Shown here one piece after another: positions 1-63,070 of a stretch of DNA of 63,070 bases. This DNA is from Mycetohabitans rhizoxinica HKI 454 (lineage in GTDB: Bacteria; Pseudomonadota; Gammaproteobacteria; Burkholderiales; Burkholderiaceae): positions 273,770-336,839 of the forward strand of contig NC_014722.1 of assembly GCF_000198775.1 (NCBI RefSeq). The letters are read 5' to 3'. The number at the start of each line of letters is the position of its first letter. Within the stretch, counting starts at the first letter, position 1. A program made the position numbers and the translations under genes. A model generated the notes under the pieces. It saw nothing but the letters and a program-made list of their open reading frames with translations, did not search any database and was not told the DNA's origin.

Positions 1-58
1 ACGGCACAACGCGAAAACTCAGCCTATAGCGGGTGCGTTGCGAGACGGACTTGTTATA
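1..58 (+). other. 3' end of rRNA internal transcribed spacer
   Basis: This is the last part of the spacer before the 23S gene; the 16S gene must lie to the left of the window. GGCACAACG at 3-11 is the exact reverse complement of CGTTGTGCC at 2963-2971 beyond the 23S 3' end, and the tract just before the 23S start (GTTATAGG) pairs with CCTATAAC just after it. These are the two arms of the long stem on which RNase III releases pre-23S rRNA. Confidence 0.8.
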
Positions 59-2943
<2,885 letters not shown>

Positions 2944-3043
2944 TATAACTGGTCCGTTTTACCGTTGTGCCACCCCCCACTCCTACCCATTGCTTCCTAT
3001 TCCAGATTGGCTGGCGCGCCCCGTGCGCGACAGCACCCCCTTT
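2944..3043 (+). other. 23S-5S spacer with trailing arm of the processing stem
   Basis: About 100 nt separate the 23S and 5S genes and contain no tRNA. The left half (2942-2971) pairs with the sequence preceding the 23S gene (see 1-58). The right half is C-rich and unremarkable. Confidence 0.75.
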
Positions 3044-3160
3044 TGCCTGATGACCATAGCGAGTCGGTCCCACCCCTGCCCATCCCGAACAGGACCGTGA
3101 AACGACTCCACGCCGATGATAGTGCGGATTGCCCGTGTGAAAGTAGGTAATCGTCAGGCT
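3044..3160 (+). rRNA. rrf: 5S ribosomal RNA
   Basis: 5S rRNA of about 117 nt. It starts TGCCTGATGACCATAGCGAG and ends in the complementary TAATCGTCAGGCT. The conserved loop CCATCCCGAACAGG-like core is at about 3077-3092. It closes the rRNA operon together with the hairpin that follows. Confidence 0.97.
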
Positions 3161-3176
3161 CCCCCTTTCCCCTCCC

Positions 3177-3203
3177 ACGCCCGCTTCGACCCGAAGCGGG
3201 CGT
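3177..3203 (+). terminator. rRNA operon terminator hairpin
   Basis: A perfect 12-bp stem (ACGCCCGCTTCG / CGAAGCGGGCGT) with a 3-nt loop lies 16 nt after the 5S gene. No strong T-tract follows, only GATGCTTTGG. Position and strength make it the likely end of the rrn transcript; because it is symmetric it may also stop the opposing amidohydrolase transcript. Confidence 0.8.
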
Positions 3204-3325
3204 GATGCTTTGGGGCCTTCCCTTGTGCCCTGTCCTCAGCACGTCGGCTCCCCCCACTCGCGCACGCGCGCGGCAATGTCCCTTTGAACCTCACCCCCCG
3301 AAACATGCCTGGCGGCCAATCGCCG

Positions 3326-4549
3326 TCAACCCGGCATGAGGCTGTTTGACTGGCACGCGCTCGAGCGCAACCACGCTTGGGCAAGCTTGACCCAATAGGG
3401 TGCGCTTACCCCCAGCAATGCGTCATTAAAGTCGTAGCTGGCGTTATGCAACTCGCAGGGGCCTAAGCCGTGCCCCGCGGCCCGATGCGCACCACTGCCA
3501 TTGCCGAGAAACGCATAGCAGCCTGGCTTGGCTTGCAGCATAAACGAGAAATCCTCGGAACCCATCGTCGGCTCCACATCGTCGTCCACGTCGTCGTCCC
3601 CGACAATGGAGCGCATTACATCCGCCGCGAACCGTGCCTCATCCGTGCTATTGACAGTTGGGGGATAATTGCGCGCGAACTCGAACCGTGCTTCGCAGCG
3701 GTGGGCGGATGCGGTCGCTTGGATCACGTCGCGCATTCGGTCTTCGACCAAGTCGGTGACCTCGGTCCTAAACGTGCGGACCGTGCCGGCAATTTCCGCG
3801 TCGGCCGGGATGACGTTCATTGCATCGCCGGCGTGAAACTGCGTGACGGACAGCACCGCGGCGTCCAACGGTCTCTTGTTTCGGGTGATCACCCCTTGCA
3901 GCGCGTTGATCATTTGGACGCCGGCAAAGATTGGGTCGGCACCGTTATGTGGCATTGCAGCATGGGCGCCGATGCCTTTGATGTGGATGCGGAATTCGTT
4001 ACTCGATGCCATGATCGGTCCCGGACGCACGCCAAACGTGCACGCACGCATACCGGGCCAGTTGTGCAAGCCGAACACGGCCTGAACGGGGAATTGCTCG
4101 AACAAGCCCTCTTCAATCATTGCTCGCGCGCCGGCGCCACCTTCTTCGGCTGGCTGAAAGATGAAGACCACGGTTCCGTCGAAGTCCCGGTGCGTCGCCA
4201 AATACTGTGCTGCACCCAGTAACATGGCGACATGTCCATCGTGGCCACACGCATGCATCTTGCCGGGATGCTGAGATCGATGGCCAAAGGTGTTTAATTC
4301 CTGTATCGGCAACGCGTCCATATCGGCACGCAGACCGATCGAGCGGGGATTGGAGCCGTTGCGCAACACTCCGACAACGCCGGTCTTGCCTAAACCGCGG
4401 TGAACCTCGATACCCCAACTGGCTAGGGTCTGGGCAATCAACTCGGCGGTCTGTGTCTCCTCGTAGCGTAATTCGGGATGTGCATGGATGTGTCGTCGCA
4501 GCGCTTGGATCTGACGTTGCGCCGCGTCAATTTCCACAATGACAGTCAT
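3326..4549 (-). CDS. M20-family metallo-amidohydrolase (aminoacylase/hippurate hydrolase type)
   Basis: A predicted cytoplasmic di-metal hydrolase that removes acyl groups from N-acylated amino acids or related amides; the true substrate cannot be read from sequence. The 407 residues have the M20D layout: GLRADMDALPI, then MHACGHDGHVAMLLGAA with the metal-binding Cys-x-His and the HDGH pair, then EEGGAGA with the catalytic/metal Glu pair, a dimerisation domain in the middle, and GSEDFSFM near the end supplying further metal ligands. I use the ATG at 4549 (MTVIVEIDAAQ) because GAGG lies 8 nt before it and the reading frame upstream has no family similarity. It stands alone, converging on the rRNA terminator. 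Confidence 0.9.
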   Translation of the reverse strand: MTVIVEIDAAQRQIQALRRHIHAHPELRYEETQTAELIAQTLASWGIEVHRGLGKTGVVGVLRNGSNPRSIGLRADMDALPIQELNTFGHRSQHPGKMHACGHDGHVAMLLGAAQYLATHRDFDGTVVFIFQPAEEGGAGARAMIEEGLFEQFPVQAVFGLHNWPGMRACTFGVRPGPIMASSNEFRIHIKGIGAHAAMPHNGADPIFAGVQMINALQGVITRNKRPLDAAVLSVTQFHAGDAMNVIPADAEIAGTVRTFRTEVTDLVEDRMRDVIQATASAHRCEARFEFARNYPPTVNSTDEARFAADVMRSIVGDDDVDDDVEPTMGSEDFSFMLQAKPGCYAFLGNGSGAHRAAGHGLGPCELHNASYDFNDALLGVSAPYWVKLAQAWLRSSACQSNSLMPG

Positions 4550-5152
4550 GATCGAAGCCTCGGCACATGAACGGCGTCGCGCGGACGAGCAACGCGCAAC
4601 GGACCACTCCATTCTACGTGATCCGCCGATGGCATCATGTTGTCCACGCGTGCGCGCGACGCCGCGTGGCGTATAAAAAATGGCCCGACTCCCCAATCGT
4701 TAAACGTGCGGCCATGAACGCCAGCGTGGGAGTTGATCCCGTCATCCGCCTCGCCGGCCATACCGGCCGTGAAAAGTCGCAACAAGGCCCGAACGGTGTT
4801 ATCGCTGCATCGCTCTATCGAAAATTTGCAATGGTATTGCGCGGCAGGGAACGCTGTGGCCATGAGATGTGAGCACATGGCGCTGCGGTTCCACCGTCAA
4901 ACTGACTGCTGCTCAACCGGTGAAGTGCGGGCCGCCTTTGAACAAATTGTGAATAGTTAAGGGTTACGTTATTGGAGGCGTCCTTTGATGCCGCTATGAC
5001 ACTAAACCTCTTAAACAGCATATTGGCGAGCCGACGTACTCCTTTTGAATTCCGCATCAAGCTTCGCGTCTGATTGCATAGGAACGGGTCTACGCGTACT
5101 GTTCATGTTCACCCCATCCGACTAGCACTTGGCTAATAACAAGAGACTTTAA
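4550..5152. other. Intergenic region between divergent genes
   Basis: About 600 bp separates the start of the minus-strand amidohydrolase from the start of the giant plus-strand autotransporter, so it should hold both promoters. Short open frames of up to about 110 codons exist on both strands, but they resemble no family I know and have no clear ribosome-binding sites. I see no convincing -35/-10 pair, no TTCG-N16-TTCG hrpII box and no insertion-sequence remnant. Confidence 0.5.
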
Positions 5153-8100
5153 ATGCGGATTTCTGATGCAACGCCAGTAATAGTTTATGGCGCTCCGTTC
5201 GCTCATCGCTCCAATTACCTCAGGTTCGCTTTATCAAGGACGTTGTGTGCGCTCGGAGTTGTTACCGCATTGCTGATTTCCGACGTCGCGAGGTCAGCCA
5301 CAGTCGAGTCCGGTACGCAAGATACGCTGATGGGCGAAGTCGCCTCGCACAATGAAGGTTCGAGCCAGCCCAAAGGGCGGAAAACGCGTTGGGATGTGAA
5401 GCCGCCCGGTATGCAAGATGATATGTCGGTAGACGAAGGCGCGCCGCATGATAAGGGGTCGAGCGAGCCTAAGGCGCGGAGAGCCTCGCGTTGGGATGTG
5501 AAGCCGCCCGGTATGCAAGATGATATGTCGGTAGACGAAGGCGCGCCGCATGATAAGGGGTCGAGCGAGCCTAAGGCGCGGAGAGCCTCGCGCTGGGATG
5601 TGAAGCCGCCCGATATGCAAGATGATATGTCGGTAGACGAAGGCGCGCCGCATGGTAAGGGGTCGAGCGAGCCTAAGGCGCGGAGAGCCTCGCGCTGGGA
5701 TGTGAAGCCGCCCGGTATGCAAGATGATATGTCGGTAGACGAAGGCGCGCCGCATGGTAAGGGGTCGAGCGAGCCTAAGGCGCGGAGAGCCTCGCGTTGG
5801 GATGTGAAGCCGCCCGGTATGCAAGATGATATGTCGGTAGACGAAGGCGCGCCGCATGATAAGGGGTCGAGCGAGCCTAAGGCGCGGAGAGCCTCGCGCT
5901 GGGATGTAAAGCCGCCCGATATGCAAGATGATATGTCGGTAGACGAAGGCGCGCCGCATGGTAAGGGGTCGAGCGAGCTTAAGGCGCGGAGAGCCTCGCG
6001 CTGGGATGTAAAGCCGCCCGGTATGCAAGATGATATGTCGGTAGGCGAAAGCATGCCGCATGGTAAGGGGGCGATCCCGTCTAAGGTGCGGGAAACATCG
6101 CGTTGGGATGTGAAGCCGTCCGATAAGCAAGATAAGCGGATAGACAAAGTCGCGCCGCATGATAAGGGGCCGAGCCAGCCCAAGGGGCGAAAAACGCGCT
6201 GGGATGTGAAGCCGCCCGGTATGCAAGATGATATGTCGGTAGACGAAGGCGCGCCGCATGGTAAGGGGTCGAGCGAGCCTAAGGCACGGAGAGCCTCGCG
6301 TTGGGATGTGAAGCCGCCCGGTATGCAAGATGATATGTCGGTAGACGAAGGCGCGCCGCATGATAAGGGGTCGAGCGAGCCTAAGGCGCGGAGAGCCTCG
6401 CGCTGGGATGTGAAGCCGCCCGATATGCAAGATGATATGTCGGTAGACGAAGGCGCGCCGCATGGTAAGGGGACGATCCCGTCTAAGGTGCGGGAAACAT
6501 CGCGTTGGGATGTGAAGCCGTCCGATAAGCAAGATACGCGGATAGACAAAGTCGCGCCGCATGATAAGGGGTCGAGCGAGCTTAAGGCGCGGAGAGCCTC
6601 GCGCTGGGATGTAAAGCCGCCCGGTATGCAAGATGATATGTCGGTAGATGAAGGCGCGCCGCATGGTAAGGGGGCGATCCCGTCTAAGGTGCGGGAAACA
6701 TCGCGTTGGGATGTGAAACCGTCCGATATGCAAGATAAGCTGGCTCCGAAGCGGAAACAGCGTCCGGACGTGACGGATGGAAAACCAACGGAGGTTGGCG
6801 TACGAAGAGAAAAACGGATGCGCGAGCGGTCCCATTCGGTCCCAATATTTTTGCCAAGTGAGTCTTCACCAAGCGAGGTAGACCGTTTTTCGAAAAGAAT
6901 CCGACAGGCCGATGAATCACTATTTGTCATAGCTCCCCAAAAAGACAGGGGGGAGTCCGGCGACTCGCAGAAGGACACGGCTAATCAAATCGACACGGGG
7001 AGATTGCACCCACCGGTTACGGGAAAAGGCTATACCGACGGCAGTATTGCGTCGTTACCTAGCGTGCAAGGAGCTAACCGGATACGCCAGAGATCTCGGT
7101 CGCTATCAGCATTATCGCCAGAGCAGGAACAACGCCGTTTGCAAGTTGATACGCCGCTGTTCATTCTTTCGCCCTCGCCCGATGGCGGTGACGGGGATTG
7201 GAATAGCTTGCAACAGATTAGGTTGCACGAGCCGGCCTGGGCTCAGTCTGCGGTTTCTGGTGTGCCGCCGACCAATACGCACGATATGCTGATAGACGAA
7301 ACCGCATCACACGATCAGGGTTCGAGGCAGCCCAAGGTGCGGGAATCGCGATTAGATGTGAAGCCGTCCACGCCCGTGTCCGATACGGAAAATACGCTGG
7401 TTTCAAAAGGGAAGTGGAAACAGCAACTGGACGTGACGCCTGAAACACCAATGGAGGTTGGTGTACAAAGAAAAAAACGGATGCGCGAGCGGTCCCATTC
7501 GGTCCCAATATTTTTGCCAAGTGAGTCTTCGCCAAGCGAGGCAGACCGTTTTTCGAAAAGAATCCGACAGGCCGATGAATCACTATTTGTCATAGCTCCC
7601 CAAAAAGGCAGTGGGAAGTCCGGCGATTCGCAGAAGGGCACCGCTGATCAAATTGACACGGGGAGATTGCGCCCATCGCTTAAACAACCACAGTTCGGTG
7701 ACATTACGGGAAAGGCTACTACCGACAGCGGCATTGCGCTGGTACCTGGCAAGGGAGCTAACCGGACGCGCCAGAGGTCTCAGTCGCTACCAGTATTATC
7801 GCCAGGGCTGGAACAACGCCGTTTGCAAGTTGATACGCCGCTGTTCGTTCTTTCGCCCTCGCCCGATGGCGGTGACGGGGATTGGGATGGCTTACAACAG
7901 ATTAGGTCGCCCGAACCGGCTTGGCCTCAGTCTGTGTTTTCCAATGTACCGCCGACCGGTGCGGCATTGACATACGAAAGTACTGTCGCCGTTCCTCCCG
8001 AAACCACATTTCCCATCTTGCTGCCTATCCCACCAGGACAGACCGTTACAAGTGTGACCGCTACCACGCCGACTGCTGACTCTGGCATAGATAGCAACGT

Positions 8101-10783
8101 GGTGGGTAGCGAGGCTGTTGTATTGCGTGACGCAGGTGGCAATACGCACACGTCGATCCTGGGAACCAGTGGGTCCATCCCCGAGAATGGGACAAGGACT
8201 GACACGGCTATGGTCATCCCGTCGAACTCAAGAAGCAAAGAACAGGGGACGTTGACTGAATCTGATGGTGTGAAACCGTATGATGTGGATAAGTACGACG
8301 ACGAATGGCAAAGTGACTCAGCCCCGTCAACGGAGATGAAGGTTGCGCAGGCGGGTGAGCCGAGTAAACCGCCGGTCCAACAGGAGCGGCAAACCGGTCA
8401 TAATGCGAGCGCCAGAATCTCGGCGACACACTCGGCATCGCGCCGAAGTAGCGCATCGACTACGAGCGATGCCGGCACCAGTATCGACGGTAGGTCAACA
8501 CAGTCTGCTGGCGAGAGTAGCAATCAGCTCCCGATCCAGACACTGGGGGCCAACGCGTCCCCTACTTTGCAGCAGACGACAGTGGCTGACAAGGTGCTAG
8601 ACGCTGCGCCGGGCAACAGGGGAAGATCCAAATCGGCAGTGTTGTCGCAGCCTCAGGTGGCTAAGCGGGTGCGATCCAGCAGTGAAGACCGACTCAGACC
8701 GGGCGGCTTGGATGCGGCAGGCTTGGAGCATGGTATCTGGCAAAGCGGCCCGGCCCCATCTAAAGAGATGAAGGTGACGCAAGTGAGCGAAGCGCCGGCT
8801 TCGCAGGTGAGTGAAGCGTCGGCTCAACGGGAATGGGCCACCGGCTACGATGCAAGCGCCACCATATCGGTGGAACACCCGGCATCGCGCCGAGGTAGCG
8901 CATCGACTGCGAGCGATGCTGGCACCAGTATCGACGGTAGGTCAACACAGTCTGCTGGCGAGAGCAGCAATCAGCTCTTGGCCCAGACACTGGAGGCCAA
9001 CGCGTCCCCTACCTTGCAGCAGACGACAGTGGCTGACAAAGTGCTAGACGCTGCGCCGGGCAACAGGGGAAGATCCAAATCGGCAATGTTGTTGCAGCCT
9101 CAGGTGGCTAAGCGGGTGCGATCCAGCAGTGAAGACCGACTCAGATCGGGCGGCTTGGATGCGGCAGGCTTGGAGCATGGTATCTGGCAAAGCGGCCCAG
9201 CCCCATCTAAGGAGATGAAGGTTGCGCAGGTGAGCGAAGCGCCGGCTTCGCAGGTGAGTGAAACGTCGGCTCAACAGGAATGGGCCACCGGCTACGATGC
9301 AAGCGCCACCATATCGGTGGAACACCCGGCATCGCGCCGAGGTAGCGCATCGACTGCGAGCGATGCTGGCACCAGTATCGACGGTAGGTCAACACAGTCC
9401 GCTGGCGAGAGCAGCAATCAGCTCCCGCCCCAGACACTGGAAGCCTCCCCTACCTTGCAGCAGACGACAGTGGCTGACAAGGTGCTAGACGCTGCGCCGG
9501 GCAACAGGGGAAGATCCAAATCGGCAGTGTTGTCGCAGCCTCAGGTGGCTAAGCGGGTGCGATCCAGCAGTGAAGACCGACTCGGATTGGGCGGCTTGGA
9601 TGCGGCAGGCTTGGAGCATGGTATCTGGCAAAGCGGCCCAGCCCCGTCTAAGGAGATGAAGGTTGCGCAAGTGAACGAAGCGCCGGCTTTGCAGGTGAGT
9701 GAAGCGTCGGTTCAACAGGAATGGGCCACCGGCTACAATGCGAGCGCTACCATGTCGGCGGCACACTCGGCATCGCGCCGAGGTAGCGCGTCAACTACGA
9801 GCACTATCAATAGCATGATGGCAGACGAGCGCGAGCGCACACTGCCGTTGCCACCGACCGAGAGTGCAGGCGCGAATCGGTCCCTCAACTCTGACCTGCC
9901 TTCTGCCGTGGAGCAAAAGCCAAGCGGCATGAAATCGGCTGTGATGACACTAACAACGGCTATCCTGGACGGCGATGGACGCCCGCGTCCGACTGAACAA
10001 ACGTCGCCGGCACGGGCCGCACTCACGAATCCGGAGAAATCGGATGGTACGAATGCTTTGGCTGCGTATGCTGACCAAAGGAATGCCGACAACTTGGAAG
10101 GGAATGCCGGTGTAGATCCGCTTTCGGTCGGTCAAGCCGATTTAATGTCGAAGACGGGTAAGGAAAAGCCGGCTCAAGCAGGTGAGAACATCCCCGAACC
10201 GGTTGCTAGCAGTTCCTCAAATGTTCCGAGTAGAGGGCAAACCGATCAAGAACAAAACTCTGAGCCGACAGAAATGACGTCCTTGACACGGCCCGGTCCA
10301 AGTATGGCGGCCGCTACGCCACGTGACGCCGCTCCCGAGCAAGACATGCGTCATGGGTGGCTGCGCAAGGCGATCGCGGCAGAGCTGCCGTCGGTCATGA
10401 ACGAGCAACTTGGTATTAGCGTGGACGAAGCCCACATATCGGTCGGCACGCCTGGCCACGAGCGCAAGATCACGCATGTCGCACGCGGCACTGCACCGAC
10501 CGATGCAGTCAACAAAGCTCAGTTGGACGAAGCCGTCGCGCGTGTCGATCGCGACGCGTCAGCAGGCATTGCAGCGGCAATGGCAGTGGCGGGATTGCCA
10601 CAACCGACGTTGCCCGGAAAGAGTCTGGCGACGTTTGCGGGTGCGACGTACCGCGGCCAGTATGGCGCTGCGCTTGGCATATCGCACATCACACCGAATA
10701 ATCGTTGGGTTTTCAAGCTGGCCGCAAACGCGAACGGTCGCGGTTATTTTGGCGCCGCTGTATCGGGAGGCTTTCAATGGTGA
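5153..10783 (+). CDS. Giant repeat-rich YadA-type (trimeric autotransporter-like) surface protein with ULM-like repeats
   Basis: Predicted secreted, outer-membrane-anchored protein of 1876 residues. Residues 1-49 form a long signal peptide (basic/polar start, hydrophobic TLCALGVVTALLI, likely cleavage after VARSA). Residues 79-525 hold fourteen starts of a roughly 34-residue repeat centred on SRWDVKPPGM. Residues about 530-940 hold two copies of a 221-residue unit with RERSHSVP and DTPLFxLSPSPDGG. Residues about 1095-1545 hold three full and one partial copy of a 149-residue unit. A low-complexity Ser/Thr/Pro region follows. From residue 1773 comes ITHVARGTAPTDAVNKAQL, the classic YadA stalk/neck motif, then about 75 residues of alternating beta segments ending in FQW, the type Vc anchor. 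No YadA-type head repeats are recognised and the passenger looks disordered. The anchor is well supported; trimer formation and export are inferred from the family. The ribosome-binding site is weak (AAGAGA). No host-interaction function is proven. Confidence 0.88.
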   Translation: MRISDATPVIVYGAPFAHRSNYLRFALSRTLCALGVVTALLISDVARSATVESGTQDTLMGEVASHNEGSSQPKGRKTRWDVKPPGMQDDMSVDEGAPHDKGSSEPKARRASRWDVKPPGMQDDMSVDEGAPHDKGSSEPKARRASRWDVKPPDMQDDMSVDEGAPHGKGSSEPKARRASRWDVKPPGMQDDMSVDEGAPHGKGSSEPKARRASRWDVKPPGMQDDMSVDEGAPHDKGSSEPKARRASRWDVKPPDMQDDMSVDEGAPHGKGSSELKARRASRWDVKPPGMQDDMSVGESMPHGKGAIPSKVRETSRWDVKPSDKQDKRIDKVAPHDKGPSQPKGRKTRWDVKPPGMQDDMSVDEGAPHGKGSSEPKARRASRWDVKPPGMQDDMSVDEGAPHDKGSSEPKARRASRWDVKPPDMQDDMSVDEGAPHGKGTIPSKVRETSRWDVKPSDKQDTRIDKVAPHDKGSSELKARRASRWDVKPPGMQDDMSVDEGAPHGKGAIPSKVRETSRWDVKPSDMQDKLAPKRKQRPDVTDGKPTEVGVRREKRMRERSHSVPIFLPSESSPSEVDRFSKRIRQADESLFVIAPQKDRGESGDSQKDTANQIDTGRLHPPVTGKGYTDGSIASLPSVQGANRIRQRSRSLSALSPEQEQRRLQVDTPLFILSPSPDGGDGDWNSLQQIRLHEPAWAQSAVSGVPPTNTHDMLIDETASHDQGSRQPKVRESRLDVKPSTPVSDTENTLVSKGKWKQQLDVTPETPMEVGVQRKKRMRERSHSVPIFLPSESSPSEADRFSKRIRQADESLFVIAPQKGSGKSGDSQKGTADQIDTGRLRPSLKQPQFGDITGKATTDSGIALVPGKGANRTRQRSQSLPVLSPGLEQRRLQVDTPLFVLSPSPDGGDGDWDGLQQIRSPEPAWPQSVFSNVPPTGAALTYESTVAVPPETTFPILLPIPPGQTVTSVTATTPTADSGIDSNVVGSEAVVLRDAGGNTHTSILGTSGSIPENGTRTDTAMVIPSNSRSKEQGTLTESDGVKPYDVDKYDDEWQSDSAPSTEMKVAQAGEPSKPPVQQERQTGHNASARISATHSASRRSSASTTSDAGTSIDGRSTQSAGESSNQLPIQTLGANASPTLQQTTVADKVLDAAPGNRGRSKSAVLSQPQVAKRVRSSSEDRLRPGGLDAAGLEHGIWQSGPAPSKEMKVTQVSEAPASQVSEASAQREWATGYDASATISVEHPASRRGSASTASDAGTSIDGRSTQSAGESSNQLLAQTLEANASPTLQQTTVADKVLDAAPGNRGRSKSAMLLQPQVAKRVRSSSEDRLRSGGLDAAGLEHGIWQSGPAPSKEMKVAQVSEAPASQVSETSAQQEWATGYDASATISVEHPASRRGSASTASDAGTSIDGRSTQSAGESSNQLPPQTLEASPTLQQTTVADKVLDAAPGNRGRSKSAVLSQPQVAKRVRSSSEDRLGLGGLDAAGLEHGIWQSGPAPSKEMKVAQVNEAPALQVSEASVQQEWATGYNASATMSAAHSASRRGSASTTSTINSMMADERERTLPLPPTESAGANRSLNSDLPSAVEQKPSGMKSAVMTLTTAILDGDGRPRPTEQTSPARAALTNPEKSDGTNALAAYADQRNADNLEGNAGVDPLSVGQADLMSKTGKEKPAQAGENIPEPVASSSSNVPSRGQTDQEQNSEPTEMTSLTRPGPSMAAATPRDAAPEQDMRHGWLRKAIAAELPSVMNEQLGISVDEAHISVGTPGHERKITHVARGTAPTDAVNKAQLDEAVARVDRDASAGIAAAMAVAGLPQPTLPGKSLATFAGATYRGQYGAALGISHITPNNRWVFKLAANANGRGYFGAAVSGGFQW
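5387..6730 (+). repeat. 102-bp coding tandem repeat array (ULM-like RWDVKP units)
   Basis: Fourteen starts of a 102-bp unit (96 bp in two variant copies) encode variants of SRWDVKPPGMQDDMSVDEGA. The first TGG of the motif is at 5390 and the next at 5492, so the period is exactly 102 bp. Neighbouring units are almost identical in DNA, and variants alternate: PPG or PPD after WDVK, PHDKG or PHGKG, and two diverged types ending AIPSKVRETS or with PSDKQD. The higher-order order of variants repeats (PKGRKT-RWD at 5382 and 6190), so whole blocks have been duplicated as well as single units. A decayed fifteenth copy (SRLDVKPS, Trp replaced by Leu) sits at about 7345-7365. Confidence 0.95.
6744..7965 (+). 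repeat. 663-bp two-copy coding repeat (RSHSVP / DTPLF unit)
   Basis: Two copies spaced 663 bp apart (matching ATGs at 6818 and 7481) encode the same 221-residue plan: VGVxRxKRMRERSHSVP, a Phe/Ile-rich stretch SESLFVIAPQK-like, then RQRSxSL, RRLQVDTPLF and a SPSPDGGDGDW segment. The DNA between matching points is nearly identical over long stretches, which indicates recent duplication. Between the copies lies the decayed RLDVKPS unit of the upstream array. Confidence 0.9.
8440..9790 (+). repeat. 447-bp coding tandem repeat array (149-residue unit)
   Basis: Three full copies and the start of a fourth of a 149-residue unit containing SIDGRSTQSAGESSNQL, VADKVLDAAPGNRGRSKSA, KRVRSSSEDRL and GLDAAGLEHGIWQSGPAP. 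Matching points fall at 8453, 8900, 9347 and 9788, so two periods are 447 bp and the third is 441 bp because two codons are missing. Copies are nearly identical in DNA. Basic-Ser clusters (RGRSKS, KRVRSSS, RRGSAS) recur in every unit. Confidence 0.93.
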
Positions 10784-11080
10784 TAGGTCCGCCTTAGCCG
10801 TCTGCGATTTTGCAATGCGGCAATGACGCTGCAGAACCGGATGTAAGGCAATATTCGTGTATAGGCACCCGGTCATTTGAAACGGCATAAACCCAGCGCG
10901 AATGCTTCAGTAGAGGCATTCGCACGTTTAAGCAGACTATGCAACGCACCTTGCCACGCGGTTCGTCGCCTAAAAAACTCTAATTGAAGAGGTCGTCTAA
11001 AGCGATTGTCCGGGGACGCCGTTGCGGCTAGCATGCCATTCTTAGCACGATCATTCGAAATCAATCGGAGGAGGTGCCGC
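10784..11080. other. Intergenic region before fadD
   Basis: About 300 bp without a convincing gene. An 8-bp inverted repeat GCGAATGC (10898-10905) / GCATTCGC (10916-10923) could end the autotransporter transcript, but no T-tract follows it. The right end carries the strong fadD ribosome-binding site. Confidence 0.5.
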
Positions 11081-12796
11081 ATGGAACGCATCTGGCTTAA
11101 ATCATATCCCGCCGGCGTGCCAGCGGATATCGATCCGTCGATCTATGCGTCGGTGACGCTACTGCTCGAGGAGAGCTTCGTCAAATTTGCTGAGCGGCCG
11201 GCGTTTGCCTGCATGGGGCAGGTGTTGACCTATGGAGAACTGGATCGGCTGTCGCGGGCATTGGCCGCCTATTTGCAATGCAAGGGTCTGGTCAAGGGCG
11301 CTCGCGTCGCAGTGATGATGCCGAACGTGCTGCAGTATCCCGTTGCGATCGCGGCCGTATTGCGGGCCGGATATGTCATGGTCAACGTCAATCCGCTATA
11401 CACGCCGCGCGAGCTTGAACACCAGTTACGCGACAGTGGCGCACAGGCAATCATCCTACTCGAGAATTTTGCAACGACGCTGCAGGCGGTCGTGTCGAAC
11501 ACCGACGTCAAGCACGTTATCGTGGCCGCGTTGGGCGACTTGATGGGCGTGAAGGGCTGCCTGGTCAATTGGGTCGTGCGGCACGTGAAAAAGAGGGTGC
11601 CGGCCTGGTCGCTGCCGGGCTCGGTGCGCTTTAACGATGCGCTCGCGCAGGGCAAGCGAAGCACGTTCCGCCCCGTGCGGCAAGGACCGGATGATGTTGC
11701 CTTCCTGCAATACACCGGAGGTACGACGGGTATTGCGAAGGGGGCGATGCTGCTGCACCGGAACATCGTTGCGAACGTACTGCAATCGGAAGTTTGGCTC
11801 AATCCGGCGCGTAGCGCGCATGCAGAATTCACGCAATTTACTACGGTGATCGCGCTTCCGTTGTATCACATCTATGCGTTGACCGTTTGCGCACTGCTGA
11901 CGATTCGTACTGGCGGGCTCGGGGTATTAATTCCAAACCCGCGCGATATTACCGGTACGATCAAGCAACTGAAGGGGTACGCGGTCAGTATGTTCCCCGC
12001 GGTCAATACGCTGTACAACGCGCTGCTCAATCATCCCGACTTCGGCAAGCTAGACTTTTCGAAACTGGTGGTGGCTAACGCCGGGGGGATGGCCGTGCAG
12101 GAGGCGGTGGCGAAGCGGTGGTACGAAATGACCGGCGTGCCGATCATCGAAGGCTATGGTTTGTCCGAGACGTCACCGTGCGTGACGTGCAACCCGGCGA
12201 CCTGCACCGAGTATACAGGCACGATCGGCTTGCCGTTGCCGTCCACCGAAGTGTCGATCCGCGATGACGAGGGTAACGAGTTGCCGCTGGGGCAGCCCGG
12301 CGAGATCTGCATTCGCGGCCCGCAGGTCATGGCCGGTTACTGGAACCGCCCAGATGAGACGGCCAACGCGACGACGGCGGATGGTTTCTTCAAGTCCGGC
12401 GACGTCGGCGTGATCGATGAATGTGGTTACGTGAAAATCGTCGACCGCAAGAAGGACATGATCCTGGTGTCGGGCTTCAATGTTTATCCGAACGAGGTCG
12501 AGGACGTGGTCGCGAAGATGCCGGGTGTCTATGAGGTCGCCGCGGTGGGCGTGGCCAATCCGCATTCCGGCGAGGCGGTGAAGCTGTTCATCGTGAAGAA
12601 AGACCCGGCGCTCACCGAGCAGGCTGTTATCGAGTTTTGTAGGGCGCGCCTGGCTGGCTATAAGCGTCCGAAAGCGGTCGAGTTTAGGGCTGAACTGCCG
12701 AAGACGAACGTCGGCAAGATCCTGCGGCGCGAGCTGCGCGACGCGCCTCAACATCGAGCTTGCCCTGACGTTGATCTCGCCGGGACGCTGAGCTAG
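11081..12796 (+). CDS. fadD: Long-chain fatty acid--CoA ligase
   Basis: Activates free fatty acids with ATP and CoA to acyl-CoA for beta-oxidation or lipid synthesis, acting at the inner face of the membrane. The 571-residue protein has the AMP-binding (ANL) signatures in order: the phosphate-binding loop YTGGTTGIAKGA, EGYGLSETSP, then the hinge and C-terminal subdomain with SGDVGVIDECGYVKIVDRKKD, and a catalytic Lys in LPKTNVGKILRREL. The ATG at 11081 is preceded by GGAGGAGGTG at ideal spacing; 25 upstream in-frame codons are ignored for that reason. The tail after RRELRD is unusual and reads through a His/Pro/Asp stretch. The gene is monocistronic, closed by a strong hairpin. Confidence 0.95.
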   Translation: MERIWLKSYPAGVPADIDPSIYASVTLLLEESFVKFAERPAFACMGQVLTYGELDRLSRALAAYLQCKGLVKGARVAVMMPNVLQYPVAIAAVLRAGYVMVNVNPLYTPRELEHQLRDSGAQAIILLENFATTLQAVVSNTDVKHVIVAALGDLMGVKGCLVNWVVRHVKKRVPAWSLPGSVRFNDALAQGKRSTFRPVRQGPDDVAFLQYTGGTTGIAKGAMLLHRNIVANVLQSEVWLNPARSAHAEFTQFTTVIALPLYHIYALTVCALLTIRTGGLGVLIPNPRDITGTIKQLKGYAVSMFPAVNTLYNALLNHPDFGKLDFSKLVVANAGGMAVQEAVAKRWYEMTGVPIIEGYGLSETSPCVTCNPATCTEYTGTIGLPLPSTEVSIRDDEGNELPLGQPGEICIRGPQVMAGYWNRPDETANATTADGFFKSGDVGVIDECGYVKIVDRKKDMILVSGFNVYPNEVEDVVAKMPGVYEVAAVGVANPHSGEAVKLFIVKKDPALTEQAVIEFCRARLAGYKRPKAVEFRAELPKTNVGKILRRELRDAPQHRACPDVDLAGTLS

Positions 12797-12840
12797 TTGC
12801 TACGTCGAACCTGCCGTGATATCAGCGTGGCAGCGCATTA

Positions 12841-12866
12841 AAAAAGGCGCCCGAAGGCGCCTTTTT
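12841..12866. terminator. Bidirectional terminator between fadD and porin
   Basis: A perfect 11-bp stem AAAAAGGCGCC / GGCGCCTTTTT with loop CGAA. The A-tract and T-tract flank the GC core on both sides, so it can work as a rho-independent terminator for fadD on the plus strand and the porin on the minus strand. Confidence 0.92.
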
Positions 12867-12895
12867 AAAGGCTACAACTGTTGCAAAGTGTGTTA

Positions 12896-14080
12896 TTAGA
12901 ATTTATGGCGGATGCCGACGCGAACCGTGGCTTGGTTGTTCGTCGTCGACGGTGACAGGCCACTGATGTTGGCGGTGGCTGCAACAACCGAATCCACGCC
13001 GCTCGACGAAGTCGACACCGTATTGCCCGACGCGTGCTGGTAGACACCGATCAGGTACACGTCAGTACGCTTGGACAGGAAGTAGTCCGCGCCCAGCGCG
13101 CCTTGATGGTACTTCGCACCGGACTGGCCGTTAACCGAGCTGCCCTTCGTGAAGTCATACGCTGCGCCGAGCACCAACGCGGGGGTCAACTGATACTTGA
13201 AGTTGATTTCGGCGTTGTTGAACGTCGCAGTGCTGCCGGCGAAAGCCGATGCGTACGTGCTGCCCAAGTTGTAGAACTTCGTGTTCGAGTACGTAATACC
13301 GACCGTTGCCGGACCGAACGTGTACGCGCCGCCCGCACCGATCACTTGGTACGTGTGGGCCGAGCCGTAGCCGCCGTAGACCGACGAAGTTACGTTCGAT
13401 ACGCCAGCGTTGATCGTGCCCGACGTGCTGTTGCCAAAGAAGCTGACGTTCGGGTTACGCACGTTCAAGTAGCCGACGCCCAGCACCAACGGGCCGTTCG
13501 TGTAGCCGGCGCCCAGCGAGAACGCTTGGTTGCGTGAGAAGTCGCCAGCCACGCCGCCCAAGCTGTACAAGCCGCCGAAAGTCAAGCCCGCGAAGTTTGG
13601 GCTCGTGTACTTGATCGAGTTGTTGATGCGATAGGCGTTGTTAAAATTGTCCAGGTCGCCCGGGTGAGCGGCGATGTAGCCACCCCATTGGTCACCGGCT
13701 TCCAGCGGGCCGACGTAGTCGACCACGGAGTCGTATTGACGACCCAGCGTGACCGTACCGAAGCCGCTCGACGACAAGCCGACGAACGCTTGACGGCCGA
13801 ACTCGAGGCCGCCTTGGCCAGACTTGCCGGTGTTGACGTCAAAACCGTTTTCCAACGTGAAGATCGCCGTCAAGCCACCGCCCAGGTCTTCGGTGCCACG
13901 CAGGCCCCAACGGCTGCCTTGCATCACACCGCTGGACAGGTTCCACAGCGTGTGGCCGCCGCTGTTGCTCGTGTAATTCACGCCTTCGTCAATGATACCG
14001 TACAGAGTCACGCTGCTTTGCGCATGGGCAACACCTGAGAAAGCGCCCAATGCCGCGAGAGCGAGAAGCGACTTTTTCAT
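12896..14080 (-). CDS. General (OmpC-like) outer-membrane porin
   Basis: Forms trimeric beta-barrel channels for small hydrophilic solutes in the outer membrane. The 394-residue precursor starts with a signal peptide MKKSLLALAALGAFSGVAHA, cut before QSSVTLYG. The mature part opens with SVTLYGIIDEGVNY and shows the family features GLRGTEDLGGGLTAIFTLENGFD, the FGRQAFVGLSSSGFGTVTLGRQYD strands and a C-terminal strand ending RVGIRHKF with the terminal Phe needed for BAM recognition. It resembles the many Burkholderia porins. A GGAG ribosome-binding site precedes the ATG. Its leader carries several inverted repeats (see 14081-14300). Confidence 0.95.
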   Translation of the reverse strand: MKKSLLALAALGAFSGVAHAQSSVTLYGIIDEGVNYTSNSGGHTLWNLSSGVMQGSRWGLRGTEDLGGGLTAIFTLENGFDVNTGKSGQGGLEFGRQAFVGLSSSGFGTVTLGRQYDSVVDYVGPLEAGDQWGGYIAAHPGDLDNFNNAYRINNSIKYTSPNFAGLTFGGLYSLGGVAGDFSRNQAFSLGAGYTNGPLVLGVGYLNVRNPNVSFFGNSTSGTINAGVSNVTSSVYGGYGSAHTYQVIGAGGAYTFGPATVGITYSNTKFYNLGSTYASAFAGSTATFNNAEINFKYQLTPALVLGAAYDFTKGSSVNGQSGAKYHQGALGADYFLSKRTDVYLIGVYQHASGNTVSTSSSGVDSVVAATANISGLSPSTTNNQATVRVGIRHKF

Positions 14081-14300
14081 CGAAATGATCTCCAGAGATT
14101 GTCTGACTTATAGGCAAAGTCAGTGTGATAATTTCCTTGCTTTGTAACTTCACGAGAAGTTGGACCCTAATGTAGCAAAAGGGTCCGTATCGACCAAGGA
14201 AAAGCCCAGTTTTGTCCGGGTTTTACACATCCTTTGTCACTTTTACGCAACAGCCGGCCAAAAGCCATCGCTGATCAGCCATGTCATAAAAAAATGACTC
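14081..14300 (-). promoter_or_regulatory. Structured 5' leader/promoter region of the porin
   Basis: Three short perfect inverted repeats stand one after the other upstream of the porin start: CTGACTT/AAGTCAG (14104-14124), AACTTC/GAAGTT (14147-14162) and GGACCC/GGGTCC (14163-14187). The first is close to the ribosome-binding site. They could form hairpins in the mRNA leader or be binding sites for a regulator. No clear -35/-10 pair was identified. Confidence 0.5.
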
Positions 14301-14454
14301 TACGTCAATGACTTGTGGGCATTGATGCGATGGCGAAATCGGTTAAGGCATGCCCGCGCAAACCGTTGCACGACGGTTGCCGGGTGTCGGTGCGTGCAAG
14401 TGGTGCCGGGTATCGCGTCCAGTGGTGGTGACGTATGGATAAAGGAGTATTGAA

Positions 14455-15084
14455 ATGTTGCTCGACGAGTTGATCGGGGAGTTTGACCGTGGCTTGCGCT
14501 CAATCACAGGGGTAGCCAGAATGAGTCGGCCGGTGCCGCAGCCCGATGTAGTGGCCGACGACAGTGAAATGACGGTGGCCGAGCAAAGTCATGCGGCGGC
14601 GCTGATGCGGGTGAACCATGTGGGCGAAGTGTGCGCGCAGGCGCTGTATCAGGCGCAGAAGCTGGCAACCCGCTCCGAGCGGCTGAAGCAAGCGTTCGAG
14701 CGGGCTGCGCGCGAGGAGGAGGACCACTTGGCGTGGACCGCGCATCGGTTGCGCGAACTGGACTCGCGGCCGAGCTTGCTCAATCCGCTGTGGTACGCTG
14801 GCTCGCTTGCCATCGGCTTTGTCGCCGGCCGGTTTGGCGATCGCGTCAGTCTTGGCTTCATGGCTGAAACGGAGCGCCAGGTTGAGCAGCATCTGGATGG
14901 CCATCTGGACCGGCTGCCGGCGGGCGACCACGCGTCACGCGCGATTGTCATGCAGATGCGCACGGATGAGATGGCGCATGCGCGCGCCGCGTCGGACGCC
15001 GGCGGCGTGGAGCTTGCCGCCCCGGTGACCGCACTGATGCGCATGGCCGCGCGCGTGATGACCCGTACTGCGTACTATATCTAG
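14455..15084 (+). CDS. coq7: 2-polyprenyl-3-methyl-6-methoxy-1,4-benzoquinone monooxygenase (demethoxyubiquinone hydroxylase)
   Basis: Carries out the last hydroxylation of the ubiquinone ring, a di-iron, O2-dependent step at the inner membrane. The 209 residues contain the ligands expected of the ferritin-like Coq7 fold: the [13 protein letters not shown] helix, the [14 protein letters not shown] helix with the ExxH motif, and the DEMAHARAA helix with the second ExxH. Length is normal for the bacterial family. AAAGGAG lies at good distance before the ATG. Monocistronic, transcribed away from the porin. Confidence 0.95.
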
Positions 15085-15446
15085 CACCATCGCAAGCGCT
15101 ACCTCGGTCTGCTAGGCGTGGGACCAGCCGCAGGCGTCGCCTCTCCAATGCCGATCGGGTTGACACGGTGCGACTGCCGGCGATCCGATCGCGTCGGCGC
15201 TGCGGGCTACCGGGTCAACTCGCCCGACCCGGCGTGGCGCCGCTATCGTGTCGCAAAAATGACCCTCTGCCGACCCGCGAATCCCGCAGTGCAGCGAAAA
15301 AATTGCCGAATCCTCACATATTACTTTTAAAAGCGCAGACAATCCCTTCATTTGGTTGAAAAATCCTTATTGGAACCCGCTTTAACGGGGCGCGCTAAGT
15401 CTTTGTTCTATCAAATGAATTCGCGTGAACAACCGCAGTTGCGCCC
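15085..15446. other. Intergenic region before the dcw cluster
   Basis: About 360 bp with no convincing gene; in-frame openings on the plus strand (up to 70 codons) lack ribosome-binding sites and similarity. I see no clear terminator for coq7. The AT-richer part at 15295-15420 may hold additional promoter elements for the cluster. Confidence 0.5.
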
Positions 15447-15475
15447 TTGACCCCTGCCGGGCGTTCCTCTAAAGT
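15447..15475 (+). promoter_or_regulatory. Sigma-70 promoter of the dcw cluster (Pmra)
   Basis: TTGACC at 15447-15452 and TAAAGT at 15470-15475 are separated by exactly 17 nt, 109 nt before the mraZ start. The -10 element runs straight into the MraZ operator repeats, as expected for the autoregulated mra promoter. Confidence 0.75.
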
Positions 15476-15508
15476 GGGGGCCAGTGTGAAAAAGTGTATT
15501 TTTGTGTG
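15474..15508 (+). promoter_or_regulatory. MraZ operator: four GTG(G/T) repeats with 10-bp spacing
   Basis: GTGG at 15474 and GTGT at 15484, 15494 and 15504 recur with an exact 10-bp period, each preceded by a triplet of mostly A or T (AAA, CCA, AAA, TTT). This matches the known MraZ target: direct repeats of GTGG/GTGT-type boxes one helical turn apart. It overlaps the -10 element and the likely start site, so MraZ binding would repress its own operon. Confidence 0.85.
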
Positions 15509-15583
15509 CTATCCACACGGCTAGGGCGATGATGTGGGTTCGGAGGGCATGCGCGGCGCATGCCGGTGACAGGGAGATGGCAC

Positions 15584-16012
15584 GTGTTTCAGGGGGCGTC
15601 GGCGCTAACGCTGGATGCGAAGGGCCGGATGTCGGTGCCCTCGCGTTATCGGCAAGTGCTGTTAGGACAGGCGCAGGGCCGGGTAACCATCACCAAGCAC
15701 CCGGACGGCTGCCTGTTGCTGTTTCCACAGCCCGAGTGGGAGGCGTTCCGTAACAAGATTGCCGCGTTGCCGATGGATGCGCACTGGTGGCGACGGATCT
15801 TCCTCGGTAATGCGTCGGACGTCGAGATGGATTCGGCGGGCCGGGTGCTCGTCTCGCCCGAATTGCGCACCGCTGCAAACCTGGAGCGTGAAGTGATGTT
15901 GCTCGGCATGGGCAGCCACTTCGAATTGTGGGATGCGCAAACGTATGCCGCGAAGGAGCAGGCCGCGATGGCGCAAGGCATGCCCGACGCACTGAAAAAC
16001 TTTACTTTCTGA
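15584..16012 (+). CDS. mraZ: Transcriptional regulator MraZ
   Basis: First gene of the division/cell-wall cluster; a DNA-binding ring-forming protein with two SpoVT/AbrB-like half-domains that represses its own promoter. I start at GTG 15584, giving [21 protein letters not shown] with AGGGAGA seven nt upstream and 142 residues, the family norm; the ATG at 15560 would add eight residues not shared by the family. Both conserved DxxGR elements are present: [14 protein letters not shown] in the first half and [14 protein letters not shown] in the second. Followed 14 nt later by rsmH. Confidence 0.95.
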
Positions 16013-16026
16013 TTGCGGAGCATCGA

Positions 16027-16980
16027 ATGGCATCCGCGATGGAAAAGCCGGGACAGCATCGCACGGTGCTGCTGGACGAAGCGGTCGATGCGCTGATTAC
16101 GCGCGCCGATGGAATCTATGTCGATGGCACATTTGGCCGGGGCGGTCATAGTCGCGCGGTGCTCGCGCGGCTTGCGCCTGCCGCCCGATTAATTGCGTTC
16201 GACAAAGACCCACAGGCGATCGAGGTGGCGCGCGGGATCGCCGATCCACGGCTGAATGTTGTGCATGGCAGCTTCGCGCAACTGCGCGACGTGCTGGCTG
16301 CGCGTGGCGGTGTGCGCGTATCGGGCGTATTGCTGGATCTGGGCGTGTCGTCGCCGCAAATCGACGATCCGGCGCGAGGTTTCAGCTTTCGCCACGATGG
16401 CCCACTGGATATGCGCATGGATCCGACGCGCGGCGAGTCCGCCGCACAATGGCTCGCGCATGTGGACGAGCGGGAATTGATAGAGGTGATACGGGATTAT
16501 GGGGAAGAACGGTTTGCTGTTCAGATTGCAAAGGCGATTGTTGCTCGCCGGGCAGAATCCGGGCGTCTTGGGCCTATCGTGCGCACACGCGAGCTTGCCG
16601 AGATCGTGGCTCGCGCCGTCAAGACCCGCGAGAAGGGCCAGGACCCGGCCACTCGCACCTTTCAAGCTATACGGATTCACATCAATCAAGAGCTTGCGGA
16701 GTTGCCGGTAGTTCTTGAAACTGCATTGGAGTCGTTGGAGCAGGGAGGCCGGTTGGTGGTCATCAGCTTTCATTCGCTAGAAGACCGCATCGTCAAGCGA
16801 TTTTTTCAATCGCACGCGCGCGCGCCGGCCGTAGACCGGCGCCTGCCGATTCGCGCGGCGGACTTGCCCAGTCCGCCGTTGCGCATTCTTGGGCGTGTCT
16901 TTGCTGGCGAAGCGGAAGTGGCGGCCAACCCGCGTGCCCGTTCCGCCGTGATGCGCATCGCCGAGCGGGTGCTTGCATGA
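16027..16980 (+). CDS. rsmH: 16S rRNA (cytosine(1402)-N4)-methyltransferase
   Basis: SAM-dependent methylation of C1402 in the decoding centre of 16S rRNA (formerly mraW). The 317 residues begin [23 protein letters not shown], with the SAM-binding [14 protein letters not shown] loop near residue 40, [20 protein letters not shown] and the [21 protein letters not shown] block (here [20 protein letters not shown]). A GGAG-type site precedes the ATG at 16027. Its stop overlaps the ftsL start (ATGA). Confidence 0.97.
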
Positions 16981-17336
16981 GCCGGCTCAACATTTTCCTG
17001 CTCCTCGTTGTGTTGGGCTGCGCGCTGTCGGTCGTCAATGCGACGAACCGGCAGCGCGAGGTGTTCATCGATCTTCAGCGCGCTCAGTCGCAAGAGCATC
17101 AGCTACAGTTGGACTATGCGCAGTTGCAATACCAGCAAGGCGCATTGTCGAAGACCTCGCGCATCGAGCGTATGGCCACTGCCGACCTGAAAATGCAGCC
17201 GGTGGTGCCGGGGCGTACCCAGTATCTGAGCGTTGACCCGGCGAGCGTGCCGGCCGATACGCCGCCGGCCAGCGACGCGGGGGCCGGCGCATCTGGCTCC
17301 GCGTCGCCGGGCACTACGGCGGGAGCGGCCCGATGA
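16977..17336 (+). CDS. ftsL: Cell division protein FtsL
   Basis: Small bitopic septal protein that bridges FtsQ/FtsB to FtsWI. The 119 residues have a single N-terminal membrane segment ([16 protein letters not shown]), then a leucine-zipper-like coiled coil [21 protein letters not shown] and a Pro/Ala/Gly-rich tail from about residue 85. Overlaps rsmH and ftsI by four bases at each end, so it is probably translated by coupling. Confidence 0.93.
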
Positions 17337-19123
17337 AGCGCTCAACTCATCACCGTCGTCATGTACCGTTCTCATCGAGCCCGGTGCTGTCGGTGCACTT
17401 GCCGATGTGGCGCTCCAAGCTCATCGTGTTTTTGCTGTTCGTCGCGTTCGTCGCACTGGCGGCGCGTGCATTCTGGATCCAGGGACCGGGCAACGCGTTT
17501 TATCAAAAGCAGGGCGAAAGCCGCTACCAGCGCACCATTGAGTTGCCGGCCACGCGCGGCAAGATTCTAGATCGCAACGGGCTGGTGTTGGCCACCAGCT
17601 TGCCAGTGCGCGCGATTTGGGCCATTCCCGAATCGGTGCCCAACGATCTGGGTGCCGGCAAGCTGGCGGAGCTCTCGAAGCTGTTATCGATGGGTGAGAA
17701 GGCGCTGCGCGCAAAGTTGTCGCAGGACAAGACGTTCGTCTACGTGAAGCGGCAAGTGCCGCTGGATGTCGCGCAGAAAGTGGCCGCACTGGACATCCCC
17801 GGCATCTACGCGCGTCCTGAATACAAGCGTTTTTATCCGGAAGGCGAGATCACCGCGCACATGATCGGCTTCACCAACGTCGAGGACGAGGGGCAGGAAG
17901 GCATCGAGCTGGCGGACCAGAAGGCGTTGGCCGGCGTGCCGGGCAGCCGCCGCGTGATCAAGGACCGGATCGGGCACATCGTCGAGGATGTCGACGAGTG
18001 GGTCAAGCCGCGCGATGGGCAGGACATTGCGTTGTCGCTGGACAGCAAGATCCAGTACATCGCGTACGCTAACCTGAAGGCGGCGGTCGACCGGTTCAAA
18101 GCGAAGGCTGGCGCGGCAATCGTCATCGACGTGAAGACGGGCGAGGTGCTCGCGCTGGTCAACTATCCGACGTACAACCCGAATAACCGTTCGCACCTGA
18201 CCGGCGAGCAGTTGCGCAATCGTGTGCTGACCGACGTGTTTGAGCCTGGCTCGATTATGAAGCCGTTTACCGTATCGCTCGCGCTGGATCTGCACCGCGT
18301 GTTGCCCACGACGTTGGTCGATACCGGCGGGGGCCGCTTCACATTGGATGGCGCGACGATCACAGACGACGCCGGCTTTGGCGTGTTGACCGTTGGCGGC
18401 GTTATTCAGAAGTCCAGCAACATCGGCGCGACAAAGATTGCGATGCAGTTGCGGCCCGAGGAAATGTGGAATATGTATACGAGCATCGGACTAGGCCAGG
18501 CGCCGAAGGTCGGCTTCCCTGGTGCGGCGGCTGGACGGTTGCGCCCTTGGAAGAGCTGGCGTCGCATCGAGCAGGCGACGATGTCGTATGGCTACGGCTT
18601 GTCCGCGTCGCTGTTCCAGCTTGGTCGGGCCTATACCGCGATCGCGCATGATGGCCGCATCATTCCGCTCACGCTGATCAGGGGCAACAACGGCGATGAG
18701 CCGCAAGGCACGCAGGTGTTCTCGGCCACCACGGCGCGGCAGGTTCGCGCGATGCTGGAATCCGTCACGCAGCCGGGCGGTACATCGCCCGACGCGGCGG
18801 TGCCGGGCTACCGCGTCGGCGGCAAGAGCGGCACCGCATATAAGCACGTGGGACGCGGCTACGATCGCGGTAAGTATCGGGCGTCGTTCGTCGGCATGGC
18901 GCCGATGCCGAATCCGCGCATCGTGGTGGCAGTGTCGGTCGATGAGCCGACAGCGGGCAGTCACTTCGGCGGACAGGTCTCCGGTCCGGTCTTCTCGGCG
19001 ATTGCCGGCGACACGCTGCGCTCGCTGAATGTGCCGCCCGACATGCCGGTCAAGCAGCTCGTGGTCAGCGACGACGCTAAGTCCATCATCAATGTGAGCG
19101 CGACGCAGAGGACCGTGCGATGA
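17333..19123 (+). CDS. ftsI: Peptidoglycan D,D-transpeptidase FtsI (PBP3)
   Basis: Septum-specific class B penicillin-binding protein that cross-links peptidoglycan together with FtsW. The 596 residues have a short basic N terminus, one membrane helix (LIVFLLFVAFVALAARAFWIQ), a PBP dimerisation domain with the RGKILDRNG motif, and the transpeptidase domain. The active-site triad is complete: Ser307-x-x-Lys310 (SIMK), Ser361-x-Asn363 (SSN) and Lys498-Ser-Gly-Thr501. Overlaps ftsL and murE by ATGA. Confidence 0.98.
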   Translation: MKRSTHHRRHVPFSSSPVLSVHLPMWRSKLIVFLLFVAFVALAARAFWIQGPGNAFYQKQGESRYQRTIELPATRGKILDRNGLVLATSLPVRAIWAIPESVPNDLGAGKLAELSKLLSMGEKALRAKLSQDKTFVYVKRQVPLDVAQKVAALDIPGIYARPEYKRFYPEGEITAHMIGFTNVEDEGQEGIELADQKALAGVPGSRRVIKDRIGHIVEDVDEWVKPRDGQDIALSLDSKIQYIAYANLKAAVDRFKAKAGAAIVIDVKTGEVLALVNYPTYNPNNRSHLTGEQLRNRVLTDVFEPGSIMKPFTVSLALDLHRVLPTTLVDTGGGRFTLDGATITDDAGFGVLTVGGVIQKSSNIGATKIAMQLRPEEMWNMYTSIGLGQAPKVGFPGAAAGRLRPWKSWRRIEQATMSYGYGLSASLFQLGRAYTAIAHDGRIIPLTLIRGNNGDEPQGTQVFSATTARQVRAMLESVTQPGGTSPDAAVPGYRVGGKSGTAYKHVGRGYDRGKYRASFVGMAPMPNPRIVVAVSVDEPTAGSHFGGQVSGPVFSAIAGDTLRSLNVPPDMPVKQLVVSDDAKSIINVSATQRTVR

Positions 19124-20652
19124 GTCGCTCGCCACTGACGCCCGAACAAATCGAGCGCGTGCGGGCCGAGGTGCTCGCGTGGCTGCGCGCTCGGCTTGCG
19201 CCGCATGCGCAATTGCGGGTGGACAGCCGCGCGGTGTGCGCTGGCGACGCGTTCGTCGCGTATGCGGTGGACAGCGCAGACAGTCGTGCGTATATCGCCG
19301 ATGCGTTGCAGCGTGGCGCGGCAGCCGTGCTGGTCCAGGCCGGCGGTGAGTTCCCGGGCGGCGGACCGGTGCTCCAGGTCCCTGAACTCGATCAGCTTGC
19401 GGGCCACATTGCTAGTGCGTGGTATGGCGAGCCGAGTCGCGACATGCTGATGGTCGGCATCACGGGCACCAATGGCAAGACCACCACCAGCCACTGGGTC
19501 GCGGGCGCGTTGAGCGGCAGTGGCACCCGTTGCGCGATCATCGGCACGTTGGGCACCGGACTGCCGGGGCAGCTTTCGCCCACCGGGTTCACGACCCCCG
19601 ACGCGCCGCAGGTGCACCACAGCCTGGCGGCGCTGCGTGCGCACGGCGCAAGCGCGGTATCGATGGAGGTGTCCTCGCACGCACTGCACCAGGGGCGCGT
19701 GAATGGCGTCGCGTTCGACATCGCGGTGTTCACTAACCTGACGCAGGACCATCTCGACTATCACAAGGACCTCGCGTCGTACGAGGCCGCCAAAGCGCGG
19801 CTGTTCGACTGGCCGGGCTTGCGCGCGGCAGTCATCAATCGCGACGACGAGGCCGGGCGCAGGCTGATCGGGCATCTGGCCACGCGGGTGCGCACGATTT
19901 CGTACGGTATCGCGTCGACTAGGCCGCGCGGCGACGCTTCGCTGCATGCGATGGCGATCCGCGCGACCGCCACCGGCACCGCCTTCACGGTGGTATCCGA
20001 CTGGGGGCACGCCGAGCTCGAAGTGGGCACGCTCGGCCTGTTCAATGTCGCCAATTTGCTCGCCGTCCTCGGCGTGCTACTGGCCGCCGACGTGCCATTC
20101 GATGCGGCGCTGTCTCAGATCACGCGGCTGGAACCGGTCAACGGTCGGATGCAGCAGCTCGGCGGGCGGCCGCAAGTGGACGAGCCGCTGGTGGTTGTCG
20201 ATTACGCGCATACGCCGGACGCATTGGAAAAAACGCTCGACGCACTGCGGCCGATCGCCACGCAGCGGGGCGGCAAGCTCGTCTGTGTGTTCGGCTGTGG
20301 GGGCGAGCGCGATGCGACCAAGCGGCCGCTGATGGGGGCGATTGCCGAGCGGCTCGCCGACAGCGTCATCGTGACGAGTGACAACCCGCGTAGCGAGCCG
20401 CCGCTGGCAATCATCGGCCAAATCGTCAGTGCGATGCGTGAGCCGGCACGCGTGCGCACCATCGAGGATCGCGCTGGCGCGATCCTGCAGGCGGTGCGTG
20501 GTGCGTCGGCCGCCGACGTCGTGCTGATCGCCGGCAAGGGACATGAGGCAACACAGGAAGTGATGGGTAAGAAGCGGCCGTTTTCGGATCAGGATCATGC
20601 ACACCTCGCGCTCGCATCGCGCGTCACGCAACCTCGCGGAGAAGCTGAATGA
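19120..20652 (+). CDS. murE: UDP-N-acetylmuramoyl-L-alanyl-D-glutamate--2,6-diaminopimelate ligase
   Basis: Adds meso-diaminopimelate to UDP-MurNAc-L-Ala-D-Glu in the cytoplasm. The 510 residues show the Mur ligase ATP loop GTNGKTT with Lys120, the carbamylated-lysine region, and DNPR at 421-424, which marks specificity for diaminopimelate rather than lysine. Overlaps ftsI and murF by four bases. Confidence 0.98.
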   Translation: MSRSPLTPEQIERVRAEVLAWLRARLAPHAQLRVDSRAVCAGDAFVAYAVDSADSRAYIADALQRGAAAVLVQAGGEFPGGGPVLQVPELDQLAGHIASAWYGEPSRDMLMVGITGTNGKTTTSHWVAGALSGSGTRCAIIGTLGTGLPGQLSPTGFTTPDAPQVHHSLAALRAHGASAVSMEVSSHALHQGRVNGVAFDIAVFTNLTQDHLDYHKDLASYEAAKARLFDWPGLRAAVINRDDEAGRRLIGHLATRVRTISYGIASTRPRGDASLHAMAIRATATGTAFTVVSDWGHAELEVGTLGLFNVANLLAVLGVLLAADVPFDAALSQITRLEPVNGRMQQLGGRPQVDEPLVVVDYAHTPDALEKTLDALRPIATQRGGKLVCVFGCGGERDATKRPLMGAIAERLADSVIVTSDNPRSEPPLAIIGQIVSAMREPARVRTIEDRAGAILQAVRGASAADVVLIAGKGHEATQEVMGKKRPFSDQDHAHLALASRVTQPRGEAE

Positions 20653-22079
20653 CGATGTTGACGCTGCGCGAGGCGGCTGCATTGATCGACGGTGCCACGG
20701 TTTTGGGCGACGATACGGTCGCTTTCGATCAAGTCTCGACCGACAGTCGCAGTTGCGGGCCGGCAAGCCTGTTCGTCGCGCTCAAGGGCGAGCGTTTCGA
20801 CGCGCACGATTTCCTGCCGGATCTCGCGCGGCGCGGCGTGGCTGCTGTATTGGTGTCGCGCAGCCCCGGTGACTGGCGTGTGCCGGCGATCCGCGTGGCC
20901 GACACGCGGGCCGCGCTTGGCGCGCTCGCGGCTGGCTGGCGTCGCAGGTTTGCGTTGCCGCTGGTCGCGGTGACCGGTAGTAACGGCAAGACCACGGTCA
21001 AGGAAATGATCGCGTCGATCTTTGCCGCCGCCGTCGGTCACGCGCAGCGGCTCTCGACGCAGGGCAACTTAAACAACGTCATCGGCATGCCGCTCACGTT
21101 GTTGCAGCTCGCGCCACAGCATCGGCTCGCGGTCGTCGAGCTTGGCATGAACCGTCCTGGCGAAACGCAACAGCTAGCCCGGATTGCCGGACCCACCATT
21201 GCGCTGGTGAACAATGCCCAGCGCGAGCATCAGGAATTTATGGCGACAGTCGAGGCCGTGGCGCTGGAGCATGCGAGTGTGATCCATGCGCTGCCGCCGG
21301 ACGGCACGGCGGTGTTTCCCGCCGACGATCCGTATGCTGGCATCTGGCGGGTGGCGGCCACCGACAACCGGATCGTGGACTTCGCGCTGCGCCGGCCCGG
21401 GGCCAATAGCGATGCGGCGGTCCAGGGCACGACCACGGACACCGGCGCATTGCGGATCGAGACGCGCGCCGGCGCACTTGAGGTATCGTTGCGCGCGCCC
21501 GGCGAGCACAATGCGCGCAATGCGCTCGCCGCCACCGCGGCCGCGCTTGCCGCCGGCGTCGGACTGGACGCGATACGGCGCGGGCTCGAGACCTTCGAGC
21601 CGGTCAATGGACGGTTGCAGGCCAAGCTCGCCCAAGCGATGCCATGGGCCGGCGCGACGGTGATCGACGATACCTATAATGCCAATCCGGATTCGATGCG
21701 CGCGGCGATCGACGTATTGACCATGCGTCAGGCGCCGCGCGTGTTGGTGATGGGCGACATGGGAGAGGTTGGCGACAACGGCCCCGCGTTTCATCGCGAA
21801 GTCGGCGCCTATGCGCGCGAACGCGGGCTCGATGCACTGTACGCGCTCGGTGACGCGAGTCGCGATGCGTGCACCGCGTTCGGCCCGCATGCCCATCATT
21901 TCGATTCAGCCGAGGCACTCATTTGCGCGCTGCTCCGCCAGGACGCCGTCGCATCGGAGCGCGCCGCCGGCGCGACGATCTTGGTCAAGGGTTCGCGTTT
22001 CATGCGCATGGAGCGCGTGGTCCAGGCTTTGACCCTCCCCACTGCAACCGATGCGCCGGCCCGGACCGGCGCGCATTGA
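20649..22079 (+). CDS. murF: UDP-N-acetylmuramoyl-tripeptide--D-alanyl-D-alanine ligase
   Basis: Joins D-Ala-D-Ala to the UDP-MurNAc-tripeptide, the last cytoplasmic step of the stem peptide. The 476 residues contain [13 protein letters not shown] as the ATP loop, the ELGMNRPGE segment typical of MurF, and [11 protein letters not shown] in the C-terminal domain. Substrate made by DdlB, whose gene lies further down the same cluster. Overlaps murE by ATGA; mraY starts 11 nt after it. Confidence 0.97.
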
Positions 22080-22090
22080 AAGGACCTCGA

Positions 22091-23260
22091 ATGCTATTGG
22101 CGCTGGCGCAATGGCTGCAAAGCGATGCAAGCTATTTGCGCGTGATCAACTATCTGACGTTTCGTGCGGTGATGGCGACCATCACCGCGCTGTTGATCGG
22201 CCTTATCTGCGGCCCCGCGGTGATTCACAAGCTCACCGCGCTGAAGATGGGGCAGGCCGTGCGCAAGGACGGACCGCAGACGCATTTGATCAAGTCCGGC
22301 ACGCCGACGATGGGCGGCGTGCTGATCCTGATTGGCATTGCCGTGTCGACGCTGTTGTGGAGCGATCTGACCAATCGCTTCATCTGGATCGTGATGCTGG
22401 TCACCTTCGGTTTCGGCGTGATTGGCTGGGTCGACGATTATCGCAAGGTCGTCTACAAGGACCCGCGCGGCATGTCCTCGCGCGAAAAGTACTTCTGGCA
22501 ATCGGTGATCGGGTTATTCGCCGCCGTGTACCTCGCGTTCTCGGTATCCGAGGCGAATAACGCGCGTGTGTTCGATCTGTTCATGGCGTGGGTGCGCAGC
22601 GGGTTCTCAATCGGTTTGCCGGCGCGTGCTGATCTGGCCCTGCCGTTCCTGAAAGCGATCAGCTATCCGCTCGGCGTCTGGGGATTCATTGCGTTGACCT
22701 ATTTCGTGATCGTCGGCTCGAGTAACGCGGTGAACTTGACCGACGGGCTGGACGGACTGGTGATCATGCCGGTCGTGCTGGTCGGGGCAGCGCTCGGCGT
22801 GTTCGCGTATGTGATGGGCAGCGCTGTCTATTCGAAGTACCTGCTGTTTGCGCATATTCCCGGCGCGGGTGAGTTACTGATCTTCTGCTCGGCGATGGGC
22901 GGCGCGGGACTCGCGTTCCTTTGGTACAACACGTACCCCGCGCGGGTATTCATGGGGGATGTTGGCGCGCTCGCGCTTGGTGGCGCGCTGGGCACGATCG
23001 CGGTGATCGTGCGGCAGGAAATCGTGCTGTTCATCATGGGCGGCGTGTTTGTCGCCGAGACTGTCTCGGTGATGTTGCAAGTCACGTGGTTCCGCTACAC
23101 GAAGCGCCGCTATGGTGAGGGCCGGCGCATCTTCAAGATGGCACCGTTGCACCACCATTTTGAGTTGTCCGGATGGAAGGAGACCCAGGTGGTAGTGCGC
23201 TTCTGGATCATCACGCTGATGCTGTGCCTATTTGGTCTGTCCACGCTGAAATTACGGTAA
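22091..23260 (+). CDS. mraY: Phospho-N-acetylmuramoyl-pentapeptide-transferase
   Basis: Integral inner-membrane enzyme that transfers phospho-MurNAc-pentapeptide to undecaprenyl phosphate, making lipid I. The 389-residue protein has about ten membrane helices and the family motifs KxGTPTMGG ([13 protein letters not shown]), NLTDGLDGL with catalytic Asp, and the HHHFE cluster ([11 protein letters not shown]). The ATG at 22091 is chosen because it gives the conserved MLLALAQWL start with AGGACC upstream; the frame is open much further upstream within murF. Confidence 0.98.
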
Positions 23261-23283
23261 CTGGAAACTGAGGAAACGAAACG

Positions 23284-24801
23284 ATGTTCGGTGAGAAGTT
23301 CGGAGAACGGCAACGCCCGACGACGCTCGTGCTGGGGCTCGGCGAATCGGGGCTGGCGATGGCGCGCTGGTGCGCGCGCCACGGTTGTCGTTTGCGCGTG
23401 GCCGATACCCGCGCCGCGCCGCCGAACCTGTCGCAATGGGCGGCGCTGGGCATCGACGCGGAATTCGTCGGCGGTGCGTTCAGTCCCGCGCTGCTCGATG
23501 GCGGTATCGAGTTAGTGGCCATCAGTCCCGGTTTGTCGCCGCTTGGTGCGGACCTGGCTGCACTGATTGGCGCGGCCCGCGAGCGCGGCATTGACGTGTG
23601 GGGCGAGCTAGAGTTCTTTGCGCAGGCGTTGCGCGCACTGGCTACTGACGGTTACCAGCCCAAGGTGCTGGCGGTCACGGGCACGAACGGCAAGACGACG
23701 ACCACGGCGCTCACCGGGTTACTGTGCGAGCGGGCCGGCAGGAGCGTCGCGGTGGCCGGCAACATCAGTCCGGCCATGCTGGACAAGCTGGCCGAGGCCA
23801 TCGACGCGGCGAAGCTGCCTGACGTCTGGGTGTTGGAGCTGTCTAGCTTCCAACTCGAGACATCGCACACGTTCGAACCTGATGCAGCTGTCATCCTCAA
23901 CATCACGCAGGACCATTTGGACTGGCATGGCGGACTGGACGCCTATGCTGCTGCAAAGGGGCGGATCTTCGGGCTGCGTACGCTGCGCGTATTGAACCGC
24001 GATGATGCGCGCGTGATGGCATGCGTGCCGGCCGGCGATGCCATTGCGCCGTATTGGACCTTTGGACTCAACGTGCCGCAGAACGATGGCGACTACGGTA
24101 TCCAACGCGATGGCGGCATCGCATGGCTGCTCCAGGCACATGAGCGCAACGACGCATCCGAACAACGCGCGATGCATCGCCGTCGCAAGAGTGGTGGGCT
24201 CGCGCCCGATATCGCGCTTAAGCGGCTCATGCCTGTCGATGCCCTGCGCATTCGCGGCTTGCATAACGCGACCAATGCGATGGCCGCGCTTGCGCTGGCA
24301 CAGTCGATTGGCCTGCCGCTCGCCGCGTTGCTGCACGGCTTGCGCGAGTACCGCGGCGAGCCGCATCGCGTCGAGTGGATTGGATCGATCGACGGCGTCG
24401 ACTATATCGATGACAGCAAAGGTACCAACGTCGGCGCGACCGTGGCCGCGCTCGACGGCCTCGCGCAGCGGATCGTATTAATCGCGGGCGGTGACGGCAA
24501 GGGCCAGGATTTTGCGCCGCTTGCGGCGCCAGTGGCGCGCTGGTGCCGGGCTGTGATGCTGATCGGCCGCGATGCGCCGGCGCTGCGCGCGGCACTGGCC
24601 GATACCGGCGTCGAATTGGCTCTGCATCCGAGCCTGCAGGCGGCGACGCGTGCCGCGGCAGCCGTCGCCCAGCCCGGGGATGCGGTGCTGCTGTCTCCCG
24701 CGTGCGCAAGCCTGGACATGTTTTCCGGATATGCGCAGCGCGCGCAGGTGTTCCGCAGCGAGATCGAGGACATCGCTGCCGATAAGGGAGGGGTGCTATG
24801 A
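23284..24801 (+). CDS. murD: UDP-N-acetylmuramoylalanine--D-glutamate ligase
   Basis: Adds D-glutamate to UDP-MurNAc-L-Ala. 505 residues with the N-terminal Rossmann-like UDP domain ([13 protein letters not shown]), ATP loop [13 protein letters not shown], and [11 protein letters not shown] stretch around residues 285-315 (basic and Ser/Arg-rich) is an insertion relative to the E. coli enzyme, which explains the longer protein. Overlaps ftsW by ATGA. Confidence 0.97.
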
Positions 24802-26072
24802 GCCGGGCGCAGCGGATCGCAGCAAGGCTCGCTGGGTGCCGCTACGCAGTGCCTAGCGACGGAGTCGGCGCCGCCACCCCGGCACGCGGCGTGGGGCTGG
24901 CGAGTGCGGTCAGCGGCATTCGCCCGTTGCGCTCACGCATGCGTGACTATGACCACTCGCTGCTCTGGGTGACGATCGCGCTGTTGTCGCTCGGACTCGT
25001 GATGGTGTATTCAGCGTCGATCGCGCTGCCCGACTCGCCCAAGTACTCGGCCTATACGCCATACCATTTCCTCGTGCGGCACGTTGTGTCGCTCGTGACC
25101 GGTGTGCTCTGCGCGCTGGTGGCGTTTCGTATTCCGGTCAAGACTTGGGACAAGTACGCGCCGCGTTTCTTTCTTGTCGCGTTGCTGTTGCTGGTGATCG
25201 TGCTGATACCTCACCTGGGCAAGGGCGTGAACGGCGCGCGCCGGTGGATCCCACTGGGCATCACGAATATGCAGCCGTCGGAAATTATGAAGTTAGCGGT
25301 GACGATCTACGCGGCCAACTATACGGTCCGCAAACAGGAGTACATGCACCAGTTCACAAAGGGCTTCCTGCCGATGGCGCTCGCAGTCGGCGTAGTCGGC
25401 GCGCTGCTGCTGCTGGAGCCGGACATGGGCGCGTTCATGGTGATCGCGGCGATCGCGATGGGCGTGTTGTTCTTGGGCGGTGTGAGCGGGCGGCTGTTCG
25501 GCGGCCTGGCGCTGACCGCCATTGGCACGTTCGCCATGCTGGTCTGGGCCTCGCCGTGGCGTCGCGAGCGCATCTTTGCGTACCTGAATCCGTGGGACGA
25601 CCGCTATGCGCAAGGCAAGGCGTACCAGCTCACCCATTCGCTGATCGCATTCGGACGCGGCGAGTGGTTCGGAGTCGGCCTGGGCGGCAGCGTCGAGAAG
25701 CTCAACTATTTACCTGAGGCGCACACCGACTTCATTCTTGCGGTGATCGGGGAAGAGCTTGGCTTTGTCGGCGTGGTCTTCGTGATTTTGCTGTTTTATT
25801 GGATCGTGCGGCGCGCGTTCGAAATCGGCCGCCAGGCGCTCGCATTGGATCGCACGTTCGCCGGATTGGTCGCGAAAGGCATCGGCCTATGGGTCGGCGC
25901 GCAGACGTTCATCAACATGGGGGTGAACCTCGGCCTGCTGCCGACCAAGGGGTTGACGCTGCCGCTAGTCAGCTATGGCGGCTCTGGGATCTTGCTCAAC
26001 TGCGTGGCGCTGTCGCTGCTGATGCGCGTCGATTACGAGAACCGGGTGCTGATGCGCGGAGGCAAGGTATGA
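24798..26072 (+). CDS. ftsW: Septal peptidoglycan glycosyltransferase FtsW
   Basis: SEDS-family polymerase that extends glycan strands at the septum with FtsI. The 424 residues have a cytoplasmic N-terminal tail of about 50 residues and then ten predicted membrane helices. Conserved blocks include GARRWI, the [12 protein letters not shown] region, the loop with [20 protein letters not shown] and the final [14 protein letters not shown]. Start ATG overlaps the murD stop; the stop overlaps murG. Confidence 0.97.
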
Positions 26073-27195
26073 GCGCACGCACGCTGCTTGTGATGGCGGG
26101 TGGCACCGGCGGCCATGTGTTTCCCGGGCTGGCGGTCGCGCAGCGGATGCAGGCACAGGGCTGGCGGGTCGTATGGCTTGGCAATCCGAACGCAATGGAA
26201 GCGACATTGGTGCCCAAGTACGGCATTGCGGTCGAGTTCGTGCGCTTTGGCGGCGTGCGTGGCAAGGGCATTGCCACGAAGCTGCGCTTGCCGCTGAACC
26301 TGCTGCGCGCGTGCCTGCAAAGTCGCGCGGTGCTCGGCCGCGTGCAACCCGACGTCGTGCTCGGCATGGGCGGCTACATCACGTTTCCGGCTGGCGTGAT
26401 GGCCGTGCTTGCGCGCATTCCATTGGTGCTACACGAGCAAAATTCGATTGCGGGCCTGGCCAACAAGCTGTTGTCCAGGCTCGCGCGCCGCGTGCTGGTC
26501 GCCTTTCCCGACGCGCTGCCTGGCGCGCACTGGACTGGTAACCCGATCCGCGCGGAACTGGCCGCCGTGGCCCCGCCCGAGGTGCGCTACGCGGCGCGCA
26601 CTGGCCCGTTGCGCGTGCTGGTGGTCGGCGGCAGCCTCGGCGCCGCGGCGCTCAACAAAACGGTGCCGTGCGCGTTGGCGTTACTCGATCCGGCGCAGCG
26701 TCCACACGTGGTGCACCAGGCCGGTGCCAAGCATATCGAAGCGTTGCGTGCGCATTACGCGGACGCGGGACTGGTGCAGGGCGACGGCATCGAGCTGGTT
26801 CCGTTTATCGACGACATGGCGCGCGCCTATGCCGAGGCCGACCTCGTGATTTGTCGCTCCGGGGCGATGACGGTCTCGGAAATCGCCGCTGTGGGCGTGG
26901 CGGCGCTGTTCGTGCCGTTCCCGTTTGCCGTCGACGACCATCAGACGAGCAACGCGGCATTTCTCGTCGCGCATCACGCGGCGAGCGTCATGCAACAAAA
27001 TGAATTGTCCGCGAAGAAACTCGCGGACTGGATTGGCGGTCAGACGCGCGCGTCGCTCGCATGCGTTGCGGCCCGCGCGCGCGAACTGGCTAAGCCCGAT
27101 GCCGCCGAGCGCGTCGCACAAGTGTGCGCGTCGCTCGTCACGCGCGATGTGGCAGACGCATCGCACGCGTCGCGGCACGGTGCGCAAGGAAAGCA

Positions 27196-27199
<4 letters not shown>
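26069..27199 (+). CDS. murG: UDP-N-acetylglucosamine--N-acetylmuramyl-(pentapeptide) pyrophosphoryl-undecaprenol GlcNAc transferase
   Basis: Membrane-associated glycosyltransferase that turns lipid I into lipid II. The 376 residues start [21 protein letters not shown] with the glycine loop GGTGGH, followed by [32 protein letters not shown] and the UDP-GlcNAc site [13 protein letters not shown]. Overlaps ftsW (ATGA at 26069) and murC (27196). Confidence 0.97.
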
Positions 27200-28583
<1,384 letters not shown>

Positions 28584-28587
<4 letters not shown>

Positions 28588-29531
28588 AGATGCGCGCGAT
28601 TGATCCAAAGGCATTCGGTAAAGTGGCGGTGCTCTATGGCGGTGAGTCGTCCGAGCGCGACGTGTCGCTCGTGTCCGGTCGGCTGGCGTGCCAGGGACTG
28701 CGCGACGCCGGCGTGGACGCGTACTTGTTCGATCCGAAGGAGCGGCCCTTGTCGGCGCTTAAGGACGAAGGGTTCGCGCGCGCGTTCATTGCGTTGCACG
28801 GCGGATATGGCGAAAACGGCCAGATCCAGGGCGCACTCGACTTCTACGGGATCCGCTACACCGGCCCGGGCGTGCTCGGCTCGGCACTGGGCATGGACAA
28901 GTTCCGCACAAAACTGATTTGGCAGCAGCTCGGGATCCCGACGCCGCCGTTCGACACGGTACTGCGTGGCGAGGACTACGACATGCGGGCGCAGCAGATC
29001 GTGGCGAAACTCGGGTTGCCGCTGTTCGTCAAGCCGGCGACCGAAGGCTCAAGCGTCGCGGTGTTCAAGGTCAAGGCGGCCGACAATTTGCCGCATGCAC
29101 TGGCGCAGGCCGCGCGGCATGATCCGGTCGTGCTGGTGGAGAAGAGCATCGACGGTGGGGGAGAATACACCGCGTGCATCGCCGGCTCGTTGCCGTTGCC
29201 GCTGATCCGGATCGTGCCGGCTGGTGAGTTCTACGATTACCATGCGAAATACGTCGCTGACGATACCCAGTACCTGATTCCGTGCGGCTTGAGCGATGCC
29301 GACGAGCAGCGACTAACGGCGCTCGCGCGCCGCGCGTTCGAGGTCCTCGCATGCACCGCCTGGGGACGTGCTGACTTCATGCTCGACAGCGATGGCAACC
29401 CCTATTTCCTGGAGGTCAACACCTCGCCCGGTATGACCGATCACTCATTGCCACCGAAGGCGGCGCGTGCGGTCGGCATCTCGTATAGCGAACTGCTCGT
29501 GAACGTGCTTGCGCTCACGCTGAAGGATTGA
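28584..29531 (+). CDS. ddlB: D-alanine--D-alanine ligase B
   Basis: ATP-grasp enzyme joining two D-alanines for MurF. 315 residues with [16 protein letters not shown], the [12 protein letters not shown] motif, [14 protein letters not shown], and the metal site [13 protein letters not shown] near the end. Overlaps murC by four bases; 15 nt before ftsQ. Confidence 0.97.
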
Positions 29532-29546
29532 CGCCCGGCTACCGAC

Positions 29547-30308
29547 ATGTGGAACAATCCGCGCCAGCTCAACATGATTACCAGCGCGCTGCATGCCGTG
29601 CTGCTGGCAATCGTGCTCGCCGGTGCCGGCCTGTGGCTGCTGCAGCGGCCGGCCTTCGCGCTGCGCACGCTGCTGATCGATGGCGATACCGAGCACATCA
29701 ATCGGCCGGCAGTGCGCGCGAACGTGCTGGACAAGCTACACGGCAATTTCTTCACGGTGAATCTGGACGGCGCGCGTGCTGCGTTCGAGCAGATCCCATG
29801 GGTGCGACACGCAAGCGTGCGTCGCGTGTGGCCAAATGCGCTGGCGGTCACGCTCGAGGAGTACAAGCCCCTGGGTACGTGGGGCAGCGACCAGTTCGTC
29901 AGCGTCGATGGCGAGGTCTTCACGGCCAACCAGGCCGAGGCCGATGCCGAGTTGCCGGTGTTTGCCGGCCCAATGGGCTCAGAGCGCGACGTCGTGGCCC
30001 GATACCACGATTTCCAGAACTGGTTCGAGCCGTTGGGTGCGAAGCCGGAGGAGGTCACGTTGTCGCCGCGCTACGCCTGGACCATCAAGCTGACCAATGG
30101 CATGCGGGTGGAGCTGGGGCGCGAGCGCAACAAGGATACGCTGGCCAGCCGTGCGCGTCGGCTCGTGGTTGCCTGGCCGATGGTCACGCAGCGCTGGGGC
30201 AACGACATTGAATATGTGGATTTGCGCTACCCGAACGGGTTCGCGATCCGTGCTGCAGGGATGCGCTTCATTCCTGACGAGCCGAAGGCGAAAAAGCTGC
30301 GTCCATGA
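29547..30308 (+). CDS. ftsQ: Cell division protein FtsQ
   Basis: Bitopic septal protein that recruits FtsB/FtsL. 253 residues: short cytoplasmic N terminus, membrane helix HAVLLAIVLAGAGLWLL, POTRA domain (LRTLLIDGDTEHINRPAVR...) and a beta domain with PWVRHASVRRVWPNALAVTLEEYKP-type signature. Lies 15 nt after ddlB and 36 nt before ftsA. Confidence 0.95.
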   Translation: MWNNPRQLNMITSALHAVLLAIVLAGAGLWLLQRPAFALRTLLIDGDTEHINRPAVRANVLDKLHGNFFTVNLDGARAAFEQIPWVRHASVRRVWPNALAVTLEEYKPLGTWGSDQFVSVDGEVFTANQAEADAELPVFAGPMGSERDVVARYHDFQNWFEPLGAKPEEVTLSPRYAWTIKLTNGMRVELGRERNKDTLASRARRLVVAWPMVTQRWGNDIEYVDLRYPNGFAIRAAGMRFIPDEPKAKKLRP

Positions 30309-30344
30309 CGCAATGAACGGACAACACTCGCAATTGAGCACGCT

Positions 30345-31577
30345 ATGAGCAAAGACTACAAGGACCTGCTGGTTGCCCTCGACATCGGGACGTCGAAGGT
30401 GGTGGCCGTTGTCGCCGAGTTGAAGGGCGAGGGCCGCTATGAAGTGATTGGGCTTGGGCAAAGCGACTCGAAGGGTCTGAAAAAGGGCGTGGTCGTCAAT
30501 ATCGAGGCGACGGTTCAGTCGATCCAGCGCGCGCTGGAGGAGGCCGAACTGATGGCCGACTGTAAGATTACCAACGTGTTCACCGGCATCGCCGGCAGCC
30601 ACATTCGTAGCTTCAATTCAAGCGGCATGGTGGCGATCAAGGACAAGGAGGTCACGCAGGCGGACGTCGCGCGCGTGATTGAGACCGCGAAGGCGATCAA
30701 TATTCCGACTGACCAGCAGGTGCTGCACATCCTGACGCAGGAATTCATCATTGACGGCCAAGAAGACGTGCGCGAGCCGATTGGCATGAGCGGCATCCGG
30801 CTGGAGGTGAAGGTGCACATCGTGACGGGCGCTGTCTCGGCCGCGCAGAACATCGTCAAATGTGTGCGTCGCTGCGGACTGGAGGTCAACGATTTGATCC
30901 TGCAGCCGCTCGCGTCGAGCCTGGCCGTGCTGACCGAGGACGAGAAGGAGCTTGGTGTCGTGCTGGTTGACATCGGCGGCGGGACCACCGACATCGCGAT
31001 TTTCAGCGAGGGTGCGATCCGCCATACCGCCGTGATCCCGATTGCGGGCGATCAAGTCACCAGCGACATCGCGATGGCGCTGCGCACGCCGACGCCGGAC
31101 GCGGAGGATATCAAGGTAACCTACGGGATCGCCAAGCAGGCACTGGCCGATCCGGACGAGATGATCGAGGTCCCGGGGCTGGGTGAGCGCGGCCCGCGGG
31201 TGCTGTCTCGCCAGGCACTGGCGGCGGTGATTGAGCCGCGCGTGGAGGAGCTGTTTTCGCTTGTCCAGCAAGTCGTGCGCGAGTCCGGCTACGAGGAGTT
31301 GCTGAGTTCCGGCGTGGTGTTGACCGGTGGCGCGGCGATGATGGCCGGCATGGTTGAACTGGGCGAGGACATCTTTCTCAAACCGGTGCGCATCGGCGTG
31401 CCGGAATATGCCGGCGGCCTGGCGGACGTGGTGCGCAACCCGCGGTATTCGACCGCGATGGGACTGCTGGTGGAGGGACGTTCACAGCGCATGCGTGGGC
31501 GCAAGGTCGCCACACAGTCCGGTTCTGCCACGCAGGTGTGGTCCCGAATGAAGGAATGGTTCCTAGGTAATTTTTGA
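30345..31577 (+). CDS. ftsA: Cell division protein FtsA
   Basis: Actin-like ATPase that tethers FtsZ to the inner membrane. 410 residues with the nucleotide-binding DIGTSKV and DIGGGTTDIAIF segments, VLTGGAAMM, the unique 1C subdomain and a C-terminal amphipathic helix (VWSRMKEWFLGNF) for membrane binding. The 111-nt gap to ftsZ is long enough for an ftsZ-proximal promoter. Confidence 0.98.
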   Translation: MSKDYKDLLVALDIGTSKVVAVVAELKGEGRYEVIGLGQSDSKGLKKGVVVNIEATVQSIQRALEEAELMADCKITNVFTGIAGSHIRSFNSSGMVAIKDKEVTQADVARVIETAKAINIPTDQQVLHILTQEFIIDGQEDVREPIGMSGIRLEVKVHIVTGAVSAAQNIVKCVRRCGLEVNDLILQPLASSLAVLTEDEKELGVVLVDIGGGTTDIAIFSEGAIRHTAVIPIAGDQVTSDIAMALRTPTPDAEDIKVTYGIAKQALADPDEMIEVPGLGERGPRVLSRQALAAVIEPRVEELFSLVQQVVRESGYEELLSSGVVLTGGAAMMAGMVELGEDIFLKPVRIGVPEYAGGLADVVRNPRYSTAMGLLVEGRSQRMRGRKVATQSGSATQVWSRMKEWFLGNF

Positions 31578-31688
31578 AGTCGTTTCGCAACGCGCTGGCG
31601 GCGGCGGCCAGTGCACGGTGACGGAATTGCCCGATTTCGCCACTGCGTAACGCCGAGCGAAGTCGCTTAATACTTGACGGAGGCACTA

Positions 31689-32879
31689 ATGGAATTCGAA
31701 ATGCTGGAAACCGAAACCAACGGCACGATCATCAAGGTCGTCGGGATCGGTGGCGCTGGCGGCAATGCCGTCCAGCACATGATCAACCGTGGCGTGCAGG
31801 GCGTCGATTTCATCGTAATGAATACCGATGCTCAAGCGCTGAACCGCTCCAAGGCACCGTCCGTAATCCAACTGGGTAAAACCGGTCTTGGCGCCGGGGC
31901 GAAACCCGACATGGGGCACGCCGCCGCTGAGGAGGCTCGCGAGCGGATTGCCGATGCGCTGCGCGGCGCGCACATGGTGTTCATCACGGCGGGCATGGGC
32001 GGCGGCACCGGTACCGGTGCCGCGCCTGTGGTCGCGCAAATTGCCAAGGAGATGGGCATCCTGACGGTAGGTGTCGTGAGCAAGCCGTTTGAGTTTGAGG
32101 GCGGCAAGCGCATGCGGGTGGCCGAAGCGGGCTCGCAGGAGCTTGAATCGCATGTTGACTCGCTGATCGTCGTGCTCAATGACAAGCTGTTCGACGTGAT
32201 GGGCGACGACGCTGAGATGGATAAGTGCTTCCAGTGCGCGGACGACGTGTTGCATAACGCGGTGGCCGGCATTGCCGAGATCATCAACGTCGATGGCCTC
32301 GTGAACGTGGACTTTGAGGACGTCAAGACCGTGATGGGCGAGCAGGGCAAGGCGATGATGGGCACCGCGACGGTGGCCGGCGTCGATCGCGCGCGGCTGG
32401 CGGCCGAACAAGCCGTGGCTAGCCCGCTGCTCGAGGGCGTGGACCTGTCCGGCGCGCGAGGCGTGCTGGTCAACATCACGTCGAGCCGCTCGCTGCGCCT
32501 GTCGGAAACCCGCGAGGTGATGAACACGATCAAGAGCTACGCGGCCGACGATGCGACGGTGATTTTCGGCGCGGTGTATGACGACGCGATGGGCGATGCG
32601 ATGCGGGTCACCGTAGTGGCGACGGGTCTTGGCCGCGCCGTCAAGAAGCAGCAGGCGGCGCCGATGACGCTGCTGCGCACCGGCACGGATAATCATCCGA
32701 TCGCTGCGCAGCCGGTTAGCTATGCCGCCGCGCCGGGCGCGACCGATTATGGCGCGCTGGATACGCCGGCGGTGTGGCGCAGCTCGCGGGAAACCGCCGC
32801 ATCGCACGTGCAGGCTTTGCAAGAAAAGGGTGTGGACACGTACGACATCCCGGCATTCCTGCGCAAGCAAGCTGATTGA
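31689..32879 (+). CDS. ftsZ: Cell division protein FtsZ
   Basis: Tubulin-like GTPase that forms the Z ring. The 396 residues carry GIGGAGGNAVQHM, the tubulin signature GGGTGTGAAP and, at the C-terminal end after a variable linker, DIPAFLRKQAD, the peptide that binds FtsA and ZapD-type partners. Start taken at ATG 31689 (MEFEMLETE) with ACGGAGG upstream; five in-frame codons before it are ignored. Confidence 0.99.
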   Translation: MEFEMLETETNGTIIKVVGIGGAGGNAVQHMINRGVQGVDFIVMNTDAQALNRSKAPSVIQLGKTGLGAGAKPDMGHAAAEEARERIADALRGAHMVFITAGMGGGTGTGAAPVVAQIAKEMGILTVGVVSKPFEFEGGKRMRVAEAGSQELESHVDSLIVVLNDKLFDVMGDDAEMDKCFQCADDVLHNAVAGIAEIINVDGLVNVDFEDVKTVMGEQGKAMMGTATVAGVDRARLAAEQAVASPLLEGVDLSGARGVLVNITSSRSLRLSETREVMNTIKSYAADDATVIFGAVYDDAMGDAMRVTVVATGLGRAVKKQQAAPMTLLRTGTDNHPIAAQPVSYAAAPGATDYGALDTPAVWRSSRETAASHVQALQEKGVDTYDIPAFLRKQAD

Positions 32880-33380
32880 TCCGAGCGTCCGACGCGGGCG
32901 TCGCAGCGACGCGGACCGCGCTGGGCTGGACGCGCAAGGTTGGCATCCCGCCAGATGCCCGGCCCCGCTTGCTGCCCGCTGAAGAAACAGCGGATGCGGC
33001 GTTGCGCTCTGGTGGCATGACGGACGCTGATCGCGACTGTCGGCGCTTGGCCGACAAAGAGGTGCAAGTGCAGCAGTGATAGCACGCCCCGGGCAGGGCG
33101 TGTGGTTCACCGACGGTGCAGCTGAGGCGCGATAGCGACCGCTGTTGCGTGCTGGCAACGCGCGCGCGAGTGTTTTTCGCACTGCTGTCACACGGCCCGG
33201 TGCCTGGGAACCGCCTCCTTCCAGGTATCGGGCCGCTTTATCCTCCGCTCAATGCGGAAACCGTAACAACGGGAAACAGTTTCATACAGGTTGATAAAAG
33301 CGGGAGTTTCGCAAGTCGAGTATACTAATAGCTATGGGTTTAAAACCTGCGATTAGAATAACCTATTAAGAGTCAAGACG
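32880..33380. other. ftsZ-lpxC intergenic region
   Basis: 500 bp with no gene I can support. CACGCCC/GGGCGTG at 33083-33102 is a 7-bp GC hairpin that may end the ftsZ transcript, but no T-tract follows. TATACT at 33321-33326 looks like a -10 element for lpxC, though TTGATA at 33291 is too far away (24 nt) to be its -35. A 67-codon frame starting at the ftsZ stop codon has no recognisable similarity. Confidence 0.5.
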
Positions 33381-34298
33381 ATGTTGAAGCAGCGGACCAT
33401 CAAATCGATCGTGAAGACGGTTGGCATCGGCCTGCACTCCGGGCGCAAGGTCGAGTTGACGCTGCGTCCGGCTGCTGCCAATACCGGAATTGTGTTTTGT
33501 CGCACCGACTTGGCCGTGCCGGTTGATATTCCGGCCAGCGCGATGTCGATTGGCGATACGCGCCTTGCGTCGGTGCTGGAAAAGGACGGCGCGAGGGTAT
33601 CGACCGTCGAGCACTTGATGTCGGCCTGCGCGGGGCTCGGGATTGATAATCTGTATGTCGACGTGACGGCTGAGGAAATCCCGATCATGGATGGCAGCGC
33701 GGCGTCGTTCGTATTCTTGATCCAGTCGGCCGGGATCGACGAGCAGGCTGCCGCCAAGCAGTTCATCAAGGTCACGCGGCCGGTCGAAGTGCGTGATGCG
33801 GACAAGTTCGCCCGGCTGGAGCCATACTTCGGTTTCAAGCTGAAGTTTACGATCGACTTCCGTCACCCGGCGGTGGACAAGACCGGCCAGGAACTGGAGG
33901 TCGATTTTGCCGACACGTCTTATGTGCGCGAGATCGCGCGGGCTCGCACATTCGGCTTCGCGCACGAAGTCGAAATGATGCGCGAATTGGGCCTGGCTCG
34001 AGGCGGCAGCATGGACAACGCAATCGTGCTAGATGAGTACCGCGTGTTGAATAACGACGGCCTGCGCTATGGCGACGAGTTCGTGAAACATAAGATGCTA
34101 GACGCAATCGGCGATCTGTACGTGGTCGGCTATCCATTGCTGGCATCGTACACCGCGTACAAGTCCGGTCACGGCTTGAACAATGCGCTACTGCGCGAAT
34201 TGCTCGCCCACGAGGACGCGTACGAGATCGTCACGTTTGCCGACCAGAAAGCGGCGCCGCGGGGCTTTGCCTACGATCCGCAGGCGGTGTACGCATGA
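33381..34298 (+). CDS. lpxC: UDP-3-O-acyl-N-acetylglucosamine deacetylase
   Basis: Zinc enzyme for the committed step of lipid A synthesis. 305 residues, normal length. Zinc ligands are visible in [15 protein letters not shown] and in [10 protein letters not shown] (the HKxxD motif), and the start [21 protein letters not shown] is standard. Last gene of the dcw block; converges with the dciA-like gene 7 nt away. Confidence 0.98.
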
Positions 34299-34305
34299 AG
34301 TTGCG

Positions 34306-34785
34306 CTAAGCGCGGCGGCGGCCTGTATGCCGCTGCGCCATGCGGGCGACGGCTTGCTGCAGCGGCGAAGGCTCCAATGCGTCGGCCAACTCGCGAAGAC
34401 AATCAGCGCCGGCTACTGAAACCCGGGCTTGCTTGATCTGCGCAGCAGCGGCCGGCGCTTGCGGGCGCACGCGGATCTTGATCGCGCGCAGTGCGAAACC
34501 GCGCTGCTGCAACTCGGTCAGCACGGTGGGCTCCAGATGGCGTAACCGAGCGGCCAACGCATTGTGGGCTGCAAAAAGGGTCAATGCCTGATCCTTGATC
34601 GGACCGGCATGCACATGGCTGGCCAGATAACCGGGCAGCACGGCTTGCAGCGCCGCTTCCAGCGCCGCTACCTGTCGCACGCCGGCTTGCAGCGCGGCCA
34701 ACTCGGCGCTGGACGACATCAACTCGGTGAGTGGCCGGGGCGTGAACGGCTTGCGCGGCAACGGATAGGGCGAATAGCGGCTCAT
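34306..34785 (-). CDS. DUF721/DciA-family protein
   Basis: 159 residues with the DUF721 fold: a central part LPGYLASHVHAGPIKDQALTLFAAHNALAARLRHLEPTVL that corresponds to the DciA KH-like domain, and a charged/Ala-rich tail. In many bacteria lacking DnaC, DciA loads the replicative helicase DnaB; whether this protein does so is inferred from the family. It sits convergent with lpxC and divergent from secA. Confidence 0.8.
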   Translation of the reverse strand: MSRYSPYPLPRKPFTPRPLTELMSSSAELAALQAGVRQVAALEAALQAVLPGYLASHVHAGPIKDQALTLFAAHNALAARLRHLEPTVLTELQQRGFALRAIKIRVRPQAPAAAAQIKQARVSVAGADCLRELADALEPSPLQQAVARMAQRHTGRRRA

Positions 34786-35067
34786 GGCACTCGTGCAGGG
34801 GACTTGCGGCTCGCGGTCGTCGGGGAGTCGACGTATCTACGCCATTGTAGCCGCTGGTGACCGGCTTCGACGATATCGCGCCGCTGATCGGCCGCACGGG
34901 TTGACAACCGCGCGCGAGCGCTCCCTGACGCGGGCAGTACACAGTCGGCGTGATAAAATCGCGCCTTTGAATCCAACTGGACACAGCCGTCGAACCGCCG
35001 TTCGCCAACGGGTCGTGCGAGAGTCGCGCCGATCCAGCGTCGCGTGCCGACTCGAGATCCCGATCCG
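34786..35067. other. dciA-like/secA divergent intergenic region
   Basis: About 280 bp that should hold both promoters. TAAAAT near 34953 is a possible secA -10 element but its -35 is poor; TTGACA at 34902 is not at a workable distance from it. No gene seen. Confidence 0.4.
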
Positions 35068-37902
35068 ATGACCACCGGTTTTCTGCAAAAGATTTTTGGC
35101 AGTCGCAACCAGCGGCTGATCAAACAGTATCAAAAGACTGTCACGACGATCAATGCGCTGGAGGCGCAGATCGAAAAGCTGACGGACGAGCAATTGCGCG
35201 CGAAAACCGACGAGTTCAGGCAGCGCGTGGCGGCTGGGGAGTCGCTCGACAAGCTGCTGCCGGAGGCATTCGCGGTGTGTCGGGAAGCGAGCCGCCGCGT
35301 GCTGAAGATGCGACACTTCGACGTACAGCTGATCGGTGGCATGGCGCTGCACTACGGCAAAATCGCCGAAATGCGCACCGGCGAGGGCAAGACGCTGGTG
35401 GCCACGCTGGCGGCGTACCTGAACGCGCTGTCTGGGCGCGGCGTGCATGTGGTGACGGTCAACGACTATCTCGCGCAGCGCGATGCGGAATGGATGGGCC
35501 GGCTTTACAACTTCCTCGGCTTGTCCGTCGGCATCAACCTGTCGCAGATGGAGCACGGCCAGAAGCAGCAAGCTTACGCGTCGGACATCACGTATGGCAC
35601 GAACAACGAATTCGGCTTCGACTACCTGCGCGACAACATGGTCTACGAGACCGATGCGCGTGTACAGCGCGGGCTGAATTTCGCGATTGTCGATGAGGTC
35701 GACTCGATTCTGATCGACGAGGCGCGCACGCCGCTGATTATTTCGGGGCAGGCCGAGGATCACACCGAGCTGTATGTGCGGATGAATGCGTTGCCGCCAT
35801 TGCTGGAGCGCCAAATTGGCGAGGAAAAGGCCGATGGTAGCGGCGTCGAAAAGCCGGGTGACTACACGCTGGACGAGAAGGCACGCTCGGTATTCCTGAC
35901 TGAATCGGGTCACGAGAAGGCCGAGCGGCTGTTGGCCGAATGGGGCCTCATTGGCGATGGCGAAAGTCTTTATGCACCGCAGAACATCACGCTGATGCAT
36001 CACGTGTATGCGGCGCTGCGCGCGCATACGCTGTTCTTCCGCGATCAGCACTATGTCGTGCAGAACGGCGAGGTGATCATCGTCGATGAGTTCACCGGAC
36101 GTTTGATGCCGGGCCGGCGCTGGTCGGACGGCCTGCACCAGGCTGTCGAGGCGAAGGAGCATGTGAAGATCCAGGCGGAAAATCAGACGCTGGCGTCGAT
36201 CACGTTCCAGAATTACTTCCGGATGTACGCCAAGCTGGCCGGCATGACCGGTACGGCGGACACCGAGGCGTACGAGTTCAACGAGATCTATGGACTCGAG
36301 ACGGTCGTGGTCCCGACCAACCGGCCGTCCAAGCGCGCGGATCGCCAGGACCAGATCTACAAGACCGCGAAGGAGCGCTATGACGCGGTGATCCGCGATA
36401 TCCGCGACTGCTACGAGCGCGCACAGCCGGTGCTGGTTGGCACCACGTCGATCGAGAATTCCGAGCTGCTGTCGCACCTGCTCAAGCAGGCCGGGTTGCC
36501 ACACGAGGTGCTCAACGCGAAGCAGCACGCGCGTGAGGCGGCGATCGTCGCCGAGGCTGGCCGTCCGAAGCGCATTACGATCGCGACCAATATGGCGGGC
36601 CGCGGCACCGACATCGTGCTCGGCGGCAACCCGGACAAGCAGGCGTCGCTGATCGAAGCCGATGCGTCGATCAGCGACGACGAGAAGCGCCGTCGGATCC
36701 AGCAGATCCACGACGAATGGCAAACGCTGCACGAGCAGGTCAAGGCGGCCGGTGGGCTGCACATCATCGGCACCGAGCGGCACGAGTCCCGCCGGATCGA
36801 CAACCAGTTGCGCGGACGGGCGGGCCGCCAGGGCGATCCCGGTTCATCGCGCTTCTACCTGTCGCTCGAGGATCCGTTGCTGCGCATCTTCGCCGGTGAC
36901 CGTGTGCGCGCGATCATGGACCGGCTGAAGATGCCGGAAGGTGAGGCGATTGAGGCCGGCATCGTGACGCGGTCGATCGAATCGGCGCAACGCAAGGTCG
37001 AGGCCCGTAACTTCGATATCCGCAAGCAATTGCTCGAGTATGACGACGTCTCCAATGACCAGCGCAAGGTGATCTACCAGCAGCGCAACGAGTTGTTGGA
37101 GGCGCAGGACATCCACGAGACGATTGGCGCGATGCGGCATGGCGTGCTGACTGAGGTGGTGCGCACCTATGTGCCGGCGGGTAGCATCGAGGAGCAGTGG
37201 GATGTGCCGGCGCTCGAGGAGGCGTTGCGCAACGAGTGGCAGCTCGATCTCGCGTTGCAGGAGATGGTGAACGAGGCGGACACAATCGAGGCCGACGAGG
37301 TACTCGACGCGGTGATCGCGGCGAGTGACGAAGCGTACGAGGCGAAGGTCGCGCAGGTCGGCCGCGACGCGTTCAGCGGCTTCGAGCGCTCGGCGATGCT
37401 GCAGACGCTGGACTCGCGTTGGCGCGAGCACCTGGCCGCGCTCGAGCATCTGCGCCAGGGCATTCACCTGCGCGGCTATGCGCAGAAGAATCCGAAGCAG
37501 GAATACAAGCGCGAGGCATTCGAGCTGTTTGCCGCAATGCTGGACGCAGTCAAGCACGAGGTCACGCGCATTGTGATGAACGTGCAGATTCAGACACCGG
37601 AGCAACTCGAAGCGGCGGCCGAACAATATGAAGAGCAGGCGGGCCATTTGGCGAACGTTGAGTTCCGACACGCCGACTTTGCCCAGGCCACCGGTGCTGA
37701 GGCCGCGCTCGCCGATGCGCTGCCACGCGTGTCACCGATGGTGCCCGGGCCCCATGCGACCCCCGGATTGTCACTGGACTTCGCCGCCGGCCAGTCGTCG
37801 TTGGCCGCGCGCGACAACCCGTATCCAAAGGTCGGCCGCAACGATCCGTGTCCGTGCGGCAGTGGCAAGAAGTACAAGCAGTGCCACGGTCGGCTCGCGT
37901 GA
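35068..37902 (+). CDS. secA: Preprotein translocase ATPase SecA
   Basis: Motor of the Sec export pathway, cycling between cytoplasm and SecYEG. 944 residues: Walker A region [29 protein letters not shown] (DEAD-type box), the preprotein cross-linking and helical-wing domains, [15 protein letters not shown], and a C-terminal zinc-binding SecB site [20 protein letters not shown] 35068 ([17 protein letters not shown]) is the usual family start. A hairpin with a T-tract follows. Confidence 0.99.
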
Positions 37903-37940
37903 TGTGCTCCGCGGGCGGGGTGGTCCCGTTCCTGTCCGAT

Positions 37941-37970
37941 GCTGCCCGCCGCGCCCGCGGGCGGCTTTTT
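37941..37970 (+). terminator. secA terminator
   Basis: GCTGCCCGC (37941-37949) pairs with GCGGGCGGC (37957-37965) over nine positions including one G-T pair, and is followed directly by TTTTT. A canonical rho-independent terminator 38 nt after the secA stop. Confidence 0.85.
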
Positions 37971-37991
37971 CTCTGACCAGCGCTTGCAATC

Positions 37992-39233
37992 ATGGCCGTC
38001 AATTTCCCCTCGATCGATCCCGCGTCGCTTCATCCCGTGCCCGGCGTCACGCTTGGCTGGGCCGAAGCCAATCTGCGCAAACCGAATCGCAAGGATGTAC
38101 TGGTGATCGCCGTCGATGATGGCGCCACGGTATCCGGCGTGTTCACCACGAACCGCTTTTGCGCTGCGCCGGTCACCGTGTGTCGTGAACATCTCGCGTT
38201 GGCGCGTGGCGGCGCCGCGCCGATTCGGGCACTGCTCGTCAATACCGGCAATGCGAACGCCGGGACCGGTGAGCCGGGTTTGGCGCATGCCCGCGACAGT
38301 TGTGCGGAATTGGCGCGGCTGCTGCGCATCGACGCGCAGCAGGTGCTGCCGTTCTCCACTGGCGTGATCCTTGAGCCGCTACCGATCGAGCGGCTCAAGG
38401 CAGGATTGCCGCAAGCCGTTGCACAACTCGCGCCGGCGCACTGGTACGAAGCCGCGCAGGCGATCATGACGACCGATACGCTGCCCAAGGCCGCCTCGCG
38501 GCAACTCGACATCGACGGCCATACGGTCACGCTGACCGGGATTAGCAAGGGCGCCGGAATGATCAAGCCGAACATGGCCACGATGCTAGGGTTCGTCGCG
38601 ACCGATGCAGCGATTACCCAGCCCGTGCTGGACACACTGGTCAAGGACGTGGCCGACCAATCGTTCAACTGCATTACCGTTGATGGCGATACGTCGACGA
38701 ATGACTCGTTCATCGTCGTGGCGTCCGCCCGCTCGACGCTGCCGGTGATCACGTCCACGCAAAGCGCCGCCTACCGCGCGTTGCGCGACGCGCTGACGCA
38801 GCTCGCGCAGACCCTTGCGCAATTAATCGTGCGCGACGGCGAAGGGGCGACGAAATTCATGACGGTGCGCGTCGAGGCGGGCCGCAGTGTCGACGAGTGC
38901 AGGCAAGTGGCCTATGCGATCGGCCACTCGCCGCTGGTCAAGACTGCTTTCTATGCGTGCGACCCCAACCTGGGCCGGCTTCTGGCGGCGATCGGCTACG
39001 CCGGCATTGCTGACCTGGATGTGAGCCGCATTGAGCTGTACCTGGACGACGTGCTGGTGGCCAAGGCCGGCGGCCGCCATCCCGACTATCGCGAGGAGGA
39101 CGGCCAGCGCGTGATGAAGCAAAGCGAAATCACGATTCGCGTGTGCTTGGCGCGCGGCGATGCTCAGGCGACCCTCTGGACCTGCGACCTGTCGCACGAC
39201 TACGTGTCCATCAATGCCGATTACCGCTCTTGA
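37992..39233 (+). CDS. argJ: Bifunctional glutamate N-acetyltransferase / ornithine acetyltransferase
   Basis: Recycles the acetyl group in arginine synthesis, moving it from N-acetylornithine to glutamate. 413 residues. The self-cleavage site is intact: [16 protein letters not shown], where the protein is cut before Thr to make alpha and beta chains. The ending [11 protein letters not shown] is typical. Located between secA and a DUF815 ATPase, as in related genomes; the role with its neighbours is not obvious. Confidence 0.97.
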
Positions 39234-39276
39234 CCCCCACTGAGGGACATGACCGTACCGCTGGAGATCGATTGCG

Positions 39277-40149
39277 ATGGACAAGCTTGAACAATTTTTG
39301 ACGCGCGCTGAGGCGCTGCTCGAGCGCCTGGAGGCCGTGTTGCCGCCGGCCACGCCGGCTACCGACTGGGACGCGGCCATTGCGTTCCGCTGGCGCTCGC
39401 GGCAGGGGCGGGGTTTTTTGCAGCCGGTTGCCCATCCGCCGACGATCCAGTTGTCCGACTTGCAAAACATTGACCGGCAAAAGGCGCTGATCGAGCAGAA
39501 CACCCGTCAGTTCGTGCGGCGCCTGCCGGCGAACAACGTGCTGCTGACGGGCGCGCGCGGCACCGGCAAGTCGTCGCTGATCAAAGCCTGCTTGAACCGG
39601 TTCGCGCCCGAAGGCCTGCGCCTGATCGAAGTCGACAAGGACGATCTGCACGATCTGGGCGACATCGTCGAGCAGATTGCCTCGCGCCCGGAGCGGTTCG
39701 TCGTGTTTTGCGATGACCTGTCGTTCGAGGAAGGCGAGTCCGGCTACAAGGCGTTGAAGGTGGCCTTGGACGGCTCGATTGCGGCCCAGTCCGATAACGT
39801 GCTGATCTACGCGACGTCGAACCGTCGTCATTTGCTGCCCGAGTACATGCGCGACAACGAGACCTATCGACACACGACGGATGGCGAGATCCATCCGGGC
39901 GAAGTGGTCGAGGAGAAGATTTCGCTGTCCGAGCGCTTCGGGCTGTGGGTCAGCTTCTATCCGTTTAAGCAGGACGACTATCTGGCGATCGTCGCGCATT
40001 GGCTCAGGCATTTTGCGTGCAGTGATGCGCAGATCGATGCCGCGCGGGGCGACGCGCTGGTCTGGGCGCTGGAGCGCGGCTCGCGTTCGGGTCGGGTGGC
40101 GTGGCAGTTTGCTCGGGACTGGTCCGGCCGGCGGCAGCAAGCCCAATGA
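39277..40149 (+). CDS. DUF815-family AAA-type ATPase
   Basis: 290-residue predicted ATPase of unknown cellular role. Walker A is LLTGARGTGKSSLIKACL around residue 90; Walker B-like VVFCDDLSFEEGE follows, then a sensor-like IYATSNRRHLLPEYM. This order matches the DUF815 family. Overlaps the following Nudix gene by ATGA, so the two are probably co-translated. Confidence 0.88.
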   Translation: MDKLEQFLTRAEALLERLEAVLPPATPATDWDAAIAFRWRSRQGRGFLQPVAHPPTIQLSDLQNIDRQKALIEQNTRQFVRRLPANNVLLTGARGTGKSSLIKACLNRFAPEGLRLIEVDKDDLHDLGDIVEQIASRPERFVVFCDDLSFEEGESGYKALKVALDGSIAAQSDNVLIYATSNRRHLLPEYMRDNETYRHTTDGEIHPGEVVEEKISLSERFGLWVSFYPFKQDDYLAIVAHWLRHFACSDAQIDAARGDALVWALERGSRSGRVAWQFARDWSGRRQQAQ

Positions 40150-40628
40150 CCTCGGAGCGCCCGACTATGACGCCGGATACGGTCGCACCGCACGATGTGC
40201 CGCAGGCGCACGCCGCTACGCATACTGCTGATGGGCGCCGGATCACCGAAGTGGCCGTCGGCGTGATGCTGCACGAGGATGGGCGTTTCCTGCTCGCGCA
40301 GCGGCCCGCCGGCAAGCCATACGAGGGCTACTGGGAATTTCCGGGCGGCAAGCTGGAGCCGGGCGAAAGCGTCGAGGACGCATTGGCGCGCGAGTTGCAT
40401 GAGGAACTCGGCGTGACGATTGCCGACTGCGTGCGCTGGCGGATCCTCGAACATGACTACCCGCACGCTTACGTGCGGTTGTTCTTCTGCAAGGTGACTC
40501 GGTGGAGCGGTGAGCCGAGCGGTCGAGAAGGGCAGGCGTTTGTCTGGCAGGCGCCCCCGGTCCAGGTTGCGCCGCTGCTGCCGGCGGCGTTGCCGGTGAT
40601 CGACTGGCTCGACGCTGAACGGGGTTAA
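40146..40628 (+). CDS. Nudix hydrolase, MutT-like (8-oxo-dGTP diphosphatase)
   Basis: 160 residues starting at ATG 40146, which overlaps the DUF815 stop. The Nudix box is complete: GGKLEPGESVEDALARELHEELGV, i.e. Gx5Ex7REUxEE. YWEFPGGK and AQRPAGKPYEGYW before it are the usual MutT context, so cleaning oxidised nucleotides from the pool is the likely role. The tail ends in the MutT-like PVIDWL block. Confidence 0.9.
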   Translation: MTSERPTMTPDTVAPHDVPQAHAATHTADGRRITEVAVGVMLHEDGRFLLAQRPAGKPYEGYWEFPGGKLEPGESVEDALARELHEELGVTIADCVRWRILEHDYPHAYVRLFFCKVTRWSGEPSGREGQAFVWQAPPVQVAPLLPAALPVIDWLDAERG

Positions 40629-40631
40629 GCC

Positions 40632-40832
40632 TCAGTTCAGCCCGCCCGGTTTCTGCGGGTCGCCATGCGGCTCATCGGCCGGGCGCTCATCGCCGCCGAT
40701 CGTGTATTTCCCGGTTGCCCACGCGCCGAGATCGATTTGCTTGCAGCGCATGGAACAAAAAGGACGGAACCGGCTTTCCGGCTTCCATTCGACCTTTTTG
40801 CCGCAAGTCGGGCAGTTGACGACGGTCGTCAT
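40632..40832 (-). CDS. yacG: DNA gyrase inhibitor YacG (zinc ribbon)
   Basis: Small 66-residue zinc protein that binds GyrB and blocks DNA binding in E. coli. Four Cys in two pairs: [10 protein letters not shown] and [13 protein letters not shown], both family signatures. The tail is acidic and Pro-rich. Converges with the Nudix gene (3-nt gap) and is followed in the same direction by... upstream on the minus strand, zapD, so zapD-yacG are likely one transcript with coaE. Confidence 0.95.
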
Positions 40833-40857
40833 ATCGGCAAGGGTTGGATTATTCGGA

Positions 40858-41613
40858 TTACAGGTTGCACAGCGTCAGTTGGAATGGCACATCGACATCG
40901 ACAGCGCGCGGCCGCATGTCGCCGTCCTGCGCAGTGAAGCGCACCCACAGCATGTACTTGTTGGCGCTGGCCTCGGGAATGACCCGCAGGTCCGACGCCA
41001 CACGCACTTGCATCAATTGATAGGTTCGCCCTGACAACATTTGCTGATAGCTGCCCTGCATCGCCATGACCTTCGCAGCTTGCCCCGATTCGCGGGCAAG
41101 CCGCAGTACGATCACTGTCGCGTCGCGTAGCGGCAACAACGGTATTGCCCATTTCATGATATCCGCGCGGCGCTGCTCCGCAGCGCTGTGCTGCCATGCG
41201 TAATACGACGGCAGATCGAAGCGGCAAGTTCCGCCGGGAATGATGGCCCGACTGCGGATGCTGGCTAGCCATTCATTGTCGGCCAGATGTTGACCCGTTT
41301 TTCCTTGCATCTGCGCAAGGCCGGCCAGCGTTTGCTCGATTTCCGCGAGGACGGTCTCGAGCGCGCCTTGTTCGATCCCGGGATTGCCGCGAAACAGTGC
41401 CAAGGCCTGGCGCTGGCGCTCAAGCTCCTTCATCAGATCCGACTTCAAGTCGCTGCGGCCCGTCACTTCCGCGATCTCGAACAGCGTGGTCAGTGCGACG
41501 TGGTGCTCTCTCGGGTCTTCTTGAGTCAGGAAAAACGTAAAGCGCTCGAACAGATCTTCGAGGCGCAACAGTGTTCGAATGCGCTCATTGAATGGATACT
41601 CGTAGAGAATCAA
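40858..41613 (-). CDS. zapD: Cell division protein ZapD
   Basis: FtsZ-binding protein that cross-links Z-ring filaments. 251 residues beginning [25 protein letters not shown], the family hallmark, with an alpha-helical N-terminal domain and a beta-strand C-terminal domain ending QLTLCNL. It is the only division gene outside the main cluster here; grouping with coaE and yacG is widespread in beta- and gammaproteobacteria. Confidence 0.95.
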
Positions 41614-41754
41614 GCGTAGGTGCCTTTCACTTTGAAAATGCCGGACAGGGACGGCAATTTGCGCCCATTCTAATGCGCGCGAATTCCCCTAGCAATCGCC
41701 ACGAAATGCGCCACGAAAGTCGTGCTGCGTCGCATGCCACCGGTGCACGCCGAT

Positions 41755-42369
41755 TTACGATGGTGCACTATCGCGCGCCAATGACAAATAGCGCTGATGC
41801 AGCAATGCGATTTCCGGCAGCAGTGGCTCGATGGTGTCGGCCTCATTGACGATGATATCGTCTGCGGCCGCGAGTCGCGTCTGCCGCGTGGCCTGACGTG
41901 CAATGATGGCTTGCACCTGTTCGCGCGTGAAACCATTGCGCCGCATGACGCGCTCGACCTGCGTCTGCACCGCACAATCCACCACCAGCACGCGATTAAC
42001 ACGTTCGCGCCAATTGCCTGCCTCAACCAGCAACGGCACGACACAGATCACGTAGGGACCGCTCGCCGCTTGCATTTCGCGTTCCGTCTCGATGCGGATC
42101 AGTGGGTGCACGATCGCTTCGAGCTGTTGCTTCGCTTGCGTGTTGCTGAACACTAACTCGCGCATCCGCGCGCGGTCCAGTGCGCCTTGCGCCGTGATGA
42201 AGGTGGCACCGAACTGTGTCCGGATGCCGGGTATCGCCGCGCCGCCTGGCGCGGTGACGCGATGCGCGATCAGATCAGTGTCCACGATCGGCACGCCATA
42301 GGCGGCGAAAGCATTGGCGACCGTTGTCTTGCCACTGCCGATCCCGCCCGTGAGTCCCACCTTGAACAT
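41755..42369 (-). CDS. coaE: Dephospho-CoA kinase
   Basis: Final step of coenzyme A synthesis: ATP-dependent phosphorylation of dephospho-CoA. 204 residues from ATG 42369 ([21 protein letters not shown]), with P-loop [19 protein letters not shown] and the lid [16 protein letters not shown]. An upstream-open frame overlaps pilD and is not used. 2-nt spacing to pilD suggests coupling. Confidence 0.97.
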
Positions 42370-42371
42370 CG

Positions 42372-43364
42372 TCAACCTCCGAGCAGCCGATAGAGCGGTG
42401 TGCCGCCGAACAGCGTGAGCACCGCTGCCCCCGCCAAAAACGGACCGAACGGCAACGGCTCCTCCAGGCGCATCCGCTTGGCAAGCGTGGCGCCAAGGCC
42501 GACGATCGCGCCACACACCGAGGCAACCAGTATCACTTGCAACAGTGGGCTCCAGCCGAACCAGGCGCCAATGGCGGCAAACAACTTGAAGTCGCCGTAG
42601 CCGATACCCTCAGCGCCGCGCACGAGCTTGAACAGCCAGTAGACGGCCCACAGCGACAAATACCCGGCCGCCGCACCGATCACGGCCGCGTCCAGGGGCG
42701 CGAATACGGCATGTAGATTGATTAGCAGCCCCGCCCAGAGCAGCGGCAACGTCAGCGAATCGGGCAGCAGCTTGGTTTCCAGATCGATGGCGCTCATCGC
42801 GAGCAGTGCGGCGCAGAACGCAAAGGCGATAAGCGCCGTAGGCGTGGGGCCGAACGCCGCGAGCGAGAGCGCCGCGAACAGTGCACAGGCAGATTCGATC
42901 AACGGATAGCGCCAACGGATCCGCGTGCTGCATGCCGAGCATCGTCCGCGCAATGTGATAAAGCTGAGCAACGGGATATTCTCGTGCAAGCGCAGCGTAT
43001 GTCCGCATGCAGTACACGCCGAGCGTGGCACCCACAGGTTATAGCGACGTGGTAAATCGGTCTGCGACAACGGGGCGGGCCTTTGCTCGGGCGCCGGATT
43101 GGGCACGGCATCGTGCCCATCGCTTTCTGCGCTCAACGCGTGCTGGGCATTTTGCGGCAGGTAGCCGGCCAGTTCTTGCTGCCATGCGTGTTCAAGCATC
43201 TGCGGCACGCGGTGTACGACGACGGTCAGGAAACTGCCGATGACCAATCCGAGCACGCATGCGAAAGCATACTGCCAAGCAACCGGCAGCATCAAGAAGG
43301 CGTCGGCGAAGCCGGCGATCCAGTGGCCGGGGCCGTGTGGGGCAATGACAGAAAACGAATGCAT
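42372..43364 (-). CDS. pilD: Prepilin peptidase / N-methyltransferase
   Basis: Bifunctional membrane aspartyl protease that cuts and methylates type IV prepilins and pseudopilins. 330 residues, about eight membrane segments. The cytoplasmic zinc-binding domain has two CxxC pairs (CTACGH and CSAC). The catalytic Asp residues are in [14 protein letters not shown] and in [16 protein letters not shown]. The start may lie 24 codons later (MLPVAWQY); no strong ribosome-binding site helps decide. Confidence 0.95.
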
Positions 43365-43409
43365 GTCGGTGGCCAGCGAGGAACGGTACGCGATGCTACC
43401 TGATTGAAA

Positions 43410-44654
43410 TCACATGATGTTGCCCATCTCGATAATGGGCAAATACATGGCGACCACGAGCGCGGCAATCAGCGCACCGGGCCCGACAATGATAAGCGGT
43501 TCGGCCAGTTGTGCGAGCAGGCCGATTCGTTCCGCCACGAGCCGGTCATTCCAAGCGCCGATATCGGCCAGCGTCGTGCCGAGCGTGCCGGCTTGTTCGG
43601 CAAGCGCGATCGTGGCCACAACGTCGGGCGGAAAGCAGGTGCTGGCACGCATGGCATCGGCCAGGCTTGCGCCGACGCGCACGCGAGCCGCGATGTCGCA
43701 TGTTGCCGCGTCCATCGCGGCATTGCCGCTGATGCCGTCCACGGCGTCGAACCCGTCGGCCAGGGCGATGCCGGCATCGAGAACCTGGCCCAGCGCATGG
43801 CTCCAGCGCGCGATGGCCACGCGCTGTACGATGGGGCCCACGAGCGGCGCACGCAACAGCAGTGCATGCAGGTGCAGGCGAAATCGTGGCGAGCGTTGCC
43901 AGGCAAGCATGCCGCACGCGATTCCGAGTCCTCCCGCCGCAACCATTGCCGGGCCGTGCGTCAGCAACTGCCGGGACAGCGCGACCACGATCCGCGTGGG
44001 CCTTGGCAACTGCGATCCGAATCCGGCGAACACCCGTTCGAATGTCGGTACCACCCAGGCCAGCAGTAGCGCACACAGGCCCAGTGCCAGCGCGAGGATT
44101 AGCGTCGGATACCATAGCGCGTTGCGCAGCCGCGCACGTTGTGCGGCCACGCGATCCCGGGTGTCCGCCAGTTGAGCGAGGATCGTATCGAGCGAGCCGG
44201 TGTGTTCCGCAAGCTCGACTAGCCGCCAGTACGCGGCCGGAAACACACGGTCGTGGCGTTGCAGCGCCCTGGACAGCGTACTGCCTTCTGTGATGTCTCG
44301 CAGCACTGTTTCGAATAGGGGTTTCAGCGGCATGCCCGCGTGCTGCGCCACCAGCGCCAACGCGGGTTGCAGCGACAGTCCACTGCGCAGCAGCATGGCC
44401 AGGTGTCGCGTGGCGCGCGTCAGATCGGCGTGGCGTACGCGTGGGCTCCACCGTGCGCGGACCTCGATAAGCTCGACCGCGACAATCCTGTCGCGCCGAA
44501 TACGCTCGAGTGCCGAACGCGCGTCGAGCGCCACGAGCGTGCCGCGACGGCGGCGGCCGTCGGCGCCGATGCCTCGCCAATGGAAGCGAGACATCGCCGG
44601 CCGACGGGGCGAAGCGGCTTTGATCGGGGGCTGCATCGCGCGCCAGTCCATCAC
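43410..44654 (-). CDS. pilC: Type II secretion/type IV pilus inner-membrane platform protein (GspF/PilC family)
   Basis: Polytopic platform protein that converts ATPase motion into pilin insertion. 414 residues with two repeated T2SSF domains: the first around HLAMLLRSGLSLQPALALVA and the second around HALGQVLDAGIALADGFDAV, each followed by a membrane segment; the third helix near the end is LIVGPGALIAALVVAMYLP. Overlaps pilB by four bases. Start codon is not certain; MSRFHWRG (residue 21) is an alternative. Confidence 0.92.
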   Translation of the reverse strand: MMDWRAMQPPIKAASPRRPAMSRFHWRGIGADGRRRRGTLVALDARSALERIRRDRIVAVELIEVRARWSPRVRHADLTRATRHLAMLLRSGLSLQPALALVAQHAGMPLKPLFETVLRDITEGSTLSRALQRHDRVFPAAYWRLVELAEHTGSLDTILAQLADTRDRVAAQRARLRNALWYPTLILALALGLCALLLAWVVPTFERVFAGFGSQLPRPTRIVVALSRQLLTHGPAMVAAGGLGIACGMLAWQRSPRFRLHLHALLLRAPLVGPIVQRVAIARWSHALGQVLDAGIALADGFDAVDGISGNAAMDAATCDIAARVRVGASLADAMRASTCFPPDVVATIALAEQAGTLGTTLADIGAWNDRLVAERIGLLAQLAEPLIIVGPGALIAALVVAMYLPIIEMGNIM

Positions 44655-46141
44655 GCGTCGTCCGTCACCGCAAGGGCTTCATGCAGCGATGTCGTTCCAT
44701 CGCGCACGCGCGCGAGCGCGGATTGCCGCAATGTTTGCAGGCCGGCTGCGCGCATCGCGTCTGCCAGCGCATGGGTCGGCGTCCGTGCTGCGATGCGCTG
44801 TTGCAGTGCGGCGGTCACGGGTACTACCTGATGGATGGCGCAGCGACCCGCAAAGCCGGTGCCGCGGCATGCCGTGCAGCCAACCGGTCGATAGGATTGC
44901 CAACAGCCCGCCAACGCTTGGTCAACATGCGCGGCCGTCATGCCGGCTGCACGCAGCGCGACGGGGTCGGGCGTATCGGCGAGTCGGCACGCGCTGCATA
45001 ACCGCCGCACCAGCCGTTGCGCCGTAATCAGCTTGACCGCTGCCGCCACGTTGTACGGTTCCACGCCCAGGTCCGTGAGTCGCGCGAGCGTCGCCGGCGC
45101 ATCATTGGTGTGCAGCGTAGCAAGCAGCAAATGCCCGGTCTGTGCGGCGTTGATGGCGACCGAGGCGGTTTCCGTATCGCGGATCTCGCCGACCATGATC
45201 ACGTCCGGGTCTTGTCGCAGCAACGCGCGCAGCACCGCTGCGAAACCCAGGCCTGCCCGGTCGTTGACCGACACCTGGTTGATGCCGGCAAGCTCGATCT
45301 CGGACGGGTCCTCGATCGTACAAAGATTGAACGCATCGCGATCGAGTTCGCGCATGAAGGTATAGAGCGTCAGCGTCTTGCCGCTGCCCGTGGGCCCGGT
45401 GACCAGCACCATGCCCTGTCGGGCGCGCAACGCATGCTGTACGGCGCACAACTGGGTGGCATCAAAGCCCAGTCCTGTCAGATCCAACCCATCGGGCAGC
45501 GCATCAAGGCGGCGCAGCACCACTTTTTCGCCGAATACCGTGGGCAGCGTCGACACGCGGAATTCATCGAATCCGGCGCCGGACACCGCGATGCGCAACC
45601 GGCCGTCCTGGGGCGCGCGCCGCTGCGCGATGTCCAGCCGCGCCAACACTTTGATCCGTGTGGTGACGGCGTCACGCAGGTGCGCGGGCGGATTGTCGAG
45701 GCGATGTAGCCGGCCGTCGATCCGCAGCCGAATGTGCCATTGGTGTCGGCCTGGCTCGATATGGATATCCGAGGCGCGACACGCACTGGCTTGTGCGAAT
45801 AGATCGTCCAGCAGGCGTACTGCTGGCGCGTCAGTGTCGTCTGATGGCCGCGCGTGAGCGTTGGCGCGAGCACGTTGCGCGATACGCGGCGTCGGCACGG
45901 TGGCAATTGGCGCCGCGGCGCAGCGTACCGGCTCCGTGAAACGGGAAGGTGCGTGCGCATCGGGTCCGCGCGGCACGGCCTGCGCAGCCGAGGGCTGCAT
46001 AGGGGTGAGATCGGCGCCGTGTGTCGGCGTGGATGGCGGCACGGTCGCAAACAACGTGTGATGGGGCATGCTGGCGATGCGCGGACAGCGCAATACGATG
46101 GATACCCGCGTATCGTCGCGCGCTTGTAGCGCCCGCGCCAT
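44651..46141 (-). CDS. pilB: Type IV pilus / type II secretion assembly ATPase (GspE/PilB family)
   Basis: Hexameric cytoplasmic motor for pilus or pseudopilus assembly. Walker A GPTGSGKTLTLYTF, Asp box, and DPDVIMVGEIRDTETASVAINAAQTGHL followed by LATLHTNDAPATLARL (Walker B and His box) are intact, as is the C-terminal tetra-Cys zinc motif (CSAC...CTAC). The N-terminal T2SSE_N domain of typical PilB is absent: only about 90 low-complexity residues precede the N2 domain (SACRASDIHIEPG). The frame stays open 109 codons further upstream but that part overlaps the CorC-like gene. I use the ATG at 46141; 46069 is possible. Neither has a clear ribosome-binding site. Confidence 0.85.
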   Translation of the reverse strand: MARALQARDDTRVSIVLRCPRIASMPHHTLFATVPPSTPTHGADLTPMQPSAAQAVPRGPDAHAPSRFTEPVRCAAAPIATVPTPRIAQRARANAHARPSDDTDAPAVRLLDDLFAQASACRASDIHIEPGRHQWHIRLRIDGRLHRLDNPPAHLRDAVTTRIKVLARLDIAQRRAPQDGRLRIAVSGAGFDEFRVSTLPTVFGEKVVLRRLDALPDGLDLTGLGFDATQLCAVQHALRARQGMVLVTGPTGSGKTLTLYTFMRELDRDAFNLCTIEDPSEIELAGINQVSVNDRAGLGFAAVLRALLRQDPDVIMVGEIRDTETASVAINAAQTGHLLLATLHTNDAPATLARLTDLGVEPYNVAAAVKLITAQRLVRRLCSACRLADTPDPVALRAAGMTAAHVDQALAGCWQSYRPVGCTACRGTGFAGRCAIHQVVPVTAALQQRIAARTPTHALADAMRAAGLQTLRQSALARVRDGTTSLHEALAVTDDA

Positions 46142-46203
46142 TCGGCCGAACGGCGAATCGCGTTGGCGTACTGCCGGGTCGGCGTACCGTTTTTGCCGAT
46201 AGG

Positions 46204-47520
46204 CTAGCGGGCGTGCTGCCGCGCCGCTGCAGCGTGCGCGGCGTCCAACCGCGCGGGCCGGAATAGTTTCACCGTGCGGATGGCTTGGTTGTCGATCTGC
46301 ATGACCTCCATGCGCGTGTCGCTGACCACTAGGCTCACGTCGCCTTCCGGAATGGCTTCCAGTCGTTCTAGAATCAGCCCATTCAACGTCTTGGGACCAT
46401 CGAGCGGCAACCGCAGGCCAAGCCGACGGTTCAGCTCCCGTAACGGGATGCTGCCCGCAACGATGCATTCCCCTTGCGTGTTCCAGCCGCCTGCCGCGCC
46501 GCTTGCCGTGCGTGGCAATGTCGTCGTGAACTCGCCGATCAACTCTTCGATGATGTCCTCCGGCGTCACGAGTCCTTGGACTTCGCCATATTCATTGACG
46601 ACCAGCGCCATCCGGTGCCGGTTCTCCTGGAAGTACTGCAACTGTTGGAAAACCGGCGTGCCGCTGGGTACGAAATAGGGCTGTGTGAGCAACTCGCGCA
46701 GCTTTTCGCGCTTAAATTCCTGGTTGTGCAGCGCGGCCAGGGTCTTGCGCACATGAAGCATGCCGAGCACGCGGTCAATGTCGCCCTGATAGACGACCAA
46801 CTTGTTGTGATAGCAGGTTTCCAACTGCTGGACCAACTGGTCGAACGGCGCATCGAAGTCCAGCGCCTCGATGCGCCGGCGCGGGATCATGACGTCATCG
46901 ACCGAGATACTCTCCAGGTCGAACAGGTTCAGCAGGATGCTGCGGTGCTTGCTTGGCATGAAGCTGCTCGATTCCAGTACGACGCTGCGCAACTCGTCGT
47001 TGGACATGTGCAGGTCCTCCCGTGCGCCTTTCGTATTGATGTGCAGCACGAACAAGATACCGTTAGCCAGCGTATTGACGAACCAGACCAGCGGGCGGGC
47101 GAGGGTGATCAGCGGCTTGATAACGAGACTGGCCGGCAGCGCGATCTTTTCGGGATAGGTCGCGCCGACGATCTTCGGCGTGATCTCGGCGAACACGATG
47201 ATCAAAAATGCGACGATCCCGGTGGTGATCGATAGCACCGCACTGTGGTTGCCGAACGTGTGCAGCGCGATCGATGTCGTGAGCACCGGGATGATGACGT
47301 TCATCAGATTGTTGCCGATCAGAATCACGGACAGCAACTGGTCGGTGTGCGCGAGCAAGCCCTGCGTTGTCTTTGCACCCATCACGCCCTTGCCCGCCAA
47401 ATGCTTGAGCCGATGACGGTTCAACGCCATCATCGCGGTTTCCGAGATCGAAAAAAAGCCCGATATGAGCAGTAGCACGACTACGGCGCTAATTTGCGCC
47501 CAAAGAGGGAGAGTTTCCAC
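46204..47520 (-). CDS. CNNM/CorC-type transporter-associated protein (DUF21, CBS pair, CorC domain)
   Basis: Membrane protein of 438 residues, often called hemolysin-family or CorC/HlyC, linked to Mg2+/Co2+ transport or resistance. N-terminal DUF21 with four membrane helices (SAVVVLLLISGFFSISETAMMALNRHRL start; VIFAEITPKIVGATYPE in the loop), then a CBS-domain pair (VDDVMIPRRRIEALD; KLVVYQGDIDRVLGMLHVRK) and a C-terminal CorC/HlyC domain. Its end is 62 nt before pilB on the same strand. Substrate is inferred from the family only. Confidence 0.92.
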   Translation of the reverse strand: METLPLWAQISAVVVLLLISGFFSISETAMMALNRHRLKHLAGKGVMGAKTTQGLLAHTDQLLSVILIGNNLMNVIIPVLTTSIALHTFGNHSAVLSITTGIVAFLIIVFAEITPKIVGATYPEKIALPASLVIKPLITLARPLVWFVNTLANGILFVLHINTKGAREDLHMSNDELRSVVLESSSFMPSKHRSILLNLFDLESISVDDVMIPRRRIEALDFDAPFDQLVQQLETCYHNKLVVYQGDIDRVLGMLHVRKTLAALHNQEFKREKLRELLTQPYFVPSGTPVFQQLQYFQENRHRMALVVNEYGEVQGLVTPEDIIEELIGEFTTTLPRTASGAAGGWNTQGECIVAGSIPLRELNRRLGLRLPLDGPKTLNGLILERLEAIPEGDVSLVVSDTRMEVMQIDNQAIRTVKLFRPARLDAAHAAAARQHAR

Positions 47521-47540
47521 GCGAAAAAGCCGGATGCCGG

Positions 47541-47792
47541 CTAATAGACGATGAAGTCAACTATATCAGAGCGCCGATGGCGTCCGTGCTGTAGCCCGGT
47601 GGGCAGCATACTGGCGCCGGCGTCCGGTCGGTTGTTTGCATTCCCTTGATGCTTGGCATCCTTTTCAATCCAGCCCGAAAAGTAGGAGAGTGGGCCGAGA
47701 CCGGCGGGGCACGGTGTCATGGCGTGACCCGCATCGTCCGCATCGACGCCGGCACGCCACGCTTGGGGATCGATCTGCACGCCGATTGTCAT
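47541..47792 (-). CDS. Small hypothetical protein coupled to the AlpA-like gene
   Basis: An 83-residue frame from ATG 47792 (MTIGVQIDPQAWRAG) that overlaps the stop of the upstream AlpA-like frame by ATGA. I recognise no family. The overlap and the same direction suggest a two-gene unit left from a mobile element. It ends with a hydrophobic SDIVDFIVY. Weakly supported on its own; its best support is the exact stop-start overlap. Confidence 0.4.
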   Translation of the reverse strand: MTIGVQIDPQAWRAGVDADDAGHAMTPCPAGLGPLSYFSGWIEKDAKHQGNANNRPDAGASMLPTGLQHGRHRRSDIVDFIVY

Positions 47793-48037
47793 CGCATCCC
47801 CTTCGCGTGCGGGAGTGGCGCCGGCGCTTGCTGCTGCCAGGCTGTGTGCTGCGCTTTTGTAGGGCAGCCGCGCGGGCGCCGAGCAGCCGGGGGCGGAGGT
47901 TCCCGGTTGGCATCGATTCGCGCGAGAACCTCGCGCTCGTACCAACACAGCCGTCGGCTATGAGGCACCTTGAGAGCCGAGGGATCGGGCGGCGGTATTT
48001 CGCGTTTGTCACGCAAGTACGAAGGGTGGTTGCTCAC
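47789..48037 (-). CDS. AlpA-like helix-turn-helix remnant protein
   Basis: An 82-residue frame starting at GTG 48037 (SNHPSYLRDKREIPPP). The segment IPPPDPSALKVPHSRRLCWYEREVLARIDANRE fits the second half of the AlpA/phage excisionase-regulator fold, in which a Pro-rich turn is followed by a basic stretch and W-x-E-x-x-V-x-x-W/R-I; a basic tail RRPRG follows. The first helix of the HTH is not recognisable, so the gene may be truncated. The frame is open to an ATG at 48196, but that ATG lies inside a terminator hairpin and is rejected. Context: directly downstream of a tRNA gene, a classic integration site. Confidence 0.45.
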   Translation of the reverse strand: MSNHPSYLRDKREIPPPDPSALKVPHSRRLCWYEREVLARIDANREPPPPAARRPRGCPTKAQHTAWQQQAPAPLPHAKGMR

Positions 48038-48053
48038 TCGATGTTCCCGCGTT

Positions 48054-48093
48054 ATCGCGGCAACCCAGAACGCATCGCGGCAACCCAGAACGT
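48054..48093. repeat. Perfect 20-bp tandem duplication
   Basis: ATCGCGGCAACCCAGAACG occurs at 48054-48072 and again at 48074-48092, a 20-bp period differing only in the last base. It lies 17 bp upstream of the AlpA-like GTG. Being not a multiple of three it would shift any frame that crossed it. Confidence 0.9.
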
Positions 48094-48161
48094 TAGCCGC
48101 GAATCCAGCGTTTCTGGCCATGAAGCTTGCAGCCATGAATGCTGACGTGAAGGATAAGAGT

Positions 48162-48196
48162 AAAAAAGAAAATGTCCCGCCAACTTGACGGGACAT
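48162..48196 (-). terminator. Terminator downstream of tRNA-Pro
   Basis: On the minus strand ATGTCCCG (48196-48189) pairs perfectly with CGGGACAT (48179-48172) around a 9-nt loop and is followed by TTTTCTTTTTT. A canonical rho-independent terminator about 95 nt after the tRNA 3' end; it also marks the boundary to the element-like region beyond. Confidence 0.85.
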
Positions 48197-48249
48197 CCTT
48201 AAGGCAACCTGATGTAGGATTGACTCTATCTCGATAGGCGCATCGAGTG

Positions 48250-48278
48250 AAAAAAGGACCGATAAATCGTTGATCCTT
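48250..48278 (-). terminator. Possible first terminator hairpin after tRNA-Pro
   Basis: On the minus strand AAGGA and TCCTT enclose a short CGAT-TT-ATCG stem, and TTTT follows. Weaker than the hairpin at 48162-48196. Confidence 0.4.
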
Positions 48279-48290
48279 GTGGAGATATTT

Positions 48291-48367
48291 TGGTCGGGGT
48301 GAGAGGATTCGAACCTCCGGCCTCTACGTCCCGAACGTAGCGCTCTACCAGGCTAAGCTACACCCCG
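48291..48367 (-). tRNA. tRNA-Pro (anticodon CGG)
   Basis: 77 nt with encoded CCA. The acceptor stem CGGGGTG pairs with CACCCCG; the anticodon stem CTACG/CGTAG holds the loop TTCGGGA, anticodon CGG, reading CCG. The T-arm GGAGG-TTCGAAT-CCTCT-type is present. Its 3' end faces the small element remnant at 47541-48037. Confidence 0.97.
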
Positions 48368-48397
48368 AGTTGGATTACTTCAGCATTTCCGTCTTTT

Positions 48398-49456
48398 TCA
48401 AGACTGGCGTGACGCTGAATAAGAGCATAATTCTAGCAGCGATTCTTTGAATTGGGAATCTGGAAATGAAAAAATGGCGCGTGCCGCAGCCTGTGCCTCT
48501 GCTTCGGCGCAACGCAGCGTGTGCTCGAGCGCACCCGACTCGTTGATGGCGGTGAAAATCGTGTCGAATCGGTCGGTGCCGCCGTGCTCGATGGCGTCTC
48601 GGGCCAACTGCGCCTGCTCGGCGGTACCGTGCTCGATCAGGTAAATCAGCGGTAGCGTCGGTTTGCCTTCGCGCAGGTCGTCGCCGGCATTCTTCCCCAT
48701 TGACTCGGGCGTGCCTGTGTAATCGAGCCAGTCGTCCATGATCTGGAAGGCGGTGCCGATCGTGCGGCCAAACTCAGCCGCGGCCGCCTCCAGCGCGGGT
48801 GGCGCGCCGGCGATGACCGCGCCCAACTGGGCCGCTGCCTCAAACAGTTTGGCGGTCTTGTAACGGATCACCTGCATGTAGCGCGCTTGATCCACGTCCG
48901 GATCATGCATGTTCAGCAACTGCAATACTTCGCCTTCCGCAATCACGTTGGTGGCGTCCGACAGGATCTGCATCACGCGCAGGTTGTCGCACGCGACCAT
49001 CATCTGGAACGCACGCGAATACAGGAAATCGCCGACCAGCACGCTAGCTGCGTTGCCGAACAGCGCATTGGCGGTTTGCTTGCCGCGCCGCAACTGTGAT
49101 TCATCGACCACGTCGTCATGGAGCAGCGTCGCCGTGTGGATGAACTCGATGACCGCCGCGAGCTCGTGCCGCTGGCCACTGCGCTCTCCCAGTGCGTTCG
49201 CCACCAGCAACAGCAGGGCGGGGCGCAGGCGCTTGCCGCCCGCACCGATGATGTATTCGGCGATCTGGTTGATCAGGACGACGTCCGATGCGAGCCGCGT
49301 GCGGATCACGCGATTGACTTGTTGCATGTCGTCGGCGATCGGCGCAAGCGTGGCGGCCGCGGACGGGGTGGTGGTGGCTGTCAACGACGTAAACCGGAAA
49401 AAGGGTGGGCGGAGCAAAACAGGCGAATTATAAGGTACTGGAGCGGTCGACCGCAC
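48398..49456 (-). CDS. ispB: Octaprenyl-diphosphate synthase (polyprenyl synthetase)
   Basis: Makes the C40 side chain of ubiquinone. Both Asp-rich motifs are present: the first DDVVDE (TLLHDDVVDESQLRRGK) and the second DDWLDYTGT, with GGKRLRPALLLLVA earlier. The longest frame starts at GTG 49456 with AAGGTGG at good spacing (352 residues); family members usually begin about 20-25 residues later, and a TTG at 49384 would match that length. A TATAAT on the minus strand at about 49427-49432 would favour the later start. Divergent from rplU. Confidence 0.95.
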   Translation of the reverse strand: MRSTAPVPYNSPVLLRPPFFRFTSLTATTTPSAAATLAPIADDMQQVNRVIRTRLASDVVLINQIAEYIIGAGGKRLRPALLLLVANALGERSGQRHELAAVIEFIHTATLLHDDVVDESQLRRGKQTANALFGNAASVLVGDFLYSRAFQMMVACDNLRVMQILSDATNVIAEGEVLQLLNMHDPDVDQARYMQVIRYKTAKLFEAAAQLGAVIAGAPPALEAAAAEFGRTIGTAFQIMDDWLDYTGTPESMGKNAGDDLREGKPTLPLIYLIEHGTAEQAQLARDAIEHGGTDRFDTIFTAINESGALEHTLRCAEAEAQAAARAIFSFPDSQFKESLLELCSYSASRQS

Positions 49457-49526
49457 TTTGCCGCCACCTTATAGATCACGGTTGCACAGCGCGCCCGCCC
49501 GTGTGCGCTGCGATCCGCAGCAGGTT

Positions 49527-49555
49527 TTGACTTGCCTAAAAAACCTCTATATAAT
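49527..49555 (+). promoter_or_regulatory. Sigma-70 promoter of rplU-rpmA
   Basis: TTGACT at 49527-49532 and TATAAT at 49550-49555 with exactly 17 nt between them, about 108 nt upstream of rplU. Close to consensus, as expected for a ribosomal protein operon. Confidence 0.88.
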
Positions 49556-49663
49556 CAAGCGTTTCTGTGCGTGGTGCGCAGGAATGCACGAAGCGCGCGA
49601 AACGCGTGTTCGAAACAAATGAAGGGGTCCGGATCCGGGCCGCTTTTCAAGTGAGGTTCAACA

Positions 49664-49975
49664 ATGTACGCGGTCATAAAAACCGGTGGCAAGCAGTACA
49701 AGGTCGCTGCCGGCGAAAAATTGAAAGTAGAACAGATACCGGCAGACATTGGCGCTGAAATCACGCTCGACCAGGTGCTCGCAGTCGGCGAGGGCGAATC
49801 GATCAAGTTCGGTACGCCGCTGGTGGGTGGGGCTTCCGTCAAGGCTACCGTGGTATCGCACGGACGGCATGCGAAAGTGACGATCTTCAAGATGCGTCGC
49901 CGGAAGCACTACCAGAAGCATGGCGGTCATCGCCAGAATTACACCGAATTGCGCATCGACGCGATCAACGCGTAA
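49664..49975 (+). CDS. rplU: 50S ribosomal protein L21
   Basis: 103 residues starting [14 protein letters not shown], with [17 protein letters not shown], the signature of L21 that contacts 23S rRNA. Standard length. First of the rplU-rpmA-obg group; rpmA follows after 18 nt. Confidence 0.99.
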
Positions 49976-49993
49976 CGCGCAGGGAGTCCACAG

Positions 49994-50254
49994 ATGGCAC
50001 ACAAAAAGGCAGGCGGCTCGTCCCGGAACGGCCGCGATTCTGAAAGCAAGCGCCTCGGCGTCAAGGTGTTCGGCGGCCAGGCAATCAATGCGGGTGGCAT
50101 CATTGTGCGTCAACGCGGCACGCGGATGCATGCTGGCGACAACGTCGGGATTGGCAAGGACCATACGCTGTTTGCGCTGACCGACGGTCATGTCCGCTTT
50201 GCGGTCAAGGGCGCGGCGAAGAAGCACATCGTCAGCGTGGTCCCGGCTGCCTAA
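49994..50254 (+). CDS. rpmA: 50S ribosomal protein L27
   Basis: 86 residues, [24 protein letters not shown] and [11 protein letters not shown], both L27 signatures; the flexible N terminus reaches the peptidyl-transferase centre. No cleaved N-terminal extension as in Firmicutes. Confidence 0.99.
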
Positions 50255-50360
50255 TACCCGGTGGTCACCACGCGAACTGGCTGACCCGATTCGGCAGCCC
50301 GCCGGGCTCGTGTCGGCGACGCCGCCCCGGGCTGCCGATGCAGGGCAGGCATGACGAATC

Positions 50361-50390
50361 AAAAGGCCTCGCAATCCGCGGGGCCTTTTT
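50361..50390 (+). terminator. Terminator after rpmA
   Basis: AAAAGGCCTCGC (50361-50372) pairs with GCGGGGCCTTTT (50378-50389) over 12 positions with one wobble; loop AATCC, T-rich end. It separates rpmA from obg. Confidence 0.9.
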
Positions 50391-50438
50391 GTTGGTGCTG
50401 GCAAAATAGAAGGTAAGCGCTGGCAACGCATGGTGTGA

Positions 50439-51659
<1,221 letters not shown>

Positions 51660-51712
51660 TTGCCGCCGCCGCGCAATACGATGCCAAACAGGAATATAGG
51701 GGCGGCAAAGCG

Positions 51713-52831
51713 ATGCGTTCGATCATTGCTGATGCAAAGCGGCTGGTTGTGAAAGTGGGCTCAAGCCTGGTCACCAATGACGGGCGTGGACTGGATCATG
51801 ACGCGATCGGGCAGTGGGCCGCGCAAATCGCCGCCTTGCGTCAGCAGGGCAAGGACGTGGTGCTGGTCAGTTCCGGCGCGATCGCCGAGGGGATGCAGCG
51901 ACTGGGCTGGAGCCGGCGTCCACGCGAGATCGCCGAACTGCAGGCCGCGGCCGCGGTCGGCCAAATGGGGTTGGCGCAGGTCTATGAAAGCCGCTTTGCC
52001 GAGTATTCGATCCGCACGGCGCAGATCCTGCTCACGCACGCGGACCTTGCCGATCGCGAGCGATACCTGAATGCACGCTCGACGCTACTCACGTTGCTCA
52101 GACTCGGCGTGGTGCCGATCATCAATGAGAATGACACGGTCGTCACGGGTGAGATCAAGTTCGGCGACAACGACACATTGGGCGCGTTGGTAGCGAATCT
52201 GATCGAAGGGGACGCGCTGGTGATCCTGACCGACCAGTGTGGCTTGTACACGGCCGATCCGCGCAAGAATCCTGCCGCGACGCTGGTGCAACAGGCCGAC
52301 GCGGGCGACCCCGCGTTGGAAGCAATGGCCGGTGGCGCTGGCACAAGCATTGGTCGGGGCGGGATGCTGACCAAGATCCTGGCCGCCAAGCGCGCCGCGC
52401 ACAGCGGCGCGGATACGGTGATCGCAAGTGGTCGTGAGCCGCACGTGTTAGTTAGGCTGGCGGCGGCGGAGCCGATTGGCACGCAACTCATTGCGCGGAC
52501 CGCCCGCATGGCCGCGCGCAAGCAATGGGTAGCAGACCATCTGCAAGTGCGCGGCCATGTCGTGATCGATGCGGGGGCGCTCGAGAAGCTGACTTCCGAG
52601 GGCAAGAGCCTGTTGCCGGTCGGCATCGTCGACGTACAAGGTATTTTTGCCCGCGGCGAGGTGATTGCGTGCCTGGACGAAGCGGGCCGTGAGGTGGCGC
52701 GTGGGTTGACGAACTACAGTAGCGCCGAGGTGCGGTTGATTCGCCGCCATCCGAGTGCGCAGATCGAGTCGATTCTCGGTTACATGCTCGAGCCAGAATT
52801 GATCCACCGGGACAACCTGGTGATGCTGTAG
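51713..52831 (+). CDS. proB: Glutamate 5-kinase
   Basis: First step of proline synthesis; ATP phosphorylates the gamma-carboxyl of glutamate. 372 residues from ATG 51713 ([22 protein letters not shown]), with an amino-acid kinase domain ([41 protein letters not shown]) and a C-terminal PUA domain ([13 protein letters not shown] on). Feedback inhibition by proline is known for the family. Follows obg by 53 nt. Confidence 0.97.
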
Positions 52832-52903
52832 CGCCGGCGAGGTGCACGCATCGCATACGGACCCGCGATGCGCGAAACCGGTTAGGCTTGGCTTGGGGCG
52901 TCG

Positions 52904-53503
52904 CTATTGATAGCGCGATGCGGCGATCCGTTTATAACGGATATTTTGCACGATCGACGCGGCATTGCCCTGCGGGATCTTGTTCGCGCACATGTAATCT
53001 TGGTATAGCGCGGCCTGATACGCGTTCAACTGGCTATTCTCGATGCGCCGCCAGCCGTTTGCCGCGCCCCGGTCCCATTGTTCGCCGCTGTCGTCGGCGG
53101 CCGCATAACGGCGCCACTCATAGGTTTCGCAGCGCAAGCCTTCGTAATAGACATTGCGTGCGCCTTGCGGGCTCGTGATCACGATCGTATAGCGTACGAC
53201 GCCGTCGGTGCCCACCGACACGGACGCCGCGTCGACGGCAAACTGCAGGTCCGTCGTCGCAGAGACCTCGAATGGCAGCAGGTCCGCGGCGCGTGGCATC
53301 GGCGCAAGCTTATCAACCTGGTTCTCGACCCAGTTCTGCGTGCGCTCTAGCAGATAGGTAAAGTCCTGGCCGGGCTTGGGCCCCTGGTCCGGCGACGGGG
53401 ACGAGCACGCGCCGAGCAGCGCGGCGGCGATCGTGCCGATCAGGGCGGCGATGCGGCGTGAACTTGGGCGCGATGGACGGGCAGGCGGGCAGACGCGTTT
53501 CAA
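52904..53503 (-). CDS. CNP1-like family lipoprotein
   Basis: Predicted lipoprotein: a short basic start, hydrophobic RIAALIGTIAAALLGAC with lipobox LLGAC (Cys about residue 32 from the chosen start), then a roughly 165-residue secreted domain. Conserved CNP1-type features include DLLPFEVS, VVRYTIVITSPQGARNVYYEGLRCETYEWRRYA and the C-terminal YMCANKIPQGNAASIVQNIRY. I start at TTG 53503 (LKRVCPP), with AGGAA upstream, giving 199 residues; the ATG at 53638, overlapping rppH, would add 45 residues before the signal sequence. Function unknown. Confidence 0.8.
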   Translation of the reverse strand: MKRVCPPARPSRPSSRRIAALIGTIAAALLGACSSPSPDQGPKPGQDFTYLLERTQNWVENQVDKLAPMPRAADLLPFEVSATTDLQFAVDAASVSVGTDGVVRYTIVITSPQGARNVYYEGLRCETYEWRRYAAADDSGEQWDRGAANGWRRIENSQLNAYQAALYQDYMCANKIPQGNAASIVQNIRYKRIAASRYQ

Positions 53504-53634
53504 GAGACGGGTTCCTGGCACAAAAGGTGGTGTATTAAAGCACAAGGGCCGGGATCCGGATGCGAATCTCCGGAGCGCGGCCCTCGGCGGTCTGCCAACG
53601 CGGCGATGTGCCGCCAGGCAAACCGATGCGGCAA

Positions 53635-54315
53635 TCATGGTCGTGGCTTGGTGCTGACCGGCTCGACGACCAGCGTCGCGGCGGCCACGTCCAGCACTGC
53701 GGTCGCCGCGCGGCCGCAGTCAAGCTCGGCGCCGGGCTCGATGTTCGAACATACCGTCTCGATCGATACCGTTACCACTTTTGCCTTCACCTTTGAAGGG
53801 CGGGCACCATGGTGCAAAGCAGAACGTGCATGGCGTCCGGGCTGCCGTCGCACGAAGCGGGAAAGCTCGGTCAGCGCCATCTGGTACACATCTCTCTTGA
53901 ACTCGATCACGGCGTCCAGCGGCACCCAGTAGCTGTTCCAGCGCCACGCGTCGAACTCCGGATGATCGGTCGCGCGCAGGCAGATATCGCAGTCGCGTCC
54001 GATCATGCGCAACAGAAACCAAATCTGCTTTTGTCCTCGATAGTGACCGCGGACCTCGCGCTTGATGTACTTGTCGGGCACCTCGTAACGCAACCAGTCG
54101 CGCGTGCGACCGATGACCTTGACATGCTCGGGTCTCAAACCGGTTTCTTCGCGCAGCTCCCGAAACATCGCTTGCAAGGGCGTCTCACCGTACTTGATGC
54201 CGCCTTGCGGAAACTGCCAGGAATGCTCACGCAGCCGTTTGCCCCAAAACACCTCGTTGCGCGCGTTCAAGAGGATGATGCCGACGTTCGGGCGAAAGCC
54301 TTCACGATCCAGCAT
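53635..54315 (-). CDS. rppH: RNA pyrophosphohydrolase
   Basis: Removes pyrophosphate from the 5' end of mRNAs to start decay. From ATG 54315 ([17 protein letters not shown]), 226 residues. Nudix box [23 protein letters not shown] is complete. The first about 160 residues match the E. coli enzyme; a basic then Thr/Ala-rich tail of about 65 residues is extra, as in other Burkholderia. Divergent from proS. Confidence 0.95.
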
Positions 54316-54427
54316 ACAACCACCTTCGAATCCTTTAAAATTGCTTTGATTATAAACAGTTAATGGGCGCCGTGCGACCCGGCTGGAGTCGGGTATGCCG
54401 GCGCCCTCGTTTTGGAACCCCTCAAGA

Positions 54428-56164
54428 ATGAAAGCTTCGCGTTTTTTCATCGGCACGCTGAAGGAAGCGCCGGCCGATGCCGAGATCGTCAGTCATCAGT
54501 TGATGGTCAGGGCGGGGATGATTCGCCGCGTCGCCGGCGGTATCTACAACTACATGCCGATCGGGTTGCGCTCGATCCGCAAGGTGGAGGCGATCGTACG
54601 CGAGGAGATGAACCGCGCGGGTGCTGTCGAGCTGTTGATGCCAGCGGTGCAGCCGGCTGAGCTATGGCAGGAATCCAGCCGCTGGGAGCAATATGGCCCC
54701 GAATTGCTGCGGGTGAAGGACCGCCACGACCGCGACTTCGTCGTCGGACCGACGCATGAGGAAGTGGTCACCGATATCGCGCGCAAGGAGATTAAGAGCT
54801 ACCGCCAGATGCCGGTGAATTTTTACCAGGTGCAGACCAAGTTCCGCGATGAGATCCGCCCTAGGTTCGGCGTGATGCGGGGGCGCGAGTTCATCATGAA
54901 AGATGCGTATTCATTCGATCGCGACCGTGCTGGGCTGCAGCTATCGTACCAGAAGATGTACGACGCGTACGTGAGGATCTTCACGCGCCTGGGGCTCGAG
55001 TTCCGTGCGGTGGCAGCCGACAACGGCGCGATCGGTGGCACCGGATCGCACGAATTCCATGTGATTGCCGCGACCGGCGAGGATGCGATCGCGTATTGCC
55101 CGGGCTCGGATTATGCGGCCAATGTCGAGGCCGCCGAAGCCGTGTCATTGATCGCGTCACGCGCGGCGCCGAGCGAGCCGCTGACGAAGAAGGCCACGCC
55201 GGGTAAGGCGAAATGCGAGCAGGTGGCCGATTATCTGAGTATTGCGTTGGAGCGCACGATCAAGTCGATCGCGCTGGCCGTGGACAACGAGGGCGCCGAC
55301 CCGACGATTTGGCTGCTGCTGCTGCGCGGCGACCATGAACTGAACGAGATCAAGGCTGGCAAGATACCGGGGCTGGCCGGCTATCGGTTCGCCACCGAGC
55401 AGGAGATTGTCGATTGGTTCGGCGCGCCCCCCGGCTATTTGGGGCCGCTGAACACGCGCAAGCCGGTGAGGGTGGTCGCGGATCGTACCGTGGCAAACAT
55501 GAGCGACTTCGTCGTCGGCTCGAACGAGATGGGCTACCACACGACGGGGGTCAATTGGGGCCGTGACCTGCCGGAGCCGGAAGTGGCGGACTTGCGCAAC
55601 GTGCGCAAGGGTGACCCATCGCCGGATGGCCGCGGCGAGCTGGACCTATGCCGTGGCATCGAGGTCGGGCATGTGTTCCAGCTTGGCACAAAGTATTCGG
55701 AAGCCATGGGCGCGACGTTCCTGGACGAGAACGGCAAGCCGGCACCGATGATGATGGGGTGCTACGGGATCGGCATCACGCGGATCCTCGGCGCGGCGAT
55801 CGAGCAGAACTTCGACGAGCGCGGCATCATCTGGCCGGAGGCCATCGCGCCATTTCATCTGGTGCTGTGCCCGATGGGCTACGAGCGCAGCGACGCGGTG
55901 CGCGAGCAGGCGCACAAGCTCTATGACGAATTACTCGGCGCGGGTATGGACGTGATTCTGGACGACCGGGGCGAGCGTCCCGGCGTGATGTTCGCGGATT
56001 GGGAGTTGATCGGCGTGCCCCACCGGCTCGTGATTGGCGAGCGCGGCCTCAAGGAGGGCAAGATCGAGTATCAGGGCCGCCGCGATGTGGAGCCGACGCT
56101 ATTGCCGCTTGAACAGGCGGCAGCGTGGGTGGTCGAGCGGGTGCGCGCGGCACTGGCACGCTAA
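54428..56164 (+). CDS. proS: Proline--tRNA ligase
   Basis: Charges tRNA-Pro. 578 residues, class II, bacterial type with the editing domain inserted between motifs 2 and 3. Start [20 protein letters not shown] at ATG 54428 is the normal family start. Motif 2 [25 protein letters not shown] and motif 3 [15 protein letters not shown] are clear; an anticodon-binding domain follows. 12 nt before the marC-like gene. Confidence 0.98.
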
Positions 56165-56176
56165 CGGACTGCAACT

Positions 56177-56773
56177 GTGCAATATACATTCTTATCCGCG
56201 ACGGTCCTGCTGATCCTGATCACGGATCCGCTGGGCAATATCCCATTATTTATCAACGTGTTGCGCAAGGTTGAGCGGCAGCGGCGCCCGAAGGTGATCC
56301 TGCGCGAAGTGACGATCGCGTTCGTTATCCTCCTGGTATTCATGATCGCCGGCGACGCGTTCCTGCGCATGATGCACCTGACGGATCTGTCGTTGCGGCT
56401 GGCGGGCGGGATCGTGCTGTTTCTGATCGCGCTTCGAATGATTTTCCCGCACGCGGAAGGTCCATCCGGCAGCGAGCCGCTCAGCGAGCCGCTGATCGTG
56501 CCGCTTGCGATTCCGGCGCTGGCGGGACCGTCAGCCATCGCGACCGTCATGCTGCTGACGTCGCATGCGCCGGGCAAGATGCTTGAATGGATCGGCGCGC
56601 TTACGGTGACGATGGCCGTGTGCGCGATCGTGCTGCTGCTGGCCGAGAAGATCCAGCGATGGATCGGCGTGCGCACCGTTGCAGCATTCGAGCGGTTGAT
56701 GGGGCTTGTGTTGGTCGCGATTTCGGTGGAGATGATCCTCGAGGGTATCCGGATCTTTGCGCGACAGCTTTAA
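56177..56773 (+). CDS. MarC-family integral membrane protein
   Basis: 198 residues with six predicted membrane helices and the MarC signatures ITDPLGNIPLFI near the start and PLAIPALAGPSAI in the middle. Function of the family is unknown despite the historical name. Starts at GTG 56177 (no ATG fits the first helix). Follows proS on the same strand by 12 nt and converges with the phosphoribosyltransferase. Confidence 0.9.
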   Translation: MQYTFLSATVLLILITDPLGNIPLFINVLRKVERQRRPKVILREVTIAFVILLVFMIAGDAFLRMMHLTDLSLRLAGGIVLFLIALRMIFPHAEGPSGSEPLSEPLIVPLAIPALAGPSAIATVMLLTSHAPGKMLEWIGALTVTMAVCAIVLLLAEKIQRWIGVRTVAAFERLMGLVLVAISVEMILEGIRIFARQL

Positions 56774-56826
56774 GAGTCGCGGTCCGACGCGAAACAGGCG
56801 GGCCGACGCGGTGGCCGGCACCGGGC

Positions 56827-57375
56827 TTAGGCGTCGCCTTTCAGCGCGCGGATCGCGGACAGGTTGCGCCAATACCCGTTGACGTCCATCCCGCAGCCGA
56901 ACACATAGCGGTCCGGCACTTGAACACCACAGAAATCGGGGCGCAGCGGCTTGGGCTTTGCAATGAGCTTCTCGCACAGCACCGCGCTGGCGAAGCGACG
57001 CGCGCCCTTCTCAATGATCCGGTCTCGGATCGCCGCCATCGTTTCGCCTTCGTCCAGGATGTCGTCGAGCACCAACACAACGCGGTCCTTGACTGATTCG
57101 GCGGGTGCCACGCGCCACTGCATATCATGGCCGCGCGTCGTGTTGCGATAGCGGGTCAGATGGATATAGTCGAACTCGAGCGGGAAGTTCAGATGCGGCA
57201 GCAGCATGCCGGTGAACACCGCGGCACCGCCCATCACGGACAGCACAAGCGGGAACTCGTCACGCATTGCGTCGTGGATTGCAACGGCCATCTGCTGGAT
57301 CGACGCCGCCACGTCAGCGGACGATACGATCTCCTCGGAGTGGCGGAAAATGTCTAGGGCTTCTTCGCGGTTCAT
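56827..57375 (-). CDS. Hypoxanthine-guanine phosphoribosyltransferase family protein
   Basis: Salvages purine bases by joining them to PRPP. 182 residues from ATG 57375 (MNREEALDIFRHSEEIV). PRPP-binding motif VVLVLDDILDEGETM is intact, preceded by the flexible-loop region FDYIHLTRYRNTTRG and followed by DFCGVQVPDRYVFGCGMDVNGYWRN. A 14-codon extension upstream is not used. Which base is preferred cannot be told from sequence. Confidence 0.93.
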   Translation of the reverse strand: MNREEALDIFRHSEEIVSSADVAASIQQMAVAIHDAMRDEFPLVLSVMGGAAVFTGMLLPHLNFPLEFDYIHLTRYRNTTRGHDMQWRVAPAESVKDRVVLVLDDILDEGETMAAIRDRIIEKGARRFASAVLCEKLIAKPKPLRPDFCGVQVPDRYVFGCGMDVNGYWRNLSAIRALKGDA

Positions 57376-57475
57376 CGGGATCTTGGCGAGGGGCCTAATA
57401 GAGAGTGTGTGAATCAAAAAACGGCGCGGGCTCCGCAGAGAAAACCCGCGATGGTAGCCGCCGTGTCGGCTTGGC

Positions 57476-58843
57476 TCAGCGCAGCCCGGGCAACATGCCT
57501 TTCATGCCGCGCATCATTTTTTGCAGGTTGCCGCCCTTGAGCTTCTTCATCATGCCGCGCATCTGTTCGAACTGATTGAGCATCCGGTTGACCTCCTGCA
57601 CCTGCACGCCGGCGCCGGTCGCGATGCGTCGCTTGCGGCTTGCTTTGATCAGTTCCGGCTTGGCGCGCTCGGCCGGCGTCATCGAATTGATGATGCCTTC
57701 CATGCGGTGCATCTGCTTTTCGGCCTGAGACATGTCGGCGTTGCCAGCGGCCTGCTGGAATTGCGCCGGCAGCTTGTCCATTAGCATCGATAAGCCGCCC
57801 ATTTTCTTCATTTGCGACAGTTGGGCGCGGAAGTCGTTCAGGTCGAAAGCGCCGCCTTTCTTCACCTTTTCGGCGAGCTTCTGCGCGGCCTGGACGTCCA
57901 CGCCGCGCTGCGCCTCCTCGACCAGCGCCAGGATGTCTCCCATGCCCAGGATTCGGTTGGCCATCCGTTCCGGGTAGAACGTCTCTAGGCCATCGAGTTT
58001 CTCGCCGACGCCGACGAACTTGATCGGCCGGCCCGTCACGTGGCGCACCGACAACGCCGCGCCGCCGCGCGAGTCGCCATCGAGCTTGGTCAGCACGACG
58101 CCGGTGAGCGGTAGCGCGTCATTGAAGGCCTTCGCAGTATTGACCGCGTCCTGGCCGAGCATCGCATCGACGACGAACAGCGTCTCGGCCGGCTTGAGTT
58201 GCGCGTGCAACGCGGCGATTTCCTGCATCATCGCCTCATCGATGCCGAGCCGACCCGCCGTGTCCACGATCAATACGTCATGGTAGTGTCGCTTGGCCCA
58301 GTCCAATGCGTCCCGCGCGATATCCAGCGGCTTTTGGTCAGGTTGGGACGGGAAGAAATCCGCGCCGACTTGCTCGGTGACGGTTTTCAGCTGCGCGATC
58401 GCCGCGGGTCGGTAGACGTCGCACGACACGGTGAGGACTTTCTTCTTCTGCATCTCGCGCAGCAGCTTGGCCAACTTGCCGACCGTCGTGGTCTTGCCGG
58501 CGCCCTGCAGGCCCGCCATTAAGATCACTGCTGGCGGCGTGACTGCCAGGTTCAACTCGGCCGCTTTGCCTTCGTAGTCGCCGCCGATCACCGCGGTCAG
58601 TTCGCGTTGCACGACACCGACCAGCGCCTGGCCGGGGGTCAAGCTGCTGATCACTTCCTCACCGAGCGCCTTTTCTCGAACCTTCGCGATAAACTCGCGC
58701 ACGACCGGCAGCGCGACGTCTGCCTCGAGCAGGGCCAGGCGCACCTCGCGCAGCATCTCTTGCGTGTTGGCCTCGGTGAGCCGGGCTTCGCCGCGTAGCG
58801 TCTTCACGACGCGCGCCATACGTTGTGTGAGATTGTCGAGCAT
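57476..58843 (-). CDS. ffh: Signal recognition particle protein Ffh
   Basis: Binds 4.5S RNA and signal sequences of membrane proteins and delivers them to FtsY. 455 residues from ATG 58843 (MLDNLTQRMARVVKTLRG), with N domain, G domain (LQGAGKTTTVGKLAKLL; DTAGRLGIDEAMMQE; TKLDGDSRGGAAL) and a Met-rich M domain ending MKGMLPGLR. Confidence 0.98.
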   Translation of the reverse strand: MLDNLTQRMARVVKTLRGEARLTEANTQEMLREVRLALLEADVALPVVREFIAKVREKALGEEVISSLTPGQALVGVVQRELTAVIGGDYEGKAAELNLAVTPPAVILMAGLQGAGKTTTVGKLAKLLREMQKKKVLTVSCDVYRPAAIAQLKTVTEQVGADFFPSQPDQKPLDIARDALDWAKRHYHDVLIVDTAGRLGIDEAMMQEIAALHAQLKPAETLFVVDAMLGQDAVNTAKAFNDALPLTGVVLTKLDGDSRGGAALSVRHVTGRPIKFVGVGEKLDGLETFYPERMANRILGMGDILALVEEAQRGVDVQAAQKLAEKVKKGGAFDLNDFRAQLSQMKKMGGLSMLMDKLPAQFQQAAGNADMSQAEKQMHRMEGIINSMTPAERAKPELIKASRKRRIATGAGVQVQEVNRMLNQFEQMRGMMKKLKGGNLQKMMRGMKGMLPGLR

Positions 58844-58971
58844 GGAAGTGACGTGCGATTCGCCGCGCCTCGACGCGAGCCCGGGCGGGTGACGCGGTCC
58901 GGGTGCATCAAGACGCACGGGGGCAGCGGGATCCGGGCCGGCGGCGGGGCGCTAGTGTAAACTGAATAACT

Positions 58972-59898
58972 ATGCACATTGTACTGTATGCCCTCACTGC
59001 GCTTCTGTATGGCGGCCTTGGCGTCGCCGCCTGGCGCTCGTATCGGCACGCGCATCCGCACGGCACGCTGCTGGCTACGGCGCCGGCAGCCGCGTTGGCG
59101 GCGGCGCCCGGCCGCGTCGCTGGCACCGGCACGTCACCGGTGGCGCGCGCGATGCTGTTCGCCGCGCTGGTGCTGCACGGGGTGCTGCTGCATATGACGA
59201 TCTTCCCGGCCGACGCGATGGTGTTCGGCTTCGCATTCGCGTTGTCGGCGATGCTGTGGCTTGGCGCGGGCATCTACTGGATCGAGAGTTTCTTTTTTCG
59301 GCTCGACGGGCTGCGACTGTTGTTGATGCCGATTGCCTGCGTGGCTACGCTGCTGCCGCTGCTGTTCGGCGGCGTCCATGTACTGGCCTATGCGGCGGAT
59401 CCGCTGTTCAAGGTCCACTTTGTGTTGGCTAATGTCGCGTATGGGTTGCTGGCGATCGCCGCGTTGCATGCGATTCTGATGTTGCTGGTCGAGCGCCGGC
59501 TGCACGCACTTCGCGGCGTGGCCGGACGGCGCACGCCGGGGCCGCCCGCGCGTGACTGGTTATCGAGTTGGTTTGATACGCTGCCCCCGTTGTTGACGCT
59601 GGAAAAGTTGCTGTTCCGCCTGATCGCCGCGGGTTTCGTGCTGCTAACACTGGCGTTGATCAGCGGCGTGTGGTTCAGCGAGCAACTGATCGCCCAGGCC
59701 ATCAAGCTGGATCACAAGACCGTGTTCGCGTTCGTATCGTGGATCATGTTCGGCGCGTTGCTAGTGGGCCGTCATCGGCGCGGCTGGCGCGGTCGCACCG
59801 CGTTGCGTTGGGTGCTGGCATCGTTCGCGGCGCTGCTGCTCGCATATGTCGGCAGTCGCTTCGTGCTGGAAGTGCTGTTGCATCGCGCGGTGGTCTGA
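58972..59898 (+). CDS. CcsA/HemX-type cytochrome c assembly membrane protein
   Basis: Integral membrane protein of 308 residues with about eight helices. The segment with HVLAYAADPLFKVHFVLANVAYGLLAIAALHAILM carries the spaced His residues and the family-like pattern of CcsA/YpjD proteins thought to handle heme. Exact role unknown. Divergent from ffh, followed 59 nt later by a PP0621-like gene. Confidence 0.85.
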   Translation: MHIVLYALTALLYGGLGVAAWRSYRHAHPHGTLLATAPAAALAAAPGRVAGTGTSPVARAMLFAALVLHGVLLHMTIFPADAMVFGFAFALSAMLWLGAGIYWIESFFFRLDGLRLLLMPIACVATLLPLLFGGVHVLAYAADPLFKVHFVLANVAYGLLAIAALHAILMLLVERRLHALRGVAGRRTPGPPARDWLSSWFDTLPPLLTLEKLLFRLIAAGFVLLTLALISGVWFSEQLIAQAIKLDHKTVFAFVSWIMFGALLVGRHRRGWRGRTALRWVLASFAALLLAYVGSRFVLEVLLHRAVV

Positions 59899-59957
59899 TT
59901 GACGCAGTCGGCTCGCGTCGACATTCGAATCGTTTCCTGTGTGCTTATTCGTTCGTC

Positions 59958-60299
59958 ATGGCCCGCATCCTCTTTTGGCTTTTTGTGATTCTCGCCATCC
60001 AGTGGCTGTGGCGCCAGGTCGCGCGTCGTGATCGGGCGCACGTCAGCCACGGATCCGAGGCGGGACGGGAATCCACGCGCCCGCAGGCCAACCGTAGTCG
60101 CGCCGATGGCGCGACCGGCACGCGGCGCACCGGCGGTGCCGGTGGCGGCGCGCTGCCAGAGGCCATCGTGCGCTGCGCACAGTGCGGCGTACACGTACCG
60201 GTGAGCGAGACGGTGTCGGTAGAGGGCCAGCGCTTTTGTTCCAACGAGCATGCTGCCCGCTACGCGGCTCGGTCAGCCAGGCGCGATAATGCGCGGTGA
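59958..60299 (+). CDS. PP0621-family small membrane protein with Cys motif
   Basis: 113 residues from ATG 59958: one N-terminal membrane helix (ILFWLFVILAIQWLWRQV), a basic Gly/Arg-rich linker and a C-terminal zinc-ribbon-like part with CAQCGVHVPVSE and FCSNEHAARYA. Family of unknown function, usually found next to ccsA-like and ampD genes in betaproteobacteria, as here. Confidence 0.8.
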   Translation: MARILFWLFVILAIQWLWRQVARRDRAHVSHGSEAGRESTRPQANRSRADGATGTRRTGGAGGGALPEAIVRCAQCGVHVPVSETVSVEGQRFCSNEHAARYAARSARRDNAR

Positions 60300-60306
60300 G
60301 CGGGCG

Positions 60307-61017
60307 ATGTGCGCGACGCAGCGATCCGTAAACGACGACGCGGCGGCAACGAGCTGCGCGGTGTGTCCGACGACTGGCTCGATGACTGCCTCGATGACTG
60401 GCCTGGCGGCGGGCATGCCGCCGGGCGAGGGCGCCGCAGTGCCGGCGCGCATCGTGGTCGATGGGCTAGGGTGGGCTCGGCCCGCCCAGCACACGCCATG
60501 CGCGAATTGCGATGCGCGCCCCACAGGCGTTGAGCCGACGCTCGTGGTGGTGCACAACATTAGTTTGCCGCCGGGACAGTTCGGCGGTGACGCGGTGGCG
60601 GCGCTGTTCCTCAACCAACTCGATTGCGACGCGCACCCGTACTACACGCGACTGCGCGGGCTGCGCGTATCGGCGCACTTTTTCGTGCGGCGGGACGGCA
60701 AATTGCTGCAATTCGTCTCGTGCAATGAGCGCGCGTGGCATGCTGGCGCGTCGAATTTCGCCGGCCGCGAGCGCTGCAACGATTTTTCGATTGGTATCGA
60801 ACTAGAGGGCTCGGACGAGCACGTGTTCGAGGCGCCGCAGTACGACACGCTGACGCGCTTGTGCGCTGCACTGTGTGAGCGTTATCCCATCACCGCGCTG
60901 GCCGGCCATGCGGACATCGCGCCGGGTCGCAAGACCGACCCGGGGCCGCATTTCGACTGGCATCGGTTGCGCGCGCAGCTTGCGCTGCCGGCGACGTTTT
61001 TTCCCTATCTGCGCTGA
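60307..61017 (+). CDS. ampD: 1,6-anhydro-N-acetylmuramyl-L-alanine amidase AmpD
   Basis: Cytoplasmic zinc amidase that recycles anhydro-muropeptides and so keeps beta-lactamase induction low in bacteria with AmpR. The amidase_2 core begins at VVDGLGWARPAQH; conserved VVHNISLPPGQFGG, RVSAHFFVRRDG, the zinc His residues, ERCNDFSIGIELEG and HADIAPGRKTDPGPHFDW are all present. I start at ATG 60307 (236 residues); 60289 is possible and would overlap the upstream gene. The first about 50 residues have no counterpart in E. coli AmpD. No ampG or ampC nearby. Confidence 0.93.
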   Translation: MCATQRSVNDDAAATSCAVCPTTGSMTASMTGLAAGMPPGEGAAVPARIVVDGLGWARPAQHTPCANCDARPTGVEPTLVVVHNISLPPGQFGGDAVAALFLNQLDCDAHPYYTRLRGLRVSAHFFVRRDGKLLQFVSCNERAWHAGASNFAGRERCNDFSIGIELEGSDEHVFEAPQYDTLTRLCAALCERYPITALAGHADIAPGRKTDPGPHFDWHRLRAQLALPATFFPYLR

Positions 61018-61363
61018 ACGTGTTGCGCGCAGCTGCACACCGCGACGGCAGGGCGTGCGGCGTGTCTGCGCTGGCGTGGCGGCGAGCCCGCAACCGGCGG
61101 TGCATGCCGAAAAGTCAAGTCTCCGGATGCAAATTTATTCGTGGAATCTGGGGCAAATTTCCACTATAGTTGGTGTGAGGCGGCAGCGCCGCTACTAGAT
61201 ATTGTGGTTTTCTGCGGCGCTTCATTTCCAGCGACAGCGCCGCATCGCCTTCTCAGACATCGTTTTTCGGGGCGCCGCGGCACGGTGCCAATACGCTGTG
61301 CCACGCCCCGCTCGTTTCAAGAACGCGGATTCACCGCACGACACAAGATCAGGAGCTTTGCCC
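61018..61363. other. ampD-nrdA intergenic region
   Basis: 346 bp with no gene. It holds the pair of NrdR boxes described separately, and GCGGCAGCGCCGC-type short inverted repeats. The nrdA ribosome-binding site AGGAG is at 61351-61355. Confidence 0.6.
61161..61207 (+). promoter_or_regulatory. Tandem NrdR boxes upstream of nrdA
   Basis: Two boxes, CCACTATAGTTGGTGT (61161-61176) and CTACTAGATATTGTGG (61192-61207), each match 12 of 16 positions of ACACTATATATTGTGT, a typical NrdR box. Their starts are 31 bp apart, three helical turns, as known for NrdR sites in front of ribonucleotide reductase genes. Box 1 also contains a TATAGT that could be the -10 element. Confidence 0.75.
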
Positions 61364-63070
61364 ATGCAAACCACCGAGAACGTCACGTCCCAACAGCCCA
61401 GTGCCGCAGCCGGCTTGCCGCATGGCGGTGGCGCTGCGCACGGCGCGCGCGCATTGGCGCCGCAGGCGACGCTTGCCGACTACAAGGTCATTCGCCGCAA
61501 CGGGAGTGTGGTGTCGTTCGAGCCGTCTAAGATCGCGATCGCAGTGACCAAGGCTTTCCTCGCCGTCAATGGCGGTCAGGGCGCCGCGTCGGCACGCGTG
61601 CGCGAATCGGTTGAGACGCTGACGCAGGCGGTCGTGCGTGCGCTCGTGCGCAGCCGGCCGAACGGCGGCACGTTCCATATCGAAGACATTCAAGACCAGG
61701 TCGAACTCGCACTGATGCGGGCCGGCGAGCACAATGTCGCTCGCGCCTATGTGCTGTATCGTGAGAAACGCGCTGCGGAGCGCGCGCACGAGGTGGCGCA
61801 GCAACCGGCACAAGGCGGGTTGAACGTCAATGACAACGGCATCGTGCGCCCGCTGGACCTTGCCGCGTTGCGCAACGTGATCACGGCCGCTTGCGACGGG
61901 CTCGGCGAAGCGGTCAGCGCGGAGCCGATCGTTGCCGAAACGGTCAAGAATCTCTACGACGGCGTGCCGTTGTCGCAGGTCTACGACTCGGCAATCCTCG
62001 CTGCGCGCACAATGATCGAGAAGGAGCCGGCCTACAGCCAGGTCACCGCGCGGCTGCTGCTGCATACAATCCGCCGCGAGATCCTGGGTGAAGAGGTGCT
62101 GCAGTCCGAGATGGGCGCGCGCTATGCAGAGTACTTTCCGCAATTCTTGAAGCGAGGCGTCGAGGCTGAGTTGCTCGACGAGAAGCTGCTGCAATTCGAC
62201 TTGAAGAAGTTGGGTGACGCGCTGGATGCGTCGCGCGATCTGAAATTCGGCTACCTCGGGCTGCAGACGCTGTACGACCGTTACTTCCTGCACGTGGACG
62301 GGCAGCGCATTGAAATGCCGCAGGCCTTTTTCATGCGGGTGGCGATGGGGCTCGCGCTGAACGAAATCGACCGCGAGGCGCGGGCGATCGAGTTCTACAA
62401 TGTGCTGTCCACGTTCGATTTCATGAGCTCGACGCCGACGCTGTTCAATTCTGGTACGCGCCGCTCGCAACTGTCGTCGTGCTACCTGACGACCGTCGCG
62501 GACGACCTGGAGGGCATCTACGAGGCACTGAAGGAAAACGCGCTATTGTCCAAGTTCGCCGGCGGGCTCGGCAACGACTGGACCCGCGTGCGTGCGCTTG
62601 GCTCGCACATCAAGGGCACCAACGGCAAGTCGCAGGGCGTGGTGCCGTTCCTGAAGGTCGTCAATGACACGGCAGTCGCGGTCAACCAGGGGGGCAAGCG
62701 CAAGGGCGCGGTATGTGCGTACCTCGAAACCTGGCATTTGGACATCGAGGAGTTTCTCGAGCTGCGCAAGAACACCGGCGATGATCGTCGCCGCACGCAC
62801 GACATGAACACCGCGAACTGGATCCCGGATCTGTTCATGAAGCGAGTGATCGAGGGGGGCGACTGGACGCTGTTCTCGCCATCGAGCTGCCCGGACCTGC
62901 ATGACAAGTTCGGCGCCGAGTTCGAACAGGCGTATGTCGCGTACGAGGAGAAGGCCGCGCGCGGCGAATTGAAGCTGTTCAAGAAGATTCCGGCCGCGCA
63001 ACTGTGGCGCAAGATGCTCGGGATGCTGTTCGAGACCGGCCACCCCTGGATTACATTCAAGGATCCGTGC
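61364..63070 (+). CDS. nrdA: Ribonucleoside-diphosphate reductase alpha subunit (partial, runs off the window)
   Basis: Class I reductase large subunit that makes deoxyribonucleotides. ATG 61364 has AGGAG eight nt upstream. The first 569 residues are present without a stop. A low-complexity N terminus of about 35 residues comes first, then the ATP-cone (DYKVIRRNGSVVSFEPSKI), a helical domain, and the start of the barrel: STPTLFNSGTRRSQLSSCYL with the active-site Cys, GGLGNDWTRVRALG and KRKGAVCAYLETWHLD. The catalytic C-terminal part lies beyond 63070. Confidence 0.97.
   Translation, partial: MQTTENVTSQQPSAAAGLPHGGGAAHGARALAPQATLADYKVIRRNGSVVSFEPSKIAIAVTKAFLAVNGGQGAASARVRESVETLTQAVVRALVRSRPNGGTFHIEDIQDQVELALMRAGEHNVARAYVLYREKRAAERAHEVAQQPAQGGLNVNDNGIVRPLDLAALRNVITAACDGLGEAVSAEPIVAETVKNLYDGVPLSQVYDSAILAARTMIEKEPAYSQVTARLLLHTIRREILGEEVLQSEMGARYAEYFPQFLKRGVEAELLDEKLLQFDLKKLGDALDASRDLKFGYLGLQTLYDRYFLHVDGQRIEMPQAFFMRVAMGLALNEIDREARAIEFYNVLSTFDFMSSTPTLFNSGTRRSQLSSCYLTTVADDLEGIYEALKENALLSKFAGGLGNDWTRVRALGSHIKGTNGKSQGVVPFLKVVNDTAVAVNQGGKRKGAVCAYLETWHLDIEEFLELRKNTGDDRRRTHDMNTANWIPDLFMKRVIEGGDWTLFSPSSCPDLHDKFGAEFEQAYVAYEEKAARGELKLFKKIPAAQLWRKMLGMLFETGHPWITFKDPC

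Follow-up and report, generated by a model that had tools for sequence, protein, structure and literature searches.

Tandem UHM-ligand-like motifs in the passenger of a YadA-like trimeric autotransporter of Mycetohabitans rhizoxinica

A gene of the endofungal bacterium Mycetohabitans (formerly Burkholderia) rhizoxinica HKI 454 encodes fourteen tandem peptides resembling the ligand motifs (ULMs) that are recognized by UHM domains of eukaryotic splicing factors, which raises the question of what such an array might do on a bacterial protein. It lies in the stretch of 63,070 nucleotides analysed here (the window, G000:C2:273770-336839). The genome totals 3,750,138 bases on three contigs, two of which measure 2,755,309 and 822,304 bases. 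On the sequence comparisons given below, the best reading is that the array is a ULM-like bait, multivalent and directed at UHM splicing factors of the host; we put its probability at about one half.

The gene product is, by its domains (Table 1), a YadA-like trimeric autotransporter (type Vc), with trimerization and surface display predicted. Pfam reports only YadA domains and no head domain in the 1876-residue protein, which also led us to reject a TAL-type repeat. The array forms the N-terminal end of the passenger, opposite the YadA anchor. The hydrophobic stretch of the putative export region, assigned by eye near residues 32-49, is similar in relatives; the start at 5153 is supported by similar N-termini in locus L025 and protein P0003. 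The database protein P0001 (1654 aa) has its start at an internal Met, residue 223 of the window protein, with which it is identical from there on; it thus lacks the putative export region and five units (window 5153-5819). Elsewhere in the genome, a 735-aa frame (L047) encodes the second complete YadA protein, and a short YadA-anchor frame of 127 aa (L048, G000:C1:719500-722500) is possibly the remnant of a third autotransporter. Two YadA proteins were named potential autotransporters in the 2011 genome paper (PMC3102044), the only publication retrieved with their locus tags. The surroundings are ordinary: 23S and 5S rRNA genes lie upstream (60-3159), and a COQ7-type gene and a cell-wall and division cluster (MraW-type methylase, penicillin-binding protein, Mur ligases, MraY-type protein) follow downstream (14455-28584).

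Table 1. Features of the autotransporter gene, in positions of the window
Feature	Position	Strand	Basis or remark
YadA-like trimeric autotransporter gene, 1876 aa	5153..10783	+	single open frame; YadA stalk and anchor by Pfam
Putative N-terminal export region with hydrophobic ALGVVTALLISDVARSA	5153..5299	+	assigned by eye from sequence
ULM-like tandem array, 14 units of 32-34 aa, commonest form KGSSEPKARRASRWDVKPPGMQDDMSVDEGAPHD	5385..6736	+	core RWDVKP in 14/14; predicted disordered
Module with RxRSxS motifs, two copies	6821..7786	+	RERSHSVP at 6821 and 7484; RQRSRSLS at 7085; RQRSQSLP at 7769
Relic of an additional unit, Leu for Trp (VRESRLDVKPS)	7319..7372	+	profile match, E 6.3e-5
149-aa (447-base) repeat, 3.1 copies, more RxRSxS (RGRSKS, RVRSSS)	8403..9802	+	
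YadA-type coiled stalk	10466..10567	+	PF05662, E 1.2e-7, 32.4 bits (cut-off 28.4), residues 1772-1805
YadA-like membrane anchor	10598..10780	+	PF03895, E 2.5e-13, 50.3 bits (cut-off 22.7), residues 1816-1876

The tandem structure of the array is far beyond chance. An earlier note, written from the bare sequence, had counted fourteen copies, and RWDVKP indeed occurs fourteen times in one frame, with codon starts at 5387, 5489, 5591, 5693, 5795, 5897, 5999, 6101, 6197, 6299, 6401, 6503, 6602, and 6704, that is, every 32-34 residues. Tandem Repeats Finder delimits the same array with a period of 102, 13.3 copies, and 88% matches. The longer string SRWDVKPPGM, which the note had read in each unit, is exact in only 6 of 14, the others being TRWDVKPPGM (two units), SRWDVKPPDM (three), and RWDVKPSD (three). 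The retained element is RWD-x-[KT]-P; the PPG part varies within the window and is unseen in the unit lists of relatives. Searching the whole genome with a profile of the units yields 15 matches, all in this gene: the fourteen units and a relic outside the array (G000:C2:281088-281141). Among 200,000 composition-matched shuffles of one unit, SRWDVK appears in three and the lenient pattern [KR][KR]x0-3[KR]W[DENQ] in 745; as the copies are not independent, these figures describe one ancestral unit.

Modelling predicts the array to be disordered, with a mean pLDDT of 40.5 and no secondary structure (shallow alignment of 5 rows); the following 512 residues reach 33.6 (6 rows, likewise shallow), and the confidence of both models is very low. 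In a charge-hydropathy comparison the array falls on the disordered side, and the middle region and the 149-aa repeats fall marginally on the ordered side. Its 480 residues comprise 87 basic and 90 acidic ones (fraction charged 0.37, net charge near zero), as might be expected of a polyampholyte spacer or condensate former in which basic (KARRASRW) and acidic (DDMSVDE) blocks build a flexible, self-associating brush with Arg-Trp stickers and no specific host partner. Such a brush would have no need for W-D-x-[KT]-P with a fixed proline, and most positions neighbouring the core change freely whereas the core does not, which makes this explanation quite improbable. The acidic second half of the unit is recognizable in different species (MQDDMSVDEG, LQDAPMDETA, MQDMSMDDAA) and may be a separate motif.

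The array has a narrow distribution. The gene is present in four of eight genomes of the genus set, the other four being genomes of 1.1-1.2 Mb that, to judge by their size, could belong to insect symbionts related to Mycetohabitans; its absence there may simply reflect genome reduction. Across the family, the array occurs in 4 of 299 genomes, all within the genus. Its presence in relatives without eukaryotic hosts had been named as a finding that would speak against mimicry, and it is absent from the 291 family genomes outside the genus. A collection of 5.8 billion proteins, searched among candidates of similar length sharing exact words with the query, returned the same six proteins from 7,349 and from 7,989 scored candidates; all carry YadA domains, and the named ones are assigned to Mycetohabitans (three), Burkholderia sp. 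b14, and Burkholderiaceae. In the sets searched, the array is thus restricted to Mycetohabitans and to records bearing the latter two names. The plasmid collection gave no match, and neither did the genome contigs when searched for related loci with the passenger.

Seven versions of the protein could be compared: that of the window, P0002 (B46), P0003 (b14), P0004, which equals G002 (endofungorum HKI456), G006 (B8), P0005, which differs from G007 by one mismatch in 2450, and P0006. The sequences of G002 and G006 are cut by a contig edge and start within the array, which makes their unit counts minima. Unit types differ among the versions (KARRASRWDVKPPGM, KERKTRWDVKPPDM, QKKPSRWDVKPADL, VRKESRWDKKPSDM, PRVTRWDVTPEQK, and AEAAWDKKPSDM) around a common core; hence, the array has turned over within lineages while the core stayed. 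In the arrays of L025 and P0005, a type without basic residues, AEAAWDKKP, makes up 6 of 17 units and alternates with basic units at spacings of 30-37-38, which would suit either a division of labour between two unit types or the decay of one of them.

Which positions resist this turnover is the strongest argument for the likeness to ULMs. For units selected on WD only, in the four species for which DNA is available, amino-acid change between species is 0.00 at Pro(+4), against a synonymous value of 0.22, and 0.20 at Arg(-1), against 0.44; it is also 0.20 at position +3 and 0.33-0.92 at the 13 other positions (+8 0.33, -2 0.46, +2 0.52, the rest 0.63-0.92), all of these figures being descriptive and given without P values because units within a species are not independent. 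Choosing units by RWD[VKM][KT]P is partly circular; choice by WD or by W alone gives a weaker result with an unchanged ranking, and with W alone the five least-changed positions are again -1, 0, +1, +3, and +4. In reported UHM-ULM structures, Arg(-1) meets an acidic helix, the tryptophan meets the phenylalanine of the RXF motif, Asp(+1) meets a UHM arginine, and Lys-Pro or Thr-Pro at +3/+4 stacks on the X residue of RXF (PMC6633205, PMC2791216). The five least-changed positions of the array are therefore those of the reported UHM contacts.

The unit counts agree with this picture. In all seven proteins every array WD is followed by x-[KT]-P, and the WD spacing is 30-39 residues, so that no unit inside an array lacks this core; tryptophan without the aspartate occurs only as extra Trp between units (GWQ/DWQ in G006, VWK in P0006). 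A basic residue precedes the tryptophan in 76 of 83 units (one contig-edge unit dropped) and is accompanied by at least two further basic residues in 72; the seven units without it are of the AEAAWDKKP type and all belong to P0005 and P0006. In the window, the basic residue, the basic cluster, and the aspartate after the tryptophan are each found in 14 of 14 units. The tryptophan can nevertheless be lost, since a Leu-for-Trp relic (SRLDVK or SRLGMK) stands at or beyond the array end in four of the seven proteins (window, P0002, P0003, and G006), where G002, G007, and P0006 read SRWDVK.

Resemblance to the ULMs of U2AF65, SF1, and SF3b155 alike had been proposed in the earlier note. The comparisons support it for SF3B1-type sites only. 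A matrix built from the array scores yeast Hsh155 at 30.7 and ULM5 of SF3b155 at 25.5, both above all 518 control tryptophan peptides, which were drawn from long frames, some of them spurious, in the window and in 16 unrelated loci; the best-scoring controls are WDKKP repeats of L030, L033, and L037 (13.4). The ULM of SF1 scores in the noise (5.7, matched by 7 of 518 controls), as does that of ataxin-1 (7.8, matched by 4 of 518). U2AF65 was rejected as the model as well: its V-x-P-P-G is not conserved in the array. Within SF3B1, the ULM5-type site is the top tryptophan in all 118 records having one among the 120 examined (the best 120 of 4635 records, whose named members are animals, with a few unnamed and no fungus recognized), although these records are close relatives and do not amount to 118 independent tests; a slightly different array matrix places another N-terminal site on top in at least one record (P0126). 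N-terminal and HEAT-repeat tryptophans of SF3B1 are separated with an AUC of 0.963 (188 and 53 distinct peptides). In the opposite direction, a matrix from 82 distinct SF3B1 sites chosen by [KR]W[DE] ranks 17 of 19 distinct array cores above all 518 controls, two AEAAWDKKP-type cores falling inside the control range.

A search of 177,635 PDB sequences with the unit profile points the same way. Only four matches appear at E values up to 10; yeast HSH155 ranks fourth (E 1.9-2), below three viral RNA polymerase entries (RWTKKPSQMQ), which we take to be picornaviral. The HSH155 match is not significant by score. Its place is telling, if weakly so, as it covers residues 94/95-104, the functional ULM of the protein. 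A phmmer search of the array against the PDB gave no match. The strict ELM pattern [KR]{1,4}[KR]x{0,1}[KR]Wx{0,1} (PMC3415423) fits only 2 of the 14 units of the window; in B46 it fits 12 of 14, and in the five other proteins none, since the basic pair and the arginine are mostly separated by two residues. For this reason the array is called ULM-like rather than ULM. The authors of PMC3415423 state that bona fide SF3b155 ULMs escape the stringent pattern used in their search.

SF3B1/SF3b155 and Hsh155 share with the array the SRWD core and the arrangement of several motifs in one disordered N-terminal part. The stretch SRWDVK is identical to Hsh155 residues 99-104, with Lys at +3 as in most array units, and the Thr-Pro of SF3B1 at +3/+4 recurs in array units with RWDVTP, although the Thr of ULM5 at +3 stands against Lys in most units. 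The array differs in being bacterial and predicted to be surface-anchored, in its 14 regular copies, and in having mostly two residues, not one, between the basic pair and the arginine. The comparisons describe motif resemblance and do not imply common descent. For Hsh155 the motif is functional: Cus2 binds it with a Kd of 18-32 nM, and the two-hybrid signal is lost with R100D or W101A (PMC6633205). Known ULMs had so far been placed in unstructured regions (PMC2791216). According to the same source, the ULM region of ataxin-1 lies outside the core splicing factors and overlaps a basic cluster and a serine phospho-motif, which resembles the array; it is a single motif.

Similar peptides without the basic residue exist elsewhere. 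A DNA-pattern scan of genome contigs yields 18 stretches, two of them Mycetohabitans arrays; none of the 16 others holds a single-frame basic-Trp array, within a pattern that is blind to units with Thr at +3. Four of the 16 (L027, L030, L033, and L037) encode in-frame tandem WDxKP with Ser or Gly before the tryptophan (SSWDDKP, GGWDKKP, GSWDKKP), and a fifth (L036) has two WDNKP. The four tandem repeats lie on contigs of Saprospiraceae and other Bacteroidota.

These WDxKP repeats in unrelated bacteria could mean that the array belongs to a repeat adhesin whose Trp units bind a different ligand (glycan, chitin, or matrix) of the fungal wall or of bacteria, its likeness to ULMs being a short-motif coincidence. 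Fast-turnover tandem repeats are usual in autotransporter passengers, which also suits an adhesin, and the 2011 genome paper suggests surface proteins, the two YadA proteins among them, for attachment to fungal surfaces (PMC3102044). An adhesin is nonetheless unlikely, given that the array is predicted to be disordered, that Pfam finds no head domain, that conservation falls on the reported UHM contacts, Pro(+4) included, and that both matrix directions single out SF3B1-type sites. The Leu relics and the unrelated repeats leave the argument from contact positions standing, so the odds of a ULM-like bait are unchanged.

Downstream of the array, the passenger is rich in another motif. RxRSxS appears in the window protein (6821-9571) in four different contexts with 11 overlapping matches, and each context is present in all seven proteins. 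In a non-redundant passenger string of 795 residues it occurs 5 times against 0.05 expected, and none of 2000 shuffles has as many, for a motif that was chosen after looking at the sequence. RxRSxS would fit AGC-type kinase sites or SR-like motifs. Directly before the RW of SF1, Ser20 is listed as a PKG-I site (PMC10053845); by analogy, phosphorylation could regulate the binding of the units, 49 of 83 of which contain [KR][KR]x[ST]RW.

With these two motifs as its working parts, the passenger might alternatively be a phospho-motif decoy that acts on basophilic kinases or 14-3-3 proteins of the host as substrate or trap. In favour of this, the second YadA protein (L047) has no RxRSxS; RSxSxP, [RK][RK]x[ST], and [KR]W[DENQ] are absent from it as well. 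The kinase-like spacing before RW, however, fails in B46 (0 of 14) and in 34 of 83 units overall, and W-D-x-x-P is left unexplained. A 14-3-3 mode I motif was considered and rejected: RSxSxP is found 3-4 times per protein against 0.1-0.2 in shuffles, an enrichment that is gone after collapsing copies, the 795-residue string containing one (169 of 2000 shuffles have as many). The enrichment of [RK][RK]x[ST] is lost in the same way (1138 of 2000). As the sole function, such a decoy is very unlikely; it may hold in addition to other readings.

Taken as a ULM-like bait, the array could work as follows. The passenger of the trimeric autotransporter would form a long, apparently unfolded strand with the array far from the anchor, exposing 14 ULM-like peptides per chain, or 42 per trimer if the protein trimerizes, most of which read basic cluster, Ser/Thr, and Arg-Trp-Asp-x-Lys-Pro. 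Since the bacterium lives in the fungal cytosol, the displayed strand would meet newly made host proteins. The tryptophan of a unit might then dock into the pocket of a fungal UHM (of the Tat-SF1/Cus2, SPF45/PUF60, or U2AF type). Arg(-1) would lie against the acidic helix, Asp(+1) against the UHM arginine, and Lys-Pro or Thr-Pro against the RXF side chain. With many weak sites on a single strand, the passenger would become a high-avidity bait, retaining UHM splicing factors on the bacterial surface and thereby shifting host splicing.

The weak points of the bait lie in the nuclear location of its presumed targets, UHM proteins being mainly nuclear, in the tethering of the passenger, and in its putative export and expression. 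Contact of the passenger with the host cytosol, on which the earlier note had made mimicry depend, stands in part: the bacteria are reported to lie free in the cytosol of the fungus, not enclosed by a fungal membrane (PMC4166002, PMC3102044), while we infer display of the passenger there, as we do export, exposure, binding, and the effect on splicing. Candidate partners exist in fungi, as fission yeast has homologs of U2AF65 and U2AF35 and budding yeast Mud2 keeps a U2AF65-type UHM (PMC8624252). In a wider version, which is possible but doubtful, the whole passenger, surface-tethered or shed, would be an evolved decoy of eukaryotic motifs. It would imitate the SF3B1 N-terminus in layout, combine as many as 42 UHM-docking sites per trimer with the conserved RxRSxS phospho-type motifs, capture UHM splicing factors of the fungal host, and tune host splicing.

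Should the units indeed bind UHMs, a bacterial protein would be aiming at early spliceosome assembly with a copy of the assembly's own docking peptide, built for avidity. It would provide a concrete, testable route by which an endosymbiont controls fungal gene expression beyond TAL effectors, and natural multivalent UHM ligands could serve as tools. Titles and abstract openings among the literature matches listed mention neither a bacterial ULM nor such a function for this protein.

Among known systems, the protein shares with YadA-like trimeric autotransporter adhesins (type Vc) the stalk and anchor domains, a putative N-terminal export region, and a repeat-rich passenger, and differs from them by its motif-rich array, predicted to be disordered, and by the lack of a head domain in Pfam. 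The repeat length of the MTAL effectors is similar to that of the array unit. Like the proposed bait, these effectors are repeat proteins of this symbiont directed at the gene expression of the host; they are described as type III secretion associated and DNA-binding (PMC10746252), whereas the array protein has only YadA domains in Pfam. Listeria InlP, which engages the host splicing factor RBM5, differs as an LRR protein that is nuclear when expressed in host cells and acts via the OCRE domain, and its abstract names no ULM; as a bacterial protein engaging a host splicing factor, it is the nearest precedent found (PMC9763339).
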